A stretch of 64,000 nt of DNA from Pseudooceanicola nanhaiensis (GTDB lineage Bacteria > Pseudomonadota > Alphaproteobacteria > Rhodobacterales > Rhodobacteraceae), in contig NZ_JAIUZP010000008.1 of assembly GCF_020171315.1 (NCBI RefSeq), forward strand, positions 186,001 through 250,000. Direction: 5' to 3'. Shown here one piece after another: positions 1 to 64,000 of the stretch. How positions within the stretch are numbered: position 1 is the stretch's first letter; every line of letters begins with the position of its first letter. Under the pieces are notes generated by a model. That model did no database searches. It had not been told where the DNA came from and saw nothing but the letters and a program-made list of their open reading frames with translations. The translations under genes and the position numbers were made by a program.

Positions 1-444
1 TGCATCGAGGCCGGCAAGGCCGCGGGCGCCAAGCTGCTCTTCGGCGGCGATGTCCCCGAGGGCCCGGGCTACTTCCTGACACCCGCCGCCTTCGACGGCG
101 TGACCGATGACATGGCCCTTGCCACGGACGAGATCTTTGGCCCCGTCATGTCGATCCTCACCTTCCGGGACGAGGACGAGGTGATCGCGCGCGCCAATGC
201 CACCGATTTCGGACTGGCCGCGGGCCTCTTCACCCGCGACATCAAGCGGGCGCACCGCGTCGTGGCACAGCTGGAGGCCGGTACCTGCTGGATCAATACC
301 TACAATCTGACCCCCGTGGAAAGCCCCTTCGGCGGCAACAAGATGTCCGGTGTTGGCCGTGAAAACGCCCGCGCCGCCCTCGACCACTACTCTCAGGTGA
401 AATCCGTCTATGTCTGCATGGGCGACGTCGAGGCCGCGTTCTGA
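1..444 (+). CDS. betB: Betaine aldehyde dehydrogenase, C-terminal part (5' end outside window)
   Basis: The reading frame is open from the first base, so the N-terminal part, including the NAD-binding fold, lies upstream. The visible 147 residues match the C-terminal half of an aldehyde dehydrogenase: an EIFGPV segment, then the TCWINTYN stretch and [14 protein letters not shown] near the end, which are typical of betaine aldehyde dehydrogenases. The enzyme is cytoplasmic and oxidises betaine aldehyde to glycine betaine with NAD(P)+. The stop codon overlaps the betA start (TGATG), so the two are co-transcribed and probably translationally coupled. The catalytic Cys is not in the window, so the identification leans on the betA neighbour as well as on the family match. 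Confidence 0.9.
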
Positions 445-2114
445 TGGCACCACAGATGGAAGCGGATTTCGTCATCGTCGGCTCCGGCTCTGCCGGGTCG
501 GCTTTGGCGGCGCGGCTCTCGGAAAGCGGGCAGCATTCGGTGATCGTGCTGGAATACGGCGGCACCGATGCGGGGCCGTTCATCCAGATGCCCGGCGCGC
601 TCTCCTACCCGATGAACATGTCGCGCTACGACTGGGGCTTCATGACGGAGCCCGAGCCGCATCTGAACAACCGCACCCTCGTGACGCCGCGCGGCAAGGT
701 CGTGGGCGGATCCTCCTCCATCAACGGGATGGTCTATGTGCGTGGCCATGCCATGGACTTCGAGCAATGGTCCCAGATGGGCGCCAAGGGCTGGTCCTAT
801 GCGGACGTGCTGCCCTACTTCAAGCGGATGGAGCACTGGCACGACGGCGGCCACGGCGGCGATGACGACTGGCGCGGCACGGAGGGCCCGCTGCATGTCA
901 CCCGCGGCCCGCGGCGCAATCCGCTCTATCAGGCCTTCGTGGACGCGGGCAAACAGGCGGGCTTCGAAACGACGGACGATTACAACGGCGAGAAGCAGGA
1001 AGGCTTCGGCCCGATGGAGCAGACCGTCTGGGGCGGGCGCCGCTGGTCCGCGGCCAATGCCTATCTGAAACCGGCGCTGAAACGGCCCAACCTGACCCTG
1101 CACCGCTGCCTTGCCCGCAAGGTCGTGATCGAGAACGGCCGCGCCACGGGCGTCGAGGTCCGGCGCGGCAGCGCGATCGAGGTGGTGAAGGCCCGGCGCG
1201 AGGTGATCATCGCCGCCTCCTCCATCAACTCGCCCAAGCTGCTGATGCATTCGGGCATCGGCCCCGCCGCGCAGCTGGCGGAACATGGCATCGAGGTGAT
1301 CGCGGACCGGCCCGGCGTGGGCGCGAACCTGCAGGACCATCTGGAGCTGTACATCCAGCAGGCCTGCACCCAGCCGATCACGCTCTACAAGCACTGGAAC
1401 CTCTTCGGCAAGGCGCTCGCCGGGGCGCAGTGGATGGTCTTCAAGTCGGGTCTCGGTGCCTCGAACCAGTTCGAAAGCGCGGCCTTCATCCGCTCGCGGC
1501 CCGGGGTCGAGTACCCCGACATCCAGTTCCACTTCCTGCCCTTCGCCGTGCGCTACGACGGCAAGGCGGCGGCAGAGGGCCACGGCTTCCAGGCCCATGT
1601 CGGGCCCATGCGCTCGCCCTCGCGGGGCGAGATCACGCTGAAGTCGCCCGACCCGGAGGCCGCCCCGCGGATCTTCTTCAACTACATGTCCGAGGAACAG
1701 GACTGGATCGACTTCCGCCACTGCATCCGCGTCACGCGCGAGATCTTTGGCCAGAAGGCCTTCGATCCGTTCCGGGGCGACGAGATCCAGCCCGGCAGCC
1801 ACCTGCAGAGCGACGATGAGCTCGACGGGTTCATCCGGGAGCACGCGGAGAGCGCCTATCACCCCTGTGGCACCTGCCGCATGGGTGCTACCACCGACAG
1901 CCACGCCGTAGTGGACGAGGAATGCCGCGTGATCGGCGTCAGCGGCCTGCGGGTCGCGGACAGTTCGATCTTCCCCTCGATCCCGAACGGCAACCTGAAT
2001 GCGCCCTCGATCATGGTGGGGGAAAAGGCGGCGGATCACATCCTCTGCCGCAAGCTGCCGCGCGACGACAGCCAGCCGTGGATCAATCCCCGCTGGCAGG
2101 AGAGCGACCGCTGA
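444..2114 (+). CDS. betA: Choline dehydrogenase (GMC oxidoreductase)
   Basis: A 556-residue FAD-dependent GMC oxidoreductase, the normal length for BetA. The N-terminal dinucleotide-binding motif [16 protein letters not shown] lies at about residues 12-27. The GMC signature region ([20 protein letters not shown]) follows near residue 85. The C-terminal HPCGTCRMG segment holds the likely active-site His, followed by the [21 protein letters not shown]-binding end. It oxidises choline to betaine aldehyde at the membrane, feeding BetB and so producing the osmoprotectant or carbon source glycine betaine. The start is fixed by the TGATG overlap with betB. No betI or choline transporter is visible; they may lie upstream of the window. 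Confidence 0.95.
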
Positions 2115-2130
2115 GGGCTCAGGCCCGCCA

Positions 2131-2181
2131 GTGACAGGCAACCGGTGTCAGGCAACCGGTGATAGGCAACCAGTGACAGAC
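2131..2181 (+). repeat. 14-bp tandem repeat, about 3.6 copies
   Basis: Directly after betA, a 14-base unit GTGACAGGCAACCG is repeated head to tail at 2131, 2145 and 2159, with a partial fourth copy at 2173. Each later copy differs by one or two bases. It lies between the betA stop and the terminator hairpin and does not extend either coding region. It could be replication slippage or a protein-binding array; the sequence does not decide. Confidence 0.7.
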
Positions 2182-2185
2182 AAAT

Positions 2186-2209
2186 GGAAGCGGCCCCCGG
2201 GCCGCTTCC
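2186..2209. terminator. Convergent terminator hairpin between betA and the SapC gene
   Basis: An 11-bp perfect inverted repeat (GGAAGCGGCCC / GGGCCGCTTCC) with a 2-base centre sits between two genes that read towards each other. A short T-containing stretch (TGTCGTTT) follows on the plus strand. It probably ends transcription from both sides. Confidence 0.65.
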
Positions 2210-2228
2210 TGTCGTTTGGGGCCGTGCC

Positions 2229-2987
2229 TCAGGCGACGGGCTCTGCCTCCGGCTGCTCTTCCGCGGGCACCTCGACGATCCGGTTCAGCAGCGTCTGGAG
2301 GTTCTGCAGCGATTGCAGGTGGACATAGAGCAGCTCCAACTCATCTGACCGCGCCATCTGGCCCAGCGTCTCGTCCGGCAGCGCCTTCAGCTTGTCCCGG
2401 TTCACGGCGAGGAAGCCGTTCAGCCGCCCGGTCTTGCCGCCACTGGTGCGGAACTCGGCGTGCATCGGCTCCAGCAGGTCCAGCTCCATCAGCCGCTTGC
2501 AGAAGGCCTGTGTGCGCACGAACTGTGCCTGATAGTCACGCGCGAAAGTCAGGACACCCTCAAGGTAGCTGGTCCGCTCGCCCCGGCTGTCAAAGAGATG
2601 CTCCCCCTCGCCGTTCTGGTTCAGCCCCTCGTAGGCCTCGTCGATGCAGAGCGTCAGGTTCTTGCCGTCGGCACTGGCGGCAAAGACGAAGGGATAGCGC
2701 CGGATGAAGGCGGGGATATAGCGCCCCGTCCACTGGCCGTCCTCGTCGATGAAGAGGTTCTCCGACTGGGTCAGACCGAGGATCACCACGGGCACCACGG
2801 CCTCGCCGCTGCCCGCAAAGACGATGGTGCCATCACCCGCCATGGGCCGGAACTCCGCCGCCACCAGCGGGACCGAGTTCACCTCGCGCGCGAAGCCATA
2901 GGACCCGTCGCTGCGGATCGCGGTCTTGCGGTGTGCCTCGTTCGAAATCGGCACGGCTTTCTTGTAGAAGAGCAATTGGTTGGTCAT
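2229..2987 (-). CDS. SapC family protein
   Basis: A 252-residue protein resembling the SapC family (Pfam PF07277), with typical segments such as YGFAREVNSVPL and RRYPFVF, and a C-terminal helical part ending in an acidic, proline-containing tail. There is no signal peptide or membrane helix, so it is probably cytoplasmic. The start at 2987 is chosen because GGAGG lies a few bases upstream; an in-frame ATG at 3089 has no such support. The family is named from the sapCDEF S-layer export locus of Campylobacter fetus, where SapC's own role is unclear. It lies about 150 bp behind the export-like operon described next and on the same strand, so a part in handling the giant surface protein is plausible but inferred. 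Confidence 0.8.
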   Translation of the reverse strand: MTNQLLFYKKAVPISNEAHRKTAIRSDGSYGFAREVNSVPLVAAEFRPMAGDGTIVFAGSGEAVVPVVILGLTQSENLFIDEDGQWTGRYIPAFIRRYPFVFAASADGKNLTLCIDEAYEGLNQNGEGEHLFDSRGERTSYLEGVLTFARDYQAQFVRTQAFCKRLMELDLLEPMHAEFRTSGGKTGRLNGFLAVNRDKLKALPDETLGQMARSDELELLYVHLQSLQNLQTLLNRIVEVPAEEQPEAEPVA

Positions 2988-3136
2988 GGGTCCTCCTGTC
3001 AAAATGTCTTTTGCCCCACCGGTCTGCGCCGGGGCACCTGTCGCGGGATCGAGGCTAGGCTGCGCCCTTGGCCCCGTCCATCCTTGCATGGCGAACGACC
3101 TGTTTCCGGATCGCCCGCCGGTTGTGCGGCCCCGCC

Positions 3137-4018
3137 TCAGCGCAGGCCGTAGTTCTCTGCCACCCCCTTCACCGGTTCGATCTCGAAGCTGACCGAGCAG
3201 CGCTGCCCGGCCGGAAAGGCCCCCTCGGGATTGGGCAGGTCGAGCCGCAGCCCGAAGGTGCCCGAGGTGGCATCGAACACGCGGTCAATCACGCCGACCT
3301 GCGCCACGATCTCCTGCCCCTCCGGCTGGCGCAGCGCGACCCGCGCGGCCATCCCGACGGAAAGCTGCGGGTAGTAGGCGGCGGGCAGGAAGGTCTCGAC
3401 ATGCAGCGGGTCGAGGGCGGCAATCTCGGCCACCGCGGCCTCCTGCGTGACGAACTCCCCGGGCTGGAGCAGCCGCCGGGTGACGACGCCGTCCATCGGG
3501 CTGCGGATGGTGCGCCGGTCCAGCGTGGCCTGCGCGCGGTCCAGCTCCTGCCCGGCAAGATGCAGTTCGACGCCCAGCCGGTCGATCTCGGCCCGCGCCA
3601 CCATCAGCTCCGCCTCGGCCTCGTCAAAGGCTTCCTGCGTGGCGGCGCCCCGGTCCAGCAGCTGCCGGACCCGTTCCATCCGCGCCGTGGCAAGCGCCAG
3701 CCGCGCCTCCTGCGCGCGCAGCGAGGAGCGGTCCTCCGCCTGTGTCCGTTGCAGCGCAAGGGCGGCGCGCTCCACGCTGTCCTCCAGCCGCGCCACCACG
3801 TCGCCCGCCTGCACCACCTGCCCGCGGGTCACCAGCACCTCGGCCAGAACGCCCGTCACCGGGCTGCCAAGGGCAACGATCCGCGCCGGCTGCACAACGC
3901 AGTCGAAGGTCTCCTCCGCCCACGCAACGCCGGTCGCGACGGCGCAAAGCCCGGCGAGCAGGACACGGGCCCCGGCCCGCCGCCATTCAATCCGGGACAC
4001 CGGCATAGGACATCGCAT
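3137..4018 (-). CDS. HlyD/RND-type periplasmic adaptor protein
   Basis: A 293-residue membrane-fusion protein. A hydrophobic N-terminal signal (LLAGLCAVATGVAWA) precedes the first half of a lipoyl/barrel-sandwich domain (VTGVLAEVLVTRGQVVQAGD). A helical hairpin of about 100 residues rich in Ala, Arg and Glu follows, then the second lipoyl half (RTIRSPMDGVVTRRLLQPGE) and a beta-barrel. Adaptors of this type bridge inner-membrane machines to outer-membrane channels, but no RND or ABC pump and no TolC-like protein is encoded nearby. The gene overlaps the end of the SecA-like gene by 32 bp, so it belongs to the same operon. A second possible start lies four codons downstream at 4006. The partner is unknown; the operon suggests the SecA-like ATPase and M50 fusion protein. 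Confidence 0.85.
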   Translation of the reverse strand: MRCPMPVSRIEWRRAGARVLLAGLCAVATGVAWAEETFDCVVQPARIVALGSPVTGVLAEVLVTRGQVVQAGDVVARLEDSVERAALALQRTQAEDRSSLRAQEARLALATARMERVRQLLDRGAATQEAFDEAEAELMVARAEIDRLGVELHLAGQELDRAQATLDRRTIRSPMDGVVTRRLLQPGEFVTQEAAVAEIAALDPLHVETFLPAAYYPQLSVGMAARVALRQPEGQEIVAQVGVIDRVFDATSGTFGLRLDLPNPEGAFPAGQRCSVSFEIEPVKGVAENYGLR

Positions 4019-6002
4019 CGTTCAGAACCTCGTCTTGTCGCAACAGATCGGCCCGCATCCGGCGGTGCATCCGCCCGGCGCGGGCCTGCGCCCGGGCAAA
4101 GCCGCGGGCCGCAAGGCGCGGGCCGAGGCCCGGCAGGGCCAGCAGGCGCGGATGGGCCCAAAGGGTGGGAAACTGCGCCAGCAACGCATCGTCGAGCGAC
4201 AGCAGCGGCCGGAACCGCCCCGGATCGCCCTGCCGCCCGGCGCGGCCCGCCAGCTGGCGGTCGATGCGGGCGCTCTCATGCGCCTCGCTCATCAGCACCT
4301 GAAGCCCGCCGCGCGCCCGGGCCGCGCCCTGCAGCGCGATATCCGCGCCGCGCCCGGCCATGTTGGTGGCCACCGTGATGCGCCCGGGCTGTCCGGCCTC
4401 GGCAATGGTGCGGGCCTCCTCGGCATCCTGATCGGCGGAGAGGACGACATGCGCCACCCCGCGCCGCGTCAGCACCTGCGAGAGCGCGCGGCTGGCCGCG
4501 ACGGTCCGGGTGCCGATCAGCACCGGCAGCCCCTGCCCCTGCAAGGCCTCCGCCTCCTCGGCCACGCGCAGCCACCTGCGCGTGCTGTCGCGAAGGATCA
4601 CCGGGCGCTCCATCCGACGTTGCACCGGCCGGTGGGTGGGAATGCGCGCCACCGCCACGCCATAGACGCGCCAGAGCTCCCCCGCGACCTCGTCCAGCGT
4701 GCCGGACATGCCCGAGATCCTGTCGTAGCGGCGGAAGAACCGCTGATAGGTCGTCCGCGCCAGCGTCACCCGGCCGCGCGAGGGATCCAGCCCCTCCTTC
4801 AGCTCGATGAGCTGGTGCAGCCCTTCCTCCCAGAACCGGTCCGGCATGGTGCGGCCGGTGTTCTCGTCGATGATCTCGATCGCGCCCTCGCGGACGAGGT
4901 AATGTTCGTCGCGGCGGAAGAGATGCCGCGCCGTCAGGGCCTTGGTCACCAGTTCCTCGCGCAGCCGCCGGTTGGAGAGCAGCCCCTCCTGCCGCAATGG
5001 CCCGTCGAGCCGCGCTAGGCCCCGGTCCGTCAGCTCGATCCGGCGCTCGGCCAGGTCGATGGTGTAATCGCGAGGCTCCAGCCGCTGCATCAGCGCCTCC
5101 GCCGTGCGCAACAAGCTCACGTCATGGAGGGCCGGCCCCTCGCCCGACAGGATCAGCGGCGTCCGGGCCTCGTCAATCAGCACGCTGTCGGCCTCGTCGA
5201 TGATGCAGAAGGCCAGCCCGCGTTGAAGCCCGCCGCCGGGCCCGGCCAGCCAGCTGCGCACCCGGCGCTGAAGCCGCCCGCTGCCGACCGCCGGGTCGAT
5301 CCGGTCCTTGAGGAAATCGAAGGCCAGCTCCTTGTTCGTGCAATAGGTCACGTCGGCGCCATAGGCGGCGCGGCGGGCCTCGGGGCTCATCCCCGCGGTC
5401 ACGAGGCCGACGGAGAGGCCCAGCAGGTCATAGACCGGGCGCATCTCCTCTGCATCGCGGGTTGCGAGGTAGTCGTTCACCGTCACCACGTGGACCGGCC
5501 GCCCGGTCAGCGCCATGGCAGCGGCGGTCAGCGTGCCGGTGAGGGTCTTGCCCTCGCCTGTCTGCATCTCGGCCAGCTGGCCGCGCATCATGGCCCAGGC
5601 ACCGCGCATCTGCGCCGGGTAATGCCGCTTGCCAAGCGCCCGCCCCGCGGCTTCGCGAACACAGGCAAAGAGCGGCCCGGCATGGCGCAGCGCCGCCGGA
5701 TCGCCCCGGGCCGCCGCCTGCCCAAGCTGCCGCGCCCGGGCGGCAAGTGCCGCATCATCGAGCCTGTCGAGACCCGGCGTGGCAAGGGCGACCGCCTGCA
5801 GGATCCGCCGCGTGCCCTGCCCGCGCAGCCCCGTCCAGCGGGCCAGCAGCAGCGCCTGCGCGCGGGCCACGGCAAGGTCGGCCCGGCCCTGCCGCGCGGG
5901 CGGGGCCTCGAACCCGTACCAGGCGTCGGAGCGCAGGCTGCGCGCAGGCGGGGACAGCACAGGGGCCTTGAGCACAGGGGGAGAGAGCGCCGCGTCAGAC
6001 AT
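3987..6002 (-). CDS. SecA-like ATPase lacking the SecA C-terminal domains
   Basis: A 671-residue relative of the SecA preprotein-translocase motor, clearly shorter than housekeeping SecA (about 850-900). Seen in order: Walker A GEGKT (residues 149-153), VTVNDYLATRDAEEM, Walker B DEAD (269-272) in IIDEADSVLIDEARTPLI, GLHQLIELKEGL, ISGMSGTLDEVAGE, ATNMAGRGADIALQG and GRAGRQGDPGRF. The protein stops just after DEVLNDAMSYAG, which corresponds to the early helical scaffold of SecA. The rest of the scaffold, the helical wing and the zinc-binding tail are therefore absent, while both nucleotide-binding folds and the cross-linking domain remain. It overlaps the M50 gene by 8 bp (ATGTCTGA). It is inferred to be a dedicated export motor rather than the general SecA. 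Confidence 0.92.
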   Translation of the reverse strand: MSDAALSPPVLKAPVLSPPARSLRSDAWYGFEAPPARQGRADLAVARAQALLLARWTGLRGQGTRRILQAVALATPGLDRLDDAALAARARQLGQAAARGDPAALRHAGPLFACVREAAGRALGKRHYPAQMRGAWAMMRGQLAEMQTGEGKTLTGTLTAAAMALTGRPVHVVTVNDYLATRDAEEMRPVYDLLGLSVGLVTAGMSPEARRAAYGADVTYCTNKELAFDFLKDRIDPAVGSGRLQRRVRSWLAGPGGGLQRGLAFCIIDEADSVLIDEARTPLILSGEGPALHDVSLLRTAEALMQRLEPRDYTIDLAERRIELTDRGLARLDGPLRQEGLLSNRRLREELVTKALTARHLFRRDEHYLVREGAIEIIDENTGRTMPDRFWEEGLHQLIELKEGLDPSRGRVTLARTTYQRFFRRYDRISGMSGTLDEVAGELWRVYGVAVARIPTHRPVQRRMERPVILRDSTRRWLRVAEEAEALQGQGLPVLIGTRTVAASRALSQVLTRRGVAHVVLSADQDAEEARTIAEAGQPGRITVATNMAGRGADIALQGAARARGGLQVLMSEAHESARIDRQLAGRAGRQGDPGRFRPLLSLDDALLAQFPTLWAHPRLLALPGLGPRLAARGFARAQARAGRMHRRMRADLLRQDEVLNDAMSYAGVPD

Positions 6003-8142
6003 CGAACTGCCTCAGGAACAGCTGTCGCAGGGCGCGGCTCATGCGGTAGGCCAGCGGCTCGCGGCCATGGTCAAAGCGCACCTCGACCCGCTGCCCCAGC
6101 AGCAGCGCCTTGGGCGGCAGCGGGACGGCGAGGTCGAATTCGAGGTAGGCATCCAGCGCGGTGCTGGCATTGCCCGCCGTCGGATCCAGCACGATCTGCC
6201 CGCCGCCCTCGGTGCCAAGCGCGATGGACGGCAGATCGCGCCGCGCCTTCGGCACATGGCGGATCACCTGCGCGGGCAGGCTTTGCCCCGGGGCATTCAC
6301 CAGCCGCACCTCGACCCCCTCCAGCCGCCGCCGCACCAGATCGGCGCGGGCCTCGGGCACCATGGTGCGGATCATCGCATCGCCCGGCCGCACGAGGTAA
6401 CCCACCAGAGCCCCCCGCCCGAGGTAGCCCTGCGAGCGGTCACGCGCCCCGGGCAGCAACAGGTGCCCGGCGGCTGGCGTGACAAGGGTCAGCGCGGCAA
6501 CCTCCTGTTCGATCCGCGTCAGGGCGGCATTGGCGTGGTCCAGCTGCTCGCGCAGGATCTGGCCCGCGGCCCGGTCGCGCAGGATCTCGCGCTCCAGCCG
6601 CAGGGCGATCTCGGCCCGCTGCGCCGCCAGCAGGTCGCGCCGCGCCAGCAGCGCCGCGTTCTCCAGCCGCAGGACCTGCGCGCCGGCGGGCACCTCTCCG
6701 GTCACCGCCAGCTCGGCGAGGTAGCCCTCGGTGCCGGTGCGGAGCGCGGCACCCTCCGGCAGGTCGATCACCCCCTCGACCCGCGTGGCATAGGGCAGCG
6801 GCAGCAGCAGCGCCCCGGCCACCAGCGCCGCCACGCCCATGCCGCTGACCGCAAGGGCCCGCGGACGCTGCCGGCGCAGCTCCGGCGCCTCGATCAGCCA
6901 CCAGAGCCCCTTGAGCACCGGGAAGACGAGCGCATTGGCCACCGCCCAGAGGGCGAGCGCCACCCCGAGGAAGAAGAGCTTGGAGGCGATGAAGACGGCG
7001 ATCCCCACCATGATCGACAGCCGGTAGAGGAAGGCTCCAACCGCGTAGAGCAGGAACCATGTCCGCTCTCCCCGCGCCGTGGCGGGTGAAAAGCTTGCCT
7101 TCATTCCGAAGGCGTAGCGCTTGATAACGTGGAAGAAATGCCGGTTCGCCCGCTGGCCGAGGTTGGGGATCTCCAGCAGGTCCGCCAGCACGTAATAGCC
7201 ATCGAAGCGCAGCAGCGGGTTGCCGTTGAAGAGCAGCGTCGAGACCGATCCGATGAGCACCGCGTTGAAGGCCGCGGCCCGTGCCAGCCCCGGCTCTGCC
7301 GCAGCCCAGAAGATCATCGCGAGCCCGGCCACGAACAGCTCCACCAGGATGCCCGCACCGCCCACGACGGCCCGGTGCCACTTGCTGGGAAAACCCGCCG
7401 AGGCAGAGGCATCGACATAGGGCACCGGGATCAGGACGAGGAACATCAGCCCCATCTCGTGCACCTCGCCGCCCCAGTTCTTGACGGCATAGCCGTGGCC
7501 CAACTCGTGCAGCGCCTTGATCACCGGGTAGACGAGCGCGATCAGCAGCAGGTTCTGCGCCAGGAACACCCGGTCGGCCAGGTCGGCGGTCAGCGGGCCC
7601 CAGTTCAGCGCCGCAAGGACCACCCCGGTGAGCACCACCGCCAGCCAGATCACGGCGCCGAACCAGGTGAAGGCCGGGCGGACCAGCGGCATGGTGGCGC
7701 TCAGGAAGCGATCCGGGTCCAGCAGCGGCAGCCGCAGCGCCAGCGGGTTGCGCAGCCGCGAGACTAGGTTGCGCGCCTCCGATGTCTCGGCCCGGAAGGC
7801 GATCTCGTCGATGTCGGGCGGCAGGTCGCCCGCCAGCAGGTCGGCGTGGTGCAGCTGCGCGAGCAGGCGCAGCGCCTCGTCCTGCGTCGGCGGATCGCCC
7901 TCCTCGCCCGCCCAGGCGACGGCGCGTTCCCAGATGTCCTGCATCGTGCGGCGGCCGTCCATGAGGCTGACCATGTGGTTCGCCGCCGGAGCCAGCCGGT
8001 GATAGCGCCCGGTCTGGTCGTCCTGCACCACGTACCACGTGCCCCCGCGCAGCACCTGCCGGTAGATCCGCGCGTGGCTGCGCAGCCGGGGCCGCATCGG
8101 GGCGACCCGGAACCAGAGCGGGCTGAACACTGATTGTGCCAT
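5995..8142 (-). CDS. M50-family membrane zinc peptidase fused to an HlyD-like adaptor
   Basis: A 715-residue fusion. Residues 25-100 resemble a small PqqD-like or winged-helix fold (WYVVQDDQTGRYHRL...). From about 150 several membrane helices begin. HELGH (212-216) and NPLLRFDGYY with Asp314 supply the zinc ligands of site-2-type M50 proteases. After about residue 440 comes another membrane helix and then a barrel-sandwich adaptor part with a coiled-coil hairpin (LLAAQRAEIALRLEREILRD). Comparable M50-HlyD proteins are annotated in many bacteria without a settled function. The start is two bases after the TGA of the upstream gene, so expression is coupled. It could cleave a membrane-inserted leader, or simply use the M50 fold as scaffold for the adaptor. 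Confidence 0.88.
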   Translation of the reverse strand: MAQSVFSPLWFRVAPMRPRLRSHARIYRQVLRGGTWYVVQDDQTGRYHRLAPAANHMVSLMDGRRTMQDIWERAVAWAGEEGDPPTQDEALRLLAQLHHADLLAGDLPPDIDEIAFRAETSEARNLVSRLRNPLALRLPLLDPDRFLSATMPLVRPAFTWFGAVIWLAVVLTGVVLAALNWGPLTADLADRVFLAQNLLLIALVYPVIKALHELGHGYAVKNWGGEVHEMGLMFLVLIPVPYVDASASAGFPSKWHRAVVGGAGILVELFVAGLAMIFWAAAEPGLARAAAFNAVLIGSVSTLLFNGNPLLRFDGYYVLADLLEIPNLGQRANRHFFHVIKRYAFGMKASFSPATARGERTWFLLYAVGAFLYRLSIMVGIAVFIASKLFFLGVALALWAVANALVFPVLKGLWWLIEAPELRRQRPRALAVSGMGVAALVAGALLLPLPYATRVEGVIDLPEGAALRTGTEGYLAELAVTGEVPAGAQVLRLENAALLARRDLLAAQRAEIALRLEREILRDRAAGQILREQLDHANAALTRIEQEVAALTLVTPAAGHLLLPGARDRSQGYLGRGALVGYLVRPGDAMIRTMVPEARADLVRRRLEGVEVRLVNAPGQSLPAQVIRHVPKARRDLPSIALGTEGGGQIVLDPTAGNASTALDAYLEFDLAVPLPPKALLLGQRVEVRFDHGREPLAYRMSRALRQLFLRQFDV

Positions 8143-8143
8143 C

Positions 8144-10021
8144 TCAGCCCACCCAGCCCCACCATGTCAGCCGCGCCCAGTCGGCGAGGTCGCGGGTCCA
8201 GATGCGGATCATCAGCTGCTCGGCGGTGTCCACCTTGGCCACCCCCTGCATCCCCGGCCCGAGGTCCGCGCCGGGATCGTCCAGAACCGCCTCGACCCGG
8301 AAAGTGTTGCGGCCCTCGGCGGCTTCGGCCACGGGGGTCACGGCGGTCACCTCGAACGGATAGGCGGTGCCCGGCAGCGCAGTCACCACCAACTCGCCGC
8401 GCTGCCCAGGCGCGATCTCGGAGATCCGGCTTTCCGGCACCTTCATCACCACCCGGTAATCCCCCTCCGGCGCGATTTCGTAGAGGACGGTGCCCCGGGT
8501 GACGGAGCCGCCGATGTTCTGGCTCTGATCGCCGGCCACCACCACGCCGTCGAAGGGCGCAGTCAGCCGGGCACGTTCCAGCGAGGCGTCGATCATGCGC
8601 AGCTGCGCGTCGGCCTGCGCCACCTGCGCGCGGATGATCTCGGCCTCGGCGCGGTTCTGCTCGCCGATGGCGCGGTCGTATTCCAGCGCCTTCTGGCGCC
8701 GCTCGGCCATCCAGCGCAGCCGCTCCAGCGTCAGGTCGCGGTCATCCATCTCGGCCAGCAGTGCGCCCTCGGCCACCCGGTCGCCCGCGCGCACCGGGGC
8801 CGTGCGCAGGAAGCCGTCGAAGGGCGCCACCAGCACCCTTTGCACCGCGCCCTCGACTCGGGCGTCGGCGGCGACGCGGTAAGGCGCGGTCCATGTGGCA
8901 AAGAGCGCGGTCAGCCCTGCAAGCGCCAGAACCGCCAGCTTGCGCCCGGCATGGCCCGGCCCGAAAAGCCGGGTGAACTGGTGCCCGACACTGTCGAAGA
9001 CCTTGAAGATCAGCCACTTGTCGTTCTGCCGCTTTTCCCAGAGCACCGGCCCCACAAGGGCGGCGGCCAGATCGAGGAAGGCGATCTCCTCCTCCGAGTA
9101 GGGCCGTTCCTCCGGCCGCTCCACGGTGATCGCGCCGTGGTAGAGATCGCCCACCATGACCGGCAGCGTCACCACCGCCGAGGGCCCGTGCTGCCGCGCC
9201 AGCACCGCCTGCGCACGGGTGGCGTTCAGTTCGGCCGCGGGGGCCGGATGGGTCAGCACCGCCCGCTGGTCCAGCGCCTCGTCCATGGCGGCGGCGACGT
9301 GCCGGGTGAGGCTCATGCGGCGGCCGAACTCGGCGGAATGGGATACGGCCACCACCTGCGTGCGCCCGCGCCTGCGAAAGCCGAGCGAGACCCGGTCCGC
9401 CCCCACCGCCTGCGCCAGACGGGTGACCGCGCCGATGGCGGCGCGGCGGGCCTCGTGATCCTGCATCGCGGCGGCAAAGATATCCTGTGCGGCCTGCACC
9501 CGGGCCTCGCGGCCCCGGGCCTGCCGGTGCTGCTCCAGCAGCAGGGCCTCGCGCAGCCACGGCGCACCCCAGGCAAGCGCGCGCCCGGCCCCGCGCAGCC
9601 GCTGCGGCGTGGCCTCGGCCAGACGCAGCAGCGCCACCGCGGCCACGGCGCCGCTCGGCAGGGCGACGGGATGCGCAAGGCAGGCCGCCCGCGGGGCCTC
9701 TGCCGGGCGGATCACCACGGGCGCCCCGCTTTCGGCGCAGCGCTTGAGCAGCTCCGCCTCCTCGCCCACAGGGTCCTGCCGGGCGAGGGCCTGCCACTCC
9801 GGCGTGCCCGAGGACCCGCGCCGCAGCCAGTAGACCGCGCCGCCTTCCGCCGCCGCCTGCCGCATCTGGACCTGAAGCCACGGCCCCGCCACGGCCTCCA
9901 TTCCCTGCGCCTGCGCCAGCCTGTCCCAGGCGGCATCCTGCATCCGTGCCGCATCGCCCGCGGTGCGGGCCGGAGCGGCAACAGCCGCGCCCCGGCGATG
10001 GCCCTGATCCTGGATGGTCAC
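8144..10021 (-). CDS. GAF-domain/HlyD membrane-fusion protein, first gene of the export-like operon
   Basis: A 625-residue protein read from GTG at 10021, which has GGAGG eight bases upstream; the in-frame ATG at 10048 has no ribosome site. Residues of about 30-150 look like a divergent sensor domain. Residues 175-325 form a GAF-like domain (SAVVTLPVMVGDLYHGAITVE). One membrane helix follows at about 361-379, then a periplasmic adaptor with two lipoyl halves (RVLVAPFDGFLRTAPVRAGD; RLTAPFDGVVVAGDQSQNIG) flanking a coiled-coil hairpin. A cytosolic ligand-binding part is thus joined through the membrane to an export adaptor. It starts a four-gene operon with spacings of +1, -8 and -32 bp. Gating of export by a small molecule is possible but only inferred. 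Confidence 0.85.
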   Translation of the reverse strand: MTIQDQGHRRGAAVAAPARTAGDAARMQDAAWDRLAQAQGMEAVAGPWLQVQMRQAAAEGGAVYWLRRGSSGTPEWQALARQDPVGEEAELLKRCAESGAPVVIRPAEAPRAACLAHPVALPSGAVAAVALLRLAEATPQRLRGAGRALAWGAPWLREALLLEQHRQARGREARVQAAQDIFAAAMQDHEARRAAIGAVTRLAQAVGADRVSLGFRRRGRTQVVAVSHSAEFGRRMSLTRHVAAAMDEALDQRAVLTHPAPAAELNATRAQAVLARQHGPSAVVTLPVMVGDLYHGAITVERPEERPYSEEEIAFLDLAAALVGPVLWEKRQNDKWLIFKVFDSVGHQFTRLFGPGHAGRKLAVLALAGLTALFATWTAPYRVAADARVEGAVQRVLVAPFDGFLRTAPVRAGDRVAEGALLAEMDDRDLTLERLRWMAERRQKALEYDRAIGEQNRAEAEIIRAQVAQADAQLRMIDASLERARLTAPFDGVVVAGDQSQNIGGSVTRGTVLYEIAPEGDYRVVMKVPESRISEIAPGQRGELVVTALPGTAYPFEVTAVTPVAEAAEGRNTFRVEAVLDDPGADLGPGMQGVAKVDTAEQLMIRIWTRDLADWARLTWWGWVG

Positions 10022-10081
10022 GCGGTGTCCTCCCTGCCGCAGCCCCATACCGGGATACGGCTTTCAACCTGTCGTTGCATC

Positions 10082-10110
10082 TTGTCGGAGCTTTGCATGG
10101 CCGCTACGCT
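10082..10110 (+). promoter_or_regulatory. Possible promoter for the 2OG oxygenase gene
   Basis: TTGTCG at 10082-10087 and TACGCT at 10105-10110 are separated by 17 bases, a fair match to a housekeeping promoter. It lies in the 127-bp divergent gap between the export operon and the oxygenase gene. No transcript evidence is available. Confidence 0.35.
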
Positions 10111-10148
10111 TCTCCCAAGAGGGAATTCAGCGCAGCGGAGGATCGCGC

Positions 10149-10823
10149 ATGGCAGAGGACATCCCCGGGGAGGACCCGCAGGCCATCCCCCCCGACGCCC
10201 TCAAGCGGGAATTGTACTTTCCGACGTTCGTCTACTTCCGCGACTTGACCGGAGCGCCCGCGCTGAACGCGGCGCTCTTGGCGTCGATCCACGCCGAACG
10301 GCAGCGCGATCAGGAGGGGCTTGAACGGTCCAACGTGCGCCAGCTCGGCGGCTGGCACAGCCGGAACGACCTCAACGCCGATCCCGCCTTCGCGGGCCTC
10401 ACCGCGCAGATCGAACGCACGGCCGCCGAGATCGGGGCCGATCAGCGCCTTGCCGAGGGTTGGCCGCTTGCGATCGACAACATGTGGGCGATCATCAATC
10501 CGCCCGGCAGCTACAACAAGACCCATATCCACCCCGGCTCGATCTGGAGCGGGGTCTATTACATCCAGGCCCCCACGGGCGCGGGCCGGATCAGCTTCAC
10601 CGATCCCCGGACGGTGCAGCTGATGTCGAACACCCGCCACGCCCCCGGCCAGCTGCCGGTGGAGCAATGGACGGATGTCTACTACGACCCCCTGCCCGGC
10701 CGGCTGATCATCTTTCCCAGCTGGCTCTACCACGGGGTCGAGATCAACAGCGCCACCGAAACCGGCGACGCCGGGGAGCGCGTGATCATCAGCTTCAACC
10801 TGTTCCAGAAGAAAGTGGGCTGA
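10149..10823 (+). CDS. Putative 2OG-Fe(II) oxygenase (TIGR02466-like)
   Basis: A 224-residue protein matching the TIGR02466 group of putative 2-oxoglutarate/Fe(II) oxygenases. Likely metal-site residues are in THIHPGSIWSGVYYI, with the distal His in SWLYHGVEIN and an Arg in ERVIISFNLF that could bind 2-oxoglutarate. The start at 10149 follows GGAG in GCGGAGGATCGCGC; an upstream ATG at 10014 lies inside the opposite gene. Such enzymes hydroxylate peptides, nucleic acids or small molecules; this group's substrate is not known to me. It is divergent from the export operon and convergent with the giant surface-protein gene, so a role in modifying that protein is conceivable but not shown. Confidence 0.75.
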   Translation: MAEDIPGEDPQAIPPDALKRELYFPTFVYFRDLTGAPALNAALLASIHAERQRDQEGLERSNVRQLGGWHSRNDLNADPAFAGLTAQIERTAAEIGADQRLAEGWPLAIDNMWAIINPPGSYNKTHIHPGSIWSGVYYIQAPTGAGRISFTDPRTVQLMSNTRHAPGQLPVEQWTDVYYDPLPGRLIIFPSWLYHGVEINSATETGDAGERVIISFNLFQKKVG

Positions 10824-10895
10824 GGCCAGCCCCGACGCTCCGGTCCCCGACCGCTGCTGTGCGCTCTGCTCTGTGGCCGCTCGGGTCATCGACAG

Positions 10896-10932
10896 CAGGG
10901 CGCGCGGTCCCCCGGGGAGGCCGCGCGCCCTG
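10896..10932. terminator. Bidirectional terminator between oxygenase gene and giant gene
   Basis: A 12-bp perfect inverted repeat (CAGGGCGCGCGG / CCGCGCGCCCTG) encloses a 13-base loop that can itself pair (CCCCGGGG). It is placed between two convergent genes. No long T-run follows. Confidence 0.6.
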
Positions 10933-10965
10933 TCGTGTGTCGTGCCGGTCCGTGCCGTCAAGCCG

Positions 10966-13900
10966 TCACTCCGCTGCGATCAGGGGCAAGGTGACGGGGC
11001 CTTCTAGCATCAGGCGCTGCACCTCGGCGGCGCTGAGGCTGCGGTCGTACCAGGCGACCTCGTCCAGCAGACCGTCGAAGTGATCGCCGAGCGACGGGTC
11101 GCCGGAGCCGTGCCCATGCCCGGACCCACGACCATGCCCGCGCGACTGTTCCCAGGCGGCCCCGATGGCGATGGCACTGGTCATGCCGGTCAGCCCGCCG
11201 GTGTGGCCGTCGCTGGCAACAAGCGCCCCGTCGACATAGAGGTTGAGCCCGCCAGCCCCCCAGCTGAGCGCCACATGGGCCCAGCTGTCGCGGGTCAGTG
11301 CCGGGCCATCCAGCGTCACCTCGGCGGTGCCGTCGTCGAAGGCCAGCCGCAGCACGCCATCCTCGAGCGAGAGCGTCATGCCGGTGCCATCCGGGCCGAA
11401 GACCGAGACGAGGCCGCCATCGGCGCGCCGGTCCGCGGGATTGACCCAGAGCTGCAGCGTACCCTCGGCGGTCATGAAGGCCGCGTCCTGACCGACCAGC
11501 ACAGCGGTGTCGTCGCGATCCTCGAACCGCAGCGAGGTGCCGCTGTCGGGCGTTGCGCCCGGGCCGCTCTCGACAGTCGCCGCACCGCAGCCGTCGTCGC
11601 TGACCCAGGTGCCGTCCTGCGGCACGCCCGCCACATCGTGCAGCACGCTGCCCGAGGTCTCGTCGAAGGTCAGCTGCAGCACGGGCTGGACCACCTCGGT
11701 CTCGATCGCGACCTGAAGCGGGCCCGCCACGGCGATCACCTCGCCGCCATGGGCATAGAGCCGCAGCCCGTCCTCGGGCATCAGCGCATCCCATTCGCCC
11801 AGCAGGGTCAGCGTCTCGGCGGCGCCGCCAACCAGCACGGCCGGGGCCCCGCCGGTAAGCAGCGCAAGATCGCCGGGCGCAAGGCTCGTGGGCAGCTCGG
11901 AGCCGGAGCCTACGACAAGGCCCACGGTGCCGTCGCCATAGTCGATCCGCTCGATGCCGCTCACGCTCTGCGCACTGCCGCCCGCCAGCGGGGTCAGGAT
12001 CAGGGCGTCGCCCGCCGTGTCATAGGCATAGTCGACCGGCGCGCCCGCGACACCTGCCGCCGGCAGGATGCGACCGCAGACCTCGAAGAAGCGGGCCATC
12101 GGGCTGTCCTCGATGAAGAGAGACAGCGCCTCGGCCCCGAACTGGGTGCCGTGGATCGCCAGTTCGTCCATCTTTCCGTCAAAGCCGTCGCGCACCTGCG
12201 TCGTGCCATGATGACCGGTCTCGCTGACAACGCCGCCCAGCATCAGCGCGCCGGTGTTCTCCGCCAGACCGGCGGTGTAGCCGGCGTCGGAGGCCACCAG
12301 AACGCCATCGACGTAGAGCTGCAGGCCCTCCGCGCCCCAGCTCACCGCCACATGGGCCCAGGCCTTGCTGGCCAGCACATCGCAGGCCTCAAGCGTCACC
12401 TCGCCCGCGGCGGTCACCATGGTGAGGGTCAGATCGCCCTTGTCATGGACCAGCGAGAAGAGGTTGCTGCCGTCGGATTTCATCAGCAGTGTCTCGTCCC
12501 GGGCGCTGGTTTCCGGGCGCACCCAGACCTGCAGCGTGCCCTCGTCCAGCGCCATCGCCGCGGTGTGGTCGAAGACGAGCGCCTCGTTGCGGTGGAAGTC
12601 GATGCCGGTCTGCGGATCGAAGCCCGCCTCCGCCACCGGCCCCGTATCGTCGAGATCCGCGTGATGCGTGCCCGTGACCTGACCCGTCAGGCCGCCGATC
12701 CGGTCGGTGACGATGTCGCCCGAGGTTTCGTTGAAGTCCCAGTAGGCCGTGGGCGCGACCGTGGGCAGGCCCAGACGGTCCTCGCCGCTGCCCCCCTCGA
12801 TCACATTGGCCCCGCCGAGGCCGGACAGCCAGTCGTCGCCGTCATCGCCCGACAGCACGTCGTCCTGCGGCGAGCCGATGATCGTATCGTCACCCGCACC
12901 GCCGGTGATCGTGGCCAGACCGCTGCCCGCGACAAGCAGGTCGTTGCCGTCGTTGCCTTCCAGCTCGGTCGGCAGGGTGATCGTGCCGTCGACGACGATC
13001 CGGTCGTCACCGCCAACGCCCATCATCCAGACGCGGGTGATGTCGGAGGCGAGGAAGTAATCGAGGCTGTCGGTCCCGCCCGGCAGTTTCAGCGCGCTGA
13101 AACTGGGGGACTCGGGCAGCGCCGGATCGGTGGTCAGGGCCCAGACCGTCTGGGCCTGCTGACCGCTCACGCCGACCGCGTCCAGACCGATCACCGCATC
13201 GCGGCCGCCGATCTCTGCCTCCAGCCGCAGGCTGGCGGTACTTGCCCCCACCGGCAGGGCATAGTCGAAGCTGGCTCCCGTGGCATCGAAGCTCTGACCG
13301 CTCATCTCGCTGACGAAGGCATCCAGCCCGTCGTCGTAAAGGAAACTGTCGAGCAGAACCTCGGCCCCGCCATTGACGGTGAGGTAGAGCATGAGGCTGT
13401 CCGGGTGGCGCCCGCCGTCGAAGCCATGGCGGCTGCCGCCGTCGTCGGCAAAGAGGCTGAGCGACAGGACCGCGTTCTGCAGCCCGGCAAAATCCAGCAC
13501 CACGGGACCGGCGTCCTCGGCCCGGCTGGTCAGTTCCAACGCGCCGCCGAGGTCGTCGAAGCCCTCCTGCGGGCCGGTGACGATGGCGGGATCGAGCGGT
13601 GCCTCGACAAGGGCCGGACGCAGGCCGCTGACGGTCGCGCCCGTGACCTCGACCCGTTCGGCACCCGAGGTGAAATCGCTCACGATGCGCAGCTCGAAGG
13701 GCCCCGTCAGGCCGAGCGCGTCGAGATCGTAGCCGAGCGTTGCGCCCTCCGCGCCGAAGCTCTGCCCGCTGGTGCCGACAAAGAGCTGATCGGCCGCGTT
13801 CACCTCGAAGGTGTCGAGGGTGATCACGCTGCCATCGGCCATGACGAGTTCCACCGTGAGGCTGTCCGCCCCGCGTTCGCCCGGACCCTCGAAAGTTTCG

Positions 13901-16900
13901 CGCCCTTGTGCGGCGGTCCGGATGTCGAAGCTGAAGGTCAGCGCCTCCAGCCCGGTCGGATCGCCTGCCGTAAAGCTCAGGCTGTCGCTGTGCGGGCCCT
14001 TCAGATCGCCCTCGTCCTCGCGGCCCGGGCTGTGCGACCCGCCACCCGACGACCGGCCACAGCCACAGACCTCGCCCTCTGCCTGTTGCAGCAGGTAGAC
14101 CAGTTCCGGCGCCAGTTCTGAGGGGTCGAGTTCGCGCAGCTTGAAGACCTCGTCCTCGTTGGTGCCGATAACGCCCAGGGTGCCATCGTCATCGACGAAG
14201 ATCCCCGACAGGAAGACCTGCGTCACCGCCGTGGCCACGCCGCCGTCGTCATCCTCGAGCGTGAGGATCACGTCATAGATGTTCGGATCGGCATAATCGT
14301 GGTCGAAGCTGAAGCTGCGCAGGCCGGCAACCCCGATGGAGAGCGTCTCGACCGTGCCATCGCCCCAGTCGATCGTGACCCGGTGCGCGTCGAGCGTGCC
14401 CGCGTCGCTGAAATCGGCCAGCACGGTCACGGTTTCGCCCGGCAGCACGTTGCCCGGCACCTCTGCGTTGTTGGAGACCGCGGTAAAGACCGGCGCGGCA
14501 TTGGTCACCGTCACCTCGACCTCCGCGCTCGCGGTGCCGAGGTCGTCATCCTCCAGCGCCAGCGAGATGGTGAAGACGCCCACCGGCCCGTCCACGCTTG
14601 TGGTGTCGGAGAGGTGGTCATCGTCGAGATAGCGGTGCACGGCCGAAAACTCACGCTGCCCCGGCAGGATCGCCAGCGTCGTGGTGCCCGAGCCATCGCC
14701 CCAGTCGATATGCAGCAGGTGAGTGTCGCCGAGGCTGGCATCCGTCACCGTGCCGGTGATCTCGACGGTGCCGTCCTCCGTGATCTCGGTCGCGCTCAGC
14801 AACACGGGCACGTAGTCGTAGATCGGCGCGCCGCCGCTGTCGGTGCCGGTCTGCACGCGGATCGGCAGGAAGCCCGGCGCCACGTTCTCGACCTCGACAC
14901 TTGTCGTCACCATGGCAGAGCTGTCGCCCTCGTCATCGGTCGCCACCGCGCTGATCGTGTAGCGGCCAAGGCTGTCGCTCAGGGCGACGGAGCCCGGCCC
15001 GTCGTTGTCGTCGTAGACATGGGTCGCCACGAAGGTGCGGCTGGCGGCATCGACGGTGACCACCTCTGGGGTGGAGCCATCGCCCCAGTCGATCAGCACC
15101 TCGTGGGTGTCCGTGACGCCCGGATCGGTCAGGATGCCGGTCAGGGTGACGGCCTCGCCCTCGTCGATGCGCGCCTGATCGGTGGCCAGCACGGTGATCG
15201 TGGGCGCGACGTTGGTGATCAGGGCCTCGATCGTGGCCTCCGCCCCGGTGCCGCCGTCGTCATCCGTCGGGGTCACCCGCACGGTATAGCTGCCATCCTC
15301 GTCATAGACGTGTTCGAAGGTCAGCAGGCTTTCGCCCGCCGCCAGCAGCAGGCTGTCCGAGGTGCCATCGCCCCAGTCAACCAGCACGGTGACGCTGTCC
15401 TCGACCCCGGGATCGGTGATGGCGACACTCAGCGTCGCGGCGGCCCCTTCCGCAGCCGTCGGCAGCGAGAGGCTGGTGACCTCGGGGGCCACGTTCTGCA
15501 CCGTGATCTCCACCGGCGCGGCGATCCATGCGCCGTCCTCGTCGACCGCGGTCGCCGTGACGTCGAAGGTGCCATTGTCGGCAAAGGCCCGGCTGACGGT
15601 CGGGGCGGCCCCGTCCACGCGTTCGGGCGCGGTGCCATCGCCCCAGTCGACCAGCCAGTAGTCCACCACGTCGTCCCCGGCGTCGCTGGCCGAGAGCGAG
15701 AGCGTCGCGGCACTGCCTTCGTCGACGGTCTGGACCGCGGGCGTCACGCTGAGGACCGGCGGGGCGTTCAGCACCTCGTAGCTGGTCACCACCTCGGTGG
15801 TGTCCTCGCCATCGGAGACGAGCACCCGCAGGCTCAGCACGCCATCGTCGGTGTGATAGGACGCCGGGATGACGATCGAGGTCGCGGTGGTGTTCTCCAC
15901 CTCGCCCGCATCGAGGAAGTCGCCGTCGTCGTTCAGGTCGTAGGAGAAGAGCAGCCCCTCCAGCGTCGAGGGGTTGAGGTCCGACCACGCGGGATCGAAG
16001 ACCGAAAGCACGTCGACGCGGGCGGTCTCGCCCTCCTCGATGGTGGCCCCGGTGACGGCGCTGACTCCGATGGTGGCCTCGGGCGCGGTGTTCGTCACCG
16101 TCAGCTGGGCCGTGGCCGTGATCGTCGCGCCGTTCAGCACAGGCCCGACCGCCAGCACGCCGTAGGAACCGTCGTCGGTGATGCCGAGGGCCTGAAGCGC
16201 GCTCCAGCTGATCGGCGCGGCGATCCCGATCTGGGTGTCGTATGTCCCGTCGTCGTTGGTGTCGAGGTAGACTGCCACGCTCGACAGGTCGATCGCCACG
16301 TCGGAGGTCAGCGCCAGTTCGAGGTCATCGCCCTCCGCGATGACCGGCGCCGCATCGTCAAAGGCCAGCGTGGCCGCGGTTGCCTGAAGCGATACGCTCG
16401 CCGTGTCGATGCCGACGGCGGAATCCTCGTCCACGCCAGTGACGGTGATCGTTCTGGAGGAGACCACGTTGACATAGGTGTGGCTTGCCGTTTCGGTGCC
16501 CGCCCCGAAGGTTTCGAGCGTGCCATCGCCCCAGTTCACCGTCCATTCCACGATCCGGTCGTCACCGGGATCGTAGGCGTCGAAGGTGATCGTGTAGGGT
16601 TGCCCCAGATCGGCCACGCCGGACCCCGGGGAGACGGTCACGACAGGTGCCGTGTTCTGCACCGTCAGTTCCATGGAGGCGATGCTCTCGCCCTCGTCAT
16701 TCTCGGCCCGCACCGCGATCGGGTAGAGCCCGTCATCGGTGATCCCGAGGCTCTGCAACGCCGCCCAGTCGGACAGCACCAGCTGCCAGGTTTCCACGGC
16801 GCCGCTGGTCGAGACATAGCTCGCCACCGCATCCTCGAAGAGCCCGTCGCCGTCGATGTCGAAGACCGGCGCGCCGATGAGGCCGCTGCCGTTGGGGGTG

Positions 16901-19900
16901 ATCTCGAGCGTCAGCGTCACGCCCTGCCCTTCGCGGGTCGTCGTGGCGCCGACAAAGGCGATCTCTGGCGGGGCGAAGGTCAGCCGCTCCTCGAAGGTGC
17001 CATAGGTGAAGCGCCCGGCCCCGTCGGACTGGAAGCTGCCCGAGGCGGCCGTGCCCTGCTGGTCAAAGACCGTCGTTCCCGGCGCAATGCGGATCACGTC
17101 GCCCGGCAGCGTCGTGGGCGCGTCGCCTTGAAGGTCTAGCGCCTCGATCAGCGGATCGACGGCACTGGCCTGAACCTCGGCCACGTCGCGGCCCGCGCCG
17201 CCGTCCAGCTGCAGCCGCTGGCCGCTGCCGGTCTGGGTCACGATGATCCGGTCGGCATTGCCGCCCGTGTCCACGGTCAACTCGCCATCGCTGCGCGTCG
17301 CGCGCAGTTCCACCGTATCCTCGCCCGCGCCGGTCCGCACCTTGGTGCCCCCGGTGGTGAAGCTGCCCGCCGTCGTGTCCGTCGTATCCTTCGCCACGAG
17401 GTCCAACAGCGTGACCACATCCGCCCCCGCGCCGGTGTCGATGGAGACCTGCGCCACCTCGTCCCCGGGCCGGTTCACCAGCGTGATCAGGTCATCGCCC
17501 GAGGCGGTTTCCAGCCCGAGCGCCACCATGCTCTCGAATTCGGTCACCTGCACCAGCGGCTCGACATAGGTGTCCTCGATCACGTAGCGCGCGATGCCGC
17601 CCGCCTCCGTCCCGTCGCCGAGGCTGCCGAGATAGGCCACCGGGGTCACCCCGTCCGGCAGGGTGGTGATGATCAGCTCGCTCGGGGCGTCCAGCCCCTC
17701 GTTGCCGCCGGTCAGGTTGCGCAGCACCTGCACGAAGAGCAGCTCGCCGGTCCGTTCGCCGTTCTCCTGCAGGGCCTGGAAGACCGCGATGGCATCGCTG
17801 TCGGCCCCGGTGACGAAGACGAAATCCCCGCTCGGAGAGGTCTTCACATCGCTCGGGGCGGTCATGCCCTTCACCCCGTCCGCGCCGCTCTCCAGCACGT
17901 CCACAAGGGTTAGCCCCGTGGCGGCGTCATAGGTCAGCGACAACAGGCGGTTCTGCGTCGAGGAGGTGACATAGAGCGCCCCGACCCCGTCGGTGGCGAT
18001 GTCCGTGGCACCGGACAGCTCCGGCAGGGCAAGGCTGTGGAGCAGCGCGAGGCTGGCCGTATCGAAGACCGACACCGCACCGTCATCGGCCACGAAGAGC
18101 AGGCTGCCATCCGCGCTGAAGGCCACATCGCTGGCGCCGGAGGTCGTGGAGGCCAGTTCCATCCCGACCGCCCCGGTGCCGCTGAGGTTCAGCACGGCCA
18201 TGCCGCCGCTGCCGTAGACCAGCACGCCATTGCCATCCGGCATCACCACGAGGCCCTCGGCATCGAAGGAGATCGCGTTGAGCGCGCTCTTCGCAGCGAC
18301 TTCGACCAGATCTCCCCCGTCCTGCGTGCGGAAGGTCACCACGTCCAGGGCACCGCCGCTGCCCTCTGCGAGCGCATAGAGGTAATCGTTGCCATTGATG
18401 CGCGCCGTGGCGATGTCCTTCAGACCGCCGAGCGAGCTGGTGTCGAACCCGTCCTTCAGAATCTGCCGCTGCGAGCCATCGGCGTTCATGACAACGATCG
18501 CGTCCTGCACGAGGTCCGCGCCGTAAAGCACTGTCGCATCGGTATTTGCCGCCAGTTCCGCAATCCCCGGCACCTGCACCGGCGTCACGGTCTGCCCCGG
18601 CAGCCGCACGCCCAGTTCCAGCACGTCGTTGTCCGCCGCAAGGATCGCATTGTGCAGCACTTCGCCGGTGCGCGCCTCGATGTCCGCCTCATCCGCATCG
18701 CCGAAGAAGGCGAGGTTCACCGCGAGGGTCGACACCGATTCCGAGACCAGCGTCGCCCAGACCTGCCCGGCCCCCAGCGTCGCGATGGCCGCGTCGCCCG
18801 TCCCGGTGGACAGCGCGTCGTAGTTGTTGCCCGCCGTCCCGGTGACCGAGAGGCTGAGCGCCGGCATCGCCAGCGAGACGGAGCTGAGGTTGACCAGCAG
18901 CACCGCATCGTAGCCGTCGTAATCGTCCTCGCCATCGGCGCCGCCGTCGCTGTTGGGCATCCGGTCAAGCCGGATCATCGCCGCCAGCGTGTTGTTGGCA
19001 AGCGTGAAGGTCGTGCCGCTCTGATCGGCAAGCGCCTGCATCACGTCCGCCGCGGTCAGCCCCTCCATGATGCCATAGACATCCGCGCCGCCGTCGATGC
19101 CCGCGATCAGCGGGGTCGAGACGGTGGTGGTGTAGACGTCGTTCGTGGCCACGGCCCCGGCGTAGGTCTCGACGCTGGCCGTCACGTCGTCGATCGCGCC
19201 GCTGTCGCCCGCGTCGGGCGCCGTGCCGTTGAAGGCGATGTCATGACTGGAGAGGACGAAGCGCCCGGTGCCACCCGCCGTGCCGCCGGTGCCGCCCGCG
19301 GCATTCACCACCGCGTTGTTGCTCTCGCCCACGATCACCGTGGCCGCAAGGCGGACCGTACCGCCCGCGCCGCCGCCGCCGATGCCGCCGGCCCCGCCGT
19401 CACCCCCGGTGCCGCCGTCGCCCCCGGTGCCGCCGTCGCCGCCTTCACCGCCATTGCCGCCGCCGCCGCTCGTGGTCGGATCGTTGGCTTCCTCGCCGTC
19501 GGGGTTGAAGCCTTCGCCCCCGGTGGCGCCCTCGGCGCCCGCGTTGCCCGTGGTGACCGCGTTGCCCCCGGCCGCGCTGAAGGCCCCGCCGTAAAGCGTC
19601 AGGCGCCCGGCCGCGACCACCTGGAAGGCCCCGCCCCCGGCGCCGCCTGCGGTCCCGGTGCCGCCAGTCCCCCCGTTGCCGCCTTCACCGCCGCTGCCGC
19701 CGCCTTCGCCACCGCCGCCACTGCCGCCGCTGTCGAACCAACCGGCCCCGCCGCCGCCGCCGCCGCCACCGCCGCCGCCACCGCCGCCGCCACCGCCGCC
19801 ACCGCCGCGCTGACCGCCGCCGCCGCCGCCGCCCGCGCCGCCACCGGACAGGCCGTTGCCCGTCACCGTGTTGCTGCCGCCGGTGCCGCTGTCGCCGAAA

Positions 19901-22900
19901 TCACCATTGGTCCCGTTATCGCCGCGCTCGCCGGCCTCCCCGGCCCCACCGGCCTCGGCATTGGAGGCATCGAAGGTCTTGCCGTCCGAGCCCTCGCCAC
20001 TGCTGCCACCGCCGCCGCGGGTGCCGCCAGACCCGGCCGTACTGGCCGTGTAGCCGCGCGTGCCGCCGGTGCCGCCTTCGCCGCCGTTGATCCCGTCGCC
20101 GCCTGCGGTGCCGCTGGTCCCGACGCCGCCGCTCGTGCCCGAGGTCCCGCTGGAGCCACTGCTGCCGCTTTCGCCATTCTCCCCGCCGTGGTTGGTGGTG
20201 AACGTGGACGCGCCGCCGGCACCGCCATCCCCGCCGCCACCGCCGGAGCCCTCGCTGCCGCCAGAGCCGCCGCTCGTGCCGCCCGTGCCGCCGGCCCCGT
20301 AGGTGCCACCGCCCGCACCGGCCGTCTGGCCATCGGCCGAGGCCGTCATGACGACATTGGCGCCGATGCTCACGTCGTTGGAGACGTTGAGGGAGACGCC
20401 GTAGGTGCCCACGAACTTCAGCGTCACCTGCCCGGTGATCGAGAGATCGCCGTTGATCGAGATTTGGCGCACGTTGTTCGTCACGGCGCCGAAGGTCAGC
20501 AGGTTGTTCGTCACCGTGACGCCGCCCCAGCTGACGGTCCCATTGGTGCTGTTGATGGTCACCGTGCGCGCCGTGTCGCTGTGGATCGACATGGTGGTCA
20601 CGCTGCCGCCATCGGCCAGCCCGGTACCGCTCAGCCCCTCGATCTGCTCGACCTCGATATTGTCGATGCTGCCGCCGCCGGTGTCGATCACCAGCGTCTG
20701 GAGCCCGGTCAGACCGGCGCCGATCTGCGACAGGCTGGTATAGGTCTCCTCGGTCCCGTTGACGAAGAGCGCCGTCAGGGTGACGCCCGTCCCGCCCGTC
20801 ACGTCGAGATCGTAGAGCGCGAAGGCATCGCCGATATCCGTCGCGGAGGCGCCAGCGCTGCGCAGCACCAGTTTCTGCCCGTCGGCGGTGGTGACCGCGC
20901 GGCTGCCGGTTGTGGTCGCGGTCATCACTCCCGGCGTCGTCATCCGCGCCGCGGCCGCCGACACGCTGTCGAGGACCGAATAGACGTAGAACCCGTCCTC
21001 GCTGTAATAGCCGTTGGTCGAGGCCGGCAGTGCCGAGAAGTCGATCACCGTGTCATAGTTGTCGAACTGGCTGAACTGGTCGAAGGTCGCCACCCCGAGG
21101 CCCGAGCGCAGCTCGACCCGGTTGCCGTCGATCATGCCGGTGATCGGGGCTGCCCCCTCGGTCCGGATCAGCAGCGTATCCGCGCCGGTGCCGCCCAGAA
21201 TGCGCACCAGATCCGCCCCGCCGGAGGCGATGATATCCACGTCCGCGCTTGCCGGGAGGGTCACGTCGCGGACCGAGATCATCTCGCCGTCGGTCTGGGT
21301 CCAGGCCACGCCGCCCGCCGTATAGGCGGAATTGTCCACCAGCAGCGTCTCCACATCCAGCGCCAGCTGGGTGAAATCCGTATCGCCCGGGAAGCCGGTG
21401 ATCTCGATCAGGGCGGTGTCTTCCTCGTCCCCGCCGATGATCTGGGTGCTTTCCACCGCCGAGATCGCGCGCAGCACGAAGCTGTCGTCGCCCGCGCCGC
21501 CGTCCAGCGTGACCCGCGTCGCATCGAAGGCCTGCACGAGGCTGCCGCCCACGTCCGCGCGGCTGTCCACGGTGAAGCTGTCGTTGTGGCTGCCCAGCAG
21601 GACCTCGGCCGCCTCGATCCCGGCAAAGAAGATATCGCCCTGGGTCAGGAAGGCCGTGTCGGTGACCGAGATCGTCCCGGTGCCCGCGCCCTGCGCCCCC
21701 GCCGCGGTATCGGCCGGGTCGATCCCGCCGCCGGTCAGGCTGCCGGTGATCTGGGCGGTCTGCGCCGACAGGTCGAGGATGAGGCTGTCCGTCGCCCCGT
21801 CGGTCTGGGTGCCGCGGACAGAAACCGCAGCGGCGCTGCCGGTGACCGTCATCGTGTCGATCCCGGTGCCGAGGTCGACCGAGACCGGCGCATCGGCGCC
21901 CATCAGCAGGACACGGTCGTTGCCGCCGTTCATCTGCATGGTCACCGCCGTCGGCGTGCCGAGGATCGTCACGCTGTCGTCGGAATTCGACAGGTCGATC
22001 TCGATCGCCTCGAAGGCCTCGAAGCGGGTTTCGGCCGGATCGCCGAAGAGCACGCCGACGCCGTCATCCTCGGCCATGGTGAGCGAGGTCGCGCTGTCGG
22101 GCGCGATCACGATGGAATCCTCGCCCGCACCGCCGATCAGCTCCAGCGGGGCGGTGATGTCGGTCATGCTGCCCCCGAAGGTCAGCAGGTCCGCCCCGGC
22201 GCCGAGGTCGATGGTCGTCGTCCCGTCGAGGCCGGCAACGGTGAAGCGGTCGTCGCCCCCGCCTGTGCGGATCTCGATCTCCTCGATCGCGTTGTAGCGC
22301 AGCCCGACGGTGGCATCGGGCGTCTCGCCGTCGGCGGCGCCCATGCCGAGGCCGGACAGCCCTACAACCCCGCCGAAGAGGTCCAGCGCGGCCTCGGTCG
22401 CGCCATCGGCGCTGTCGTCCACCAGCAGGCTGTCGGTGCCCGCGTCGCCATAGAGCCGCAGCCGGCCCGAGAGCGCATCGACCGATCCGCCGGAGCCGAC
22501 GGTCACGCTATTGTCGCCCGCACCAAGGTCGAAGCGGGTCTCGGTGCCTGCGGGCGTGCCGGTCACGGTGACCGAGTCATTGCCGCTGCCAAGCGCCGTT
22601 TCGATGCTGCCGATGCCCTCGTGGGTCACCTGTCCGGCCATGCGGAAGCCGCTGATCACGCCGGTGGTCGCCCCCGAGAGCCCGGCGCTGCCGGCAAGTG
22701 CGCCGGTCTCGCCCGTGGCGTCGAGGAGAACGCTGTCATCCCCGTCCTCGTCCCGGATGGCGATCGTGGCCAGCACCCCGCGCAGGGTGCCGCCCGTGGC
22801 GCCCGAGGGCGTGGCGAGGGAGCCGATGAAGACGCTGTCGGTGCCGCCGCCGGTCAGGATTTCCGTGGCCGAGGTCGCGCCGCGCAGGGCGATGGCCTCG

Positions 22901-25900
22901 CTGCCCGTGCCGCCCCGGATCTGGACCAGCGTCCCGGTAAGCGTGCCATAGAAGGCGCCCTCGTAGGACAGGCCGGAATCCGCGATGGCGAGGCCGAAGC
23001 TCAGCGTGACGGTATCCCCCTGCACAAGCGCGGTTGGGTCCATGTGGAAATCATCGCCTGCCGTCAGGCTCACATCCCCCACAAGGGCGCGGACAGAGGC
23101 CCCGGCCCCCAGCACCAGATCGTCGAGCTGATCGGCGCCCGAAGTGTTATCGGCGGCGATGATGACGATATCGCCTTCGTAGGAGAGGATCGTTCCCAGC
23201 CCCAGACCATCGTCGAGGTCGGTGATCACGATATCGCCCTGCGCCTCGGCGTCGAGGGTGGCGGTGCCGGTCTCGATCTCCAGCGGATCATCGGCGGCGC
23301 CAATGCTGCCGCCGGTCGAAGTCAGGTCCACATGCAGGCCCGCGATGTCGAGGCCCGCGCCGTCGCCGTCGCTGATCGTGCCGCCCGCGCGCAGCAGCAC
23401 ATCGCCGGAGCGCGCCTCCAGCAGGCCGATCTCGATCCCGTCCAGTTCGGAGAGATACATGTTGGTGCCGGCGCTTGCGGAGAGGCGCTCTGCCGCGAGC
23501 GACAGCGGCAGCGTCGGGCTGCCGATGGCGGTGCCGGCGGTGAGGGTCACATCCGGCGCGGTGAGCGTAGCGCCCGCCGTTTCCTGAACGATCGCTCCGG
23601 CCGTGGCCGTGATCGTGGCGCTGCCGAGCGGGGTGAAGATATCGTCGGAGATCCGCACGTCGCCGAGCGTCGAGGTGATGACGATATCGGTCGCGCCCTG
23701 TTCGGCCGCGGTGGAATAGCTGAAGCCCGACCGGTCGCCCGCGGTGATCGAGATATTGGCGTTGAAGTTGCTCAGCTCGTTCCAGGTGTCGATCTCGGAC
23801 AGCCGCAGGTCATGGGCCGTCTCGTTCACAACCGTGACCCGGTCGAAGGTGGTCTGGAAGATGAACTCGGGCGTGCCCTTGAGTACGGCGCTGCCGTTGC
23901 TGCCGCTGTCATGGCTGCTGGCCACGATGTCGAAGGTGATCGACCCGGCCAGCGTGCCGTCGTTGATCACGTCGTCCACGGTCCAGACCCCGCCCGACAG
24001 CGTCGCGTCGATGTCGCCGAAGATGGTCTTGGTGCCATCGGCGGCGATGAACAGCTCGGGGCTGATCGGGCCCAGCATGGTCACGGTGGAATTGAAGTCG
24101 ATCTGGCGGTCGTAGCCGATGGTCTTCGACTCGGACTCGTTGGCGAAGTCGAGCAGGACGTCCCCGCTGGTGTGCGCCCGGGTCGTCAGGCTGTCGCTGG
24201 TATCGGCATAGCTCTGCACCAGCAGGTCGCGGGTGCGGATCTCACCCCCCGAGGCGGTGGTCACATCGGTGGTGCCGGTGAAGGTCGTGGTGCTGATGGC
24301 GTCGGTGGCCACCTGCAGGAAGCCGTCGGTGTTCACCTCGGCTTTGGAACCGACGTCCACGTCCTCCTGCCGGGCCTGCAGGTTCACCGCGCTTTCGCCC
24401 ATCAGGAGGGTGCCGGCGGCGACGGTGACATCCACGTTCAGCGTGGCGTTCACCTTGGCATCCGACAGCGTGCCCGAGATCACCGCATCGGTGTCGCCAT
24501 AGGTCTCGGCGTCGGCCTCCAGCTCAAGGCTGCGCGCCTTGATCGACACGGTGTCGCCGCTGATCTCGACGCCCTGTTCCAGCGCGGTCAGGGCGGTGTC
24601 GGTCACCGTCAAATCCGCGGTGGCCTGCGCGGCGGCGCCCACGGCGGTGCCCTTGGTCTCGGTGTCGACAATGGTATCGGAGGTCACCTGCGCATCGGCC
24701 AGCACGTCGCCCGCCGCGGTCACGGCGCTGTTGCGCCCGAAGAGAATGCGCGCCGTATCCGTCGCCGTCCCGCCGGAATAGCCCAGCGAGATATCGACCA
24801 CGCCCGCGCCCTGCCCCTCGGAACTCGACTCCGCCGTGGTATCGGCCTTGGCGAGGATATCGACACTGCCGCTCGCGGCGTTCAGCTCCGCGCCGAGGGC
24901 CGAGGCATCGCCCTCTTCCTCGCCGAGGATCACCTCGGCGGTATTCTCGATCTCGAAGGTCGGGCTGTTCACCCCGATGGCGATGATGCCCACGGTGATG
25001 TTGGTATCGCCCGCGTCCACGGTGGTGTCGACGGTGCTCACGGCCTGCAGCAGCAGCGCCGCCTGCGTGCCGTCAGTGCCGGTGGCGGTCAGGATGGCGC
25101 CGTCCTCCACCAGAACCTCGGCCCCGGTCTCCACGAAGCCCAGGATGCTGACCCCCGTGCCCGCGATCACGCCGCCCGCCGAGGGCGAGGCGCTGATCTC
25201 GGTCGTGACGTCGTTGGAGGCGAGGACAGCGATGCCGTTGCCGGTGACCTGGGCGCCCTGCCCGATGCGGGTCCGCGCCTTGCCGGTCAGGTCGGTCTTG
25301 CCGAACATCAGGCCCACCGCCGCCAGCCCGAAGGCCGCGCCGTCGAGGTTGACCACCACGTCGGCGATGCTCTCGGCCTCGACGGTGACATCGCCGCCCG
25401 CCGTGACCACGGCATCTTCGCCCACGATCGCCTCGGCATCGCCCGAGATCGTGACGAAGCCGAAGCCCGCCGCGCCGCCGAAGGCACCGATCCCGAGGGA
25501 GAAGGCCATCGCCGCATCGCGGTTGCCGCGCGGCTCGACCGTCACGTCGCGCAGCGAGGTCAGCGTGACATCGCCCGAGGCGCCGACGCCGGCATTGTCC
25601 CCGATGGCCGCGATGGTGCCCACGTCCAGATCGGCCACCGCCACCGCGCCCGGCACGGCCGCGAGGCCCGACACCGCGACCGAGACCAGCAGCAGGCCAT
25701 AATCCACATCCGCATCCGCGGTGACGCTGATCGTGGCAAAGCCCGAGGCCACGTCCCCGGACCCGCCGCCGGAGCTGTCGATGCCGGTGCCCGCGCTGTC
25801 CGGGCTGGCCCCCAGAAGCGCCATCACCCGCGTGTCGTCGTTCACCACGGCCACGCCGCCCGCCACCGAGACGAAGCCCGAAAGGGCCCCCGCCGCCGCG

Positions 25901-28900
25901 GTCACCTTGACCGATCCGCCATAGGCGGCGTCGAGGCTGAGCGTGCCGTTGCCGGTGCCCACCAGTTGCACGGCCGGCGCCGCATAGGCCGCCACATCCG
26001 CATCCACGTTGAGAATGCCAAGCCCCACGCCGAAGCCCGCGGCCCCCACGCCTGCACCGCCGGCGTTGGCCTCCTGCGTCAGCCCCTGCCGCGCGTCGAG
26101 GTCGACGTTGCGGGCGGTGACGATGGCGCTGTCCTTGATCGTGGCCTTGGTGCCCGCGGTGATCGCCGCCGGATCGCTGTCCGTCATGGCCGCAGAGCCG
26201 AGGCCCGTCGCCCCGTCGGCAGCGGCGCGCGTGCGGGCCGAATTGCCGATGTCCGCGCTGCCGGTCAGCAGCCGGTGCTCCGTGCCCGTGGCCCCGGCAA
26301 GGCCGAAGTCGATGGCAATCCCCGCCATGGCATCGGCATGGGTTTGCGCCAGCTGCACCCTGTCGGGATCGCTGTCGTCCACGATCACGAAGTAGCTCTG
26401 CCCGCTGACCAGCCCGTCCATCGCGGTGCCGCTGCCCGCGTCATAGACTACCACGTCGCCGGTGGAGAGGTCGAGATCGCCGGACAGCGTCAGCGTATCC
26501 GCCGCAGCATCCACCGCCGCCACATCTGCCGGATCGAAGGGATCGGAGCCCGCCTCGGCCTCCACTGCCTCGCCCACGAGGCCCGAAAGCGCCTCCTCGA
26601 AGTAATCGGACATGCTCTGGTCGCCGGTGTCGAGGGCCGAGCCCTCGGTGCCCTCGTCGTTCTCGTACTCCGGGGCGAAATTGCCGCCGATGGAATAGAC
26701 GATCACGCCGCCGCCGATGCCCACGTTGCCCGCGCCGAAGCCGATGGTGACGCTGTTCACTTCCCAGTCCGCAAGGGCGTTCACGTCCACCGTGGTGCCC
26801 GCGCGCACCTTGGAGGTGCCGCCGATGGAGGCGTTCACGTCGTTGCGGATGATCCCCACATCGACCGAGGCCCCGATGCCCGCCGCCGTGATCCCCACGC
26901 CGAGGGAGCCCGCGACCGAGAGCATTTCCAGCACGTTGATCGCCGAGACGTTCACGTCGCCCTGCGGCGCGGCGAGGATCTGGTTGATCTCGGCATCCTC
27001 GACCTTGGCCGTGGTGTCGCTGTCGATGACGCTGACGTTGACCGCACCGGCCACGCCGACCGCCTGCCCGCCTGCCGCACTGGCGGCGATGTTCAGAACC
27101 GTCTCGGCGCTGTCGGCCAGCACCGCGACACCGCGGATCGACCCGCGGGCATACCCGTCGCTGCCCTCTTCGCCGGTGGGAATGTCCTCCAGCGCGGCCG
27201 GGCTGCTGCCCTGCGCCTCGATGGCCGCCCCGCCCGAGATCTCGGCGTTGGTGGTCTTGGTGATGAAGGTCATCCCGAAGGCCCCCGCACCGCCGCCGCT
27301 GCCAAGGCCGATGCCCACGGCCCCGCCCACGGAATAGGTCTCGGTCAGGTCACGCGCCAGCACGAGGACGCTGCCCTCGGCGGCGACGGCCACGTTGCCG
27401 GTGATCAGCGCCTCCGTCGTGGTGTCGATGACGAGCGCCGAGGCCGACCCCGCGATGGCAAAGCCGCCGCTGCCCGCGATCCCTGCGCCCACGCCGATCA
27501 TCCGGCCCTCGGCCAGGGCCTGCACCAGCACGTCGCCCCGCGCCCCGATGGCCGTCAGCTCCGATCCGCCGCTGATCTTTGCCGTGGTGGTGCCCATGAG
27601 GACGGGCACCGCAACCGCCGGCGTGACCGAACCGCCGCCGGAGCCCGCAAGCCCCGCGCTGACGCCGACCATCGAGTAATCCCGCCCGGCGGTGACGATC
27701 ACGTCCTGCTGGCCCGAGCCGGTGGTTTCGGTGTTGATCTGCGCCCCGGCCTCGATCTCGGCCCTTGTATCGACGTCATGTACGCCAAGCGCCGCCGCCA
27801 CGGCCACGCCTGCCCCCGAGGAGAAGGCCGCCCCGGCCCCCACGAGCACCATGTCGGTGTCGGAGACGGCGGTGACGATCACGCCCTTTTCCACCGCGGT
27901 TTCGGGCTGACGCCCTTCGCCCGCGAAAAGCCCGGTGCCATCCAGATCGTCGTTGTCGATCAGGGGCATCCCGCCGCTGGAGAGCGCCTGAACGCTGTGG
28001 CTGTCATCCGCCGCGCCGCCAAGGTCGCTCAGGTCAAGGATGCCGGTTCCGTCGAGCGCGTCCTGCCGGGTTTCGGCCAGCTGGAACTCGGTCGCGCTGA
28101 CGCGGATCGCATAATAGCGCGCGCCGTTCTCCAGCCCGCCGATGCGGGTGGGTTCCGCGAGGTAGACCACCTCCTGCCCGGTTTCGAAGCCATGGGCCGC
28201 CTCGGCGGTGATCACGTCGCTGGCCATGTCCACGGCGCTGGTGGCGAACTCGGCCGAGGACCCTTCGGCCTGACCGTCGATCTTGCGCAGCGTGTGGCTG
28301 GACGAGCCGGTGTTCACCACCGGGGAGAGCAGCGCGCCGGTTTCGGCATCAGCCAGACGCAGCGTGTCCGCGTCGACGCGGACAACCGCGTAGACGGTGC
28401 CGCTTTCGAGGCCGGTCATGGCACTATCAGCCTCGTAAAGCACGAGGTCGCCGGTGATCAGATCGTGATCCGACCCGGTGGTGATCTGCCCGCCCGAAAC
28501 GGCGGATGCGGCGAAGGTGATCGGCGACGGCTCCCCGAAGGTGCCGGTCAGCGCCTCGATGCCTGCGCCCGCGGCCTCGGCATTCACCTTGGCACCGGCA
28601 GAGATCACCGCCTCGGTGGTCTTGTTCAGCACGCCGAAGCCCGCCGCGACGCCCACGCCTGCGGTGCTGAGCCCGATCCCGACAGAGCCGGAGACCTGAT
28701 CGCCGTCGGTGATGTCATCGGCCGAGACCAGCACGTTGTTGCCCGCCGTCACCTCGGCCCCCTCGCCGATCACGGCGGTGGTGGTCAGGTTCATGACGCC
28801 CACGCCCGCGGTGCCCGCGACGCCGGTGGTGGCCCCGCCGCCCACGGCCAGCGACAGCGCCAGCACGTTCTCGGAGCCGCGGGCCACGACAGAAGTGTTG

Positions 28901-31900
28901 CCGGTGGTGGAGGTTGCCGCGTTGGCCCCGATCCACGCCTTGGTCCGCCGGGTGACGGAGCCGACGTCGACGCCAAGCCCCACGCCCACCTTGCCCGCCC
29001 CAAGCGCCCCGGCCACGCCGGTCAGGACAAGCGCGCTGCGCGTCAGGATGGAGAGGTCCGCGCCGCTTTCGATCAGGCCCGCGGCGCCCTCTGCGACGCC
29101 CTCGACATAGGCCTCGGCAGTGTCATCGACCACGGTCACCGTGGCCGAGCCCGACCCGGAGCTACCGGTGCTGATCGAGCCGCCGACCGCGATGTTCATC
29201 AACTGCTGGTCGGATTCCGCCTGGATCACCACGCCGCGGCGGGTGTCGCCGAAGACATCCTCGCCGCCCGCGAGGGAGACATCGCCCTCGCCTGCGGAGA
29301 GCGTGGCCGCGCCATCCACGAAGGCGCGGGTGCGGTTCACCACGGTCAGCGAGGAGATCGAGCCGCCGAAGGCCGCCTTGCCCGAGACCGAGATATTGCC
29401 CGCAATGATGGTGACATCGGTCTCGTTCTCGGCCGAGACCCAGATATCGCCCGTGGCAGAGACATCCGCCGCGCCGTCGATCTTGGCCGTGACCGTGTTG
29501 TTCACCACGCCGACCGAGAGCGAGCCCGCGACCGAGAGGTCCTTGGAGCCCGCAAGACCGATGGTCAGCGCCTCGATCCGGGCCGCCTCGACCGCGCGCA
29601 CGGTCACCGATTGCGCATCCGCCCCGCCCGCGCCCGCCGCGACGGTGGCGCTGTCGATCTGGGCCGTCAGGTCGTTGGCGATGAAGTTGGCAGAGATGCC
29701 CGCCCCGACGCCCGTGGCGCCCTTGGCGATGCCCGCCCCGCCGGACAGGGCCCGGATGGTGGAGCTGTCCGTGGCGGTGACCGCCACGCTGCCGTCCGCG
29801 GTGACGGTGGTGGTGTCGCCCTCGATGCTGGCCTCGGCATCCACGAGGACGCCGTTGATCGCCAGCGACGCCCCCACGGCGAGGTCCCCGCCGATGGCAC
29901 CGCCCACGGCGGCAGAGGAGATCTTGCCGTCGAGGAGAGCATCCTCCTCGCTCGACACGGCGGCGACGGTCAGGTCGCTGTCCGCGCCGGTCAGCGTCAG
30001 GGTGGAGCCGCCATCGACCCGCGCCCGGATCGTCTGGTTCACCTGGTTCCAGCCGAGCGCCGCCCCGAAGGCCTGCGACCCGGTGCCGATGCCGAAGGCC
30101 CCGGCGACGGACTGGATGACGGAATCGTCCTGCGCCTGCACCGTCACGGCGCCGCCGCTGGTGACATCCGCATTGCTGATGATGGCCGAAACCGCGTGGG
30201 CCTCGGGATCGTCGGCATCGGGGAAGATCGCCGGATCGGTGGAGAGAATGTTGACCGCGATGGTCACCGCGCCCGCCGTCCCCTGCCCGGTGGAGACCCC
30301 GGCAGAGACCGCGACAGACCGGATCGCGTTGTCGTTCAGCGCCAGCACGTCGAGCGTGCCGTCGGAGGTGACGGAGGCGCGGCTGTCGGTGCCGTAAACG
30401 CCTGCCTCGGTCGTGCCCGAGATCTGGTTGAAGGCCACGGCCCCGCCAAAGCCCGTCTGGCCGGAGAAGCTGGCCCCGCCGCCGATGACCAGCATTTCCG
30501 AGCCATTCTCGGCCCGGATCAGGATGTCGCCGTCCTTGTCGGTGCCACCTTCAAGCGCGCTCAGCGTGGCGTTGCGGGCGTAGGCGCGGGTTTCGTCCAC
30601 GATCCGGTTCACGGCGATGGAGCCCGCGAAGGCCCGCCCGTTGGAGGAGGTGTTGACCGACAGCGCGATGGAGAAGGCATAGAGCCGCCCGTCCCGCAGG
30701 GCGAAAATCTCGATATCCGGGCTGCCCGCGATGCCCGTGCCCGTGTCGGTGGACAGCAGCGTGGCCTCCTCGACATAGGCCAGCGTGGTGGCGGCGCTCT
30801 GGTTCAGGGAGAAGGTGCCGCCGACGGCGGTGGAACTGCCGCCGGTCTTGTTCAGGTTCAGAGAGGCGCCGCCCGTGGCGCTGATCAGGGCGGTGTCGTC
30901 CTCGGCCTTGATCCGCGCGGTGCCGGTGGTGACCGTGCCCGCGTCGTGGATATAGGCCAGCGTCTCGTCGGTGATGAAGCTGAAGCCGAAGGCGCCGGAG
31001 ATGCCGAAGCCGCCCTTGGCATCGGTGGATTTCACGCTGTCGGCCGAGTCATCGGGCAGCGAGGCGCCGCCGGTGGCATCCTGTTCCGTGCCCGCCGCGT
31101 CGGGTTTGGGCGCGGTGGTGACCCCGCCCGCGATGGCGAAGGACCAGACAGAGCCGGTGTTCTCTGCGTCGATCTCCAGCGTGTCCACCGTGATGGTGGA
31201 GCTGGCAGCCACCGCATCCTCTGCCGCGTCGGGGGCGAGGCCGATGAAGGCCGCGGTGCTGCGTTCGATGACGTTCAGCGCCGCCGAGATGCCGATCGAG
31301 GTGCCGCCCTCGCCCTGCGTGACGGAGCCCGCGATGCCGATGTGCAGGATGTCGGAGGTCGCATCCACATCCAGCTCATCCGCGGTGATGGTGACCGCCT
31401 TGCCCTCGCTGGTGGCAAAGCCTGCCCAGACCTCGGAGAGATGCACGTTGCCATAGCCGGAGCCGGCGAAGTTCAGCGTCGCCTCCTTGCCGGTCTCGCC
31501 GCCCGAATTGGCCAGCCCCAGCACGAAGACATCCTCGCGCGCCTTCAGCACGAGAACGCCCGCCGCCACCGCGGCCCCGCCCTCGACGATGGCCTTGGTC
31601 TTGTTGTCCATGTAGTTGACGAGGATGCCCCCGCCGAGCGCCTTGCCCGAGCTCTTGCCGAAAGAGGCAAAGAGGCTGCGGTTGAACGTGTCCGCCGCGC
31701 TCTTCTTCTGGAAGGCCAGCTTGCGGATCATCACTTCGGGCGAGAAGAAGGTCGTGTTGCCGGTCTGGTGCAGCATCTCGACCGTGGTGCTGGCCGTGAT
31801 CTCCACGTCACCCGGATCGGAGGCCGCGCCGTCCTGGTTGATCCGGGCGCCGTCCTTCACGGTGGTCAGCGCCTGATTGAGGTAGACATTGACCGAGACC

Positions 31901-34900
31901 GAGCCGTTGACGGAGGTGGCATCGCTGCCGCCCTTGCTGTCGCCCGCCACGGCCTTGGACCATGAGTTGAAGAGCGTGGTCAGCCCGAAGGCCTCGTTGA
32001 AGAAGCCCGACAGCCCCGCCAGACCGCCGCCGAAGAGCTGCTCCGGGTCGATCAGGTCAGTCAGTTCCTTGATGAAGGGATAGCTGAGGTCGCTGCTGAT
32101 GGTGATCTGGCCCGCCGCATCCAGCGCGGCCCCGCCGCCGATCACCGTCTCCACGTCGTTGTCCATGATCAGGACCGCGATGCCGAGCGCGGTGGAATTC
32201 CCGCCGCCGTCCTCGCTCTTCTGCGAGGTCAGGCTGGCGGTGGCGCCGATGGTGTGGCTCTGCGTGATGGCCGAGGCCACCGTCAGGTCGGTGTCGCTGT
32301 CGAGGTTGGCGCTGTCCAGCCCGACAAGGGTGCTGACCTTGTGTTCGGCGTAGTTCACCGCCACGGCCCCGGCGACCGAGACATCGTTGACCGTGGACTT
32401 GTCCTTGCCCATGCTCTCCAGCTTCTTGTCCACCTCCTGCGCCTTCGTGGGAGAGAAGGCGTTGAACCCGCCAAGCAGAAGCGTCAGCTGCGCGTCGCTG
32501 GAGGTGCCCACATCGGTGGCGCTGAAGGGGTTGAAGGGCGAGCCCACGGAGGGCGCCGAGGTGACCTTGTTGGTGGCGTCGAGGCTGGCGGAGATGTTGA
32601 TGCCGGTGTCGAGGGCCTTGTCGCTCAGCGTATGTCCGAAGCCCGCACCGGCGCTGTCGATCGTGATCGCCGTCGCATCCTCGGCCAGTTCCGGCTCTGC
32701 CACGAGGCGGAAGGTATTCGCATCCTCCACCACGATGCCGTAGGTGCCGCCGTCCACGAGGCCCGAAACCGCCTTGTCCGGCGTCTCGATCAGCACCTCG
32801 GTCGGATTTCCGGCGGCGTCATAGCGGGTGAGCGGTTCGAAGGTGGTGACGCTGTGATCGGTCGAATAGACCACCACGTCGCCGGTGACATAGCCATGGC
32901 CCGCCACGGTGAACGTGTCGTGATCCCCGTCCACGGCGGTTTCCGCGTCAAAGACCACCCGATCGGCCTCGTAGACGAAGCCATGCAGGTTCGCGCCCGG
33001 TGCCGCGTCGAAATCGGCCAGCTCGCCGGTTGGCGCGCCCAACACGTCAAGCTTGAGCAGCTGGAAGTGATCGGCGTCGATCAGCTGCACCTCGTAGCCG
33101 ATGCTCTCATCCAGCCCGACGAGGGCATTCTCGCTCAGCCCGCCGGTGGTGTAATAGACCGTCTCGCCATCGGCAAAGCCGTGATCCTTGACCGCGAAGG
33201 TGTCGGTATCCGCATTGATCGCCCCCAGCACAAGGTCGAAGCTGGCCCCGTTGGATCCGATGAAGCTGTGGCTGCCGAGGGCAGCACCCTGTGCGATCTC
33301 CACCACGGTGTCGCCGCTGTCGCCCAGTGCCTGCAGCTGGAAGCTCACGTCATCGGCGTTCAACACCCGGTAGGTCGCGCCGTCGGTCAGGCCGGTGATC
33401 GCCGTATTGCCGTTGGCCTCGTAGACCACGGTCACCTCGACCTCCTCCTCGGCGAGGCCATGGTCGACGTAGCGGATCGTATCCGCGTCGCTGTCGATGG
33501 CATCCAGCGCGAAATAGAGGCTGTCGGCGGTGATGAAACTGTGCTGCGACCCGGCATTCACACTCGCGTTGTCCACGTCGAGCGCCGGGGCAAGCGTCAG
33601 CTGGATCGTGTCCTCGTCCACCACGCGGACGTAATAATCGGCCCCGTCTTCCAGCCCGCCGGGCGCGGCGGCGAAATCGGTGAGCGGCGTCCAGCCAAGG
33701 CTGTAGGTGACGCGCTGCCCCTCGTGGAACCCATGCCCCGGCATGGAAATGGTCGAATCCGCCGTGTTCACGGAGAGGCTGTCGAACGAGCTGGAGCCGC
33801 TGCCGCCGCCCGCGCCCTCGGCGCTGCCTGCCGCGTAGACGGTGCCGTCCACGATGTTTTCCACGGTCGAGAAGTCGAAGCCCATGCCGAGCGTCACACC
33901 CGCCACGCCCTGCACGGCCAGCGTCACGCTGGCGGCGGCGGTGGTGTTGTTCACCCCGTCGGCGAGGATGTTCACGTTGCCCGCGGTCGAGGCGATGGAG
34001 GCGTCGGAACCGAGGCGCGTGCGCGCCGTCAGGTCGGTATTGGCAATGGCCACGGCGATGGAGGTGCCATCCCCGCTGAAATTCGAGGTGTCCAGCAGCA
34101 CGTCCAGCACGTTGGACGCGGTGGAGGTCATGTTCGCCGTCGTGGTCGCCAGCGAGGTCACCTGGACCGAACCCACGGCGTCGATGTCGGTGGCGCCCAT
34201 CAGCAGGGTCTGGGCATTGCCCTCGGCCCTTGCATAGCCGAGCGCGGCCTGGAAGCTGCCGCCGATGGCGCCGCGCAGCGAGGACAGCGCCTTGGCCGTC
34301 GCGTCGCTGGTGGCCGAACTGTCGAGCGAGACCGTGCCGGTGGCATCGATGTCCGCGTCGTTGAGCGTCAGGAAGGCCTCGCCTGCGTGGATCGCAACAG
34401 AGGCGTTGATGCCCGCGAAGGCCGAGATCAGCGTGTCGGAGAGGCTGCCCAGCAGGGTGCCGATATTGCCGACGAAACCCTCGATGTAGTTCGGCAGGCC
34501 CTCCAGCAGGTCGAAATCCTTGGCGGTGGCGGTGACGGTCACATCCGCACCGCTGATGCTGGCGCCGCTCAGGTCCACCTCGGCCCGCGCAAAGGCGTAA
34601 TCCAGCGGCAGGTCGAAGGTGATCAGCAGCTCGTCGAGGCTCTGAAGCACGCCTTCCGCCGCGATGGTGACATTGCCCGCCTCCGATCCGGCCCCGGTGC
34701 CGCGCGCCGCATCCAGCGTGCTGCCCGGCCCGGCCTTCACGGTCAGGCCCTTGAGCGTGATCTCTCCCGAGGCCGCCCCGTCGCGCCGCGTCGAAAGCGT
34801 CACGTCCGCGCCCACCGAGGCCACGGTCGCCGTCACCGCGTCGCCCTGCCCGGCCACGGCAAAGCTGACGCTGTCGCCCACCGCATAGCCCGTTCCGCCA

Positions 34901-36102
34901 TCGGTCAGCGAGACATGAACCACGCCCTCCGCATCGACGTAGAGATCCGCCGTCATGCCGCTGCCGGTGCCGCCGCTGGCGGCCACGTCGGCAAAGCTGC
35001 TGTCCGCCGTCCAGCCGGAGGGGCGCGCGATCTCGCCCAATGTCGTGCCGATCAGCACGCCTTCCGCGTCAAGCGAAATGCCGCCCGGCGCGGTCAGGTC
35101 CCCTTCGACGCGGATGATGTCGGTGCCGCTGCCCCCAATGACTTCAAGCGCCCCGTCAAAGGCGCTGTCCAGACCCTCGATGGTCAGCTCGTCATCACCG
35201 TCGCCCAGGTCGATGATCAGCGTCTCGGTGGGGTTGATGAAGGTGGGGCTCTCGAAGCTGGCGTTCAGCGCCTCCAGCACGGAATAGCCCGAGGCCGTCG
35301 CATCGCGCAGCACCGCGATATTGTCGGCCGAGGTCACGTTCAGCCCCGCCGGATCGAAGCCGATGAGAGACAGGTCGAGCCGCAGTTCCGCGGTCATCGT
35401 GTCGATGGTCACCGGTTCCAGCCCGGCATAGTCGAGCCGTACGCCGCCCGCCATGACATAGCCCGACTGCGGACCCGTGGCACCGAAGGTCAGCTGATCC
35501 ACCACGTTGCCGGTCACGATCAGGCTGTCATAGCCATCGTCGCCGCCATCTACGAGCGAGACACCGCTTTCCAGATCGACGGTGAACGTGTCCTCCGTCC
35601 CCGCCGAGCCGACGAGTTCCTCCACCTCGCCGAAGGAGAGCGTGACATTGCCCGCGATGACGCTGCCCGCGCCGCTGGCGTCCGCGTCCCAATCCGCATC
35701 CTCGCCGGTGTCCAGCACGAGGCGGTCGGTCCCGGCGCCGCCGATGAAGCTGATCCGGGGCACCGAATAGCCCGCGAAGCTGCCCGTGTTCAGGGTCAGG
35801 GTCTCGTCCCCGTCCCCGCCGGTGATCTCCAGCGCGCCGAGATCGGTCAGGTCGGCCTCTGCGAGGATGGTCTCGCCATCAGGCGCGGTCTCGACGATCT
35901 GGACAAGGCGCAGCGCCTCCGTCTGGGCGGCGATCCTGTCGCTCTGGTCCAGCATCCGGATCAGGACCTGCTGGCTCGCGCCCGCGAGGTCTGTCGACCC
36001 GAGGTCGAAGGTCAGCACATCTGCAGACAGCAGGTGGCGGGGTTCCAGCGTATCGAAAAGCAATGCCGGGAACAGGCTGTCCCGGCTCGGTTGGATGCCC
36101 AT
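10966..36102 (-). CDS. Giant LEPR-XLL surface/adhesin-like protein, about 8,378 residues
   Basis: One uninterrupted frame of 25.1 kb. The start at 36102 follows GGGGGAGAG; 55 further in-frame codons upstream lack such a site. The N-terminus has no classical signal peptide but carries DTLEPRHLLSADVL (about residues 17-30), the LEPR-XLL motif found at the start of very large repetitive bacterial proteins. Regions (approximate residues): 30-450 beta-rich repeats; 450-4000 Ala/Gly/Thr/Val-rich repeats of beta-helix or filamentous-haemagglutinin type; 4000-5000 further beta repeats; 5257-5614 Gly-rich; 5850-6185 beta-propeller-like; 6470-7310 six PKD-like domains (DWGDG); 7330-7660 jelly-roll-like parts; 7700-7777 RTX-like Ca repeats; 7794-8007 and 8154-8374 LamG-like domains. 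It probably acts outside the cell in attachment or biofilm formation. Export by the SecA-like operon downstream is inferred. Confidence 0.92.
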   Translation of the reverse strand: MGIQPSRDSLFPALLFDTLEPRHLLSADVLTFDLGSTDLAGASQQVLIRMLDQSDRIAAQTEALRLVQIVETAPDGETILAEADLTDLGALEITGGDGDETLTLNTGSFAGYSVPRISFIGGAGTDRLVLDTGEDADWDADASGAGSVIAGNVTLSFGEVEELVGSAGTEDTFTVDLESGVSLVDGGDDGYDSLIVTGNVVDQLTFGATGPQSGYVMAGGVRLDYAGLEPVTIDTMTAELRLDLSLIGFDPAGLNVTSADNIAVLRDATASGYSVLEALNASFESPTFINPTETLIIDLGDGDDELTIEGLDSAFDGALEVIGGSGTDIIRVEGDLTAPGGISLDAEGVLIGTTLGEIARPSGWTADSSFADVAASGGTGSGMTADLYVDAEGVVHVSLTDGGTGYAVGDSVSFAVAGQGDAVTATVASVGADVTLSTRRDGAASGEITLKGLTVKAGPGSTLDAARGTGAGSEAGNVTIAAEGVLQSLDELLITFDLPLDYAFARAEVDLSGASISGADVTVTATAKDFDLLEGLPNYIEGFVGNIGTLLGSLSDTLISAFAGINASVAIHAGEAFLTLNDADIDATGTVSLDSSATSDATAKALSSLRGAIGGSFQAALGYARAEGNAQTLLMGATDIDAVGSVQVTSLATTTANMTSTASNVLDVLLDTSNFSGDGTSIAVAIANTDLTARTRLGSDASIASTAGNVNILADGVNNTTAAASVTLAVQGVAGVTLGMGFDFSTVENIVDGTVYAAGSAEGAGGGSGSSSFDSLSVNTADSTISMPGHGFHEGQRVTYSLGWTPLTDFAAAPGGLEDGADYYVRVVDEDTIQLTLAPALDVDNASVNAGSQHSFITADSLYFALDAIDSDADTIRYVDHGLAEEEVEVTVVYEANGNTAITGLTDGATYRVLNADDVSFQLQALGDSGDTVVEIAQGAALGSHSFIGSNGASFDLVLGAINADTDTFAVKDHGFADGETVYYTTGGLSENALVGLDESIGYEVQLIDADHFQLLKLDVLGAPTGELADFDAAPGANLHGFVYEADRVVFDAETAVDGDHDTFTVAGHGYVTGDVVVYSTDHSVTTFEPLTRYDAAGNPTEVLIETPDKAVSGLVDGGTYGIVVEDANTFRLVAEPELAEDATAITIDSAGAGFGHTLSDKALDTGINISASLDATNKVTSAPSVGSPFNPFSATDVGTSSDAQLTLLLGGFNAFSPTKAQEVDKKLESMGKDKSTVNDVSVAGAVAVNYAEHKVSTLVGLDSANLDSDTDLTVASAITQSHTIGATASLTSQKSEDGGGNSTALGIAVLIMDNDVETVIGGGAALDAAGQITISSDLSYPFIKELTDLIDPEQLFGGGLAGLSGFFNEAFGLTTLFNSWSKAVAGDSKGGSDATSVNGSVSVNVYLNQALTTVKDGARINQDGAASDPGDVEITASTTVEMLHQTGNTTFFSPEVMIRKLAFQKKSAADTFNRSLFASFGKSSGKALGGGILVNYMDNKTKAIVEGGAAVAAGVLVLKAREDVFVLGLANSGGETGKEATLNFAGSGYGNVHLSEVWAGFATSEGKAVTITADELDVDATSDILHIGIAGSVTQGEGGTSIGISAALNVIERSTAAFIGLAPDAAEDAVAASSTITVDTLEIDAENTGSVWSFAIAGGVTTAPKPDAAGTEQDATGGASLPDDSADSVKSTDAKGGFGISGAFGFSFITDETLAYIHDAGTVTTGTARIKAEDDTALISATGGASLNLNKTGGSSTAVGGTFSLNQSAATTLAYVEEATLLSTDTGTGIAGSPDIEIFALRDGRLYAFSIALSVNTSSNGRAFAGSIAVNRIVDETRAYARNATLSALEGGTDKDGDILIRAENGSEMLVIGGGASFSGQTGFGGAVAFNQISGTTEAGVYGTDSRASVTSDGTLDVLALNDNAIRSVAVSAGVSTGQGTAGAVTIAVNILSTDPAIFPDADDPEAHAVSAIISNADVTSGGAVTVQAQDDSVIQSVAGAFGIGTGSQAFGAALGWNQVNQTIRARVDGGSTLTLTGADSDLTVAAVSSEEDALLDGKISSAAVGGAIGGDLAVGASLAINGVLVDAEASIEGDTTTVTADGSVAVTATDSSTIRALSGGAGIAKGATGVGAGISANFIANDLTAQIDSATVAAGAGGADAQSVTVRAVEAARIEALTIGLAGSKDLSVAGSLSVGVVNNTVTAKIDGAADVSATGDIWVSAENETDVTIIAGNISVSGKAAFGGSISSLTVVNRTRAFVDGAATLSAGEGDVSLAGGEDVFGDTRRGVVIQAESDQQLMNIAVGGSISTGSSGSGSATVTVVDDTAEAYVEGVAEGAAGLIESGADLSILTRSALVLTGVAGALGAGKVGVGLGVDVGSVTRRTKAWIGANAATSTTGNTSVVARGSENVLALSLAVGGGATTGVAGTAGVGVMNLTTTAVIGEGAEVTAGNNVLVSADDITDGDQVSGSVGIGLSTAGVGVAAGFGVLNKTTEAVISAGAKVNAEAAGAGIEALTGTFGEPSPITFAASAVSGGQITTGSDHDLITGDLVLYEADSAMTGLESGTVYAVVRVDADTLRLADAETGALLSPVVNTGSSSHTLRKIDGQAEGSSAEFATSAVDMASDVITAEAAHGFETGQEVVYLAEPTRIGGLENGARYYAIRVSATEFQLAETRQDALDGTGILDLSDLGGAADDSHSVQALSSGGMPLIDNDDLDGTGLFAGEGRQPETAVEKGVIVTAVSDTDMVLVGAGAAFSSGAGVAVAAALGVHDVDTRAEIEAGAQINTETTGSGQQDVIVTAGRDYSMVGVSAGLAGSGGGSVTPAVAVPVLMGTTTAKISGGSELTAIGARGDVLVQALAEGRMIGVGAGIAGSGGFAIAGSASALVIDTTTEALITGNVAVAAEGSVLVLARDLTETYSVGGAVGIGLGSGGGAGAFGMTFITKTTNAEISGGAAIEAQGSSPAALEDIPTGEEGSDGYARGSIRGVAVLADSAETVLNIAASAAGGQAVGVAGAVNVSVIDSDTTAKVEDAEINQILAAPQGDVNVSAINVLEMLSVAGSLGVGITAAGIGASVDVGIIRNDVNASIGGTSKVRAGTTVDVNALADWEVNSVTIGFGAGNVGIGGGVIVYSIGGNFAPEYENDEGTEGSALDTGDQSMSDYFEEALSGLVGEAVEAEAGSDPFDPADVAAVDAAADTLTLSGDLDLSTGDVVVYDAGSGTAMDGLVSGQSYFVIVDDSDPDRVQLAQTHADAMAGIAIDFGLAGATGTEHRLLTGSADIGNSARTRAAADGATGLGSAAMTDSDPAAITAGTKATIKDSAIVTARNVDLDARQGLTQEANAGGAGVGAAGFGVGLGILNVDADVAAYAAPAVQLVGTGNGTLSLDAAYGGSVKVTAAAGALSGFVSVAGGVAVVNDDTRVMALLGASPDSAGTGIDSSGGGSGDVASGFATISVTADADVDYGLLLVSVAVSGLAAVPGAVAVADLDVGTIAAIGDNAGVGASGDVTLTSLRDVTVEPRGNRDAAMAFSLGIGAFGGAAGFGFVTISGDAEAIVGEDAVVTAGGDVTVEAESIADVVVNLDGAAFGLAAVGLMFGKTDLTGKARTRIGQGAQVTGNGIAVLASNDVTTEISASPSAGGVIAGTGVSILGFVETGAEVLVEDGAILTATGTDGTQAALLLQAVSTVDTTVDAGDTNITVGIIAIGVNSPTFEIENTAEVILGEEEGDASALGAELNAASGSVDILAKADTTAESSSEGQGAGVVDISLGYSGGTATDTARILFGRNSAVTAAGDVLADAQVTSDTIVDTETKGTAVGAAAQATADLTVTDTALTALEQGVEISGDTVSIKARSLELEADAETYGDTDAVISGTLSDAKVNATLNVDVTVAAGTLLMGESAVNLQARQEDVDVGSKAEVNTDGFLQVATDAISTTTFTGTTDVTTASGGEIRTRDLLVQSYADTSDSLTTRAHTSGDVLLDFANESESKTIGYDRQIDFNSTVTMLGPISPELFIAADGTKTIFGDIDATLSGGVWTVDDVINDGTLAGSITFDIVASSHDSGSNGSAVLKGTPEFIFQTTFDRVTVVNETAHDLRLSEIDTWNELSNFNANISITAGDRSGFSYSTAAEQGATDIVITSTLGDVRISDDIFTPLGSATITATAGAIVQETAGATLTAPDVTLTAGTAIGSPTLPLSLAAERLSASAGTNMYLSELDGIEIGLLEARSGDVLLRAGGTISDGDGAGLDIAGLHVDLTSTGGSIGAADDPLEIETGTATLDAEAQGDIVITDLDDGLGLGTILSYEGDIVIIAADNTSGADQLDDLVLGAGASVRALVGDVSLTAGDDFHMDPTALVQGDTVTLSFGLAIADSGLSYEGAFYGTLTGTLVQIRGGTGSEAIALRGATSATEILTGGGTDSVFIGSLATPSGATGGTLRGVLATIAIRDEDGDDSVLLDATGETGALAGSAGLSGATTGVISGFRMAGQVTHEGIGSIETALGSGNDSVTVTGTPAGTETRFDLGAGDNSVTVGSGGSVDALSGRLRLYGDAGTDSLLVDDSADGATEAALDLFGGVVGLSGLGMGAADGETPDATVGLRYNAIEEIEIRTGGGDDRFTVAGLDGTTTIDLGAGADLLTFGGSMTDITAPLELIGGAGEDSIVIAPDSATSLTMAEDDGVGVLFGDPAETRFEAFEAIEIDLSNSDDSVTILGTPTAVTMQMNGGNDRVLLMGADAPVSVDLGTGIDTMTVTGSAAAVSVRGTQTDGATDSLILDLSAQTAQITGSLTGGGIDPADTAAGAQGAGTGTISVTDTAFLTQGDIFFAGIEAAEVLLGSHNDSFTVDSRADVGGSLVQAFDATRVTLDGGAGDDSFVLRAISAVESTQIIGGDEEDTALIEITGFPGDTDFTQLALDVETLLVDNSAYTAGGVAWTQTDGEMISVRDVTLPASADVDIIASGGADLVRILGGTGADTLLIRTEGAAPITGMIDGNRVELRSGLGVATFDQFSQFDNYDTVIDFSALPASTNGYYSEDGFYVYSVLDSVSAAAARMTTPGVMTATTTGSRAVTTADGQKLVLRSAGASATDIGDAFALYDLDVTGGTGVTLTALFVNGTEETYTSLSQIGAGLTGLQTLVIDTGGGSIDNIEVEQIEGLSGTGLADGGSVTTMSIHSDTARTVTINSTNGTVSWGGVTVTNNLLTFGAVTNNVRQISINGDLSITGQVTLKFVGTYGVSLNVSNDVSIGANVVMTASADGQTAGAGGGTYGAGGTGGTSGGSGGSEGSGGGGGDGGAGGASTFTTNHGGENGESGSSGSSGTSGTSGGVGTSGTAGGDGINGGEGGTGGTRGYTASTAGSGGTRGGGGSSGEGSDGKTFDASNAEAGGAGEAGERGDNGTNGDFGDSGTGGSNTVTGNGLSGGGAGGGGGGGQRGGGGGGGGGGGGGGGGGGGGAGWFDSGGSGGGGEGGGSGGEGGNGGTGGTGTAGGAGGGAFQVVAAGRLTLYGGAFSAAGGNAVTTGNAGAEGATGGEGFNPDGEEANDPTTSGGGGNGGEGGDGGTGGDGGTGGDGGAGGIGGGGAGGTVRLAATVIVGESNNAVVNAAGGTGGTAGGTGRFVLSSHDIAFNGTAPDAGDSGAIDDVTASVETYAGAVATNDVYTTTVSTPLIAGIDGGADVYGIMEGLTAADVMQALADQSGTTFTLANNTLAAMIRLDRMPNSDGGADGEDDYDGYDAVLLVNLSSVSLAMPALSLSVTGTAGNNYDALSTGTGDAAIATLGAGQVWATLVSESVSTLAVNLAFFGDADEADIEARTGEVLHNAILAADNDVLELGVRLPGQTVTPVQVPGIAELAANTDATVLYGADLVQDAIVVMNADGSQRQILKDGFDTSSLGGLKDIATARINGNDYLYALAEGSGGALDVVTFRTQDGGDLVEVAAKSALNAISFDAEGLVVMPDGNGVLVYGSGGMAVLNLSGTGAVGMELASTTSGASDVAFSADGSLLFVADDGAVSVFDTASLALLHSLALPELSGATDIATDGVGALYVTSSTQNRLLSLTYDAATGLTLVDVLESGADGVKGMTAPSDVKTSPSGDFVFVTGADSDAIAVFQALQENGERTGELLFVQVLRNLTGGNEGLDAPSELIITTLPDGVTPVAYLGSLGDGTEAGGIARYVIEDTYVEPLVQVTEFESMVALGLETASGDDLITLVNRPGDEVAQVSIDTGAGADVVTLLDLVAKDTTDTTAGSFTTGGTKVRTGAGEDTVELRATRSDGELTVDTGGNADRIIVTQTGSGQRLQLDGGAGRDVAEVQASAVDPLIEALDLQGDAPTTLPGDVIRIAPGTTVFDQQGTAASGSFQSDGAGRFTYGTFEERLTFAPPEIAFVGATTTREGQGVTLTLEITPNGSGLIGAPVFDIDGDGLFEDAVASYVSTSGAVETWQLVLSDWAALQSLGITDDGLYPIAVRAENDEGESIASMELTVQNTAPVVTVSPGSGVADLGQPYTITFDAYDPGDDRIVEWTVNWGDGTLETFGAGTETASHTYVNVVSSRTITVTGVDEDSAVGIDTASVSLQATAATLAFDDAAPVIAEGDDLELALTSDVAIDLSSVAVYLDTNDDGTYDTQIGIAAPISWSALQALGITDDGSYGVLAVGPVLNGATITATAQLTVTNTAPEATIGVSAVTGATIEEGETARVDVLSVFDPAWSDLNPSTLEGLLFSYDLNDDGDFLDAGEVENTTATSIVIPASYHTDDGVLSLRVLVSDGEDTTEVVTSYEVLNAPPVLSVTPAVQTVDEGSAATLSLSASDAGDDVVDYWLVDWGDGTAPERVDGAAPTVSRAFADNGTFDVTATAVDEDGAWIAAPVEITVQNVAPEVTSLSLPTAAEGAAATLSVAITDPGVEDSVTVLVDWGDGTSDSLLLAAGESLLTFEHVYDEDGSYTVRVTPTDDDGGTGAEATIEALITNVAPTITVLATDQARIDEGEAVTLTGILTDPGVTDTHEVLIDWGDGSTPEVVTVDAASRTFVATHVYDDNDGPGSVALSDSLGRYTISAVATDDEGDSSAMVTTSVEVENVAPGFLPIRVQTGTDSGGAPIYDYVPVLLSATEITEDGTVEITGTVTDASLGDTHLLHIDWGDGSGTTTLAILPGQREFSAVHRYLDDDHLSDTTSVDGPVGVFTISLALEDDDLGTASAEVEVTVTNAAPVFTAVSNNAEVPGNVLPGETVTVLADFSDAGTLDAHRVTIDWGDGTVETLSIGVAGLRSFSFDHDYADPNIYDVILTLEDDDGGVATAVTQVFLSGIFVDDDGTLGVIGTNEDEVFKLRELDPSELAPELVYLLQQAEGEVCGCGRSSGGGSHSPGREDEGDLKGPHSDSLSFTAGDPTGLEALTFSFDIRTAAQGRETFEGPGERGADSLTVELVMADGSVITLDTFEVNAADQLFVGTSGQSFGAEGATLGYDLDALGLTGPFELRIVSDFTSGAERVEVTGATVSGLRPALVEAPLDPAIVTGPQEGFDDLGGALELTSRAEDAGPVVLDFAGLQNAVLSLSLFADDGGSRHGFDGGRHPDSLMLYLTVNGGAEVLLDSFLYDDGLDAFVSEMSGQSFDATGASFDYALPVGASTASLRLEAEIGGRDAVIGLDAVGVSGQQAQTVWALTTDPALPESPSFSALKLPGGTDSLDYFLASDITRVWMMGVGGDDRIVVDGTITLPTELEGNDGNDLLVAGSGLATITGGAGDDTIIGSPQDDVLSGDDGDDWLSGLGGANVIEGGSGEDRLGLPTVAPTAYWDFNETSGDIVTDRIGGLTGQVTGTHHADLDDTGPVAEAGFDPQTGIDFHRNEALVFDHTAAMALDEGTLQVWVRPETSARDETLLMKSDGSNLFSLVHDKGDLTLTMVTAAGEVTLEACDVLASKAWAHVAVSWGAEGLQLYVDGVLVASDAGYTAGLAENTGALMLGGVVSETGHHGTTQVRDGFDGKMDELAIHGTQFGAEALSLFIEDSPMARFFEVCGRILPAAGVAGAPVDYAYDTAGDALILTPLAGGSAQSVSGIERIDYGDGTVGLVVGSGSELPTSLAPGDLALLTGGAPAVLVGGAAETLTLLGEWDALMPEDGLRLYAHGGEVIAVAGPLQVAIETEVVQPVLQLTFDETSGSVLHDVAGVPQDGTWVSDDGCGAATVESGPGATPDSGTSLRFEDRDDTAVLVGQDAAFMTAEGTLQLWVNPADRRADGGLVSVFGPDGTGMTLSLEDGVLRLAFDDGTAEVTLDGPALTRDSWAHVALSWGAGGLNLYVDGALVASDGHTGGLTGMTSAIAIGAAWEQSRGHGRGSGHGHGSGDPSLGDHFDGLLDEVAWYDRSLSAAEVQRLMLEGPVTLPLIAAE
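10980..11640 (-). other. C-terminal LamG/concanavalin-like domain of the giant protein
   Basis: Segments EGTLQLWVNP, SWAHVALSWG, LNLYVDGALVASD and FDGLLDEVAWYDRSLSAAEV are the usual core of LamG-like jelly-roll domains, which bind glycans or other surface ligands. It forms the extreme C-terminus. A Gly/His insertion (GHGRGSGHGHGSGD) sits in one loop. Confidence 0.75.
12080..12720 (-). other. Second LamG-like domain of the giant protein
   Basis: EGTLQVWVRPE, AWAHVAVSWGAEGLQLYVDG and FDGKMDELAIH repeat the pattern of the C-terminal LamG-like domain, so the two are probably an internal duplication separated by about 150 residues. Confidence 0.72.
12770..13000 (-). repeat. RTX-like calcium-binding nonapeptide repeats in the giant protein
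   Basis: Sequential GNDGNDLLVAG, GGAGDDTIIGS, GDDGDDWLSGLGG and GGSGEDRL fit the GGxGxDxux pattern of haemolysin-type repeats. There are only about four to six units, far fewer than in typical RTX toxins, and they are followed by LamG domains rather than by a type I C-terminal signal. Confidence 0.75.
14170..16700 (-). repeat. Array of six PKD-like domains in the giant protein
   Basis: The WGDG core of PKD domains is encoded near 16530, 15640, 15370, 15085, 14700 and 14363, each followed about 25 residues later by a Tyr or Phe strand (for example ASHTYVN, FEHVYDE, FSAVHRY). Two further Ig-like units without WGDG lie at about 15,800-16,350. PKD arrays commonly act as spacers in surface proteins. 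Confidence 0.85.
17560..18560 (-). other. Beta-propeller-like segment inside the giant protein
   Basis: Repeating blades of the kind DVAFSADGSLLFVADDG, ATDGVGALYVTS and DVKTSPSGDFVFVTGAD resemble YncE/lactonase-type propellers. It lies between the Gly-rich segment and the PKD array, and may be a ligand-binding module. Confidence 0.6.
19260..20330 (-). repeat. Gly-rich, collagen-like low-complexity segment of the giant protein
   Basis: About 355 residues dominated by Gly with Thr, Ser, Glu, Asp and Ala in GGTGG, GGEGG and GGSGG patterns. It includes an uninterrupted run of about 20 Gly at about 19,747-19,806, encoded almost only by GGC and GGT. Aromatic residues are nearly absent except for a WFD after the run. 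It probably forms a flexible linker or a polyglycine-II-like stalk. Confidence 0.85.
26260..26490 (-). repeat. Single copy of the HGF-TG-Y module in the giant protein
   Basis: DLSTGDVVVYDAG, MDGLVSGQSYFVIVDDSD and RVQLAQTHADAM follow the same order as the tandem copies at 32.6-33.7 kb, at the same length of about 75 residues. Confidence 0.6.
27990..28470 (-). repeat. Two adjacent copies of the HGF-TG-Y module in the giant protein
   Basis: LITGDLVLYEADSAMTGLES with TLRLADAE, then AHGFETGQEVVYL with YYAIRVSATEFQLAET, are two consecutive copies of the module, each ending in an S-H-[TS] segment. Confidence 0.62.
32630..33745 (-). repeat. Four tandem copies of an unnamed HGF-TG-Y module in the giant protein
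   Basis: Modules start with GHGFHEGQRVTYS, DHGLAEEEVEVTVVYE, DHGFADGETVYY and GHGYVTGDVVVYS. Each continues with GL-x-[DE]-G-x-x-Y-x-V, then D-x-x-x-[FI]-x-L, and ends near a His-Ser/Thr-Phe/Leu. They are about 70-95 residues long with DNA divergent enough to show old duplication. I do not recognise a named family. Confidence 0.65.
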
Positions 36103-36523
36103 GCGACTCTCCCCCGTCAAGAATATGGCAGCGGGCCAAGGCCCTCGAAAATCAAGCACACCCTTCCTGATGCCCCCAAAAGGAGAGCGGTGCGCCTGTA
36201 TACCGTAACAACTTATTGGTGTCCGGATACTGCAAACATGGCCGACTTCCGTCGAAAAGTGACGCAAGGGAATTTTCGGTCTGGAAATCAGGAATTTGCA
36301 TCGACAGATTTCTGAGTTTGAAATCGCGAAACCGTGCCAAGCGCGTCTTCAACGACGCGTGTCAGGCGAATCATTGAGAGAATCGCCATAGATAGCGCCC
36401 TCTCGTTGCAGGCGTATAATTGGTCATGGCCCCGGAGCCGCAAATGCAAAGGACCCCGCCAAAAATGACGGGGTCCCATTAAAGGGCGGAGAAGCGCCCC
36501 GGGAAACACACCCTAGGGGCGAG
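36103..36523. other. Intergenic region upstream of the giant gene
   Basis: About 420 bp with no gene, less GC-rich than its surroundings. Between 36342 and 36359 is an inverted repeat CGCGTC-TTCAAC-GACGCG that could be an operator or an RNA hairpin. On the minus strand a weak promoter-like pair TTGCGG and AATTAT with a 16-base gap occurs near 36,420-36,441. If used, it would give a 5' leader of over 300 bases for the giant gene. The upstream sulfatase terminator is at its right end. Confidence 0.4.
36451..36476 (-). terminator. Terminator of the ABC importer/sulfatase operon
   Basis: On the minus strand GGACCCCG and CGGGGTCC form an 8-bp stem with a 10-base loop, followed by a T-containing stretch (TTTGCATTT). 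It lies 48 bases after the sulfatase stop codon. Confidence 0.7.
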
Positions 36524-38023
36524 TCAGCTGTGAGGAGAGAGGGTCCAGCCCGTCAGGCGGCGGTCGCGGCGCTCGCTCATCCGGTCGAGCAGCTTGCGCG
36601 CCAGACGCGAAACCTCGGACGCATGGGCCGGATCGGCGGCAAGATCGCGGGTCTCGTTCGGATCGGCCTTGAGGTCGAAGAGCATCGGCGGGACCCCGCC
36701 CCCGAAATGGACGTATTTCCACGCCGCCTCGCGCAGGATGGAGACGCCGCAGCGGTTCAGCGGCAGGTCCCAGGCGGCCTGGAAGCGGGTGGGCCTGCGC
36801 GGATCGCCGAAATCCGCCTCCAGCAGGGCTGCATCGCGCCAGCCGGTCGGGGTCTCGCCGGTGCAGAAAGGCAGCAGCGAGGCACCGTCCATCGCCTCGG
36901 GCGCGGCGCGGCCGATCCAGTCGAGCACGGTGGGCGCCAGATCGACACTTTCGGTGATCGCCTCCACGCGGGTGCCGCCGGGCTGGCCGGGCACGCGCAG
37001 GATCAGCGGCACGTGGTAGGCGGGTTCAAAGACGCTCTCCTTGCCCCACATCCGCTTGGCGCCCAGCATCTCGCCGTGATCGGCCGTCACGACGACCAGC
37101 GTGTTATCGGCCTGCCCGGTGACATCGAGCCAGTCGAGCACCCGGCCAAGGTGGTGATCTACCTCTGCCACGAGGCCGAGGTAGACCGCACGCAGTTCCG
37201 CCATCCGCGCCGCGCTCATCCCGGCGCAATCGCCATCGAAGCCGTGGTAGAGCCCCCCGAAGACCGGCCGGGAGAACCATGCGCTGACGAATGGATGATC
37301 CGGCGCAGCCAGTTCGGGCAGCGGCAGGCTGGCGGGATCGACCAGCCGATTGTAGGGCGCGGGCGCCAAAAGCGGTGGATGCGGGCGGATATAGGTCAGA
37401 TGGGCAAACCACGCCTCACCCAGCCGGTGCCGTATGTCGAGCGCCGTCAGGGTGCGATCCGTGAGGTAGCAGGTGTCGGAATGCTCCGCCGCATAGGGCG
37501 CGGGATCGGAGGGGCGCCCCTCCCCCTGTGGCACGAAGAAGGAGGGCCAGTTGTCCGGCCCCATATGCACGTCGTAGCCCTTCTCGGCGAGGTAGCCGGG
37601 CCATTCCCGGCCATGTTCCAGCCGCATCTCCACCAGCTCCCGGAACCCCGGCGCGACCCCTTCGTAGACCGAGAGGTCCGGGTCCTCGGGATCGACGCCG
37701 GTCGGATCGGGCATCACGTCGGAATAGCCGAAGAGCAGCGGCTCGTAGCCGGACTTGCGGGCCTCGGTCGCGACGGTGGCGTGGTGCCGGGCCAGCGGCG
37801 CGCCGTTGCGCACCGCGCGGTGGTTCATCGCGTAAAGCCCGGTCAGCAGGCTGGCGCGCGCCGGGCCGCAGGGCACCGTCACCGTGAAGTGATTGGCGAA
37901 ATAGGTCCCCTGCCCGCGCAGCCGGTCAAGGTTGGGCGTGGGCACATGGGCCGCGAGGTCGCCGTCCAGCACCGATGCCGCCAGCTGGTCCAGCGTGACC
38001 AGCAGCACGTTTCCCTTGGTCAT
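36524..38023 (-). CDS. Sulfatase-superfamily hydrolase, phosphonate-monoester-hydrolase-like
   Basis: A 499-residue member of the alkaline phosphatase/sulfatase superfamily. The N-terminal metal site is in VLLVTLDQ. The formylglycine signature CGPAR follows, inside VPCGPARASLLTG, with the Cys expected to be converted to formylglycine. VVTADHGEMLG gives the second metal-site segment. CGPxR rather than CxPSR and the overall sequence recall phosphonate monoester hydrolases and related promiscuous arylsulfatases. There is no signal peptide, so it acts in the cytoplasm, fitting a role on an imported sulfated or phosphorylated compound. The start at 38023 has GGGGG seven bases upstream; an in-frame ATG at 38059 is possible. 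It is the last gene of the ABC importer operon, 49 bp behind the second ATPase. The substrate is unknown. Confidence 0.85.
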   Translation of the reverse strand: MTKGNVLLVTLDQLAASVLDGDLAAHVPTPNLDRLRGQGTYFANHFTVTVPCGPARASLLTGLYAMNHRAVRNGAPLARHHATVATEARKSGYEPLLFGYSDVMPDPTGVDPEDPDLSVYEGVAPGFRELVEMRLEHGREWPGYLAEKGYDVHMGPDNWPSFFVPQGEGRPSDPAPYAAEHSDTCYLTDRTLTALDIRHRLGEAWFAHLTYIRPHPPLLAPAPYNRLVDPASLPLPELAAPDHPFVSAWFSRPVFGGLYHGFDGDCAGMSAARMAELRAVYLGLVAEVDHHLGRVLDWLDVTGQADNTLVVVTADHGEMLGAKRMWGKESVFEPAYHVPLILRVPGQPGGTRVEAITESVDLAPTVLDWIGRAAPEAMDGASLLPFCTGETPTGWRDAALLEADFGDPRRPTRFQAAWDLPLNRCGVSILREAAWKYVHFGGGVPPMLFDLKADPNETRDLAADPAHASEVSRLARKLLDRMSERRDRRLTGWTLSPHS

Positions 38024-38071
38024 CGTACCCCCGTGTCGTCCGCCATCTCTGCCGGCCACCCAAGCTGGCCC

Positions 38072-39094
38072 TCAGGCCGATTGCAGCGCCCCGTTCTCGG
38101 AGAAATCGAACTCCTCCGCGAAGTGGCAGGCCACCATATGTCCGGGGGCCATTTCGCGCAACTGGGGCCGCTCGGCCTTGCAGGCGTCGCGGGCAAAGCG
38201 GCAGCGGGTGTGGAACTTGCACCCCTTGGGCGGGTTTGCGGGCGACGGGATCTCGCCGGTCAGCTTCTCGGCCTCGCGGGTGTCGTCCGGGTCCAGCGAG
38301 GGGATCGCCGAGAGCAGCGCCGAGGTATAGGGATGCCGCGGCCGGGTGAAGAGCGACCGCGTCGGCGCCGTCTCCACGAGGTTGCCGAGGTACATCACCG
38401 CGACGTGGTCACAGGTATGGGCCACCACCGAGAGGTCGTGGCTGATGAAGAGGAAGGAGATCCCCATGTCGCGCTGGATCGTCTTGAGCAGGTTCAGCAC
38501 GTCGGCCTGAATGGAGACGTCGAGCGCCGCGACGCTTTCATCCGCCACGATGAACTTCGGCCCCGAGACGAGCGCGCGGGCGATGGAGATCCGCTGCCGC
38601 TGACCGCCCGAGAAGGCGTGCGGAAAGCGGCGCAGGTGTTCGAGGTTGAGCCGGCATTTCGCGGCGATCTCGCGCACGCGGGCGTCGGTCTCGGCCCGGG
38701 TCTTGGTCAGGCCCATGACCTCCAGCGGCTCGGCGATGATGTCGCGCACGGTCATGCGCGGCGAGAGCGCGGCGTAAGGATCCTGGAAGATCAGCTGCGC
38801 GCGCTTGCGGTAGTCCTTCAGCTCCAGCCCCTTGATGGTGCGCAGGTCGTGGCTGACGTCCTCGTCGCGATAGAAGACCTCCCCCTCCGAGATCGGGGCC
38901 GCCTTCAGCAGCGCCCGCCCCAGCGTCGTCTTGCCAGAGCCGCTTTCGCCCACGAGGCCGAAGAAGCTGCCCTTCTCGATGTTGAGCGAGATGTTATCGA
39001 CCGCCGACAGATAGGCGCGCGGGCCGAAGAGCCCCTTGCCGAGCGGATAATTGACCGAGAGGCTCTTGGCCTCGATGACCGGGTCTTTGCTCAT
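38072..39094 (-). CDS. ABC importer ATPase (DppF/OppF type)
   Basis: A 340-residue ATPase with Walker A GESGSGKTT, signature FSGGQRQRISIARAL and Walker B KFIVADESVAALD. The C-terminal oligopeptide-transporter extension carries Cys residues (GCKFHTRCRFARDACK) typical of this subfamily. It would pair with the neighbouring ATPase to drive the two permeases. The start at 39094 overlaps the preceding stop (ATGA), which marks it over longer in-frame options. Walker B has ES where most relatives have EP, a small and probably harmless change. Confidence 0.93.
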   Translation of the reverse strand: MSKDPVIEAKSLSVNYPLGKGLFGPRAYLSAVDNISLNIEKGSFFGLVGESGSGKTTLGRALLKAAPISEGEVFYRDEDVSHDLRTIKGLELKDYRKRAQLIFQDPYAALSPRMTVRDIIAEPLEVMGLTKTRAETDARVREIAAKCRLNLEHLRRFPHAFSGGQRQRISIARALVSGPKFIVADESVAALDVSIQADVLNLLKTIQRDMGISFLFISHDLSVVAHTCDHVAVMYLGNLVETAPTRSLFTRPRHPYTSALLSAIPSLDPDDTREAEKLTGEIPSPANPPKGCKFHTRCRFARDACKAERPQLREMAPGHMVACHFAEEFDFSENGALQSA

Positions 39095-40101
39095 GCGGCG
39101 CCCTCCTTGCTGTAGATGTCCTGCGCGAAGAGACAGGCCACGGACTGACCGTCGGGCAGCGTTTCGGCCTGCGGGACGACAGCGTCGCAGAGCCCCGGCT
39201 TGGCCAGCGGACAGCGGGTGTGGAAGACGCAACCCGCGGGCCGGTTCAGCGGCGACGGGATGTCGCCCGGCACCGGCGTCAGCGGCGCGTCGAGGTCCGA
39301 CAGCTTGGGCAGCGCGTCGATCAGGCCGCGGGTATAGGGATGCCCCGGCGTGCGGATCACCTGCCGCACGGTCCCGGTCTCCACCAGCTTGCCAAGGTAC
39401 ATGACCGCCACCTTGTCCGCCGTCTGGGCGATGACGCCAAGGTCGTGGGTGATGAAGAGGATGCCCATGCCGAATTCGCGCACGAGGTCCTTCATCAGGT
39501 CGATAACCTGCGCCTGGATCGTCACGTCCAGCGCGGTGGTGGGCTCATCCGCGATCAGCAGCTTGGGCGAGGTCGAGAGCGCCATGGCGATCATCGCCCG
39601 CTGCCGCATCCCGCCCGAGAACTCGAAGGCATATTGCTCGAACCGGCGCGCGGGATCGGGGATGCCGACACGGTCCAGCATCTCGATCGCGTGTTTCCGG
39701 GCCTGCGATTTGGTCATCTTGGTGTGGATCAGCAGCTGTTCCACCATCTGCTGGCCCACGGTGATCGCGGGGGCGAAGGAGGCCATCGGCTCCTGGAAGA
39801 TCATCGAGACGGCACCGCCCCGGATCGGCCCCATGTCACGCTCGCGCTTGAGCGAGAGCACCTCGACCGGCGCCTCGCCCGGCACGCCAAGGGTGATCGT
39901 GCTGCGCTCGTCATAGCGGGTGTTGCCGCCGTTGAGGCGCATCAGCGCCTTGGCGGTCACCGATTTGCCCGAGCCGCTTTCGCCCACCAGCCCGAGGATC
40001 TCCCCCGGTGCGATGTCGAAGGAGACATCCTCAACGGCGGTGATCAGGCCTTCGTCGGTGGCAAAGCGGATGGTCAGGTCCTGGACGGAGATCAGGCTCA
40101 T
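39091..40101 (-). CDS. ABC importer ATPase (DppD/OppD type)
   Basis: A 336-residue ATPase with Walker A GESGSGKSVTAKALM, signature FSGGMRQRAMIAMAL and Walker B KLLIADEPTTALD. A Cys-rich C-terminal extension (GCVFHTRCPLAKPGLCD) may hold a metal or Fe-S site as in other OppD-type proteins. ATGA overlaps link it to the permease before and the ATPase after, indicating a coupled operon. Confidence 0.94.
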   Translation of the reverse strand: MSLISVQDLTIRFATDEGLITAVEDVSFDIAPGEILGLVGESGSGKSVTAKALMRLNGGNTRYDERSTITLGVPGEAPVEVLSLKRERDMGPIRGGAVSMIFQEPMASFAPAITVGQQMVEQLLIHTKMTKSQARKHAIEMLDRVGIPDPARRFEQYAFEFSGGMRQRAMIAMALSTSPKLLIADEPTTALDVTIQAQVIDLMKDLVREFGMGILFITHDLGVIAQTADKVAVMYLGKLVETGTVRQVIRTPGHPYTRGLIDALPKLSDLDAPLTPVPGDIPSPLNRPAGCVFHTRCPLAKPGLCDAVVPQAETLPDGQSVACLFAQDIYSKEGAA

Positions 40102-41273
40102 TTCTTCGTCCCTCCGTAGGGATCGGCGGCATCCCTGAGCCCGTCACCCACGTAGACGAAGGCCATCACGAGGGCGATGAAGAAGAGCACGGGGATGAAG
40201 TACCATTGATAGTTCAGCAGGACATCGGCGGAGGTCGTATTCTGCAACATGACGCCAAGCGAATTGACCGGGTCCTTCAGCCCCAGCCCGATGAAGCTGA
40301 GCGCGGTTTCGGACAGCACGATGTAGGGGAAGGAAATCACCAGATCGACGATGATGTAGCTGGTGAAGGAGGGCAGCAGGTGCTTGCGGATGATATGACC
40401 CGCAGGCGCGCCGCAAAGCTGGGCCGCCAGCACGTATTCCTGGTTCCGCTCCACCAGCAGGTGCGTGCGCACCCGCCTTGCCAGCGTCGGCCAGTTGATG
40501 AAACCGATGATGATCGAGATGAAGAAGAACCGGGTTTCCGAGGACCATTCCTGCGGGATGAAGGCGGCGATCGCCATGAAGAGCGGGATCACCGGCACGG
40601 TTCGGATCGCATCCGTGACCATCTGGATGATCCCATCCGTCACGCCCCCGAAATAGCCGGACACCCCTCCGATCACGAGGGCGAGGACAAAGCTGATCAG
40701 CACCCCCAACGTGCCGACCGCCAGCGAGGTGTAGATCGCGTGCAGCGTGCGCGAGAAGATGTCCTTGCCGGTGTCATCGGTACCGAAAAGGTGGATGAAG
40801 CCCTTGTCCACGCCGAAGAGGTGGCGGTTGAAGGTCAGCGGCCCGAGGTCGTATTCCCAGCCTTCGACGAAGAAGTGGACATAGCGCCGGTCGGTCGGAT
40901 CGACCTTGGTCACCCAGCGGAAGTTCGTCGCAAGCGACCGTTCGCGGGTCACGCCATAGATGAAGGGCCGCATGGAACAGCCCTGCTCGTCACAGAATTT
41001 CGGGATCTGGGGCGCGCCGTTGGTGTAGTCCTTGTCACGCCCCGCAACCGTCGGGTTGTAGGGCGACAGGAAGGGCGCGAAGAGCCCCATGAGCACCAGC
41101 ACGATGAGGATCGTGGCGGCGACCATGGCGGTGCGGTTCTTCTTGAAACGGGCCCAGATGAGCTGTCGCTGCGAGGCGGTGAAATAGGCCTCGCGGGCGC
41201 GGCGGGCGACGGCGTCCTCGGTCTCGACGATCTCGACGTTGGGGCCTGTGGTGGCGGGGATTTTCTCGCTCAT
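40098..41273 (-). CDS. ABC importer permease (DppC/OppC type) with large periplasmic insert
   Basis: A 391-residue inner-membrane permease. A cytoplasmic N-terminal part ([17 protein letters not shown]) leads into the first helix. A periplasmic insert of about 100 residues between helices 1 and 2 includes two Cys ([11 protein letters not shown]) and ends at [15 protein letters not shown]. The remaining helices follow with the EAA-loop region ([20 protein letters not shown]). Such long inserts occur in YejE-like permeases. The start at 41273 follows GGGAG. The stop overlaps the next ATPase gene by 4 bp. Confidence 0.92.
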
Positions 41274-41371
41274 GTCGGGGCTCCCTTGGTCGTGTCGCAG
41301 GCCTTGGTCGGCGGGGTGGCGCGCTGCAGCGGCAGGTAGAGCGCCTCGGCGCGGGTCATCATGGTGTGCAT
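41270..41371 (-). CDS. Possible 33-codon ORF bridging the permease genes
   Basis: ATG at 41371 overlaps the stop of the preceding small ORF (TGATG), and the TGA at 41270 overlaps the ATG of the DppC-type gene. The peptide starts [16 protein letters not shown] and has no recognisable domain. The exact overlaps at both ends are the only support; a chance ORF is a real alternative. Confidence 0.25.
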
Positions 41372-41622
41372 CACGCGGCCCTCGCGATCCGGCAGGCGGG
41401 GCCATGGGTTGCGGTGCGCAGGGGACCGGTGCGATTGCATTCACGCAGTGCCGTCGCACGGCTCACCGTCTGCGGGCCATCAAAGTGGCTCTTCAGCGCA
41501 GGGCCAAGGCCCTGCGCCGCGCCCGACCCTCCCCCCAGGGAGGGCGCTCTGCGCCCCCCCTCGGGTCGGGCGCGCGGCGGCAGATGAACGGTGATCTCGC
41601 ATGGCTTCAGGCGCATCCTCAT
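41371..41622 (-). CDS. Possible 83-codon ORF inside the structured permease-permease gap
   Basis: ATG at 41622 overlaps the stop of the DppB-type permease (ATGA). The product is basic, Pro/Gly/Arg-rich and lacks a domain. Much of it is encoded by strong inverted repeats, so it looks like a repeat element that has stayed open in the operon's reading direction rather than a conserved protein. Its value may lie in keeping ribosomes on the mRNA across the gap. Confidence 0.25.
41496..41572. repeat. Strong nested inverted repeats between the permease genes
   Basis: GCGCAGGGCC-AA-GGCCCTGCGC (41496-41517) is a perfect 10-bp dyad. Directly after it, CGCCCGACCC (41520-41529) pairs with GGGTCGGGCG (41563-41572) around a second C/G-rich hairpin. 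The arrangement recalls REP-like intergenic elements. Within an operon it could protect the upstream mRNA from 3' exonucleases or lower expression of the downstream genes. Confidence 0.7.
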
Positions 41623-42629
41623 CCCCCCATCACCGATTTCCGGACCCGCGGGTCGATCAGCGCAAGCGCGATATCGGTCACGAAGTTCAGCCCCACGATG
41701 GTCGCCGTCAGCAGGAAGATGATCGCCCCCGCCAACTGCTGGTCATTGGACCGCGCCAGCGACTCCAGCAGGAGCGAGCCCGCCTCGGTCAGGGTCAGGA
41801 TCATCGCCACGATGGGCAGCTCGTTGAAAATCCGGTTCAGGTCGAAGCCGAGCGAGTTCACGATCGGCCCGAGCGCATGGCGCGCCGGATAGCGCCAGAG
41901 CAGCCGTCGGCCAAAGAGCCCGCGCGCCCGGGCCGCAGTGACATAGAGCTTGTCGTTCTCGTCCAGCATCAGCGCCCGCACGGTCTGCAGCGCAAAGGCC
42001 GTGGCCGACCAGCCGAGGATGAAGACCGGTAGCCAGGCGCGGCTCAGGAAATCGCCCAGCTTGGCCAGGCTCCAGGGCGCATCCCGGTAGGCGTTGGAGA
42101 AGAGGCCGGTCATGGAATCCCCGAACATCACCGTCGAGAAGAGCATGATCATGAGCGCCAGAAGGAAGTTCGGCATGGCGAGGCCGAGGTAGCTGACAAA
42201 GCGCAGCGAGCCGTTGAGGAAGGCCGACCTTGATGAGGCCGACAATATCCCCACGGGTATCGCGATCAGGTAGGCCAGGATCAGCGAGGCGAAACAGATC
42301 GCCGCCGAGATCAGGAACTTGTCGCCCAGCAGGTCATTGATGTTGAGCCGCAGGATACAGCTGTCCCCGAACTCGCCCTTCAGGAAGACATTGCCGACCC
42401 AGCTGCCCCAGCGGATCAGGAACGGCCGGTCGAGGCCGAGACGACGTTCCTCCGCCTCGATATCGGCGATGGAGATGCCCGACCCTTGGGTGTTCTTGAA
42501 GGCGAGGTAACGTTCGGCACATGTCCCCGGCACAAGCTCCATGAGCGAGAAGACGATGAGCGAGACAAGCAGCAGCGTGAACAGCGCCATGGCGGCGCGC
42601 ACGGCGGCGAAACGGGCGAATTGCAGCAT
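41619..42629 (-). CDS. ABC importer permease (DppB/OppB type)
   Basis: A 336-residue inner-membrane permease with about six helices. It has the usual DppB N-terminus (AAMALFTLLLVSLIVFSLME), a periplasmic loop after helix 1 containing two Cys (GTCAERY, DSCILRL), and the cytoplasmic coupling segment YVTAARARGLFGRRLL. The start at 42629 follows GGAG. It is separated from the DppC-type gene by 345 bp of structured DNA, unlike the 4-bp overlaps elsewhere in this operon. Confidence 0.93.
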   Translation of the reverse strand: MLQFARFAAVRAAMALFTLLLVSLIVFSLMELVPGTCAERYLAFKNTQGSGISIADIEAEERRLGLDRPFLIRWGSWVGNVFLKGEFGDSCILRLNINDLLGDKFLISAAICFASLILAYLIAIPVGILSASSRSAFLNGSLRFVSYLGLAMPNFLLALMIMLFSTVMFGDSMTGLFSNAYRDAPWSLAKLGDFLSRAWLPVFILGWSATAFALQTVRALMLDENDKLYVTAARARGLFGRRLLWRYPARHALGPIVNSLGFDLNRIFNELPIVAMILTLTEAGSLLLESLARSNDQQLAGAIIFLLTATIVGLNFVTDIALALIDPRVRKSVMGG

Positions 42630-42661
42630 GGGCTCCGATCCGGCTGGGGGCGGCACGCGTG

Positions 42662-42703
42662 CCGCCACGTGGCGGAGGCCCCGGGCGGTGACGCCGCCCG
42701 GGG
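42662..42703 (-). terminator. Intra-operon hairpins between substrate-binding protein and permease
   Basis: CCCCGGGCGG-TGACG-CCGCCCGGGG (42679-42703) is a perfect 10-bp stem with a 5-base loop, next to the palindrome CCGCCACGTGGCGG (42662-42675). Such hairpins after binding-protein genes usually stabilise that transcript or partly terminate it, so that more binding protein than permease is made. No T-run is present. Confidence 0.6.
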
Positions 42704-42724
42704 TCGGGTCTTACGAGGTCCGGA

Positions 42725-44776
42725 TCACTCGTCCAGCCACCACTGGGCGGCAAGATAGGGATAGGTCCGGTAGTATTCGTAGGACTGGGTCTTGAACTCG
42801 GCCATGTTTTTCAGGGCGTTACGCGAATAGATCACGTTGGGCGCCTGAACCGTGCCGATGAAGAGCAGGTTCTCGGTCATGGTCTTGGCCATCTTGGCGC
42901 CGATCGCCGCCTGCTCTTCCGAGCCGGGGGTTGCACCCTGGAAGGCGTTCACGTCGTCCATCAGCTCCTTGACGAAGGCCGGCGGCTCGACACCGCTGGC
43001 GCCGCCGCTTTCGACCCATTCGGCCCACAGCATGCCGGTGCGGTGCGCAAAGTAGTTCTCGAAGGGCGGCACCCAGAGCTCGTTGTTGCCCAGAACGATG
43101 GCGACCGGCTGGCCCTTCTCCCACATGCCCACGTCGAGCTGGTTGGAGGATTGCGCCGAGCGGTATTCGTCCGGGGTGACTTCCTTGACCGCGGTCTGCA
43201 CGCCCACGTCGGCCCAGTACTGGGCGACCAGTTCGACAACCTCGCCGCCGATGCCCTGCGTGGCGAACTGCATGTTCAGCACGATCTTCTCGCCGTTGGG
43301 CAGCTCGCGGTAGCCGTCCCCGTCGGTGTCGACCATGCCGATGCCGTCCAGCATCGTCTTGGCGCTCTCGGGGTCATATTCGGCATAGAGCGAGGTCAGC
43401 TCGGGGTCGACGAAGCTGGGCGTCGGCGAGAAGCCGATGAACTGCTTGGGTTCGCCCTGACCGAAGAAGGAGGTCTCGTTAAGCTCGTCGCGGTTGATGG
43501 CGATCGACATCGCCTTGCGGAACTCGAGATTGCCGAAGACCTCGCGCTTGCCCTCGTCGGCCGAGGTCACGTTGAACGAGAAGGTCGGCATCGCGATGGT
43601 CGGCTTCAGCTGGATCGCGTAATCGCCTTTTTCCTGGCTTTCCAGAAGGATAGGCGCCGCAGCTAGCGTAAGGGATTGAGATTTGTAATCCACTTCGCCG
43701 TTGACCAGCTTCAGGATCCGCACCTCGTTGTCGTTGGCGTAAAGCTCATCCTGACGCGAGATGTAGGGCAGCTGCTGGCCGGTGGTGTCCACCATGAAGA
43801 AGTAGGGGTTGGCCACCAGCTTGCGGCCCTCGGTGGTCTCCGAGACGTAGATGTGGCTTTCCAGCGTCGGATAGGTGTCCTTGGCCAGTTTGCCCACCTT
43901 GTCGGGGCTGTTCAGCATCGGCGTCGGCGTGTCGGTCCAGTCCGAGTTGCCGAAGTAGGCGGTGATCACGGCAAGGCCGTTCTCGAAGCCCGCTTCCTGC
44001 GCCAGCTTGTCCGCGTCGGGGTTGATGTCGGGGTGATACTGGCCAAGGAAATGCTTGGGCAGGAAGGCCTGCGCGAAGGTGGTGGCGAAGTGTGCCAGCA
44101 GGCCCGGCTTGGGCGACGGCAGGTTGAAGATGACGGTTTCGTCGTCGGGCGTTTCCAGCGTCATCGGCTCGCCGGCCACAAGGACGTAGTCCTTGGGCTT
44201 CTCGATCACCTTGGGATCGAGGGCGATGTTGTCATACCAGAACTTCACGTCGGCCGAGGTGAAGGGCGCGCCGTCCGACCACTTGTGGCCCTTGCGCAGG
44301 TGGAAGGTCAGCTGGGTGAAATCCGCGTTCCATTCCCACGACTTGGCCACGCTCGGCACGATGGTCTGCAGGTCGTCGGCATAGCGCACGAGGTTCACGT
44401 GACGCACCGACAGGAAGTCGGAGGTGCCCGCCTCGGTCGCGTTGGAGAGCGCGCGCAGCGTCCCGCCATAGCTGCCGACGGAGGCATAGGGCACGACCAC
44501 CAGCGGCTCTTCCGGCAGGCGCTCGGCCAGCGGGGGCAGCTCGGGGTTGCCGCGGATCGCGGCGTTCAGTTCGACCATCTCGGGGTTTTCCGAGAAGGTC
44601 ATCTCGCAGCTTGCGGCGGCGGTGAAATCCGCCAGTTCCATCTGCTGGCTGAAATCGCCGGGCGTGACGCCCATCATGTCAGCCTGGGTGACCGCAGGAC
44701 ATTCGGCAAATGCCGTGCCCGCCATCAGCGAACCGGCAGCTGCCGTCAGCAGCAGAGTCCTCATGCGTGTCGTCAT
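42725..44776 (-). CDS. Periplasmic substrate-binding protein of a peptide-type ABC importer (SBP family 5)
   Basis: A 683-residue protein, longer than the usual 500-550 of DppA-like proteins. A signal peptide with hydrophobic core and AFA-E cleavage site (LLLTAAAGSLMAGTAFA) is followed by family-5 features: VAKSWEWNADFTQLTFHLRK, KWSDGAPFTSADVKFWYD and RKAMSIAINRDEL. Acidic DTDGDGYRELPNGEKI resembles similar stretches in large YejA-like binding proteins. The start at 44776 has GGAGG about 10 bases upstream. It is the first gene of the importer operon, with its own promoter-like region and a following hairpin. The ligand may be an oligopeptide, opine, glycan or sulfo/phospho compound; the sulfatase-like last gene makes an ester substrate attractive. 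Confidence 0.9.
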   Translation of the reverse strand: MTTRMRTLLLTAAAGSLMAGTAFAECPAVTQADMMGVTPGDFSQQMELADFTAAASCEMTFSENPEMVELNAAIRGNPELPPLAERLPEEPLVVVPYASVGSYGGTLRALSNATEAGTSDFLSVRHVNLVRYADDLQTIVPSVAKSWEWNADFTQLTFHLRKGHKWSDGAPFTSADVKFWYDNIALDPKVIEKPKDYVLVAGEPMTLETPDDETVIFNLPSPKPGLLAHFATTFAQAFLPKHFLGQYHPDINPDADKLAQEAGFENGLAVITAYFGNSDWTDTPTPMLNSPDKVGKLAKDTYPTLESHIYVSETTEGRKLVANPYFFMVDTTGQQLPYISRQDELYANDNEVRILKLVNGEVDYKSQSLTLAAAPILLESQEKGDYAIQLKPTIAMPTFSFNVTSADEGKREVFGNLEFRKAMSIAINRDELNETSFFGQGEPKQFIGFSPTPSFVDPELTSLYAEYDPESAKTMLDGIGMVDTDGDGYRELPNGEKIVLNMQFATQGIGGEVVELVAQYWADVGVQTAVKEVTPDEYRSAQSSNQLDVGMWEKGQPVAIVLGNNELWVPPFENYFAHRTGMLWAEWVESGGASGVEPPAFVKELMDDVNAFQGATPGSEEQAAIGAKMAKTMTENLLFIGTVQAPNVIYSRNALKNMAEFKTQSYEYYRTYPYLAAQWWLDE

Positions 44777-44830
44777 TGGATTTATTCCTCCATTCCGTGG
44801 GATCATGGCCAGGTTTGTCCCGGTCCTTGA

Positions 44831-44846
44831 TGTCACTCGCGTGACA
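44831..44846. promoter_or_regulatory. Operator-like palindrome in the importer leader
   Basis: TGTCACTCGCGTGACA is an almost perfect 16-bp palindrome (7 of 8 pairs) lying between the proposed -10 box and the binding-protein start, where a bound repressor would block transcription. The responsible regulator is not encoded nearby. Confidence 0.45.
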
Positions 44847-44873
44847 CGGGTGATCTGTGTACACCTCGCGAGG

Positions 44874-44903
44874 ATGTTGCGAGGGCCCGCGCCCACGCGT
44901 CAA
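44874..44903 (-). promoter_or_regulatory. Probable promoter of the ABC importer operon
   Basis: On the minus strand TTGACG (44903-44898) and CAACAT (44879-44874) are spaced by 18 bases, about 100 bp before the binding-protein start and just upstream of the palindrome at 44831-44846. Confidence 0.45.
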
Positions 44904-44994
44904 GCATCACGCGAATGAGAGCGGCGGAATGAAGTTCGTGCGCGAACGAATTGGGCAGCAAGACGGTTGACCCTGCGGCAGGTCCACACGGGCG

Positions 44995-46149
44995 TCAGCG
45001 ACGCGGCAGAAGCACCCGGCGCAGCCGGCCCTGAAGCCAGGGTTCCGGCCCGCGCGTAATGACATAGGCCAGCCCCAGCGTGGCGGCCAGCGTTACGCCG
45101 ATCACGACGAGCGACTGGTCCGTGTAGCGCTCCAGCAGCGGCACGAGATACATGCCGAGCGTGAAGTGACACAGGTAGATCGGGTAGGACATCAGCCCCA
45201 GCAGCGGCGAAGTCCGGGCCATCGGCAGGGCCGCGATCCGCCGGTTGGCCACCACGCTGACTTGCAGCGCCAGCACCATGGCCAGGAAGATCGTCAGCGG
45301 CACGAGGGAGCCCTGCCCCATGCCCGACTTGGCATAGATCTCGCCCATGCCGAAGATGATGGCGATGCGGAAGGTCGCCAGCCGCAGCGGCGTCTCGCCC
45401 AGCCGGTGCATCGCGGAAAGCGCCATGCCCGCGGCGAAGAACACCCCGTGATGGAGCAGGACAAGCTTGAAGCCGAACCAGCTGAGCTGTGCCTGAAGCG
45501 CCGGGGCCTTGATCGCGCTCAGGACATAGAGGCCGAGGAAGGCCGCACTGAACAGCGTGAGCAGCAAGGCCCCGACATCCAGTGTGACCCGCCGTGCGAT
45601 CCCCATCTTGCCGGTCAGCCAGATCGCGGTGCCGATGAGGATGTAGAACACGCCCTCCACCACCAGCGTCCAGACCACCCCGTCAATGTAAGGGCCCTTG
45701 GGAGAGAGGAAAAACGCCCGCAGCCAATCCGCGAGGCGGGCGTCCAGCGGCTCCCCCCAGGCGAGCCGGATGAAGAGCGCCAGCGTGGTGCAAATCCAGA
45801 GCGTCGGCAGGATCCGCACCGCCCGCTTGCCCGCGAAACGCGAGACACTGCCCTGCCGCAGGCTGGCCGAGATCACGTAGCCGGAGATCACGAAGAAGAC
45901 CTGCACCCCGACCCAGCCGGCCCATGTCAGCTGCGACAGGACCGGAAAGGCGCGCTCGTCGATGGGCGGATCGAAAACCGGCACATCGGCGCCATAGGTG
46001 CCCATGTGGTAGAAGACGACCATCATGGCCGCCGCAAAGCGCATGAGGTCCATGCCATAGATATGAGACTGCGCCGCCGTCCCGGCCGTCGCGTCAGGCC
46101 CGCTCAGGGAGCCGGTACCGATCGTCTGGACGTCACTGCGCATCGTCAT
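44995..46149 (-). CDS. Acyltransferase 3 family membrane protein (OafA/NodX-like)
   Basis: A 384-residue integral membrane protein with about ten helices. It opens with the family signature MDLMRFAAAMMVVFYHMG, where the Arg and the His are the conserved residues. GWVGVQVFFVISGYVIS and LSYPIYLCHFTLGMY-like segments follow (here LMSYPIYLCHF). Members add acetyl or other acyl groups to sugars of lipopolysaccharide or exopolysaccharide. It starts two bases after the stop of the GT2 gene, so both are one operon within the polysaccharide region. The sugar and acyl group are unknown. Confidence 0.88.
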   Translation of the reverse strand: MTMRSDVQTIGTGSLSGPDATAGTAAQSHIYGMDLMRFAAAMMVVFYHMGTYGADVPVFDPPIDERAFPVLSQLTWAGWVGVQVFFVISGYVISASLRQGSVSRFAGKRAVRILPTLWICTTLALFIRLAWGEPLDARLADWLRAFFLSPKGPYIDGVVWTLVVEGVFYILIGTAIWLTGKMGIARRVTLDVGALLLTLFSAAFLGLYVLSAIKAPALQAQLSWFGFKLVLLHHGVFFAAGMALSAMHRLGETPLRLATFRIAIIFGMGEIYAKSGMGQGSLVPLTIFLAMVLALQVSVVANRRIAALPMARTSPLLGLMSYPIYLCHFTLGMYLVPLLERYTDQSLVVIGVTLAATLGLAYVITRGPEPWLQGRLRRVLLPRR

Positions 46150-46151
46150 CT

Positions 46152-47030
46152 TTACATCTCCAGCACTCGGGTCGGATCAATCCGGCCCCGCGCGACATCC
46201 GCGAGGGCCAGAAGGTTGCCTTTGAGCCGCCCCCAGCGGTCGACCCAGGGTTCGGGGAACGGGGTCCGCAGGATATTCTTGCCGAGGTTCCCCAGCATCA
46301 GCCGGAAGGCGCGGCGCGGGGCCAGCGTGCCCTTGCGGATCATGTAGACGGGGTTGATGATCTGCGAATAACCCAGCTTCTTGCCCGGCGAGCGCCCGGT
46401 CTTGGTGCCCAGGTGGACGCCGCGCGTGGCCTCTGCCTTCACGATCCGGCCATGGGCCGCCAGCCGGCGCGAGAAATCCACGTCCTCCAGCCAGCCATAA
46501 AGCGGCAGGTCCTCGTCAAAGCGCAAATCGTGGGCAAGCGCCGGGCCGGTGCGGAAGGCCATATTGCAGCCATAGCCGTTGTAGGCCTCGCTCAGCCCGC
46601 TGCCCGCAGGCTGGCGCAGCCCCTCTGCAAGGCGATCCCGCCCCATTTCATGGTCGAAGCCCGCCCCGCCGATCCCGTCGGCCAGCACCGTGCCGGTCAG
46701 CATCACCACATCGGCGTTGGCGGCAAAGATCTCCTCGCAGCGGCGCAGGTAATCCGGGGCCAGCAGGAAATCGTCGTCGATCATCATCACGACATCCTCG
46801 GGGCCGCAGGCCTCGATCATGCGATTTCTCTGCTTTGTCAGCCCCTTGGGCCCTTCCAGCACCTCGACCGGGAACGGCAGGCCCAGCACGGCCTCCGGCT
46901 CCAGATCGCCCTCGCCGCCGACGCTCAGCAACAGCGCATCGGGCAGCCGCTCCTGCAGGGTCAGGGCGCGGATCGTCTCCGTCAGGATGGGCGCACGGCC
47001 CGTGGTGGCGATGCCGACAAGCAATCTCAT
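46152..47030 (-). CDS. Family 2 glycosyltransferase
   Basis: A 292-residue GT-A fold enzyme. It shows the N-terminal VGIATTGRAPILTETIRAL, the acceptor/sugar-nucleotide segment LTKQRNRMIE, the metal-binding DxD as MMIDDDFLL, and YGWLEDVDFSRRL matching the ED base motif of GT2 enzymes. It is cytoplasmic and extends a polysaccharide repeat unit. The start at 47030 (MRLLVGIA) fits the family N-terminus; a longer frame to 47114 is open, but its extra sequence does not match. Ribosome-site support is weak. It forms a two-gene unit with the acyltransferase. Confidence 0.87.
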   Translation of the reverse strand: MRLLVGIATTGRAPILTETIRALTLQERLPDALLLSVGGEGDLEPEAVLGLPFPVEVLEGPKGLTKQRNRMIEACGPEDVVMMIDDDFLLAPDYLRRCEEIFAANADVVMLTGTVLADGIGGAGFDHEMGRDRLAEGLRQPAGSGLSEAYNGYGCNMAFRTGPALAHDLRFDEDLPLYGWLEDVDFSRRLAAHGRIVKAEATRGVHLGTKTGRSPGKKLGYSQIINPVYMIRKGTLAPRRAFRLMLGNLGKNILRTPFPEPWVDRWGRLKGNLLALADVARGRIDPTRVLEM

Positions 47031-47168
47031 TTTGAACACATTCCGGTCAACCTTACGCTCCGAATCGTCTGCTTTAAGGAGGCTACCAACGAAGCGGCCC
47101 TGCTTCCGACCCAAAGTTCCTCAAGTGGCCCCCACCACCGGAACCCAAAGACCGAAGGACAGACCCAG

Positions 47169-47309
47169 ATGGCATATGTTGCTGATCTCACCTACAAGGC
47201 CTCCTCCGAGAAACGCTCGGACGCGTCGACCGGTCGTCTGATGCGGCTGGCCGTGGTTGCGGGTTGCGCCGTCTTCTGGGGCGGCATGGCGACGGTCGTC
47301 TTCGGCTGA
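47169..47309 (+). CDS. 46-aa single-pass membrane peptide
   Basis: A short frame with AAGGA 9-10 bases before its ATG. The peptide begins MAYVADLTYKASSEKRSD, with a charged N-terminal half, and has one hydrophobic helix, LAVVAGCAVFWGGMATVVFG, reaching the C-terminus. It is divergent from the GT2 gene and is followed by a GCCCTCC/GGAGGGC hairpin. Its function is unknown; its place among surface-polysaccharide genes may be accidental. Confidence 0.6.
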   Translation: MAYVADLTYKASSEKRSDASTGRLMRLAVVAGCAVFWGGMATVVFG

Positions 47310-47616
47310 CACAGCCCTCCGGAGGGCCCTTTCAAGGGCAGGCTCCGGCAGGCCCCGCGCGGCGGGGCAACGCCTTTGAGGCACGACGGTCTCAGAGGCA
47401 GAGGTGCAAAGGCGGATCACCGCGGCGCACCGAGGAAGCAAAGGCTTCACCGCCAGACATGGCGACAGAGGCATCCGGACTTGGGATCGGCCCGAATGAA
47501 AATGGGCAGAGGATCGTGAGCCCCTGCCCTGATCTTCAGACAAATTTGATAGATTGCGAGACCCGGGGCCGGATCAGCTGCCGCACGTCAAAACGCGCAG
47601 CCTGTGTCGGGATGGG
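47310..47616. other. Intergenic region after the 46-aa peptide and the ExoY-like gene
   Basis: About 307 bp between convergent genes. A 14-base palindrome GCCCTCCGGAGGGC at 47314-47327 followed by CCTTTC may terminate the small gene. Nothing else recognisable was seen. Confidence 0.5.
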
Positions 47617-48321
47617 TCAGCGGGCGCCAACCTGGAACAGAACGATGATGGCCGTCTTTGCCATGATCCGCAGATCGCCGACGAACGTGCGGTTTTCCAC
47701 GTAATCCACATCGAGGTCCACACGTTCAGCGTAGCTGGTGTTGGAGCGGCCGGAGACCTGCCATGCGCCGGTCAGGCCGGGACGCACGGATTTGTAGGCT
47801 TCGAAGTGATCGCCGTAGAAGCGGGCCTCTTCAGCCACCACCGGGCGCGGGCCAACGATCGACATGTCGCCGCGCAGCACGTTGATCAGCTGGGGCAGTT
47901 CGTCGAGCGAGCTCTTGCGCAGGAAATTTCCGAGGACGTGCAGACGCGGATCCTTGGTCAGCTTCCGCTGGGTGAGCCATTCCTGACGAATGACCTCGTC
48001 CTCTTCCAGAAGCTTGGCAAGACGTGCGTCGGCATCGCGCACCATGGTGCGGAACTTGAGGCATTTGAACGGCTTACCGTTCAGACCCACCCGCTCATGC
48101 GCAAAGAGGATCGGGCGACCGTCGGCAATCCAGATGACAAGCGCCACGCCCAGAAGGAACGGAGCAAAGAACAGGAGTGCGGCCGCAGACAAAACAACAT
48201 CAGTCAGGCGCTTCGGGTCGAGTTTCCGCGACCGGGCCTGCCCGCTGGTCGGCACAGGACGGAGCATCCCGAAGGGACGCTTCGCCTCGAACGCCGTGAG
48301 GTGATAATCTTCAACAGACAT
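47617..48321 (-). CDS. ExoY-like undecaprenyl-phosphate sugar phosphotransferase
   Basis: A 234-residue bacterial sugar transferase of the short ExoY/WbaP-C-terminal type. It has a membrane anchor (VVLSAAALLFFAPFLLGVAL), LKFRTMVRDAD, the LRKSSLDELPQLINVLRGD segment with the catalytic Asp-Glu pair, SIVGPRPVV, and RPGLTGAWQVSGRS. It transfers the first sugar phosphate to undecaprenyl phosphate, starting exopolysaccharide repeat assembly at the inner membrane. The start at 48321 (MSVEDYH) gives normal family length; an in-frame ATG at 48414 would add 31 unmatched residues. It is divergent from the flippase gene, so the two may share control. Confidence 0.9.
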   Translation of the reverse strand: MSVEDYHLTAFEAKRPFGMLRPVPTSGQARSRKLDPKRLTDVVLSAAALLFFAPFLLGVALVIWIADGRPILFAHERVGLNGKPFKCLKFRTMVRDADARLAKLLEEDEVIRQEWLTQRKLTKDPRLHVLGNFLRKSSLDELPQLINVLRGDMSIVGPRPVVAEEARFYGDHFEAYKSVRPGLTGAWQVSGRSNTSYAERVDLDVDYVENRTFVGDLRIMAKTAIIVLFQVGAR

Positions 48322-48677
48322 GAGCAGCTGGTCGCCGAAACGACCCCTTCCTATCAAATGTGCCCCCACACACCGAACTGGATAACGACGAGTTAACCTG
48401 TTGGGACGATTCACGCGACCGTTTCGAGATGGACAAACTGTTCACGTCACAAAAACAATCCGTTTAGGTCACCCTGCCAACACATTCTCGCCATGTTTCA
48501 GGGAGCTTAAACATAGTCGCTTTGTAATATGTGCCGCCACTGCTCTTCGGTATAGGTCAGCTACCCCGTTGAACACATTGACAGCTCGCAACCGCAAACG
48601 TTACTCCGGCTGCATCTACAGGCCTTCCCTAAACAAAACAAGGACTCTGGCGATCAAGCCCGAGTGAGCAACGCAAC
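48322..48677. other. Divergent regulatory region between ExoY-like and flippase genes
   Basis: About 356 bp with clearly lower GC than the rest of the window and no gene. It probably holds promoters for both directions. The only pair picked out with some support is on the plus strand (entry at 48578). Confidence 0.55.
48578..48606 (+). promoter_or_regulatory. Possible flippase promoter
   Basis: A perfect TTGACA at 48578-48583 is followed after 17 bases by TTACTC, a poor -10 match. It is 72 bases before the GTG start of the flippase gene. Confidence 0.35.
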
Positions 48678-50165
48678 GTGACGAGCGCCAAAGGTTCTGC
48701 CCCGTCCCGCCGCAAGGGGCTGATCGGGTCCGGTGTGATGACCGCGCTCGAGCGGGTGATTTCCCAAGCCTGCCAGCTGGCCATTTTCATCATTGCGGCG
48801 CGGCTTCTGTCGCCTGCCGAATTCGGCGCCTTTGCCCTTGTGTCCGCCATTGCCATCATCCTGCTGCGCGTGGCCGAGGTCGGATGGGCACCCTACATCA
48901 TGTCCTGGTCTGGCGATTCCCGCGTGCCCCGGCAGGTGCTGGCGCTTGCGATCCTCGCCGGTCTCGTCGTCGGCGCGGCTGGCGTGGCGATCGGCTATGC
49001 CCTGCCGCTGGCCGGGCTGGCGGTGGAGACGGGCCACCTCTTCTCCCTCTTCTCGTTCTGGGTCTTCCTCGCCACGATCTCCTCGGCGCAGAAGGGCGTG
49101 ATGATCTGGGAGAGCAAGCTGAAGGCCTCCGCCATCTGCGAGATCACCGGGGAACTGGCCGGGCTGGTCGTCGCGGTCACGGCGCTTCTGCAGGGCGCGG
49201 GGCTCTTCTCGCTGGCCTTCGGGCGGCTTGCCTATCAGAGCACCCATCTCGCGCTCAGCTTCGTCTTCACCCGCATGGCCCCCAGCCTGGGGATGCCCAA
49301 GGCCGAGCGGCGCGATCTCTGGGCCTTCTCTGCCCGGATGTTCACCAGCCGGCTGATCATCAACGTGCGCCTCTACGTGGCGACCTTCATTATCGGCGGG
49401 TTCCTCGGGCCGGCGGCCGTCGGCTATTACCGCGCGGCGGAACGGCTGGTCGGCGCGGTCGGAGAGATCGTGTCGGTGCCAACGCAGGTGCTGGCGTGGA
49501 ACCTCTTCCGTCAGGCCCGCGATGCCCATGACGGCACAACCGCCGGGTTCCAGTCCGCGGCCAACATCTTCTTCAAGATCCTCGCCGCCATCGCCCTGCC
49601 CGTCTTCATGTGGGTGGCCGTCATGGCCGGGGACATCGTGCATGGCCTGCTGGGCGAGGAATGGTTGCCCGCGCTGCACGTGGTCGCCATCCTCTCTGCC
49701 GCCCGGGCGATCGCCCTCGTCGGTGTCGTGACCGAGCCGGTGCTGACCATCGCCGGAGAGGTCGGGCGCCTGCCATGGCTCACCGCGCGGCTGATGATCG
49801 TCACCGTCGCCCTGACCCTTGGCGCCGCCACCACGGGCGGGCTGCTGGCCGTGGCCTGGGCTCAGGTGGCGATTGCGGCGATCACCCTTGTGATCACCCT
49901 GCCGATGCTGCGCCGCTATGCCGGGATCGACGGGCTGGAGGTCGCGGGCCATTGCACCCGCCTGCTGCTGCCCCTGGCGGCCGCGGCGGCCATCCTGCTC
50001 TGGGAGCGCGAGGCCGACCTGCTGCCGCAGATCAATCCGCTGCTCCATGCCTTCGTGGTGGCCCTGCCGTCGCTCGTGGTCTACGTTGCCCTGACCTTGT
50101 TGGTGGAACCCGCGCTGCGTGCCCCGATCCTCGCACGGCTGCGCCGCAGGAAGGGCGCGGCATGA
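48678..50165 (+). CDS. Wzx-like polysaccharide flippase (MOP superfamily)
   Basis: A 495-residue membrane protein with 12-14 predicted helices and the N-terminal pattern of polysaccharide exporters (LERVISQACQLAIFIIAARL, then SPAEFGAFALV). GPAAVGYYRAAERLV in the middle is typical of the group. It flips lipid-linked repeat units made after the ExoY-like step. The first codon is GTG with only a weak ribosome site; an ATG at 48738 is possible but would remove part of the first helix surroundings. The end overlaps the methyltransferase gene by 4 bp (ATGA). Confidence 0.88.
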   Translation: MTSAKGSAPSRRKGLIGSGVMTALERVISQACQLAIFIIAARLLSPAEFGAFALVSAIAIILLRVAEVGWAPYIMSWSGDSRVPRQVLALAILAGLVVGAAGVAIGYALPLAGLAVETGHLFSLFSFWVFLATISSAQKGVMIWESKLKASAICEITGELAGLVVAVTALLQGAGLFSLAFGRLAYQSTHLALSFVFTRMAPSLGMPKAERRDLWAFSARMFTSRLIINVRLYVATFIIGGFLGPAAVGYYRAAERLVGAVGEIVSVPTQVLAWNLFRQARDAHDGTTAGFQSAANIFFKILAAIALPVFMWVAVMAGDIVHGLLGEEWLPALHVVAILSAARAIALVGVVTEPVLTIAGEVGRLPWLTARLMIVTVALTLGAATTGGLLAVAWAQVAIAAITLVITLPMLRRYAGIDGLEVAGHCTRLLLPLAAAAAILLWEREADLLPQINPLLHAFVVALPSLVVYVALTLLVEPALRAPILARLRRRKGAA

Positions 50166-50950
50166 GTATTTTGGGACAGATGAAGCGCGGCGCAAAGCGC
50201 GCCGCCGAACCGGTGACGGCCGCCCTCGCGCGGGCCTCGGTCCATGGTCCGCGACCGCCGCGCTTTGCCGGGGCCTTTGACAGCTACGAGGCCGCTCTCG
50301 CCTCGCTCCCCGCCCGGACACTGGCCGGATACGACCACGACGAGGTGGCCGAGATCTCCTTCGAGGCGATGACGCGGGTCGAGCTTTGGGATTATCCCGT
50401 GTTCCACTGGATCGGCGCCCTGCTGCCCGAGGGCGGGTCCCTAGTCGATTTCGGCGGTCACATGGGGACCAAGCATATCGCCTTCGCCCCCTACCTCGAC
50501 ATGGCGCGCTATGACTGGACGGTCTGCGACCTGCCCGCGATCATCCGGGCGGCGCGGCGCGCGCAAGCCGCCGGTCGCCTGCCGGAAGCGATCCGCTTCG
50601 AGGATGACCTCGCGGCCTGCCCCGCGCCCGATCTCTTCCTCGCCTCCGGCGTGATGCAGTATTTCCCCGGCGGCCTCGGTGCCGTCCTCGCCCCGCTGGC
50701 CGCCCTGCCCGCGCGGGTGATCCTGAACAAGGTCGCCCTGCGCGACGGCCCTCAGGTGGTCACGCTGGAGAAGATCGGCGCCGCCCGCGTGCCCTATCAG
50801 ATCCGCTCCGAGGCGGCCTTCGTTGCCGAGATCGAAACGCTGGGCTACCGCATCGCCGACCGCTGGGAGATCGAGCCCCTGTCGCACCGCATCCCCACCC
50901 ATCCGCGACTCGGATCCAGCCGCAGCACCGGCTTTGTTCTGACACGGTAA
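50162..50950 (+). CDS. TIGR04325-like methyltransferase
   Basis: A 262-residue protein with a Rossmann-like start SLVDFGGHMGTKHIAFAPYL, YDWTVCDLP and LASGVMQYFPG. This order matches the TIGR04325 family of putative methyltransferases often found in polysaccharide clusters. The glycine motif DFGGHMG corresponds to SAM-binding motif I. It is translationally coupled to the flippase, so it probably methylates a sugar of the same polymer, though this is not shown. Confidence 0.72.
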   Translation: MSILGQMKRGAKRAAEPVTAALARASVHGPRPPRFAGAFDSYEAALASLPARTLAGYDHDEVAEISFEAMTRVELWDYPVFHWIGALLPEGGSLVDFGGHMGTKHIAFAPYLDMARYDWTVCDLPAIIRAARRAQAAGRLPEAIRFEDDLAACPAPDLFLASGVMQYFPGGLGAVLAPLAALPARVILNKVALRDGPQVVTLEKIGAARVPYQIRSEAAFVAEIETLGYRIADRWEIEPLSHRIPTHPRLGSSRSTGFVLTR

Positions 50951-51301
50951 GGCCCGGTTCCCGGCGAAACGCCGCCGATTGCCCGGACGAATTTCAACAG
51001 ACCGGCAATTCAGGCGGAACTGTGCAGAACGGGGTCAACCAAGGCGAAAGTGTGGCGACGGTATGGCCTTTGCCCGACACCTGCCTGAACAATTTGTTGA
51101 TCGGCGTGAAATTCCCTCGATTACACATACTTATGCCCTGATCCCAGGGAATGATCATCACCTGTAACTATCTGTTTGCCCGGGTTTCGGGTATAAGGTG
51201 ACGAATTGATTAAACCGCGCTCCCCAATTGTTTCCCAGATCGCGCCGCGACGGGCTTTCCCCCGACCAGCGACGGGTCATCAACCCGCTATGAGGTCTCC
51301 C
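50951..51301. other. Leader region of the NRPS-PKS locus
   Basis: About 350 bp without a convincing gene. A short CGGCG-AAA-CGCCG hairpin at 50962-50974 may end the flippase/methyltransferase transcript. The part from 51040 to 51240 is AT-richer and contains TATAAG at 51192-51197, but no matching -35 box was found. Promoter position is therefore undecided. Confidence 0.45.
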
Positions 51302-51451
51302 ATGACCGTGAAGATCGACCACAAGCCGGACACGGCAAGAAAGATTGCTGCCCAGATCAAAGCAACCTCCGCGTGTGCGGCGGCCTATAATTTCTCCTTT
51401 GCCTTCAAACCCGCGCACAAGCCGGTGCGCGCCCCGTCCAGGAAGCACTGA
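51302..51451 (+). CDS. 49-aa ORF coupled to the NRPS-PKS gene
   Basis: ATG at 51302 has GAGG six bases upstream, and its TGA overlaps the start of the megasynthase (TGATG), so translation of the two is probably coupled. The peptide begins MTVKIDHKPDTARKIAAQIK, has one Cys, a short aromatic stretch (AYNFSFAF) and a basic end. It matches no family I know; it is not MbtH-like (no NxExQxSxWP pattern). It could be a leader for expression control or a small partner protein. A longer start at 51290 is possible. Confidence 0.55.
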   Translation: MTVKIDHKPDTARKIAAQIKATSACAAAYNFSFAFKPAHKPVRAPSRKH

Positions 51452-54400
51452 TGGCCCCTGACATGGACCTGCGGCTGGCCTTCGACCCTGCCGCCCCGAT
51501 CTATCCGCAGTTCGCCCGGATCGCCGCCCTGCGCGGTGAGGCGCCCGCGCTGCTGACCAGCGCCGGTCCCGTCTCCTATGCCGACCTCGCGGCACGGGCC
51601 GAGGCGGCGGCAGGCTGGCTGGTGGATCAGGGCGTCACCCGGGGGGCCTTCGTGGGCTTCCTCGGCGGTCGCTCGGTCGAGGCCGTGGTTGCCATGCTGG
51701 CCTGTTTCCGCGCAGGCGCCGCCTGCGTGCCGCTGGACCCGACCCATGCGCCGGAACAGCTGTCCTTCATCGCGGGCGACTGTGGGCTGGCGGCCTGTTT
51801 CCTCTCCACCGCCCATGCCGATCTGGCCGGTGAGACCCTCGCGCCCGACACCCCACGCATCGCGCTGACCGAGGCCGCGGCCCTGCCGCGCACGGCCCGC
51901 GACTGGCCCGAAGGGCACGGCGATGACGTGGCCTATCTCCTTTATACCTCCGGCACCACCGGCACGCCCAAGGGGGTGCTGACCCCGCAGCGCGCGGTGA
52001 CGGCGCTCGTCCTCGACCAGACGCTGACGCAGGTGCAGCCTCAGGACGTGATCCTGCACGCCTCCACCATCGCCTGTGACGGCGCGATCTACGACATCTG
52101 GGGCGGGCTTCTGACCGGGGCACAGGTTGCCGTGGTCGAGGCGGCCTTCCCCTCGCTCGACGACGTCGCCGCGGTGATGAAACGCAACCATGTAACCGTG
52201 GCGGGCTGGTACGCGGGCGTGCATCACCTGATGATCGAACATCACGTGGATGCCTTTGCCACCATGCGGCTGTCCATTGCCGGGGGCGACGTGATGTCGC
52301 CACCCCATGCCGCCAAGCTGGTGAAGGCCTGGCCGCAGATCACGCTGTGCAATGTCTTCGGGCCCACGGAATGCACCACCGACAGCCTCGGGCTGAAGGT
52401 CACGCCCGAACTGGCCGCCGCAGGGCCGCTGCCCATCGGCACGCCGCTAGCGCAGACCTTGGCCTTCGTGGTCGATCCCGAGGGTGTGCCCCTGCCTGCG
52501 GGTGAGGTGGGCGAGCTGGTCATCGGCGGCCCCGGTGTAGCGCTCGGCTATCACGGGCGGCCCGAGAAGACCGCAGAGGTCTTCATCCCGGATCCGCGCC
52601 CCGGCCATGACGGCATCGTCTATCGCACCGGCGATCTGGCCATGGAACGCGCCGACGGTGTCTTTGAATTCCACGGTCGCGCCGACCGTCAGGTCAAGCT
52701 GGCCGGTCGCCGGATCGAGCTGGACGGGGTCGAGCATGAGATCCGCACCGCCCCCGGCGTGGCCGATGCCATCGTCGACGTGACGGGCAGCGGCGAGGCG
52801 AAACATATGATCGCCTTCCTGCGCCCCGAGGCCCCCGTCACCGACGAGGCCGCCTTCACCCGCGCCGTGCTGGCCCATGCCGCGCAGAGCCTGCCGGAAA
52901 CCACGCTGCCCCGCACGCTGCACCTGCGCGAGAGCTTCCCCCTGACGCCCGCGGGCAAGGTCGACCGCCGCGCCCTGCGTGAGAGCCTGCCAAAGGCCAC
53001 CGCCCCCGCGCCCCACGCCAAGGCGCAGGGCATCCGCGCCATCGTCGGCGCGGTCTGGGACGAGATCCTGCACTGCGGCCCGGTCGCGGACGATGTCACC
53101 TTCTTCGAGGCCGGTGGCACCTCCATGGACCTGATCCGCGCCCATGCGGCGCTGGAAAAGCGGCTGGATACGAAATTCTCCATCACCCTGCTCTTCGAAG
53201 TGCCCCGCTTCGGCGCGCTCTGCGAGCGGCTGGCGAAGGCCGCGCCCGAGGTCTCGGGCCCGCTGCGCACGCGGGTGAAGGCCAACGAGCCCATCGCCAT
53301 CATCGGCATGGCGGGCCGCTTCCCCGGCTCCAAGGACATCGCCGCCTTCTGGGAGCACCTGAAGGCGGGCGACAACCTGATCCCGCATTTCTCGCCCGAG
53401 GAGATCGAGGACAATTATTCCCCCGCCGAACGCGCCATGGCGGCCTATGTCGCCGCGCGCCCGTGGCTGCCGGATGTGGACCTCTTCGACGCGAAGTATT
53501 TCAACATGCTGCCGCGCGAGGCCAAGGTGACGGACCCGCAGGGGCGCATCTTCCTTGAGGTCTGCCACGAGGCGCTGGAACAGGCCGCGCTCGACCCCAC
53601 CCGCTATCGCGGCGCCGTGGGGGTCTATGCCGGGTCGACCCAGTCGACCTACCTGCTCAACAACGTGCTGCAAAGCCGCGCGGAACTGGATCGCTTCCTC
53701 ACCGGCTTCCAGGTCGATGACTACACCCAGCTGACCGGCAACGACACCGACAGCATGGCGACGCGGATTTCCTACCGCCTTGGCCTCACCGGGCCTGCGC
53801 TTTCGGTGAACACCGCCTGCTCCACCTCGCTGGTGGCCATCGGTCAGGCCGTGGCCGCCCTGCGCGGCGGGCAGACCGACGTGGCGCTTGCGGGCGGGGT
53901 CTCCATCACTTTCCCGCAAAAGCGCGGCTACATGGCGATCGAGGGCGGCATGGCCGCACCCGATGGCGTCTGCCGTCCCTTCGATGCCGAGGGCGCAGGC
54001 ACGGTCTTCGGCCATGGCGCCGGAGTGATCGTGCTGAAACGGCTCTCCGATGCGGAGGCCGATGGCGACACTATCCTCGCGCTGATCAAGGGCGTGGGGC
54101 TGAACAACGACGGCGCGGACAAGATCTCCTACACCGCGCCCTCGGTCACCGGGCAGGCCATGGCGATCCGCATGGCGCATCAGGATGCCGAGGTCGAACC
54201 GGGCTCGGTCTCCTTCGTGGAATGCCACGGGACGGCCACGCCGCTTGGCGACCCGATCGAGATCGAGGGGCTGACGCAGGCCTTTGCGGGCTCCACCACC
54301 CCCTGCGCCCTTGGCGCGGTGAAGGGCAATATCGGCCACATGGATGCCGCTGCCGGCATCATGGGCGTGATCAAGACGGTGCTGGCGCTGCAACACAGGC

Positions 54401-57400
54401 AGATCCCGCCGGTGGCCAACTACCGCGCACCGAACCCGCGCATCGACTTCTCGCAGGGGCCGTTCTTCGTGGCCGATCACCTGATCGACTGGGACAGCGA
54501 CGGCCCGCGCCGCGCCGGTGTCTCCTCCTTCGGGGTTGGCGGCACGAACGCGCATATCCTGATGGAGGAGGCCCCGGCCCCCGCCGTTCAGACGCCCGCG
54601 ATGGACCGGCCGCAGGTGCTGCCGCTCTCCGCGAAATCGCCCGAGGCGCTCTCGCAGATGGCCGCCGAACTGGCCACTGCGCTGGAGGCCGAGGACGCGC
54701 CCGCGCTCTCCGCCGCCGCCTTCACGCTGCAGGAGGGCCGCCGCGCCCATCCGCTGCGCCTGACCGTGGCGGCCAGCACCAAGGCCGAGGCCGCGAGCGC
54801 CCTGCGCGCAGCACCCAGCCCCCGCAAGCCCGCGCCGCAGCAAGCACCGCAACTGGTCTGGATGTTCCCCGGCCAGGGCTCGCAATTCCCCGGCATGGGC
54901 CGTGGCCTCTACGAGAGCGAGCCGGTCTTCCGCGACACGATCGACGAGGGCGCCGCCCTGCTGGAGCCCCTTCTGGGCCTCGACATCAACCAGCTGCTCT
55001 GCTTCGGCGAGGTCTCGGATGCCGAGGCTGCCCGCGCCCTGCGCGACACCCGCCTGACCCAGCCCGCGCTCTACCTGACGCAGGTGGCGAATGCCCGGCT
55101 GTGGCTGTCGCGCGGGATCACGCCGGACCGGATGATCGGCCATTCCGTCGGGGAATTCGCCGCCGCCACCGTGGCTGGCGTCATGTCCTTCGCCGACGGG
55201 CTGCGGATCATCGCCGAACGTGGCCGCCTGATGCAGGACCTGCCCGGCGGGGCCATGCTGGGCGTGAAGGCCAAGGCCGAAGAGATCGCGCCCTTCCTCT
55301 CCGACGCCGTCCAGCACGCCGCGCGCAATGCGCCCGGTCTGCAGGTGCTGGCAGGGCCCTTCGATGCCATCGAGGCTGTGGAGGCGCAGCTGACGCAGGC
55401 GGGCCTCGCCTACTCGCGGCTGCACACGTCCCACGCCTTCCACTCGGCCATGATGGACCCGGTGGTGGCCCCCCTGCGCGAGACCGTGGCGAAGATGACC
55501 CTCGCCGCACCGCAGATCCCCGTCACCTCCTCGGTGACCGGCGAGGCGCTTGACGCACAGGCCACCGATCCCGGCTACTGGGCCGCGCAGGCCCGCGCCT
55601 GTGTCGACTTCCGGGCCGCCCTCTCTGCCGCCGCCGAAGGGGCGGTGCTGATGGAGATGGGCGCGGGCACGACGCTATGCGCCTTCGCCCGCCAGACCCT
55701 GGGCCGCGACCATGGTGCAACGCCCGTCCAGACCCTGCCGGATCATTCCCGTGCCGGTCAGGATGCCCTCGTTTCGGCGCAGGCCGCCGGCCAGCTCTGG
55801 TCGCTGGGCCTGCCGCTCGACTGGGCGAAACTCGGTCCCCGCGATGCCCGCCGGGTGCCGCTGCCGACCTATGCCTTCCAGCGCAAATCCTACTGGATCG
55901 AACGGAAGGTGCCTGACGCCGCGCCGGTGCAGGCCGCCGCCGCGCCGCCCGATCCCCTACTGACCGCGCCACCCCCGGTGGCCGCCCCGCAATTCCAAGA
56001 GCAGTCCATAGAAACAACCGTTACCAGTGAGCCCCAGATGTCCGCACCGCGTACCGACCGACTGACCACTGACCTGATCGCCCTCTTCTCCACCCTCTCC
56101 GGCGAGGATTACACGCCCGAGGATGCGGGGGTGCCCTTTCTCGAACTCGGCCTCGACAGCCTCTTCATGGGGCAGCTGAGCCAGGGGCTCGCCAAGGAAT
56201 ATGGCGTCGAGATCGGCTTCCGCGAGCTGATGGCGAACTGGCCGACGATGGAGGCTCTGGCCGCCCACCTCGACGAGATGCTGCCGCCCGAGGCCGCGCC
56301 TGTCGCAGCGCCCGCGCCTGCTGCCCCCGTGGCCGCAGCGCCGGCCCCGGTCGCTGCCGCCACGGCCCCGGCACCCACCGCTGCCCCCGTTACGGCCCCC
56401 GCGATGCCCGCCGCCGCCGGTGACATGGCCGCGCTGATGCAAAGCCAGATGGCGACCATGCAGGCGATCTTTGCCGAACAGATGCGCGCCCTCGGAGGTG
56501 CCCCGGCTGCTGCTGCCCCGCAGGCCGCGATCCCCGCGCCCGTGGCGGCCCCGGCTCCGGCTCCTGTCGCGGCCCCTGTCGCGGCACCGGCACCCGCCGC
56601 CGCAGCACCGGCAGCCACCCCGGCAGAGAAACCGGCCAAGAAAGAGTTCAAGACCGGCCGCGGTGCCTCGGTCACCGGCGGTGAGTTCGACGCCAGCCAG
56701 CTGGCCTTCGTGAAGGACCTCTGCGCCCGCTACACGGACAAGCATCCGAAATCCAAGGCCTACACCCAGCAGTACCGCAAGCCGCTGGCCGACCCGCGGA
56801 CCGCCGCCGCCTTCCGGCCCGAGTGGAAAGAGCTGACCTTCCCCATCGTGGCCGAGATCTCGAAGGGCGCGCATATCACCGACATCGACGGCAACGACTA
56901 TGTCGACGTGGTGAACGGCTTCGGCCAGACGGCGTTTGGCCATTCGCCCGATTTCGTGGTGGACGCGGTGAACCGCCAGATGGAACGCGGCTTCCCCATC
57001 GGCCCGCAGGCCGACGAGGCCGGGCCGCTGGCCGCGCGCCTGTCGGAATGGCTGGGTCATGACCGGATCACCTTCTGCAACACCGGCTCCGAGGCAGTGA
57101 TGGCCGCCATGCGCGTGGCCCGCACCGTGACGGGCCGCGAGAAGATCGTGGTCTTCGGCAACGACTACCACGGCCAGTTCGACGAGGTGCTGATCAAGGG
57201 CAAGGCGCGTTCCGGCGGTGAGCCGACGGCGCTGCCGATCGCACCGGGCATCCCGCGTTCGGGCCTCGCCAACATGGTCGTCGTGAACTACGGCGGGCAG
57301 GACAGCCTCGACTGGATCACCAACAACATCAAGGACATCGCCGCCGTGATCGTGGAGCCGGTGCAATCGCGCCATCCCGAACACCGCCCCGAGGACTTCG

Positions 57401-60400
57401 TGCGTGAACTGCGCCGCATCACCGCCGACGGCGGCGCGGCGCTGGTGATTGACGAGGTCGTCACCGGCTTCCGCACCTCCAAGACCGGGCAGCAGGGCGT
57501 CTGGGGCATCAAGCCCGACATGGCGACCTACGGCAAGGTTCTGGGCGGCGGCATGCCCATCGGCCTGCTGGCGGGCTCCTCCAAGTTCATGGATGCGCTC
57601 GACGGCGGCGACTGGCAGTTCGGCGACGACAGCCAGCCCGAGGCGATCCCGACCTTCTTTGCCGGCACCTTCGTGCGTCACCCGCTGATCCTCGCGGCGC
57701 TGACCGCCACGCTGGATCACATGGAAACGCCCGAGGGCGCGGCGCTCTGGACCGATGTGGCCGACCGCTGCAAGATCCTCGGCGACCGCATGAAACAGGC
57801 CATGACCGACCGTGGCCTGCCGGTGCTGGTCGAGCAATATTCCAGCTGGTTCGTCATCAAGGTGACCGAGGAAGACCCGCGTGCCTCGCTGCTCTATCCG
57901 CTGATGCGGATGGAGGGCGTGCACATCATGGACGGCTTCTGCGGCTTCCTGACCACGACCCATTCGGCGGCTGACATCGAACGGATCTACACCGCCTTCT
58001 GCACGGCGCTGGACACGCTGCTGGACAATGGCATCCTCGTGCACCTGCGCGATCCCAACTGGCAGCCGAAGCTGACCGGCGAGCAGCTGAAGGGCATCCC
58101 GCTGACCGAGGGCCAGTCCGAGATCTGGATGACGCACCAGATGGGCGGCAAGGCCGCCGCCAGCTTCAACGAGAGTGCCTCGCTTTTCATGGAGGGCCCG
58201 CTGAACCAGTCCGCGCTGGAAGCGGCGCTGAGCGATCTCGTCGCCCGGCATGATGCCCTCCGCGCGCGCTTTGCCCGCTCCGGCATGTCCTTCGACATCC
58301 TCGACGCGGCGCCTGTCACCCTCGACCTGATCGACCTCAGTGGCGAGGCCGAGCCCGAGGCCGCTTACCGCGAGGCGCTCGCGGCCGACGTGGCCGAGCC
58401 CTTCACCCTCACCGACGCCGACCCGCTGCGCCTGTCGCTCTTCAAGCTGGCCGAAGACAAGCACGTCCTGATCTTCACCGCGCACCATATCATTGCCGAT
58501 GGCTGGTCCTTCGGGGTGCTCTTCGACGATCTGAACGCGCTCTACACGGCCCATGCCGAGGGCAAATCCGCCAATCTGCCCGCCGCGCCCTCCTTCGCCG
58601 CCCATGCGCGCAAGGAAGCCGGCAAGCAACCGGCGGGTGAGACGCTGGCCTATTGGCGCGAGACCTTCGCCGATGTGCCCGCCCTGCCCGAACTGCCCAC
58701 CGACCGCCCGCGCGGCGAACGGCGGGTCCATGACGGTGCCACCGCCACGGCCTTCGTGCCGCTGGACGTGGCGAAGGCCGTGCGCAAGGCCGGCGCGAAA
58801 CAGGGCTGCACCCTCTTCGCCACGCTCTTTGGTGCGTTGCAGATGATGGTGGGCCGGATGGCCGGCACCTCGGACGTGGTGCTGGGTGTGCCCACGGGCG
58901 GCCAGGCGCTGCTGGCGAACCAGTCGCTGGTGGGACACTGCGTGAACTTCCTGCCGGTGCGCGCCGCCTTCGACATGCAGGCCCCGGTGGCCGATCACCT
59001 CAAGGCGCTGTCGTCCAAGCTGCTGGAGGCGTTTGACCATCAGGAGATCACCTATGGCACGCTGGTGCGCGCGCTGGAGGTGCCCCGCACCCTCAACCGC
59101 CTGCCCCTGACCGAGATCGAGTTCAACGTCGAACGCTACTCCGACGAGGGCGGCATGGCGGGGCTCACCACCCATGTGGAGCCGAACCCCAAGGCGGCGG
59201 TGAACTTCGACCTCTTCTTCAACGTCTGCGAAGTGTCGGAGGGGCTGCGCCTTGACCTGCACTACAACAGCCACCTCTTCGACGCCCAGACCGCCGACCG
59301 CCTGCTGGCCCGCTTCCGGGGCGTGATGGAGGCGATTGCCGCCGACACCGCGCAGCCCGTGGCTGCCCTGCCGGTGCAGGATGCCGAGGAAGCCGCCAAG
59401 GCCGCCGCGATCAGCGACACGCTGAACGCCACCGCCCGCGCCTATGACCTGACGCAGACCCTGCCTGCGCTGACCCGGGCCACCGCTGCAACCCACGCAG
59501 GCAACGTCGCCGTGGAATGCGCCGGCGCACGCCTGACCCATGGCGAGCTGGATGCGAAATCCGATGCGCTTGCCGCGCTGATCCAGTCCCGGCTGGGCGC
59601 GCAGAAGACCCGCGTGGGCGTCGCCCTGCCACGCTCGACCGACATGCTGGTGGCGCTGCTGGCGGTGCAGAAGGCGGGCCATGCCTATGTGCCCCTCGAC
59701 CCGCGCCAGCCCGCCGCCCGCCTGCGCTCGATCCTGGAGACGGCGGAAGCCGCCGCGGTGGTCACGCTGGACAGCGCGCCCGACTATGCCGAGGGCCTTG
59801 GCCTGCCGCTGATCTCGCCCGCCGAAGCAACCGCCGGGGCCACGCCCGCGCCGGTCGCCCTCGACGCGCAGGACCCGGCTTACGTGATCTTCACCTCCGG
59901 CTCGACCGGCACGCCCAAGGGTGTGGAGATCCCGCATGCAGCCGTGGTGAACTTCCTGCACTCCATGGCCGAGGCGCCCGGTTTCACCGCCGCCGACACG
60001 ATCCTCTCGGTCACGACGGTCATGTTCGACATCGCGGTGCTGGAGCTTTACCTGCCGCTGATCACCGGGGGCCGCGTGGTCATCGCCACCTCCGAGGAGG
60101 TGATCGAGGGCTTCCCGCTGGTCAAACGCATGGCGCAGGGTGACATCACCGTCATGCAGGCCACGCCGACGCTCTGGGACATGCTGCTGGATGCGGGTCT
60201 GAAACCTGCTGCCGGTCTCAAGTGCCTCGCCGGTGGCGAACCGCTGCCGCAGGACCTCGCCGACAAGCTGCGCCGGGACGGCGCCACGCTCTGGAACATG
60301 TACGGCCCGACCGAGACGACGATCTGGTCGACCGTCAAGCAGATCGACGGCGTGGTCAGCGCAGGCCATCCGATCGCCAACACCACGCTGCACATCCTCG

Positions 60401-61242
60401 ATGAGCAGGACCGCCCGCTGCCCGTGGGCACCGTGGGGGAGCTGAACATCGGCGGCGACGGTCTGGCGCTTGGCTACTACAACCGCCCCGACCTGACCGA
60501 GGCCGCCTTCCGCCCTGTCACGATCGACGGCACGGCACAGCGGCTCTACCGCACCGGGGACCTGGCGAAAATCACCGCCGCCGGTGAGGTCGAGATCCTC
60601 GGCCGGATCGACACGCAGGTGAAACTGCGCGGCTTCCGCATCGAACTGGGCGAGATCGAGACCCGGCTGCGTGCCTGCGAGGGTGTCGACAAGGCCGCCG
60701 TCGCGCTGAAGGCCCGGCCCAACGGGGACAAGCAGCTGGTGGCCTATATCGTGCCCGCAGGTGCCGCTCCCGAGGCTGCCGCGCTGTCGGCCACGCTGGC
60801 GGGCACCCTGCCCGACTACATGGTGCCGCGCGCCTATGTGACGCTCGACGCGCTGCCCCAGACGGCCAACGGCAAGCTTGACCGCAAGAACCTGCCCGAA
60901 CCGGTCGAGGCCGTGCAGGCCGCCCCCGCCGCCGCACAGGCCCCGGCCACCGAGACAGAGACCCGGCTGGCCAAGATCTGGGCCGATGTGCTGGGGCTGG
61001 AAAGCGTCGGCGTGACCGACACGCTCTATGCCATGGGTGCCGACAGCCTGATGGTCTTCCGCATCGCCGCGCGCATGCTGGACGAGGGTCTGAACCTCGA
61101 GGCCAAGGACATGCTGGCCCATCCGACGATCCGTGAGCTGGCGGCCTTTGCCGACAGCCGCGGCGATGCGGAAGCCCCCAAGCGGCCCTCCCTGCGCGAC
61201 TTCCGCAAGGGTGCCCGCCGGAACGAGGTGAAAGCATCATGA
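51451..61242 (+). CDS. Hybrid NRPS-PKS megasynthase with built-in aminotransferase (A-T-KS-AT-T-AMT-C-A-T)
   Basis: A 3,263-residue assembly line. A1 (residues 30-520: LLYTSGTTGTPKG, YRTGDLA, TPAGKVDRRAL). T1 (GGTS, Ser558). KS (610-1040: active Cys790 in TACSTSL, ECHGTATPLGDP, KGNIGHMDAAAG). AT (1134-1435: Ser1232 in GHSVGE; HAFHS suggests malonyl-CoA). T2 (Ser1570). An Ala/Pro linker of about 125 residues. A class III PLP aminotransferase (1790-2190: Lys2029 in YGKVLGGG). C (2210-2645: HHIIADG, His2346). A2 (2665-3150: VIFTSGSTGTPKGVE, RGFRIELGEIE, NGKLDRKNL). T3 (Ser3199). No KR, DH, ER or TE. The expected chemistry is a starter amino acid, C2 extension, conversion of the beta-keto group to a beta-amine, then amide formation with the A2 amino acid, probably glycine. 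The KS-AT-T-AMT order recalls mycosubtilin-type synthases. The product is unknown. Confidence 0.95.
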   Translation: MAPDMDLRLAFDPAAPIYPQFARIAALRGEAPALLTSAGPVSYADLAARAEAAAGWLVDQGVTRGAFVGFLGGRSVEAVVAMLACFRAGAACVPLDPTHAPEQLSFIAGDCGLAACFLSTAHADLAGETLAPDTPRIALTEAAALPRTARDWPEGHGDDVAYLLYTSGTTGTPKGVLTPQRAVTALVLDQTLTQVQPQDVILHASTIACDGAIYDIWGGLLTGAQVAVVEAAFPSLDDVAAVMKRNHVTVAGWYAGVHHLMIEHHVDAFATMRLSIAGGDVMSPPHAAKLVKAWPQITLCNVFGPTECTTDSLGLKVTPELAAAGPLPIGTPLAQTLAFVVDPEGVPLPAGEVGELVIGGPGVALGYHGRPEKTAEVFIPDPRPGHDGIVYRTGDLAMERADGVFEFHGRADRQVKLAGRRIELDGVEHEIRTAPGVADAIVDVTGSGEAKHMIAFLRPEAPVTDEAAFTRAVLAHAAQSLPETTLPRTLHLRESFPLTPAGKVDRRALRESLPKATAPAPHAKAQGIRAIVGAVWDEILHCGPVADDVTFFEAGGTSMDLIRAHAALEKRLDTKFSITLLFEVPRFGALCERLAKAAPEVSGPLRTRVKANEPIAIIGMAGRFPGSKDIAAFWEHLKAGDNLIPHFSPEEIEDNYSPAERAMAAYVAARPWLPDVDLFDAKYFNMLPREAKVTDPQGRIFLEVCHEALEQAALDPTRYRGAVGVYAGSTQSTYLLNNVLQSRAELDRFLTGFQVDDYTQLTGNDTDSMATRISYRLGLTGPALSVNTACSTSLVAIGQAVAALRGGQTDVALAGGVSITFPQKRGYMAIEGGMAAPDGVCRPFDAEGAGTVFGHGAGVIVLKRLSDAEADGDTILALIKGVGLNNDGADKISYTAPSVTGQAMAIRMAHQDAEVEPGSVSFVECHGTATPLGDPIEIEGLTQAFAGSTTPCALGAVKGNIGHMDAAAGIMGVIKTVLALQHRQIPPVANYRAPNPRIDFSQGPFFVADHLIDWDSDGPRRAGVSSFGVGGTNAHILMEEAPAPAVQTPAMDRPQVLPLSAKSPEALSQMAAELATALEAEDAPALSAAAFTLQEGRRAHPLRLTVAASTKAEAASALRAAPSPRKPAPQQAPQLVWMFPGQGSQFPGMGRGLYESEPVFRDTIDEGAALLEPLLGLDINQLLCFGEVSDAEAARALRDTRLTQPALYLTQVANARLWLSRGITPDRMIGHSVGEFAAATVAGVMSFADGLRIIAERGRLMQDLPGGAMLGVKAKAEEIAPFLSDAVQHAARNAPGLQVLAGPFDAIEAVEAQLTQAGLAYSRLHTSHAFHSAMMDPVVAPLRETVAKMTLAAPQIPVTSSVTGEALDAQATDPGYWAAQARACVDFRAALSAAAEGAVLMEMGAGTTLCAFARQTLGRDHGATPVQTLPDHSRAGQDALVSAQAAGQLWSLGLPLDWAKLGPRDARRVPLPTYAFQRKSYWIERKVPDAAPVQAAAAPPDPLLTAPPPVAAPQFQEQSIETTVTSEPQMSAPRTDRLTTDLIALFSTLSGEDYTPEDAGVPFLELGLDSLFMGQLSQGLAKEYGVEIGFRELMANWPTMEALAAHLDEMLPPEAAPVAAPAPAAPVAAAPAPVAAATAPAPTAAPVTAPAMPAAAGDMAALMQSQMATMQAIFAEQMRALGGAPAAAAPQAAIPAPVAAPAPAPVAAPVAAPAPAAAAPAATPAEKPAKKEFKTGRGASVTGGEFDASQLAFVKDLCARYTDKHPKSKAYTQQYRKPLADPRTAAAFRPEWKELTFPIVAEISKGAHITDIDGNDYVDVVNGFGQTAFGHSPDFVVDAVNRQMERGFPIGPQADEAGPLAARLSEWLGHDRITFCNTGSEAVMAAMRVARTVTGREKIVVFGNDYHGQFDEVLIKGKARSGGEPTALPIAPGIPRSGLANMVVVNYGGQDSLDWITNNIKDIAAVIVEPVQSRHPEHRPEDFVRELRRITADGGAALVIDEVVTGFRTSKTGQQGVWGIKPDMATYGKVLGGGMPIGLLAGSSKFMDALDGGDWQFGDDSQPEAIPTFFAGTFVRHPLILAALTATLDHMETPEGAALWTDVADRCKILGDRMKQAMTDRGLPVLVEQYSSWFVIKVTEEDPRASLLYPLMRMEGVHIMDGFCGFLTTTHSAADIERIYTAFCTALDTLLDNGILVHLRDPNWQPKLTGEQLKGIPLTEGQSEIWMTHQMGGKAAASFNESASLFMEGPLNQSALEAALSDLVARHDALRARFARSGMSFDILDAAPVTLDLIDLSGEAEPEAAYREALAADVAEPFTLTDADPLRLSLFKLAEDKHVLIFTAHHIIADGWSFGVLFDDLNALYTAHAEGKSANLPAAPSFAAHARKEAGKQPAGETLAYWRETFADVPALPELPTDRPRGERRVHDGATATAFVPLDVAKAVRKAGAKQGCTLFATLFGALQMMVGRMAGTSDVVLGVPTGGQALLANQSLVGHCVNFLPVRAAFDMQAPVADHLKALSSKLLEAFDHQEITYGTLVRALEVPRTLNRLPLTEIEFNVERYSDEGGMAGLTTHVEPNPKAAVNFDLFFNVCEVSEGLRLDLHYNSHLFDAQTADRLLARFRGVMEAIAADTAQPVAALPVQDAEEAAKAAAISDTLNATARAYDLTQTLPALTRATAATHAGNVAVECAGARLTHGELDAKSDALAALIQSRLGAQKTRVGVALPRSTDMLVALLAVQKAGHAYVPLDPRQPAARLRSILETAEAAAVVTLDSAPDYAEGLGLPLISPAEATAGATPAPVALDAQDPAYVIFTSGSTGTPKGVEIPHAAVVNFLHSMAEAPGFTAADTILSVTTVMFDIAVLELYLPLITGGRVVIATSEEVIEGFPLVKRMAQGDITVMQATPTLWDMLLDAGLKPAAGLKCLAGGEPLPQDLADKLRRDGATLWNMYGPTETTIWSTVKQIDGVVSAGHPIANTTLHILDEQDRPLPVGTVGELNIGGDGLALGYYNRPDLTEAAFRPVTIDGTAQRLYRTGDLAKITAAGEVEILGRIDTQVKLRGFRIELGEIETRLRACEGVDKAAVALKARPNGDKQLVAYIVPAGAAPEAAALSATLAGTLPDYMVPRAYVTLDALPQTANGKLDRKNLPEPVEAVQAAPAAAQAPATETETRLAKIWADVLGLESVGVTDTLYAMGADSLMVFRIAARMLDEGLNLEAKDMLAHPTIRELAAFADSRGDAEAPKRPSLRDFRKGARRNEVKAS

Positions 61243-64000
61243 GCACGCCCACCGCAAAGACCCCGCAGGGGATCGTCGCCGAATTCCCGGCCTCGGCCAC
61301 GCAGAAGCGCTGCTGGTTCCTCGACCAGATGCGCCCCGGCAACCCGGCGCTGAACGTCGCGGTCCGCTGGGAGCTGCGCGGCAATGTCTCGGCCAAGGTG
61401 CTGGAGGAGGCGTTCCAATACGTCATCGCCCGGCATGAGGTGCTGCGCACCCGGCTGGTCGAGGGCGAAGACGGCCCGGTGCAGCAGGTCGCCGCCTCGG
61501 TCGAATTCAAGCTCGACCAGGTGGACATCCGCGCCGCCGTGCAGGGCGATCCGCTGCTGCGGGTCGATGCCATCGCCCGCGAGAATGCCGAGCGGCCCTT
61601 CGATCTCTCCAAGGCCGGGCTACTGCGCGCCACGCTGGTGCGCTTCGAGGCCGACCGCGCCATGCTGCTGATCGTGGCGCACCAGAGCTGCTTTGACGGC
61701 TATTCCATCGGCGTGCTGGGCCGCGAGATCGGCATCGCTGCCGATGCGATCAACCGCGGGGTGGAGCCCGATCTGCCTGAACTCCCGCTGCAATACGGCG
61801 ACTATGCGCTGTGGCAGCAGGAATACCTCTCCTCCGGCGTGCTGGACGAGGAGACGGAGTATTGGACCGCCGCGCTCCATGACATGCGGTATTTCGAGAT
61901 CGAGCCCGACCGGGCCCGCCCCGCCGTGCGTTCGGTCGAGGGCGCGCAGGTCGACATGGACCTGCCGCCCGACTTCGGCGACCGGCTGGCCAAGGCCGCG
62001 CAGGCGCGCGGCATGTCCACCTTTGCCTTCGGCTGTGCCGTCTTCTCGGCCGCGCTGCAGCGGATGACCGGCGAAAGCGACGTCAGCTTCGGCAGCCAGA
62101 TCGCGGGCCGCAACGATGTCGACCTCGAGCCGCTGATCGGCGTCTTCATCAACAACCTCGTGCTGCGCTTCGACGTGGACCCGGCGAAACCCTTCGCCGC
62201 CCATCTCGATCAGGCCAAGGAGGTCGTCACCGGGGCGCTCAGCCACCAGACGATGCCCTTCAACCAGCTGGTGCAGGTGCTGAACCCGGTCCGCGATGCA
62301 GGCCGCAATCCGCTGATTTCGATCAACTTCAACCTCCAGACCGTGTTCATGAAGACGCAGGAGTACGAGGGCTTCGCGCTGCGCTCCTCGCCCAGCCATG
62401 CGCCGGGCGCGGTCTATGACATGGACGTGGCCGTCATCGGCCGTCCGACCGGCTGGCAAATGAACGCGGAATACCAGTCGCAGCTCTTCGAGGCCGAGAC
62501 GATCGCCGCCTTCCTCGACCTGCTGGCGCAGGCCTTCGAACAGGCCTTCGCCGAGGCCGAGAAACCGATTGCCACGCTGCCCCTGCCCGAACGGCTCGCC
62601 AACCGGCGCGACCGGTCCTCGCGGGCGCTCTCTCGCGTCGAGGAGGCCCTTGCCGCCCATGCCTACGTGGCCGAGGCCGCCGCGATCTCGGACGGGACGG
62701 AGACCTATGGCTTCGTCACGCCCGCGCCCGGCACGACCGTGGCGCTGGAGACCCTGCCCGAGGTGCTGATGGATCACCTCGCCCAGAAACTGGCCGAGGC
62801 CGACATGCCGCGCGGTGTCTCGGTGCTCGCCCTGTTGCCGCGCAAGCAGAACGGCGCGCTGAACCGCGCCCTGCTGCGCCCGCCCGCGCAGCGCCGGGGC
62901 ACCGCCCGCGCCGCCCGCCGTGCCGTCGATCCCGAGGTCGCGGCCCGTATTCGCGGCATCTGGCAGGAGCTTCTGGGGCTGGAGACGGTGCCCGACACCG
63001 CCAGCTTCTTCGACCTCGGCGGCGACAGCCTGCTGACGGTGCGGATGCTGACCCGCATCCGCGAGGCCTATGGCCTCGAACTGGGGATCGCGACGGCCTA
63101 TGAATATCCCACGCTGACCACGCTCACCGGCGCGGTCTGGGAGCGGCTGAGCGCGAAGGAAGAGGCCACCCCGGCCGAGCCCGACTGGCGCATCCTGCCG
63201 CTGCGCAAGGACGGCGCCGGCGTGCCGCTGATCTCGGTCAACAACGCGGCCACGCCGATGGCGCTTGCGCAGGACGGCACCACGCCGCGCAAGGCCACCT
63301 GCGTGCGGCTCTTCGAGGGCGATCACGGTCTCGACCAGACCGACCGCAGCTTCGAGGAGGTGGCCCGCGAATATGCCGACCTCGTCCGCGAGGCGCAGCC
63401 CGAGGGGCCCTATCTCTTCTACGGCAACTGCGTGCACGGCAACCTCGCGCTGGAGACCGCGCGCATCCTCCATGCCGAGGGCGCGGAGATCGCAGGCGTG
63501 ACCATGAAGGACGTCTGGGAGCCGGGCTATGCCGAGGCGCTCCTGAAGGACCCCAAGATGCGCAAGGCCGAGAAGTGGCAGGCGCTGCGCAACCGCATCC
63601 GTATGGTGCGCGAGGGCGAGATGTCCTTCTGGGCGATGCTGGACATGTACCGCGCCGCCCGCAAGACCGGGATCGTGCATATGGCCGAGGCGCTCGGGCT
63701 CTACAACCGCGCCCATGCCTCCGACCTGGAGGAGGAGCAGCAGCGCGCGATCAGCTACCTCTCCAAGGCGCGCGATGCCTACCGGCCTGCGCCGGTGGAC
63801 TTCCCCGTGCTCCACGTGGTGACCGAGATCACCCCGCAGGGCAGCGGCTTCTCTCCCTCCATCGGCTGGGAAAAGGTCGTGGCGGAGGGCCAGCTGAAGA
63901 CGGTGCATATCCCCAAGGTCAGCGTCGTGGGCAACAAGCGGTCCGGAACCGAGGCCTTCGCGCAGGAGATCGAGACCTTCCTCGCGGAGCGGGACGCGGC
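61239..64000 (+). CDS. Second NRPS protein: degenerate C, remnant A, T, Cys-type thioesterase (3' end outside window)
   Basis: The frame starts in an ATGA overlap with the megasynthase stop and stays open for 920 residues to the window end. Residues 15-440 form a condensation domain whose HHxxxDG motif reads HQSCFDG (148-154), with Gln149 in place of the catalytic His. Residues of about 465-555 correspond only to the C-terminal subdomain of an adenylation domain; its A10 motif reads KQNGALNRALL, lacking the usual Lys of NGKxDR. A normal carrier domain follows (GGDSLLTVRML, Ser597). From about 645 comes an alpha/beta-hydrolase thioesterase in which the nucleophile elbow reads YGNCVHGN with Cys731 instead of Ser. 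It probably releases the product. The last residues of the thioesterase lie beyond the window. Confidence 0.9.
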   Translation, partial: MSTPTAKTPQGIVAEFPASATQKRCWFLDQMRPGNPALNVAVRWELRGNVSAKVLEEAFQYVIARHEVLRTRLVEGEDGPVQQVAASVEFKLDQVDIRAAVQGDPLLRVDAIARENAERPFDLSKAGLLRATLVRFEADRAMLLIVAHQSCFDGYSIGVLGREIGIAADAINRGVEPDLPELPLQYGDYALWQQEYLSSGVLDEETEYWTAALHDMRYFEIEPDRARPAVRSVEGAQVDMDLPPDFGDRLAKAAQARGMSTFAFGCAVFSAALQRMTGESDVSFGSQIAGRNDVDLEPLIGVFINNLVLRFDVDPAKPFAAHLDQAKEVVTGALSHQTMPFNQLVQVLNPVRDAGRNPLISINFNLQTVFMKTQEYEGFALRSSPSHAPGAVYDMDVAVIGRPTGWQMNAEYQSQLFEAETIAAFLDLLAQAFEQAFAEAEKPIATLPLPERLANRRDRSSRALSRVEEALAAHAYVAEAAAISDGTETYGFVTPAPGTTVALETLPEVLMDHLAQKLAEADMPRGVSVLALLPRKQNGALNRALLRPPAQRRGTARAARRAVDPEVAARIRGIWQELLGLETVPDTASFFDLGGDSLLTVRMLTRIREAYGLELGIATAYEYPTLTTLTGAVWERLSAKEEATPAEPDWRILPLRKDGAGVPLISVNNAATPMALAQDGTTPRKATCVRLFEGDHGLDQTDRSFEEVAREYADLVREAQPEGPYLFYGNCVHGNLALETARILHAEGAEIAGVTMKDVWEPGYAEALLKDPKMRKAEKWQALRNRIRMVREGEMSFWAMLDMYRAARKTGIVHMAEALGLYNRAHASDLEEEQQRAISYLSKARDAYRPAPVDFPVLHVVTEITPQGSGFSPSIGWEKVVAEGQLKTVHIPKVSVVGNKRSGTEAFAQEIETFLAERDA

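What the first reader, a model, noticed from the sequence alone, without database searches (positions are those of the whole stretch)
51451..61242. NRPS-PKS line predicted to make a beta-amino product
Seen: KS-AT-T followed directly by a PLP aminotransferase with intact Lys and no ketoreductase, then C-A-T. Known: the same order in mycosubtilin-type synthases turns a beta-keto thioester into a beta-amine. Inference: with an amino acid starter the intermediate would be a 3,4-diamino acyl chain, then joined to the A2 residue.
Basis: partly seen in the sequence, partly recalled or inferred. Interest (0 to 1): 0.78.

Follow-up and report, generated by a model that had tools for sequence, protein, structure and literature searches.

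The report
Polysaccharide-locus assembly line making beta-amines
A marine bacterium carries a two-protein assembly line predicted to turn an amino acid into a small double-amine unit joined to glycine, and here and in most relatives checked those genes sit among or near genes that build the cell's outer polysaccharide, which hints at an unrecognised way of making or decorating such coats.

Summary
One 3,263-aa ORF (51451-61242) is A-T-KS-AT-T-AMT-C-A-T with intact motifs, no ketoreductase, and an aminotransferase closest in the PDB to mycosubtilin synthase's. The chemistry (amino acid + malonyl, beta-keto to beta-amine, a 3,4-diaminoacyl chain) is inferred. A2 reads as glycine, with the same pocket pattern in 26 of 26 Rhodobacterales lines of the window's clade and 9 of 9 Rhizobiales; the starter pocket varies (15 codes in 20 loci).

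(1) The line continues into the next gene, a degenerate terminal protein: C domain with HQSCFDG for HHxxxDG, only an A-domain C-terminal stub, T, and a cysteine thioesterase. Relatives show decay down to C-TE. (2) The line lies inside an exopolysaccharide (EPS) locus. In 40 of 55 carrier genomes an EPS sugar-transferase gene lies within 25 kb (1.6 expected); Jannaschia sp. M317 keeps nearly the same gene order.

Best reading: an EPS-linked NRPS-PKS making a 3,4-diaminoacyl-glycyl unit, perhaps a polysaccharide substituent; no product or acceptor is shown. Similar layouts were listed in 2013 without product. New variant of a known kind.

The parts
51451..53010 (+). A1, starter adenylation domain, pocket code DGYGIGVTDK (substrate not assignable)
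   Evidence: Pfam AMP-binding; motifs; code by anchors
53011..53286 (+). T1 carrier, FFEAGGTS
   Evidence: PP-binding, motif
53287..54759 (+). KS with Cys and both His motifs
   Evidence: Pfam, motifs
54856..55773 (+). AT, GHSVGE and SHAFHS, malonyl type
   Evidence: Pfam, motifs
56116..56370 (+). T2 carrier, FLELGLDS
   Evidence: PP-binding, motif
56716..58020 (+). AMT, class III PLP aminotransferase; Lys in YGKVLGGG (57529-57552)
   Evidence: Pfam Aminotran_3, PDB match 6kfm, alignment
58096..59394 (+). C1 condensation domain, AHHIIADG
   Evidence: Pfam, motif
59479..60876 (+). A2 adenylation domain, code DILQLGMIWK (glycine, code table recalled)
   Evidence: Pfam, code
60964..61149 (+). T3 carrier
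   Evidence: PP-binding
61281..62591 (+). C2 in the second gene (61239-64007): motif AHQSCFDG, Gln where the catalytic His is usual
   Evidence: Pfam, alignment of relatives
62637..62855 (+). A-domain remnant: AMP-binding_C stub only, no AMP-binding core
   Evidence: Pfam; modelled with helices and strands at pLDDT mostly above 80
62946..63134 (+). T4 carrier, FFDLGGDS
   Evidence: Pfam, motif
63201..64000 (+). TE with Cys nucleophile GNCVHG (63423-63440); gene ends at 64007, outside the window
   Evidence: Pfam Thioesterase; alignments
50165..50950 (+). TIGR04325-family methyltransferase (start codon not settled)
   Evidence: NCBIfam 6.9e-48
48678..50165 (+). Wzx-type oligosaccharide flippase
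   Evidence: Pfam Polysacc_synt_3 1.4e-30
47617..48414 (-). EPS-initiating sugar transferase (Bac_transf)
   Evidence: whole-genome hit G000:C8:233638-234213, over cut-off; NCBIfam WbaP/EPS_sugtrans below their cut-offs
46152..47114 (-). glycosyltransferase (weak EPS-family matches)
   Evidence: NCBIfam 2.4e-08, below cut-off
44995..46149 (-). acyltransferase 3 family membrane protein
   Evidence: Pfam Acyl_transf_3 5.1e-25

Best explanation
A two-protein NRPS-PKS built into a Wzx/Wzy-type exopolysaccharide locus. Shown by sequence: domain order, intact motifs in protein 1, degenerate terminal protein 2, a PPTase gene beside it, EPS genes on both sides, conservation of this layout. Inferred: A1 loads an alpha-amino acid on T1; KS-AT extends it with malonyl; AMT turns the beta-ketone into an amine (3,4-diaminoacyl-S-T2); C1 joins it to glycine on T3. 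Protein 2 no longer adds a residue of its own: its A core is gone, the catalytic-His position of C2 varies among relatives, and some relatives lack even T. Its cysteine TE takes the chain and releases or transfers it. Because the line is held inside the EPS locus, I think it most likely that the dicationic diaminoacyl-glycyl unit ends up on the polysaccharide or its lipid-linked precursor. This last step is the least certain.
For: Domains and motifs; AMT closest to mycosubtilin synthase AMT. A2 code DILQxG[MLV][IV]WK in 26 of 26 Rhodobacterales lines of the window's clade and 9 of 9 Rhizobiales. Terminal protein: AMP-binding_C stub only; the second-His position of C2 is not His in 33 of 42 crown loci (Q in 8 of 15 main-type Rhodobacterales, N in 7 and Y in 1 of 10 second-type, Q in 9 of 9 Rhizobiales, S, A or Q in 8 of 8 C-TE loci); no T serine in those 8 of 8 Burkholderia/Reyranella/Novosphingobium-type loci; TE nucleophile Cys in 42 of 42 crown loci. 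EPS link: sugar transferase within 25 kb of the AMT in 40 of 55 genomes, 1.6 expected; the window-type Wzx has exactly one match in 20 of 20 Rhodobacterales genomes, within about 23 kb of the line in 19, and lies on the line's contig in 8 of 9 Rhizobiales; control NRPS loci 3 of 23. Annotated plasmids repeat the locus: Jannaschia sp. M317 has nearly the window's gene order; Loktanella and two Rhizobium similar gene sets. In 18 of 20 genomes the line's two C domains are the only ones found.
Against: No product and no acceptor is known. 15 of 55 genomes show no sugar transferase within 25 kb in the (cut) list, among them all four Reyranella-type ones; the window-type Wzx has no match in 6 of 36 genomes, all outside Rhodobacterales and Rhizobiales. 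The TE of the window's own type lacks the canonical His in 15 of 15 loci, so transfer or hydrolysis by it is doubtful. C2 keeps His in 9 of 42 crown loci, so it may still condense there. A1 substrate is unknown; four Rhodobacterales lines (L028, L049, L060, L132) lack A1 in the gene. Two distant Rhodobacteraceae AMT lines (L098, L104; AMT 45 and 44% identical) do not show the glycine code.
Confidence: 0.45

Rival explanations
1. Free small metabolite: the line makes a diffusible 3,4-diaminoacyl-Gly acid, amide or cyclic form (for example a seven-membered lactam of the beta-amine with the glycine carbonyl), a signal, chelator or inhibitor made together with the biofilm matrix but not part of it.
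For: A TE-like domain is kept; the starter pocket is highly variable, 15 codes in 20 Rhodobacterales loci, as expected of a diversified signal or weapon; a CocE/NonD-type hydrolase that could process a product lies within the stretch fetched in 10 of 21 line loci and beside two annotated lines.
Against: In the five annotated loci no transporter gene lies between or directly beside the synthase genes; those further off are a sugar ABC and a TRAP system (Jannaschia), a DMT transporter (CZR27) and an RND pair 11 kb away (Loktanella). The tie to EPS genes in several orders is then unexplained.
Confidence: 0.33
2. T4 is charged in trans by A1 or A2 and C2 still condenses, giving a longer peptide such as diaminoacyl-Gly-Gly, like the A-less module of AmbE in AMB biosynthesis (recalled).
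For: T4 serine kept in all 34 Rhodobacterales and Rhizobiales loci counted; the second His of C2 kept in 9 of 42 crown loci; a relative (L070) has a full C-A-T-TE whose A has the glycine code.
Against: Another residue stands at the catalytic-His position in 33 of 42 crown loci, the window included; T absent in 8 of 8 C-TE relatives.
Confidence: 0.15
3. AMT is silent and the amino beta-keto thioester cyclises to a tetramic acid or is released unaminated.
For: A free gamma-amine on a beta-ketoacyl thioester can cyclise (recalled chemistry).
Against: The PLP lysine is invariant and mean column identity is 75% in 12 aligned AMT sequences; AMT is present in all 56 handles searched (one genome twice), though these were chosen for carrying the line.
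Confidence: 0.04

Closest known systems
Mycosubtilin/iturin-type synthases (MycA AMT; PDB 6kfm, 6kfu)
   Same: KS-AT-T-AMT-C-A-T order (mycosubtilin's recalled); AMT domain its closest solved relative
   Different: Starter is an A domain with the amino-acid pocket Asp instead of a fatty acyl ligase (recalled for mycosubtilin); A2 is Gly; short line; EPS locus
AMT-containing NRPS/PKS catalogued by Milano et al. 2013 (PMC3870968, Table 2: Pedobacter A-CP-KS-AT-CP-PLP1, Thiorhodococcus, Thiocapsa, Salinisphaera)
   Same: Same core order; Gly predicted in the Pedobacter and Thiocapsa clusters
   Different: No product, no EPS link and no terminal-module decay in the parts I saw (abstract, section 7, passages)
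AmbE-type A-less terminal C-T-TE (recalled)
   Same: Terminal C-T-TE without its own A domain
   Different: C2 catalytic His replaced in most lines counted, T lost in some, Cys TE
Glycopeptide X-domain (C fold with degenerate motif; PDB 4tx2, 4tx3)
   Same: C fold; Foldseek ranks 46 and 15 for the protein 2 model
   Different: Ordinary C domains score as well or better, and no P450 is annotated in the five plasmid stretches
Wzx/Wzy-type EPS loci
   Same: Sugar transferase, flippase, Wzc-type kinase and GTs around the line
   Different: EPS loci are not known to me to hold an NRPS-PKS as a standing member

Membership tests
AMT-containing PKS/NRPS (beta-aminating, mycosubtilin-like) | class III AMT fused behind KS-AT-T, PLP lysine intact | tested here: met
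AMT-containing PKS/NRPS (beta-aminating, mycosubtilin-like) | no ketoreductase in the module | tested here: met
   no KR model hit
AMT-containing PKS/NRPS (beta-aminating, mycosubtilin-like) | beta-amine formed on the carrier | not testable with these tools
   needs biochemistry
Iturin/mycosubtilin lipopeptide synthases | fatty acyl-AMP ligase starter | tested here: not met
   A1 has the amino-acid pocket Asp (DGYGIGVTDK) and its best PDB matches are peptide-synthetase A domains
Wzx/Wzy-type EPS locus | initiating sugar transferase, flippase, Wzc-type co-polymerase, glycosyltransferases | tested here: met
   (glycosyltransferases by weak NCBIfam matches)
Wzx/Wzy-type EPS locus | Wzy polymerase | tested here: inconclusive
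   Wzy_C E 0.005, below cut-off
Wzx/Wzy-type EPS locus | outer-membrane exporter (Wza/SLBB) in the locus | not tested
   annotated in Rhizobium sp. SL42, CCGE531 and Rhodobacter sp. CZR27, not looked for around the window
A-less terminal module charged in trans (AmbE-like) | competent C with HHxxxDG, and T | tested here: inconclusive
   T4 present but C2 reads HQSCFDG; other lines HH, HN, HY, HS or HA; T absent in 8 of 8 C-TE loci
X-domain | degenerate C fold recruiting a P450 | tested here: inconclusive
   degenerate motif seen; no P450 annotated in five loci; recruitment not testable here

The most novel reading that the evidence does not exclude
An NRPS-PKS works as the decorating arm of an exopolysaccharide system: it makes a 3,4-diaminoacyl-glycyl group with a lineage-specific side chain, and a stripped terminal protein (non-condensing C domain plus cysteine TE, with or without T) hands it to the polysaccharide or its lipid-linked precursor, giving a cationic coat.
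Probability: 0.3. Interest if true: 0.85.

Novelty: new variant of a known kind. Interest (0 to 1): 0.6.

Why it matters
If true, assembly-line chemistry would be a standing part of some EPS systems in Alphaproteobacteria, Burkholderia relatives and Xanthomonadales, explaining a cryptic cluster that in 18 of 20 tested Rhodobacterales genomes holds the only condensation domains found. It predicts cationic, amino-acid-derived EPS substituents that vary by starter, testable by composition analysis of a single deletion mutant. The series from full C-A-T-TE to C-TE also suggests a terminal NRPS module decaying while its C and cysteine-TE domains are kept, a way to study non-condensing C domains.

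Tried and rejected
Reading the line as ending at 61242: rejected, the next gene is its terminal protein. Reading the 267-aa ORF behind it as a gene: rejected, it has no family match and the opposite strand codes a PPTase. A1 substrate: no assignment, the code fits none of those I recall. Foldseek on the protein 2 model (pLDDT 79.8, 17 sequences): ordinary C domains and X-domains score alike, so it does not decide the C2 function. A protein family beside 19 lines, whose member L055:17371-19014 bears a GINT1_N domain: function not found. C2 tree (FastTree): second-type (divergent-gene) terminal proteins nest inside the main type, while on the AMT tree their lines fall in two places, so the terminal gene or its TE may have been exchanged; left open. 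A first attempt to count the TE His used a wrong column and was redone. The flank clustering contains antisense ORFs of the synthase genes; I used only families named by Pfam.

Limits. The 55 genomes are 21 of the 24 found (G334 and G185 have only distant C-domain matches; G203 was added) and 34 of the 80 loci, chosen by me for contig length and likeness to the window's architecture; one duplicate genome (G391 = G062) was dropped. In one search the match list was cut, so near neighbours may be missing and 40 of 55 is a lower bound. The 1.6 expected assumes uniform placement and genome sizes rounded to 0.1 Mb. Control NRPS loci were counted by contig; G203 and G185 give ten of the 23, several on short contigs, which lowers their chance of a neighbour. 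In one search I left out three duplicate loci and three tails that do not align; five distant loci (two with Ser, three with Cys nucleophile) are outside the 42. The 26 rows of Rhodobacterales on the AMT tree hold one genome twice (L050 and L131). 'Crown' means the 42 loci of the four groups counted.
Full report
OBSERVATION. The ORF at 51451-61242 codes one 3,263-aa protein. Pfam gives A-T-KS-AT-T-AMT-C-A-T and no reducing domain. Active-site motifs are present in KS, AT (HAFH, malonyl type, recalled), AMT, C1, both A domains and all three T domains. The AMT domain matches mycosubtilin synthase subunit A in the PDB with 364 bits, next kind 177 bits, and its lysine is invariant in 12 of 12 aligned sequences, the window and 11 relatives.

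The next gene starts at 61239 and ends at 64007, seven bases outside the window. Pfam finds Condensation, PP-binding, Thioesterase and AMP-binding_C, but no AMP-binding core. A convergent PPTase gene and a CocE/NonD-type hydrolase gene follow. C2 reads HQSCFDG where active C domains have HHxxxDG (catalytic role of the second His recalled). In 42 crown loci this position is His in 9 (7 of 15 main-type Rhodobacterales, in one of which the first His is Asp, and 2 of 10 second-type) and Q, N, Y, S or A in 33. The first His and the DG are invariant in a 17-sequence alignment. In 8 of 8 Burkholderia, Reyranella and Novosphingobium-type loci no T domain is found and the protein is C-TE. Outside this crown, L070 (Marinobacterium) still has C-A-T-TE with HHIICDG and a glycine-type A, and L065 has C-A-T-TE with HQIVSDG and an unreadable A code. 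The AMT tree puts Rhodobacterales (26 rows, one genome twice, 100/97) beside Rhizobiales (9 rows, 100/99), then the C-TE loci (not shown to be one clade), then the gammaproteobacterial lines. So a full terminal module seems to have decayed stepwise, while C and TE were kept.

THE TE. The nucleophile is Cys in 42 of 42 crown loci; Ser stands in two of the five distant loci read beside them. In the window's type (15 of 15) the canonical His is absent and a His stands two residues after the Cys; in the other 27 of 27 the canonical His is present and that extra His is not. Whether the extra His can serve is unknown; I had no coordinates of the AF2 model (mean pLDDT 79.8) to measure.

SUBSTRATES. 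Ten-residue codes were read by motif anchors (numbering and code table recalled). A2 is DILQLGMIWK, a glycine code; the pattern DILQxG[MLV][IV]WK holds in 26 of 26 Rhodobacterales lines of the window's clade and 9 of 9 Rhizobiales lines (one position unread in L127 and L128). It does not hold in Reyranella-type loci, in Novosphingobium (L059), or in two distant Rhodobacteraceae lines (L098, L104). A1 keeps the amino-acid Asp but varies: 15 codes in 20 Rhodobacterales loci. Outside, Val-, Thr- and Pro-like codes occur (assignments recalled). Four Rhodobacterales lines (L028, L049, L060, L132) begin at T1, without A1 in the gene.

THE SETTING. Around the window line lie an acyltransferase, a glycosyltransferase-like protein, a sugar transferase, a Wzx flippase and a TIGR04325 methyltransferase upstream, and downstream, outside the window, a GT4-like protein, a Wzc-type kinase, a weakly Wzy-like protein and a pyruvyl-transferase-like protein (5.5e-13, below cut-off). 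Families found next to relatives in two or more groups include sugar transferase, flippase, GT4 and Wzc-type proteins. In whole genomes the EPS sugar transferase (1-6 copies per genome) lies within 25 kb of the AMT in 20 of 24 Rhodobacterales, 8 of 9 Rhizobiales-type, 4 of 9 of the next group and 8 of 13 Xanthomonadales-type and remaining genomes: 40 of 55, 1.6 expected. Other NRPS loci of Rhodobacterales: 3 of 23. The window-type Wzx has one match in 20 of 20 Rhodobacterales genomes, within about 23 kb of the line in 19; it is on the line's contig in 8 of 9 Rhizobiales (a ninth has a weak match there), and 6 of 36 genomes, from other orders, have none. Annotated plasmids show the locus by name: Jannaschia sp. 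M317 has acyltransferase, GT, GT, sugar transferase, flippase, TIGR04325, NRPS/PKS, C-domain protein, PPTase, GT, tyrosine autokinase, hypotheticals, and a pyruvyl transferase, nearly the window's order. Loktanella salsilacus, Rhizobium sp. SL42 and CCGE531 and, less completely, Rhodobacter sp. CZR27 agree. Rhizobium loci add a DegT-type aminotransferase (8 of 9), which could supply an amino sugar as acceptor (inference).

DISTRIBUTION. 24 of 390 genomes of the order, drawn evenly from a larger group, match protein 2 at E <= 1e-60, 12 of them along nearly the full length. In 18 of 20 tested carriers the line's two C domains are the only ones found in the genome. 21 of 217 plasmid records with a match cover at least 80% of the AMT-C-A query.

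MECHANISM. Shown: architecture, motifs, decay series, EPS setting. Inferred from established PKS/NRPS chemistry: amino acid + malonyl gives a 4-amino-3-keto thioester, AMT gives the 3,4-diamino thioester, C1 adds glycine. Least certain: release or transfer by protein 2, and the polysaccharide as acceptor.

KNOWN WORK. Milano et al. 2013 (PMC3870968; I saw the outline with abstract, section 7 and passages) lists the A-T-KS-AT-T-AMT order with predicted monomers only. PMC5563371 (passages) treats Pseudovibrio hybrid clusters likened to colibactin. PMC10584327 (passages) reports an uncharacterised NRPS-like/T1PKS hybrid in 18 of its species; the passages give no domain order (in Roseibaca domitiana two genes of 4,527 and 6,333 nt, unlike the window), so I cannot say whether some are this line. 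Searches for EPS together with NRPS/PKS, for vicinal diamines or diamino products and for Pseudooceanicola showed no description in their listings; apart from these three papers none was opened. The library lacks most subscription journals, so a published product cannot be excluded.

CHECK.

VERDICT. Real, chemically interpretable, in print as an architecture, and more interesting for its EPS setting and its degenerate terminal protein than for the beta-amine alone.

Noticed in passing
window 63423-63443 and relatives: Perfect exchange in the Cys-TE: 15 of 15 window-type loci have His at nucleophile+2 and no canonical His; 27 of 27 other crown loci the reverse.
   Followed up: partly
window 10966-36267 (-): A giant ORF of 8,433 aa, repetitive, with a LEPRHLLSAD stretch near its start; looks like a very large surface or adhesin-type protein (by eye).
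   Followed up: no
L004:816-2594 (just right of the window): CocE/NonD (S15) hydrolase with a signal-like N-terminus (by eye), near 10 of 21 mapped lines and in two annotated loci; possible processing enzyme.
   Followed up: partly
L055:17371-19014: Member of a family found at 19 lines, directly behind the C-T-TE gene in this Rhizobium; GINT1_N domain, no recognised N-terminal half (only this member scanned).
   Followed up: partly
L028, L049, L060, L132: Lines that begin at T1-KS without A1 in the gene; the starter must be loaded in trans or by another route.
   Followed up: no
L140:1-1597: Curli genes lie within 20 kb of the line in Rhizobium sp. CCGE531.
   Followed up: no
window 36524-44896 (-): By eye: a sulfatase/phosphatase-like protein and an oligopeptide-type ABC transporter set.
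   Followed up: no
L004:13751-16301: By eye: an aminotransferase and a phosphonoacetate-hydrolase-like gene, likely 2-aminoethylphosphonate breakdown, beyond the EPS locus.
   Followed up: no
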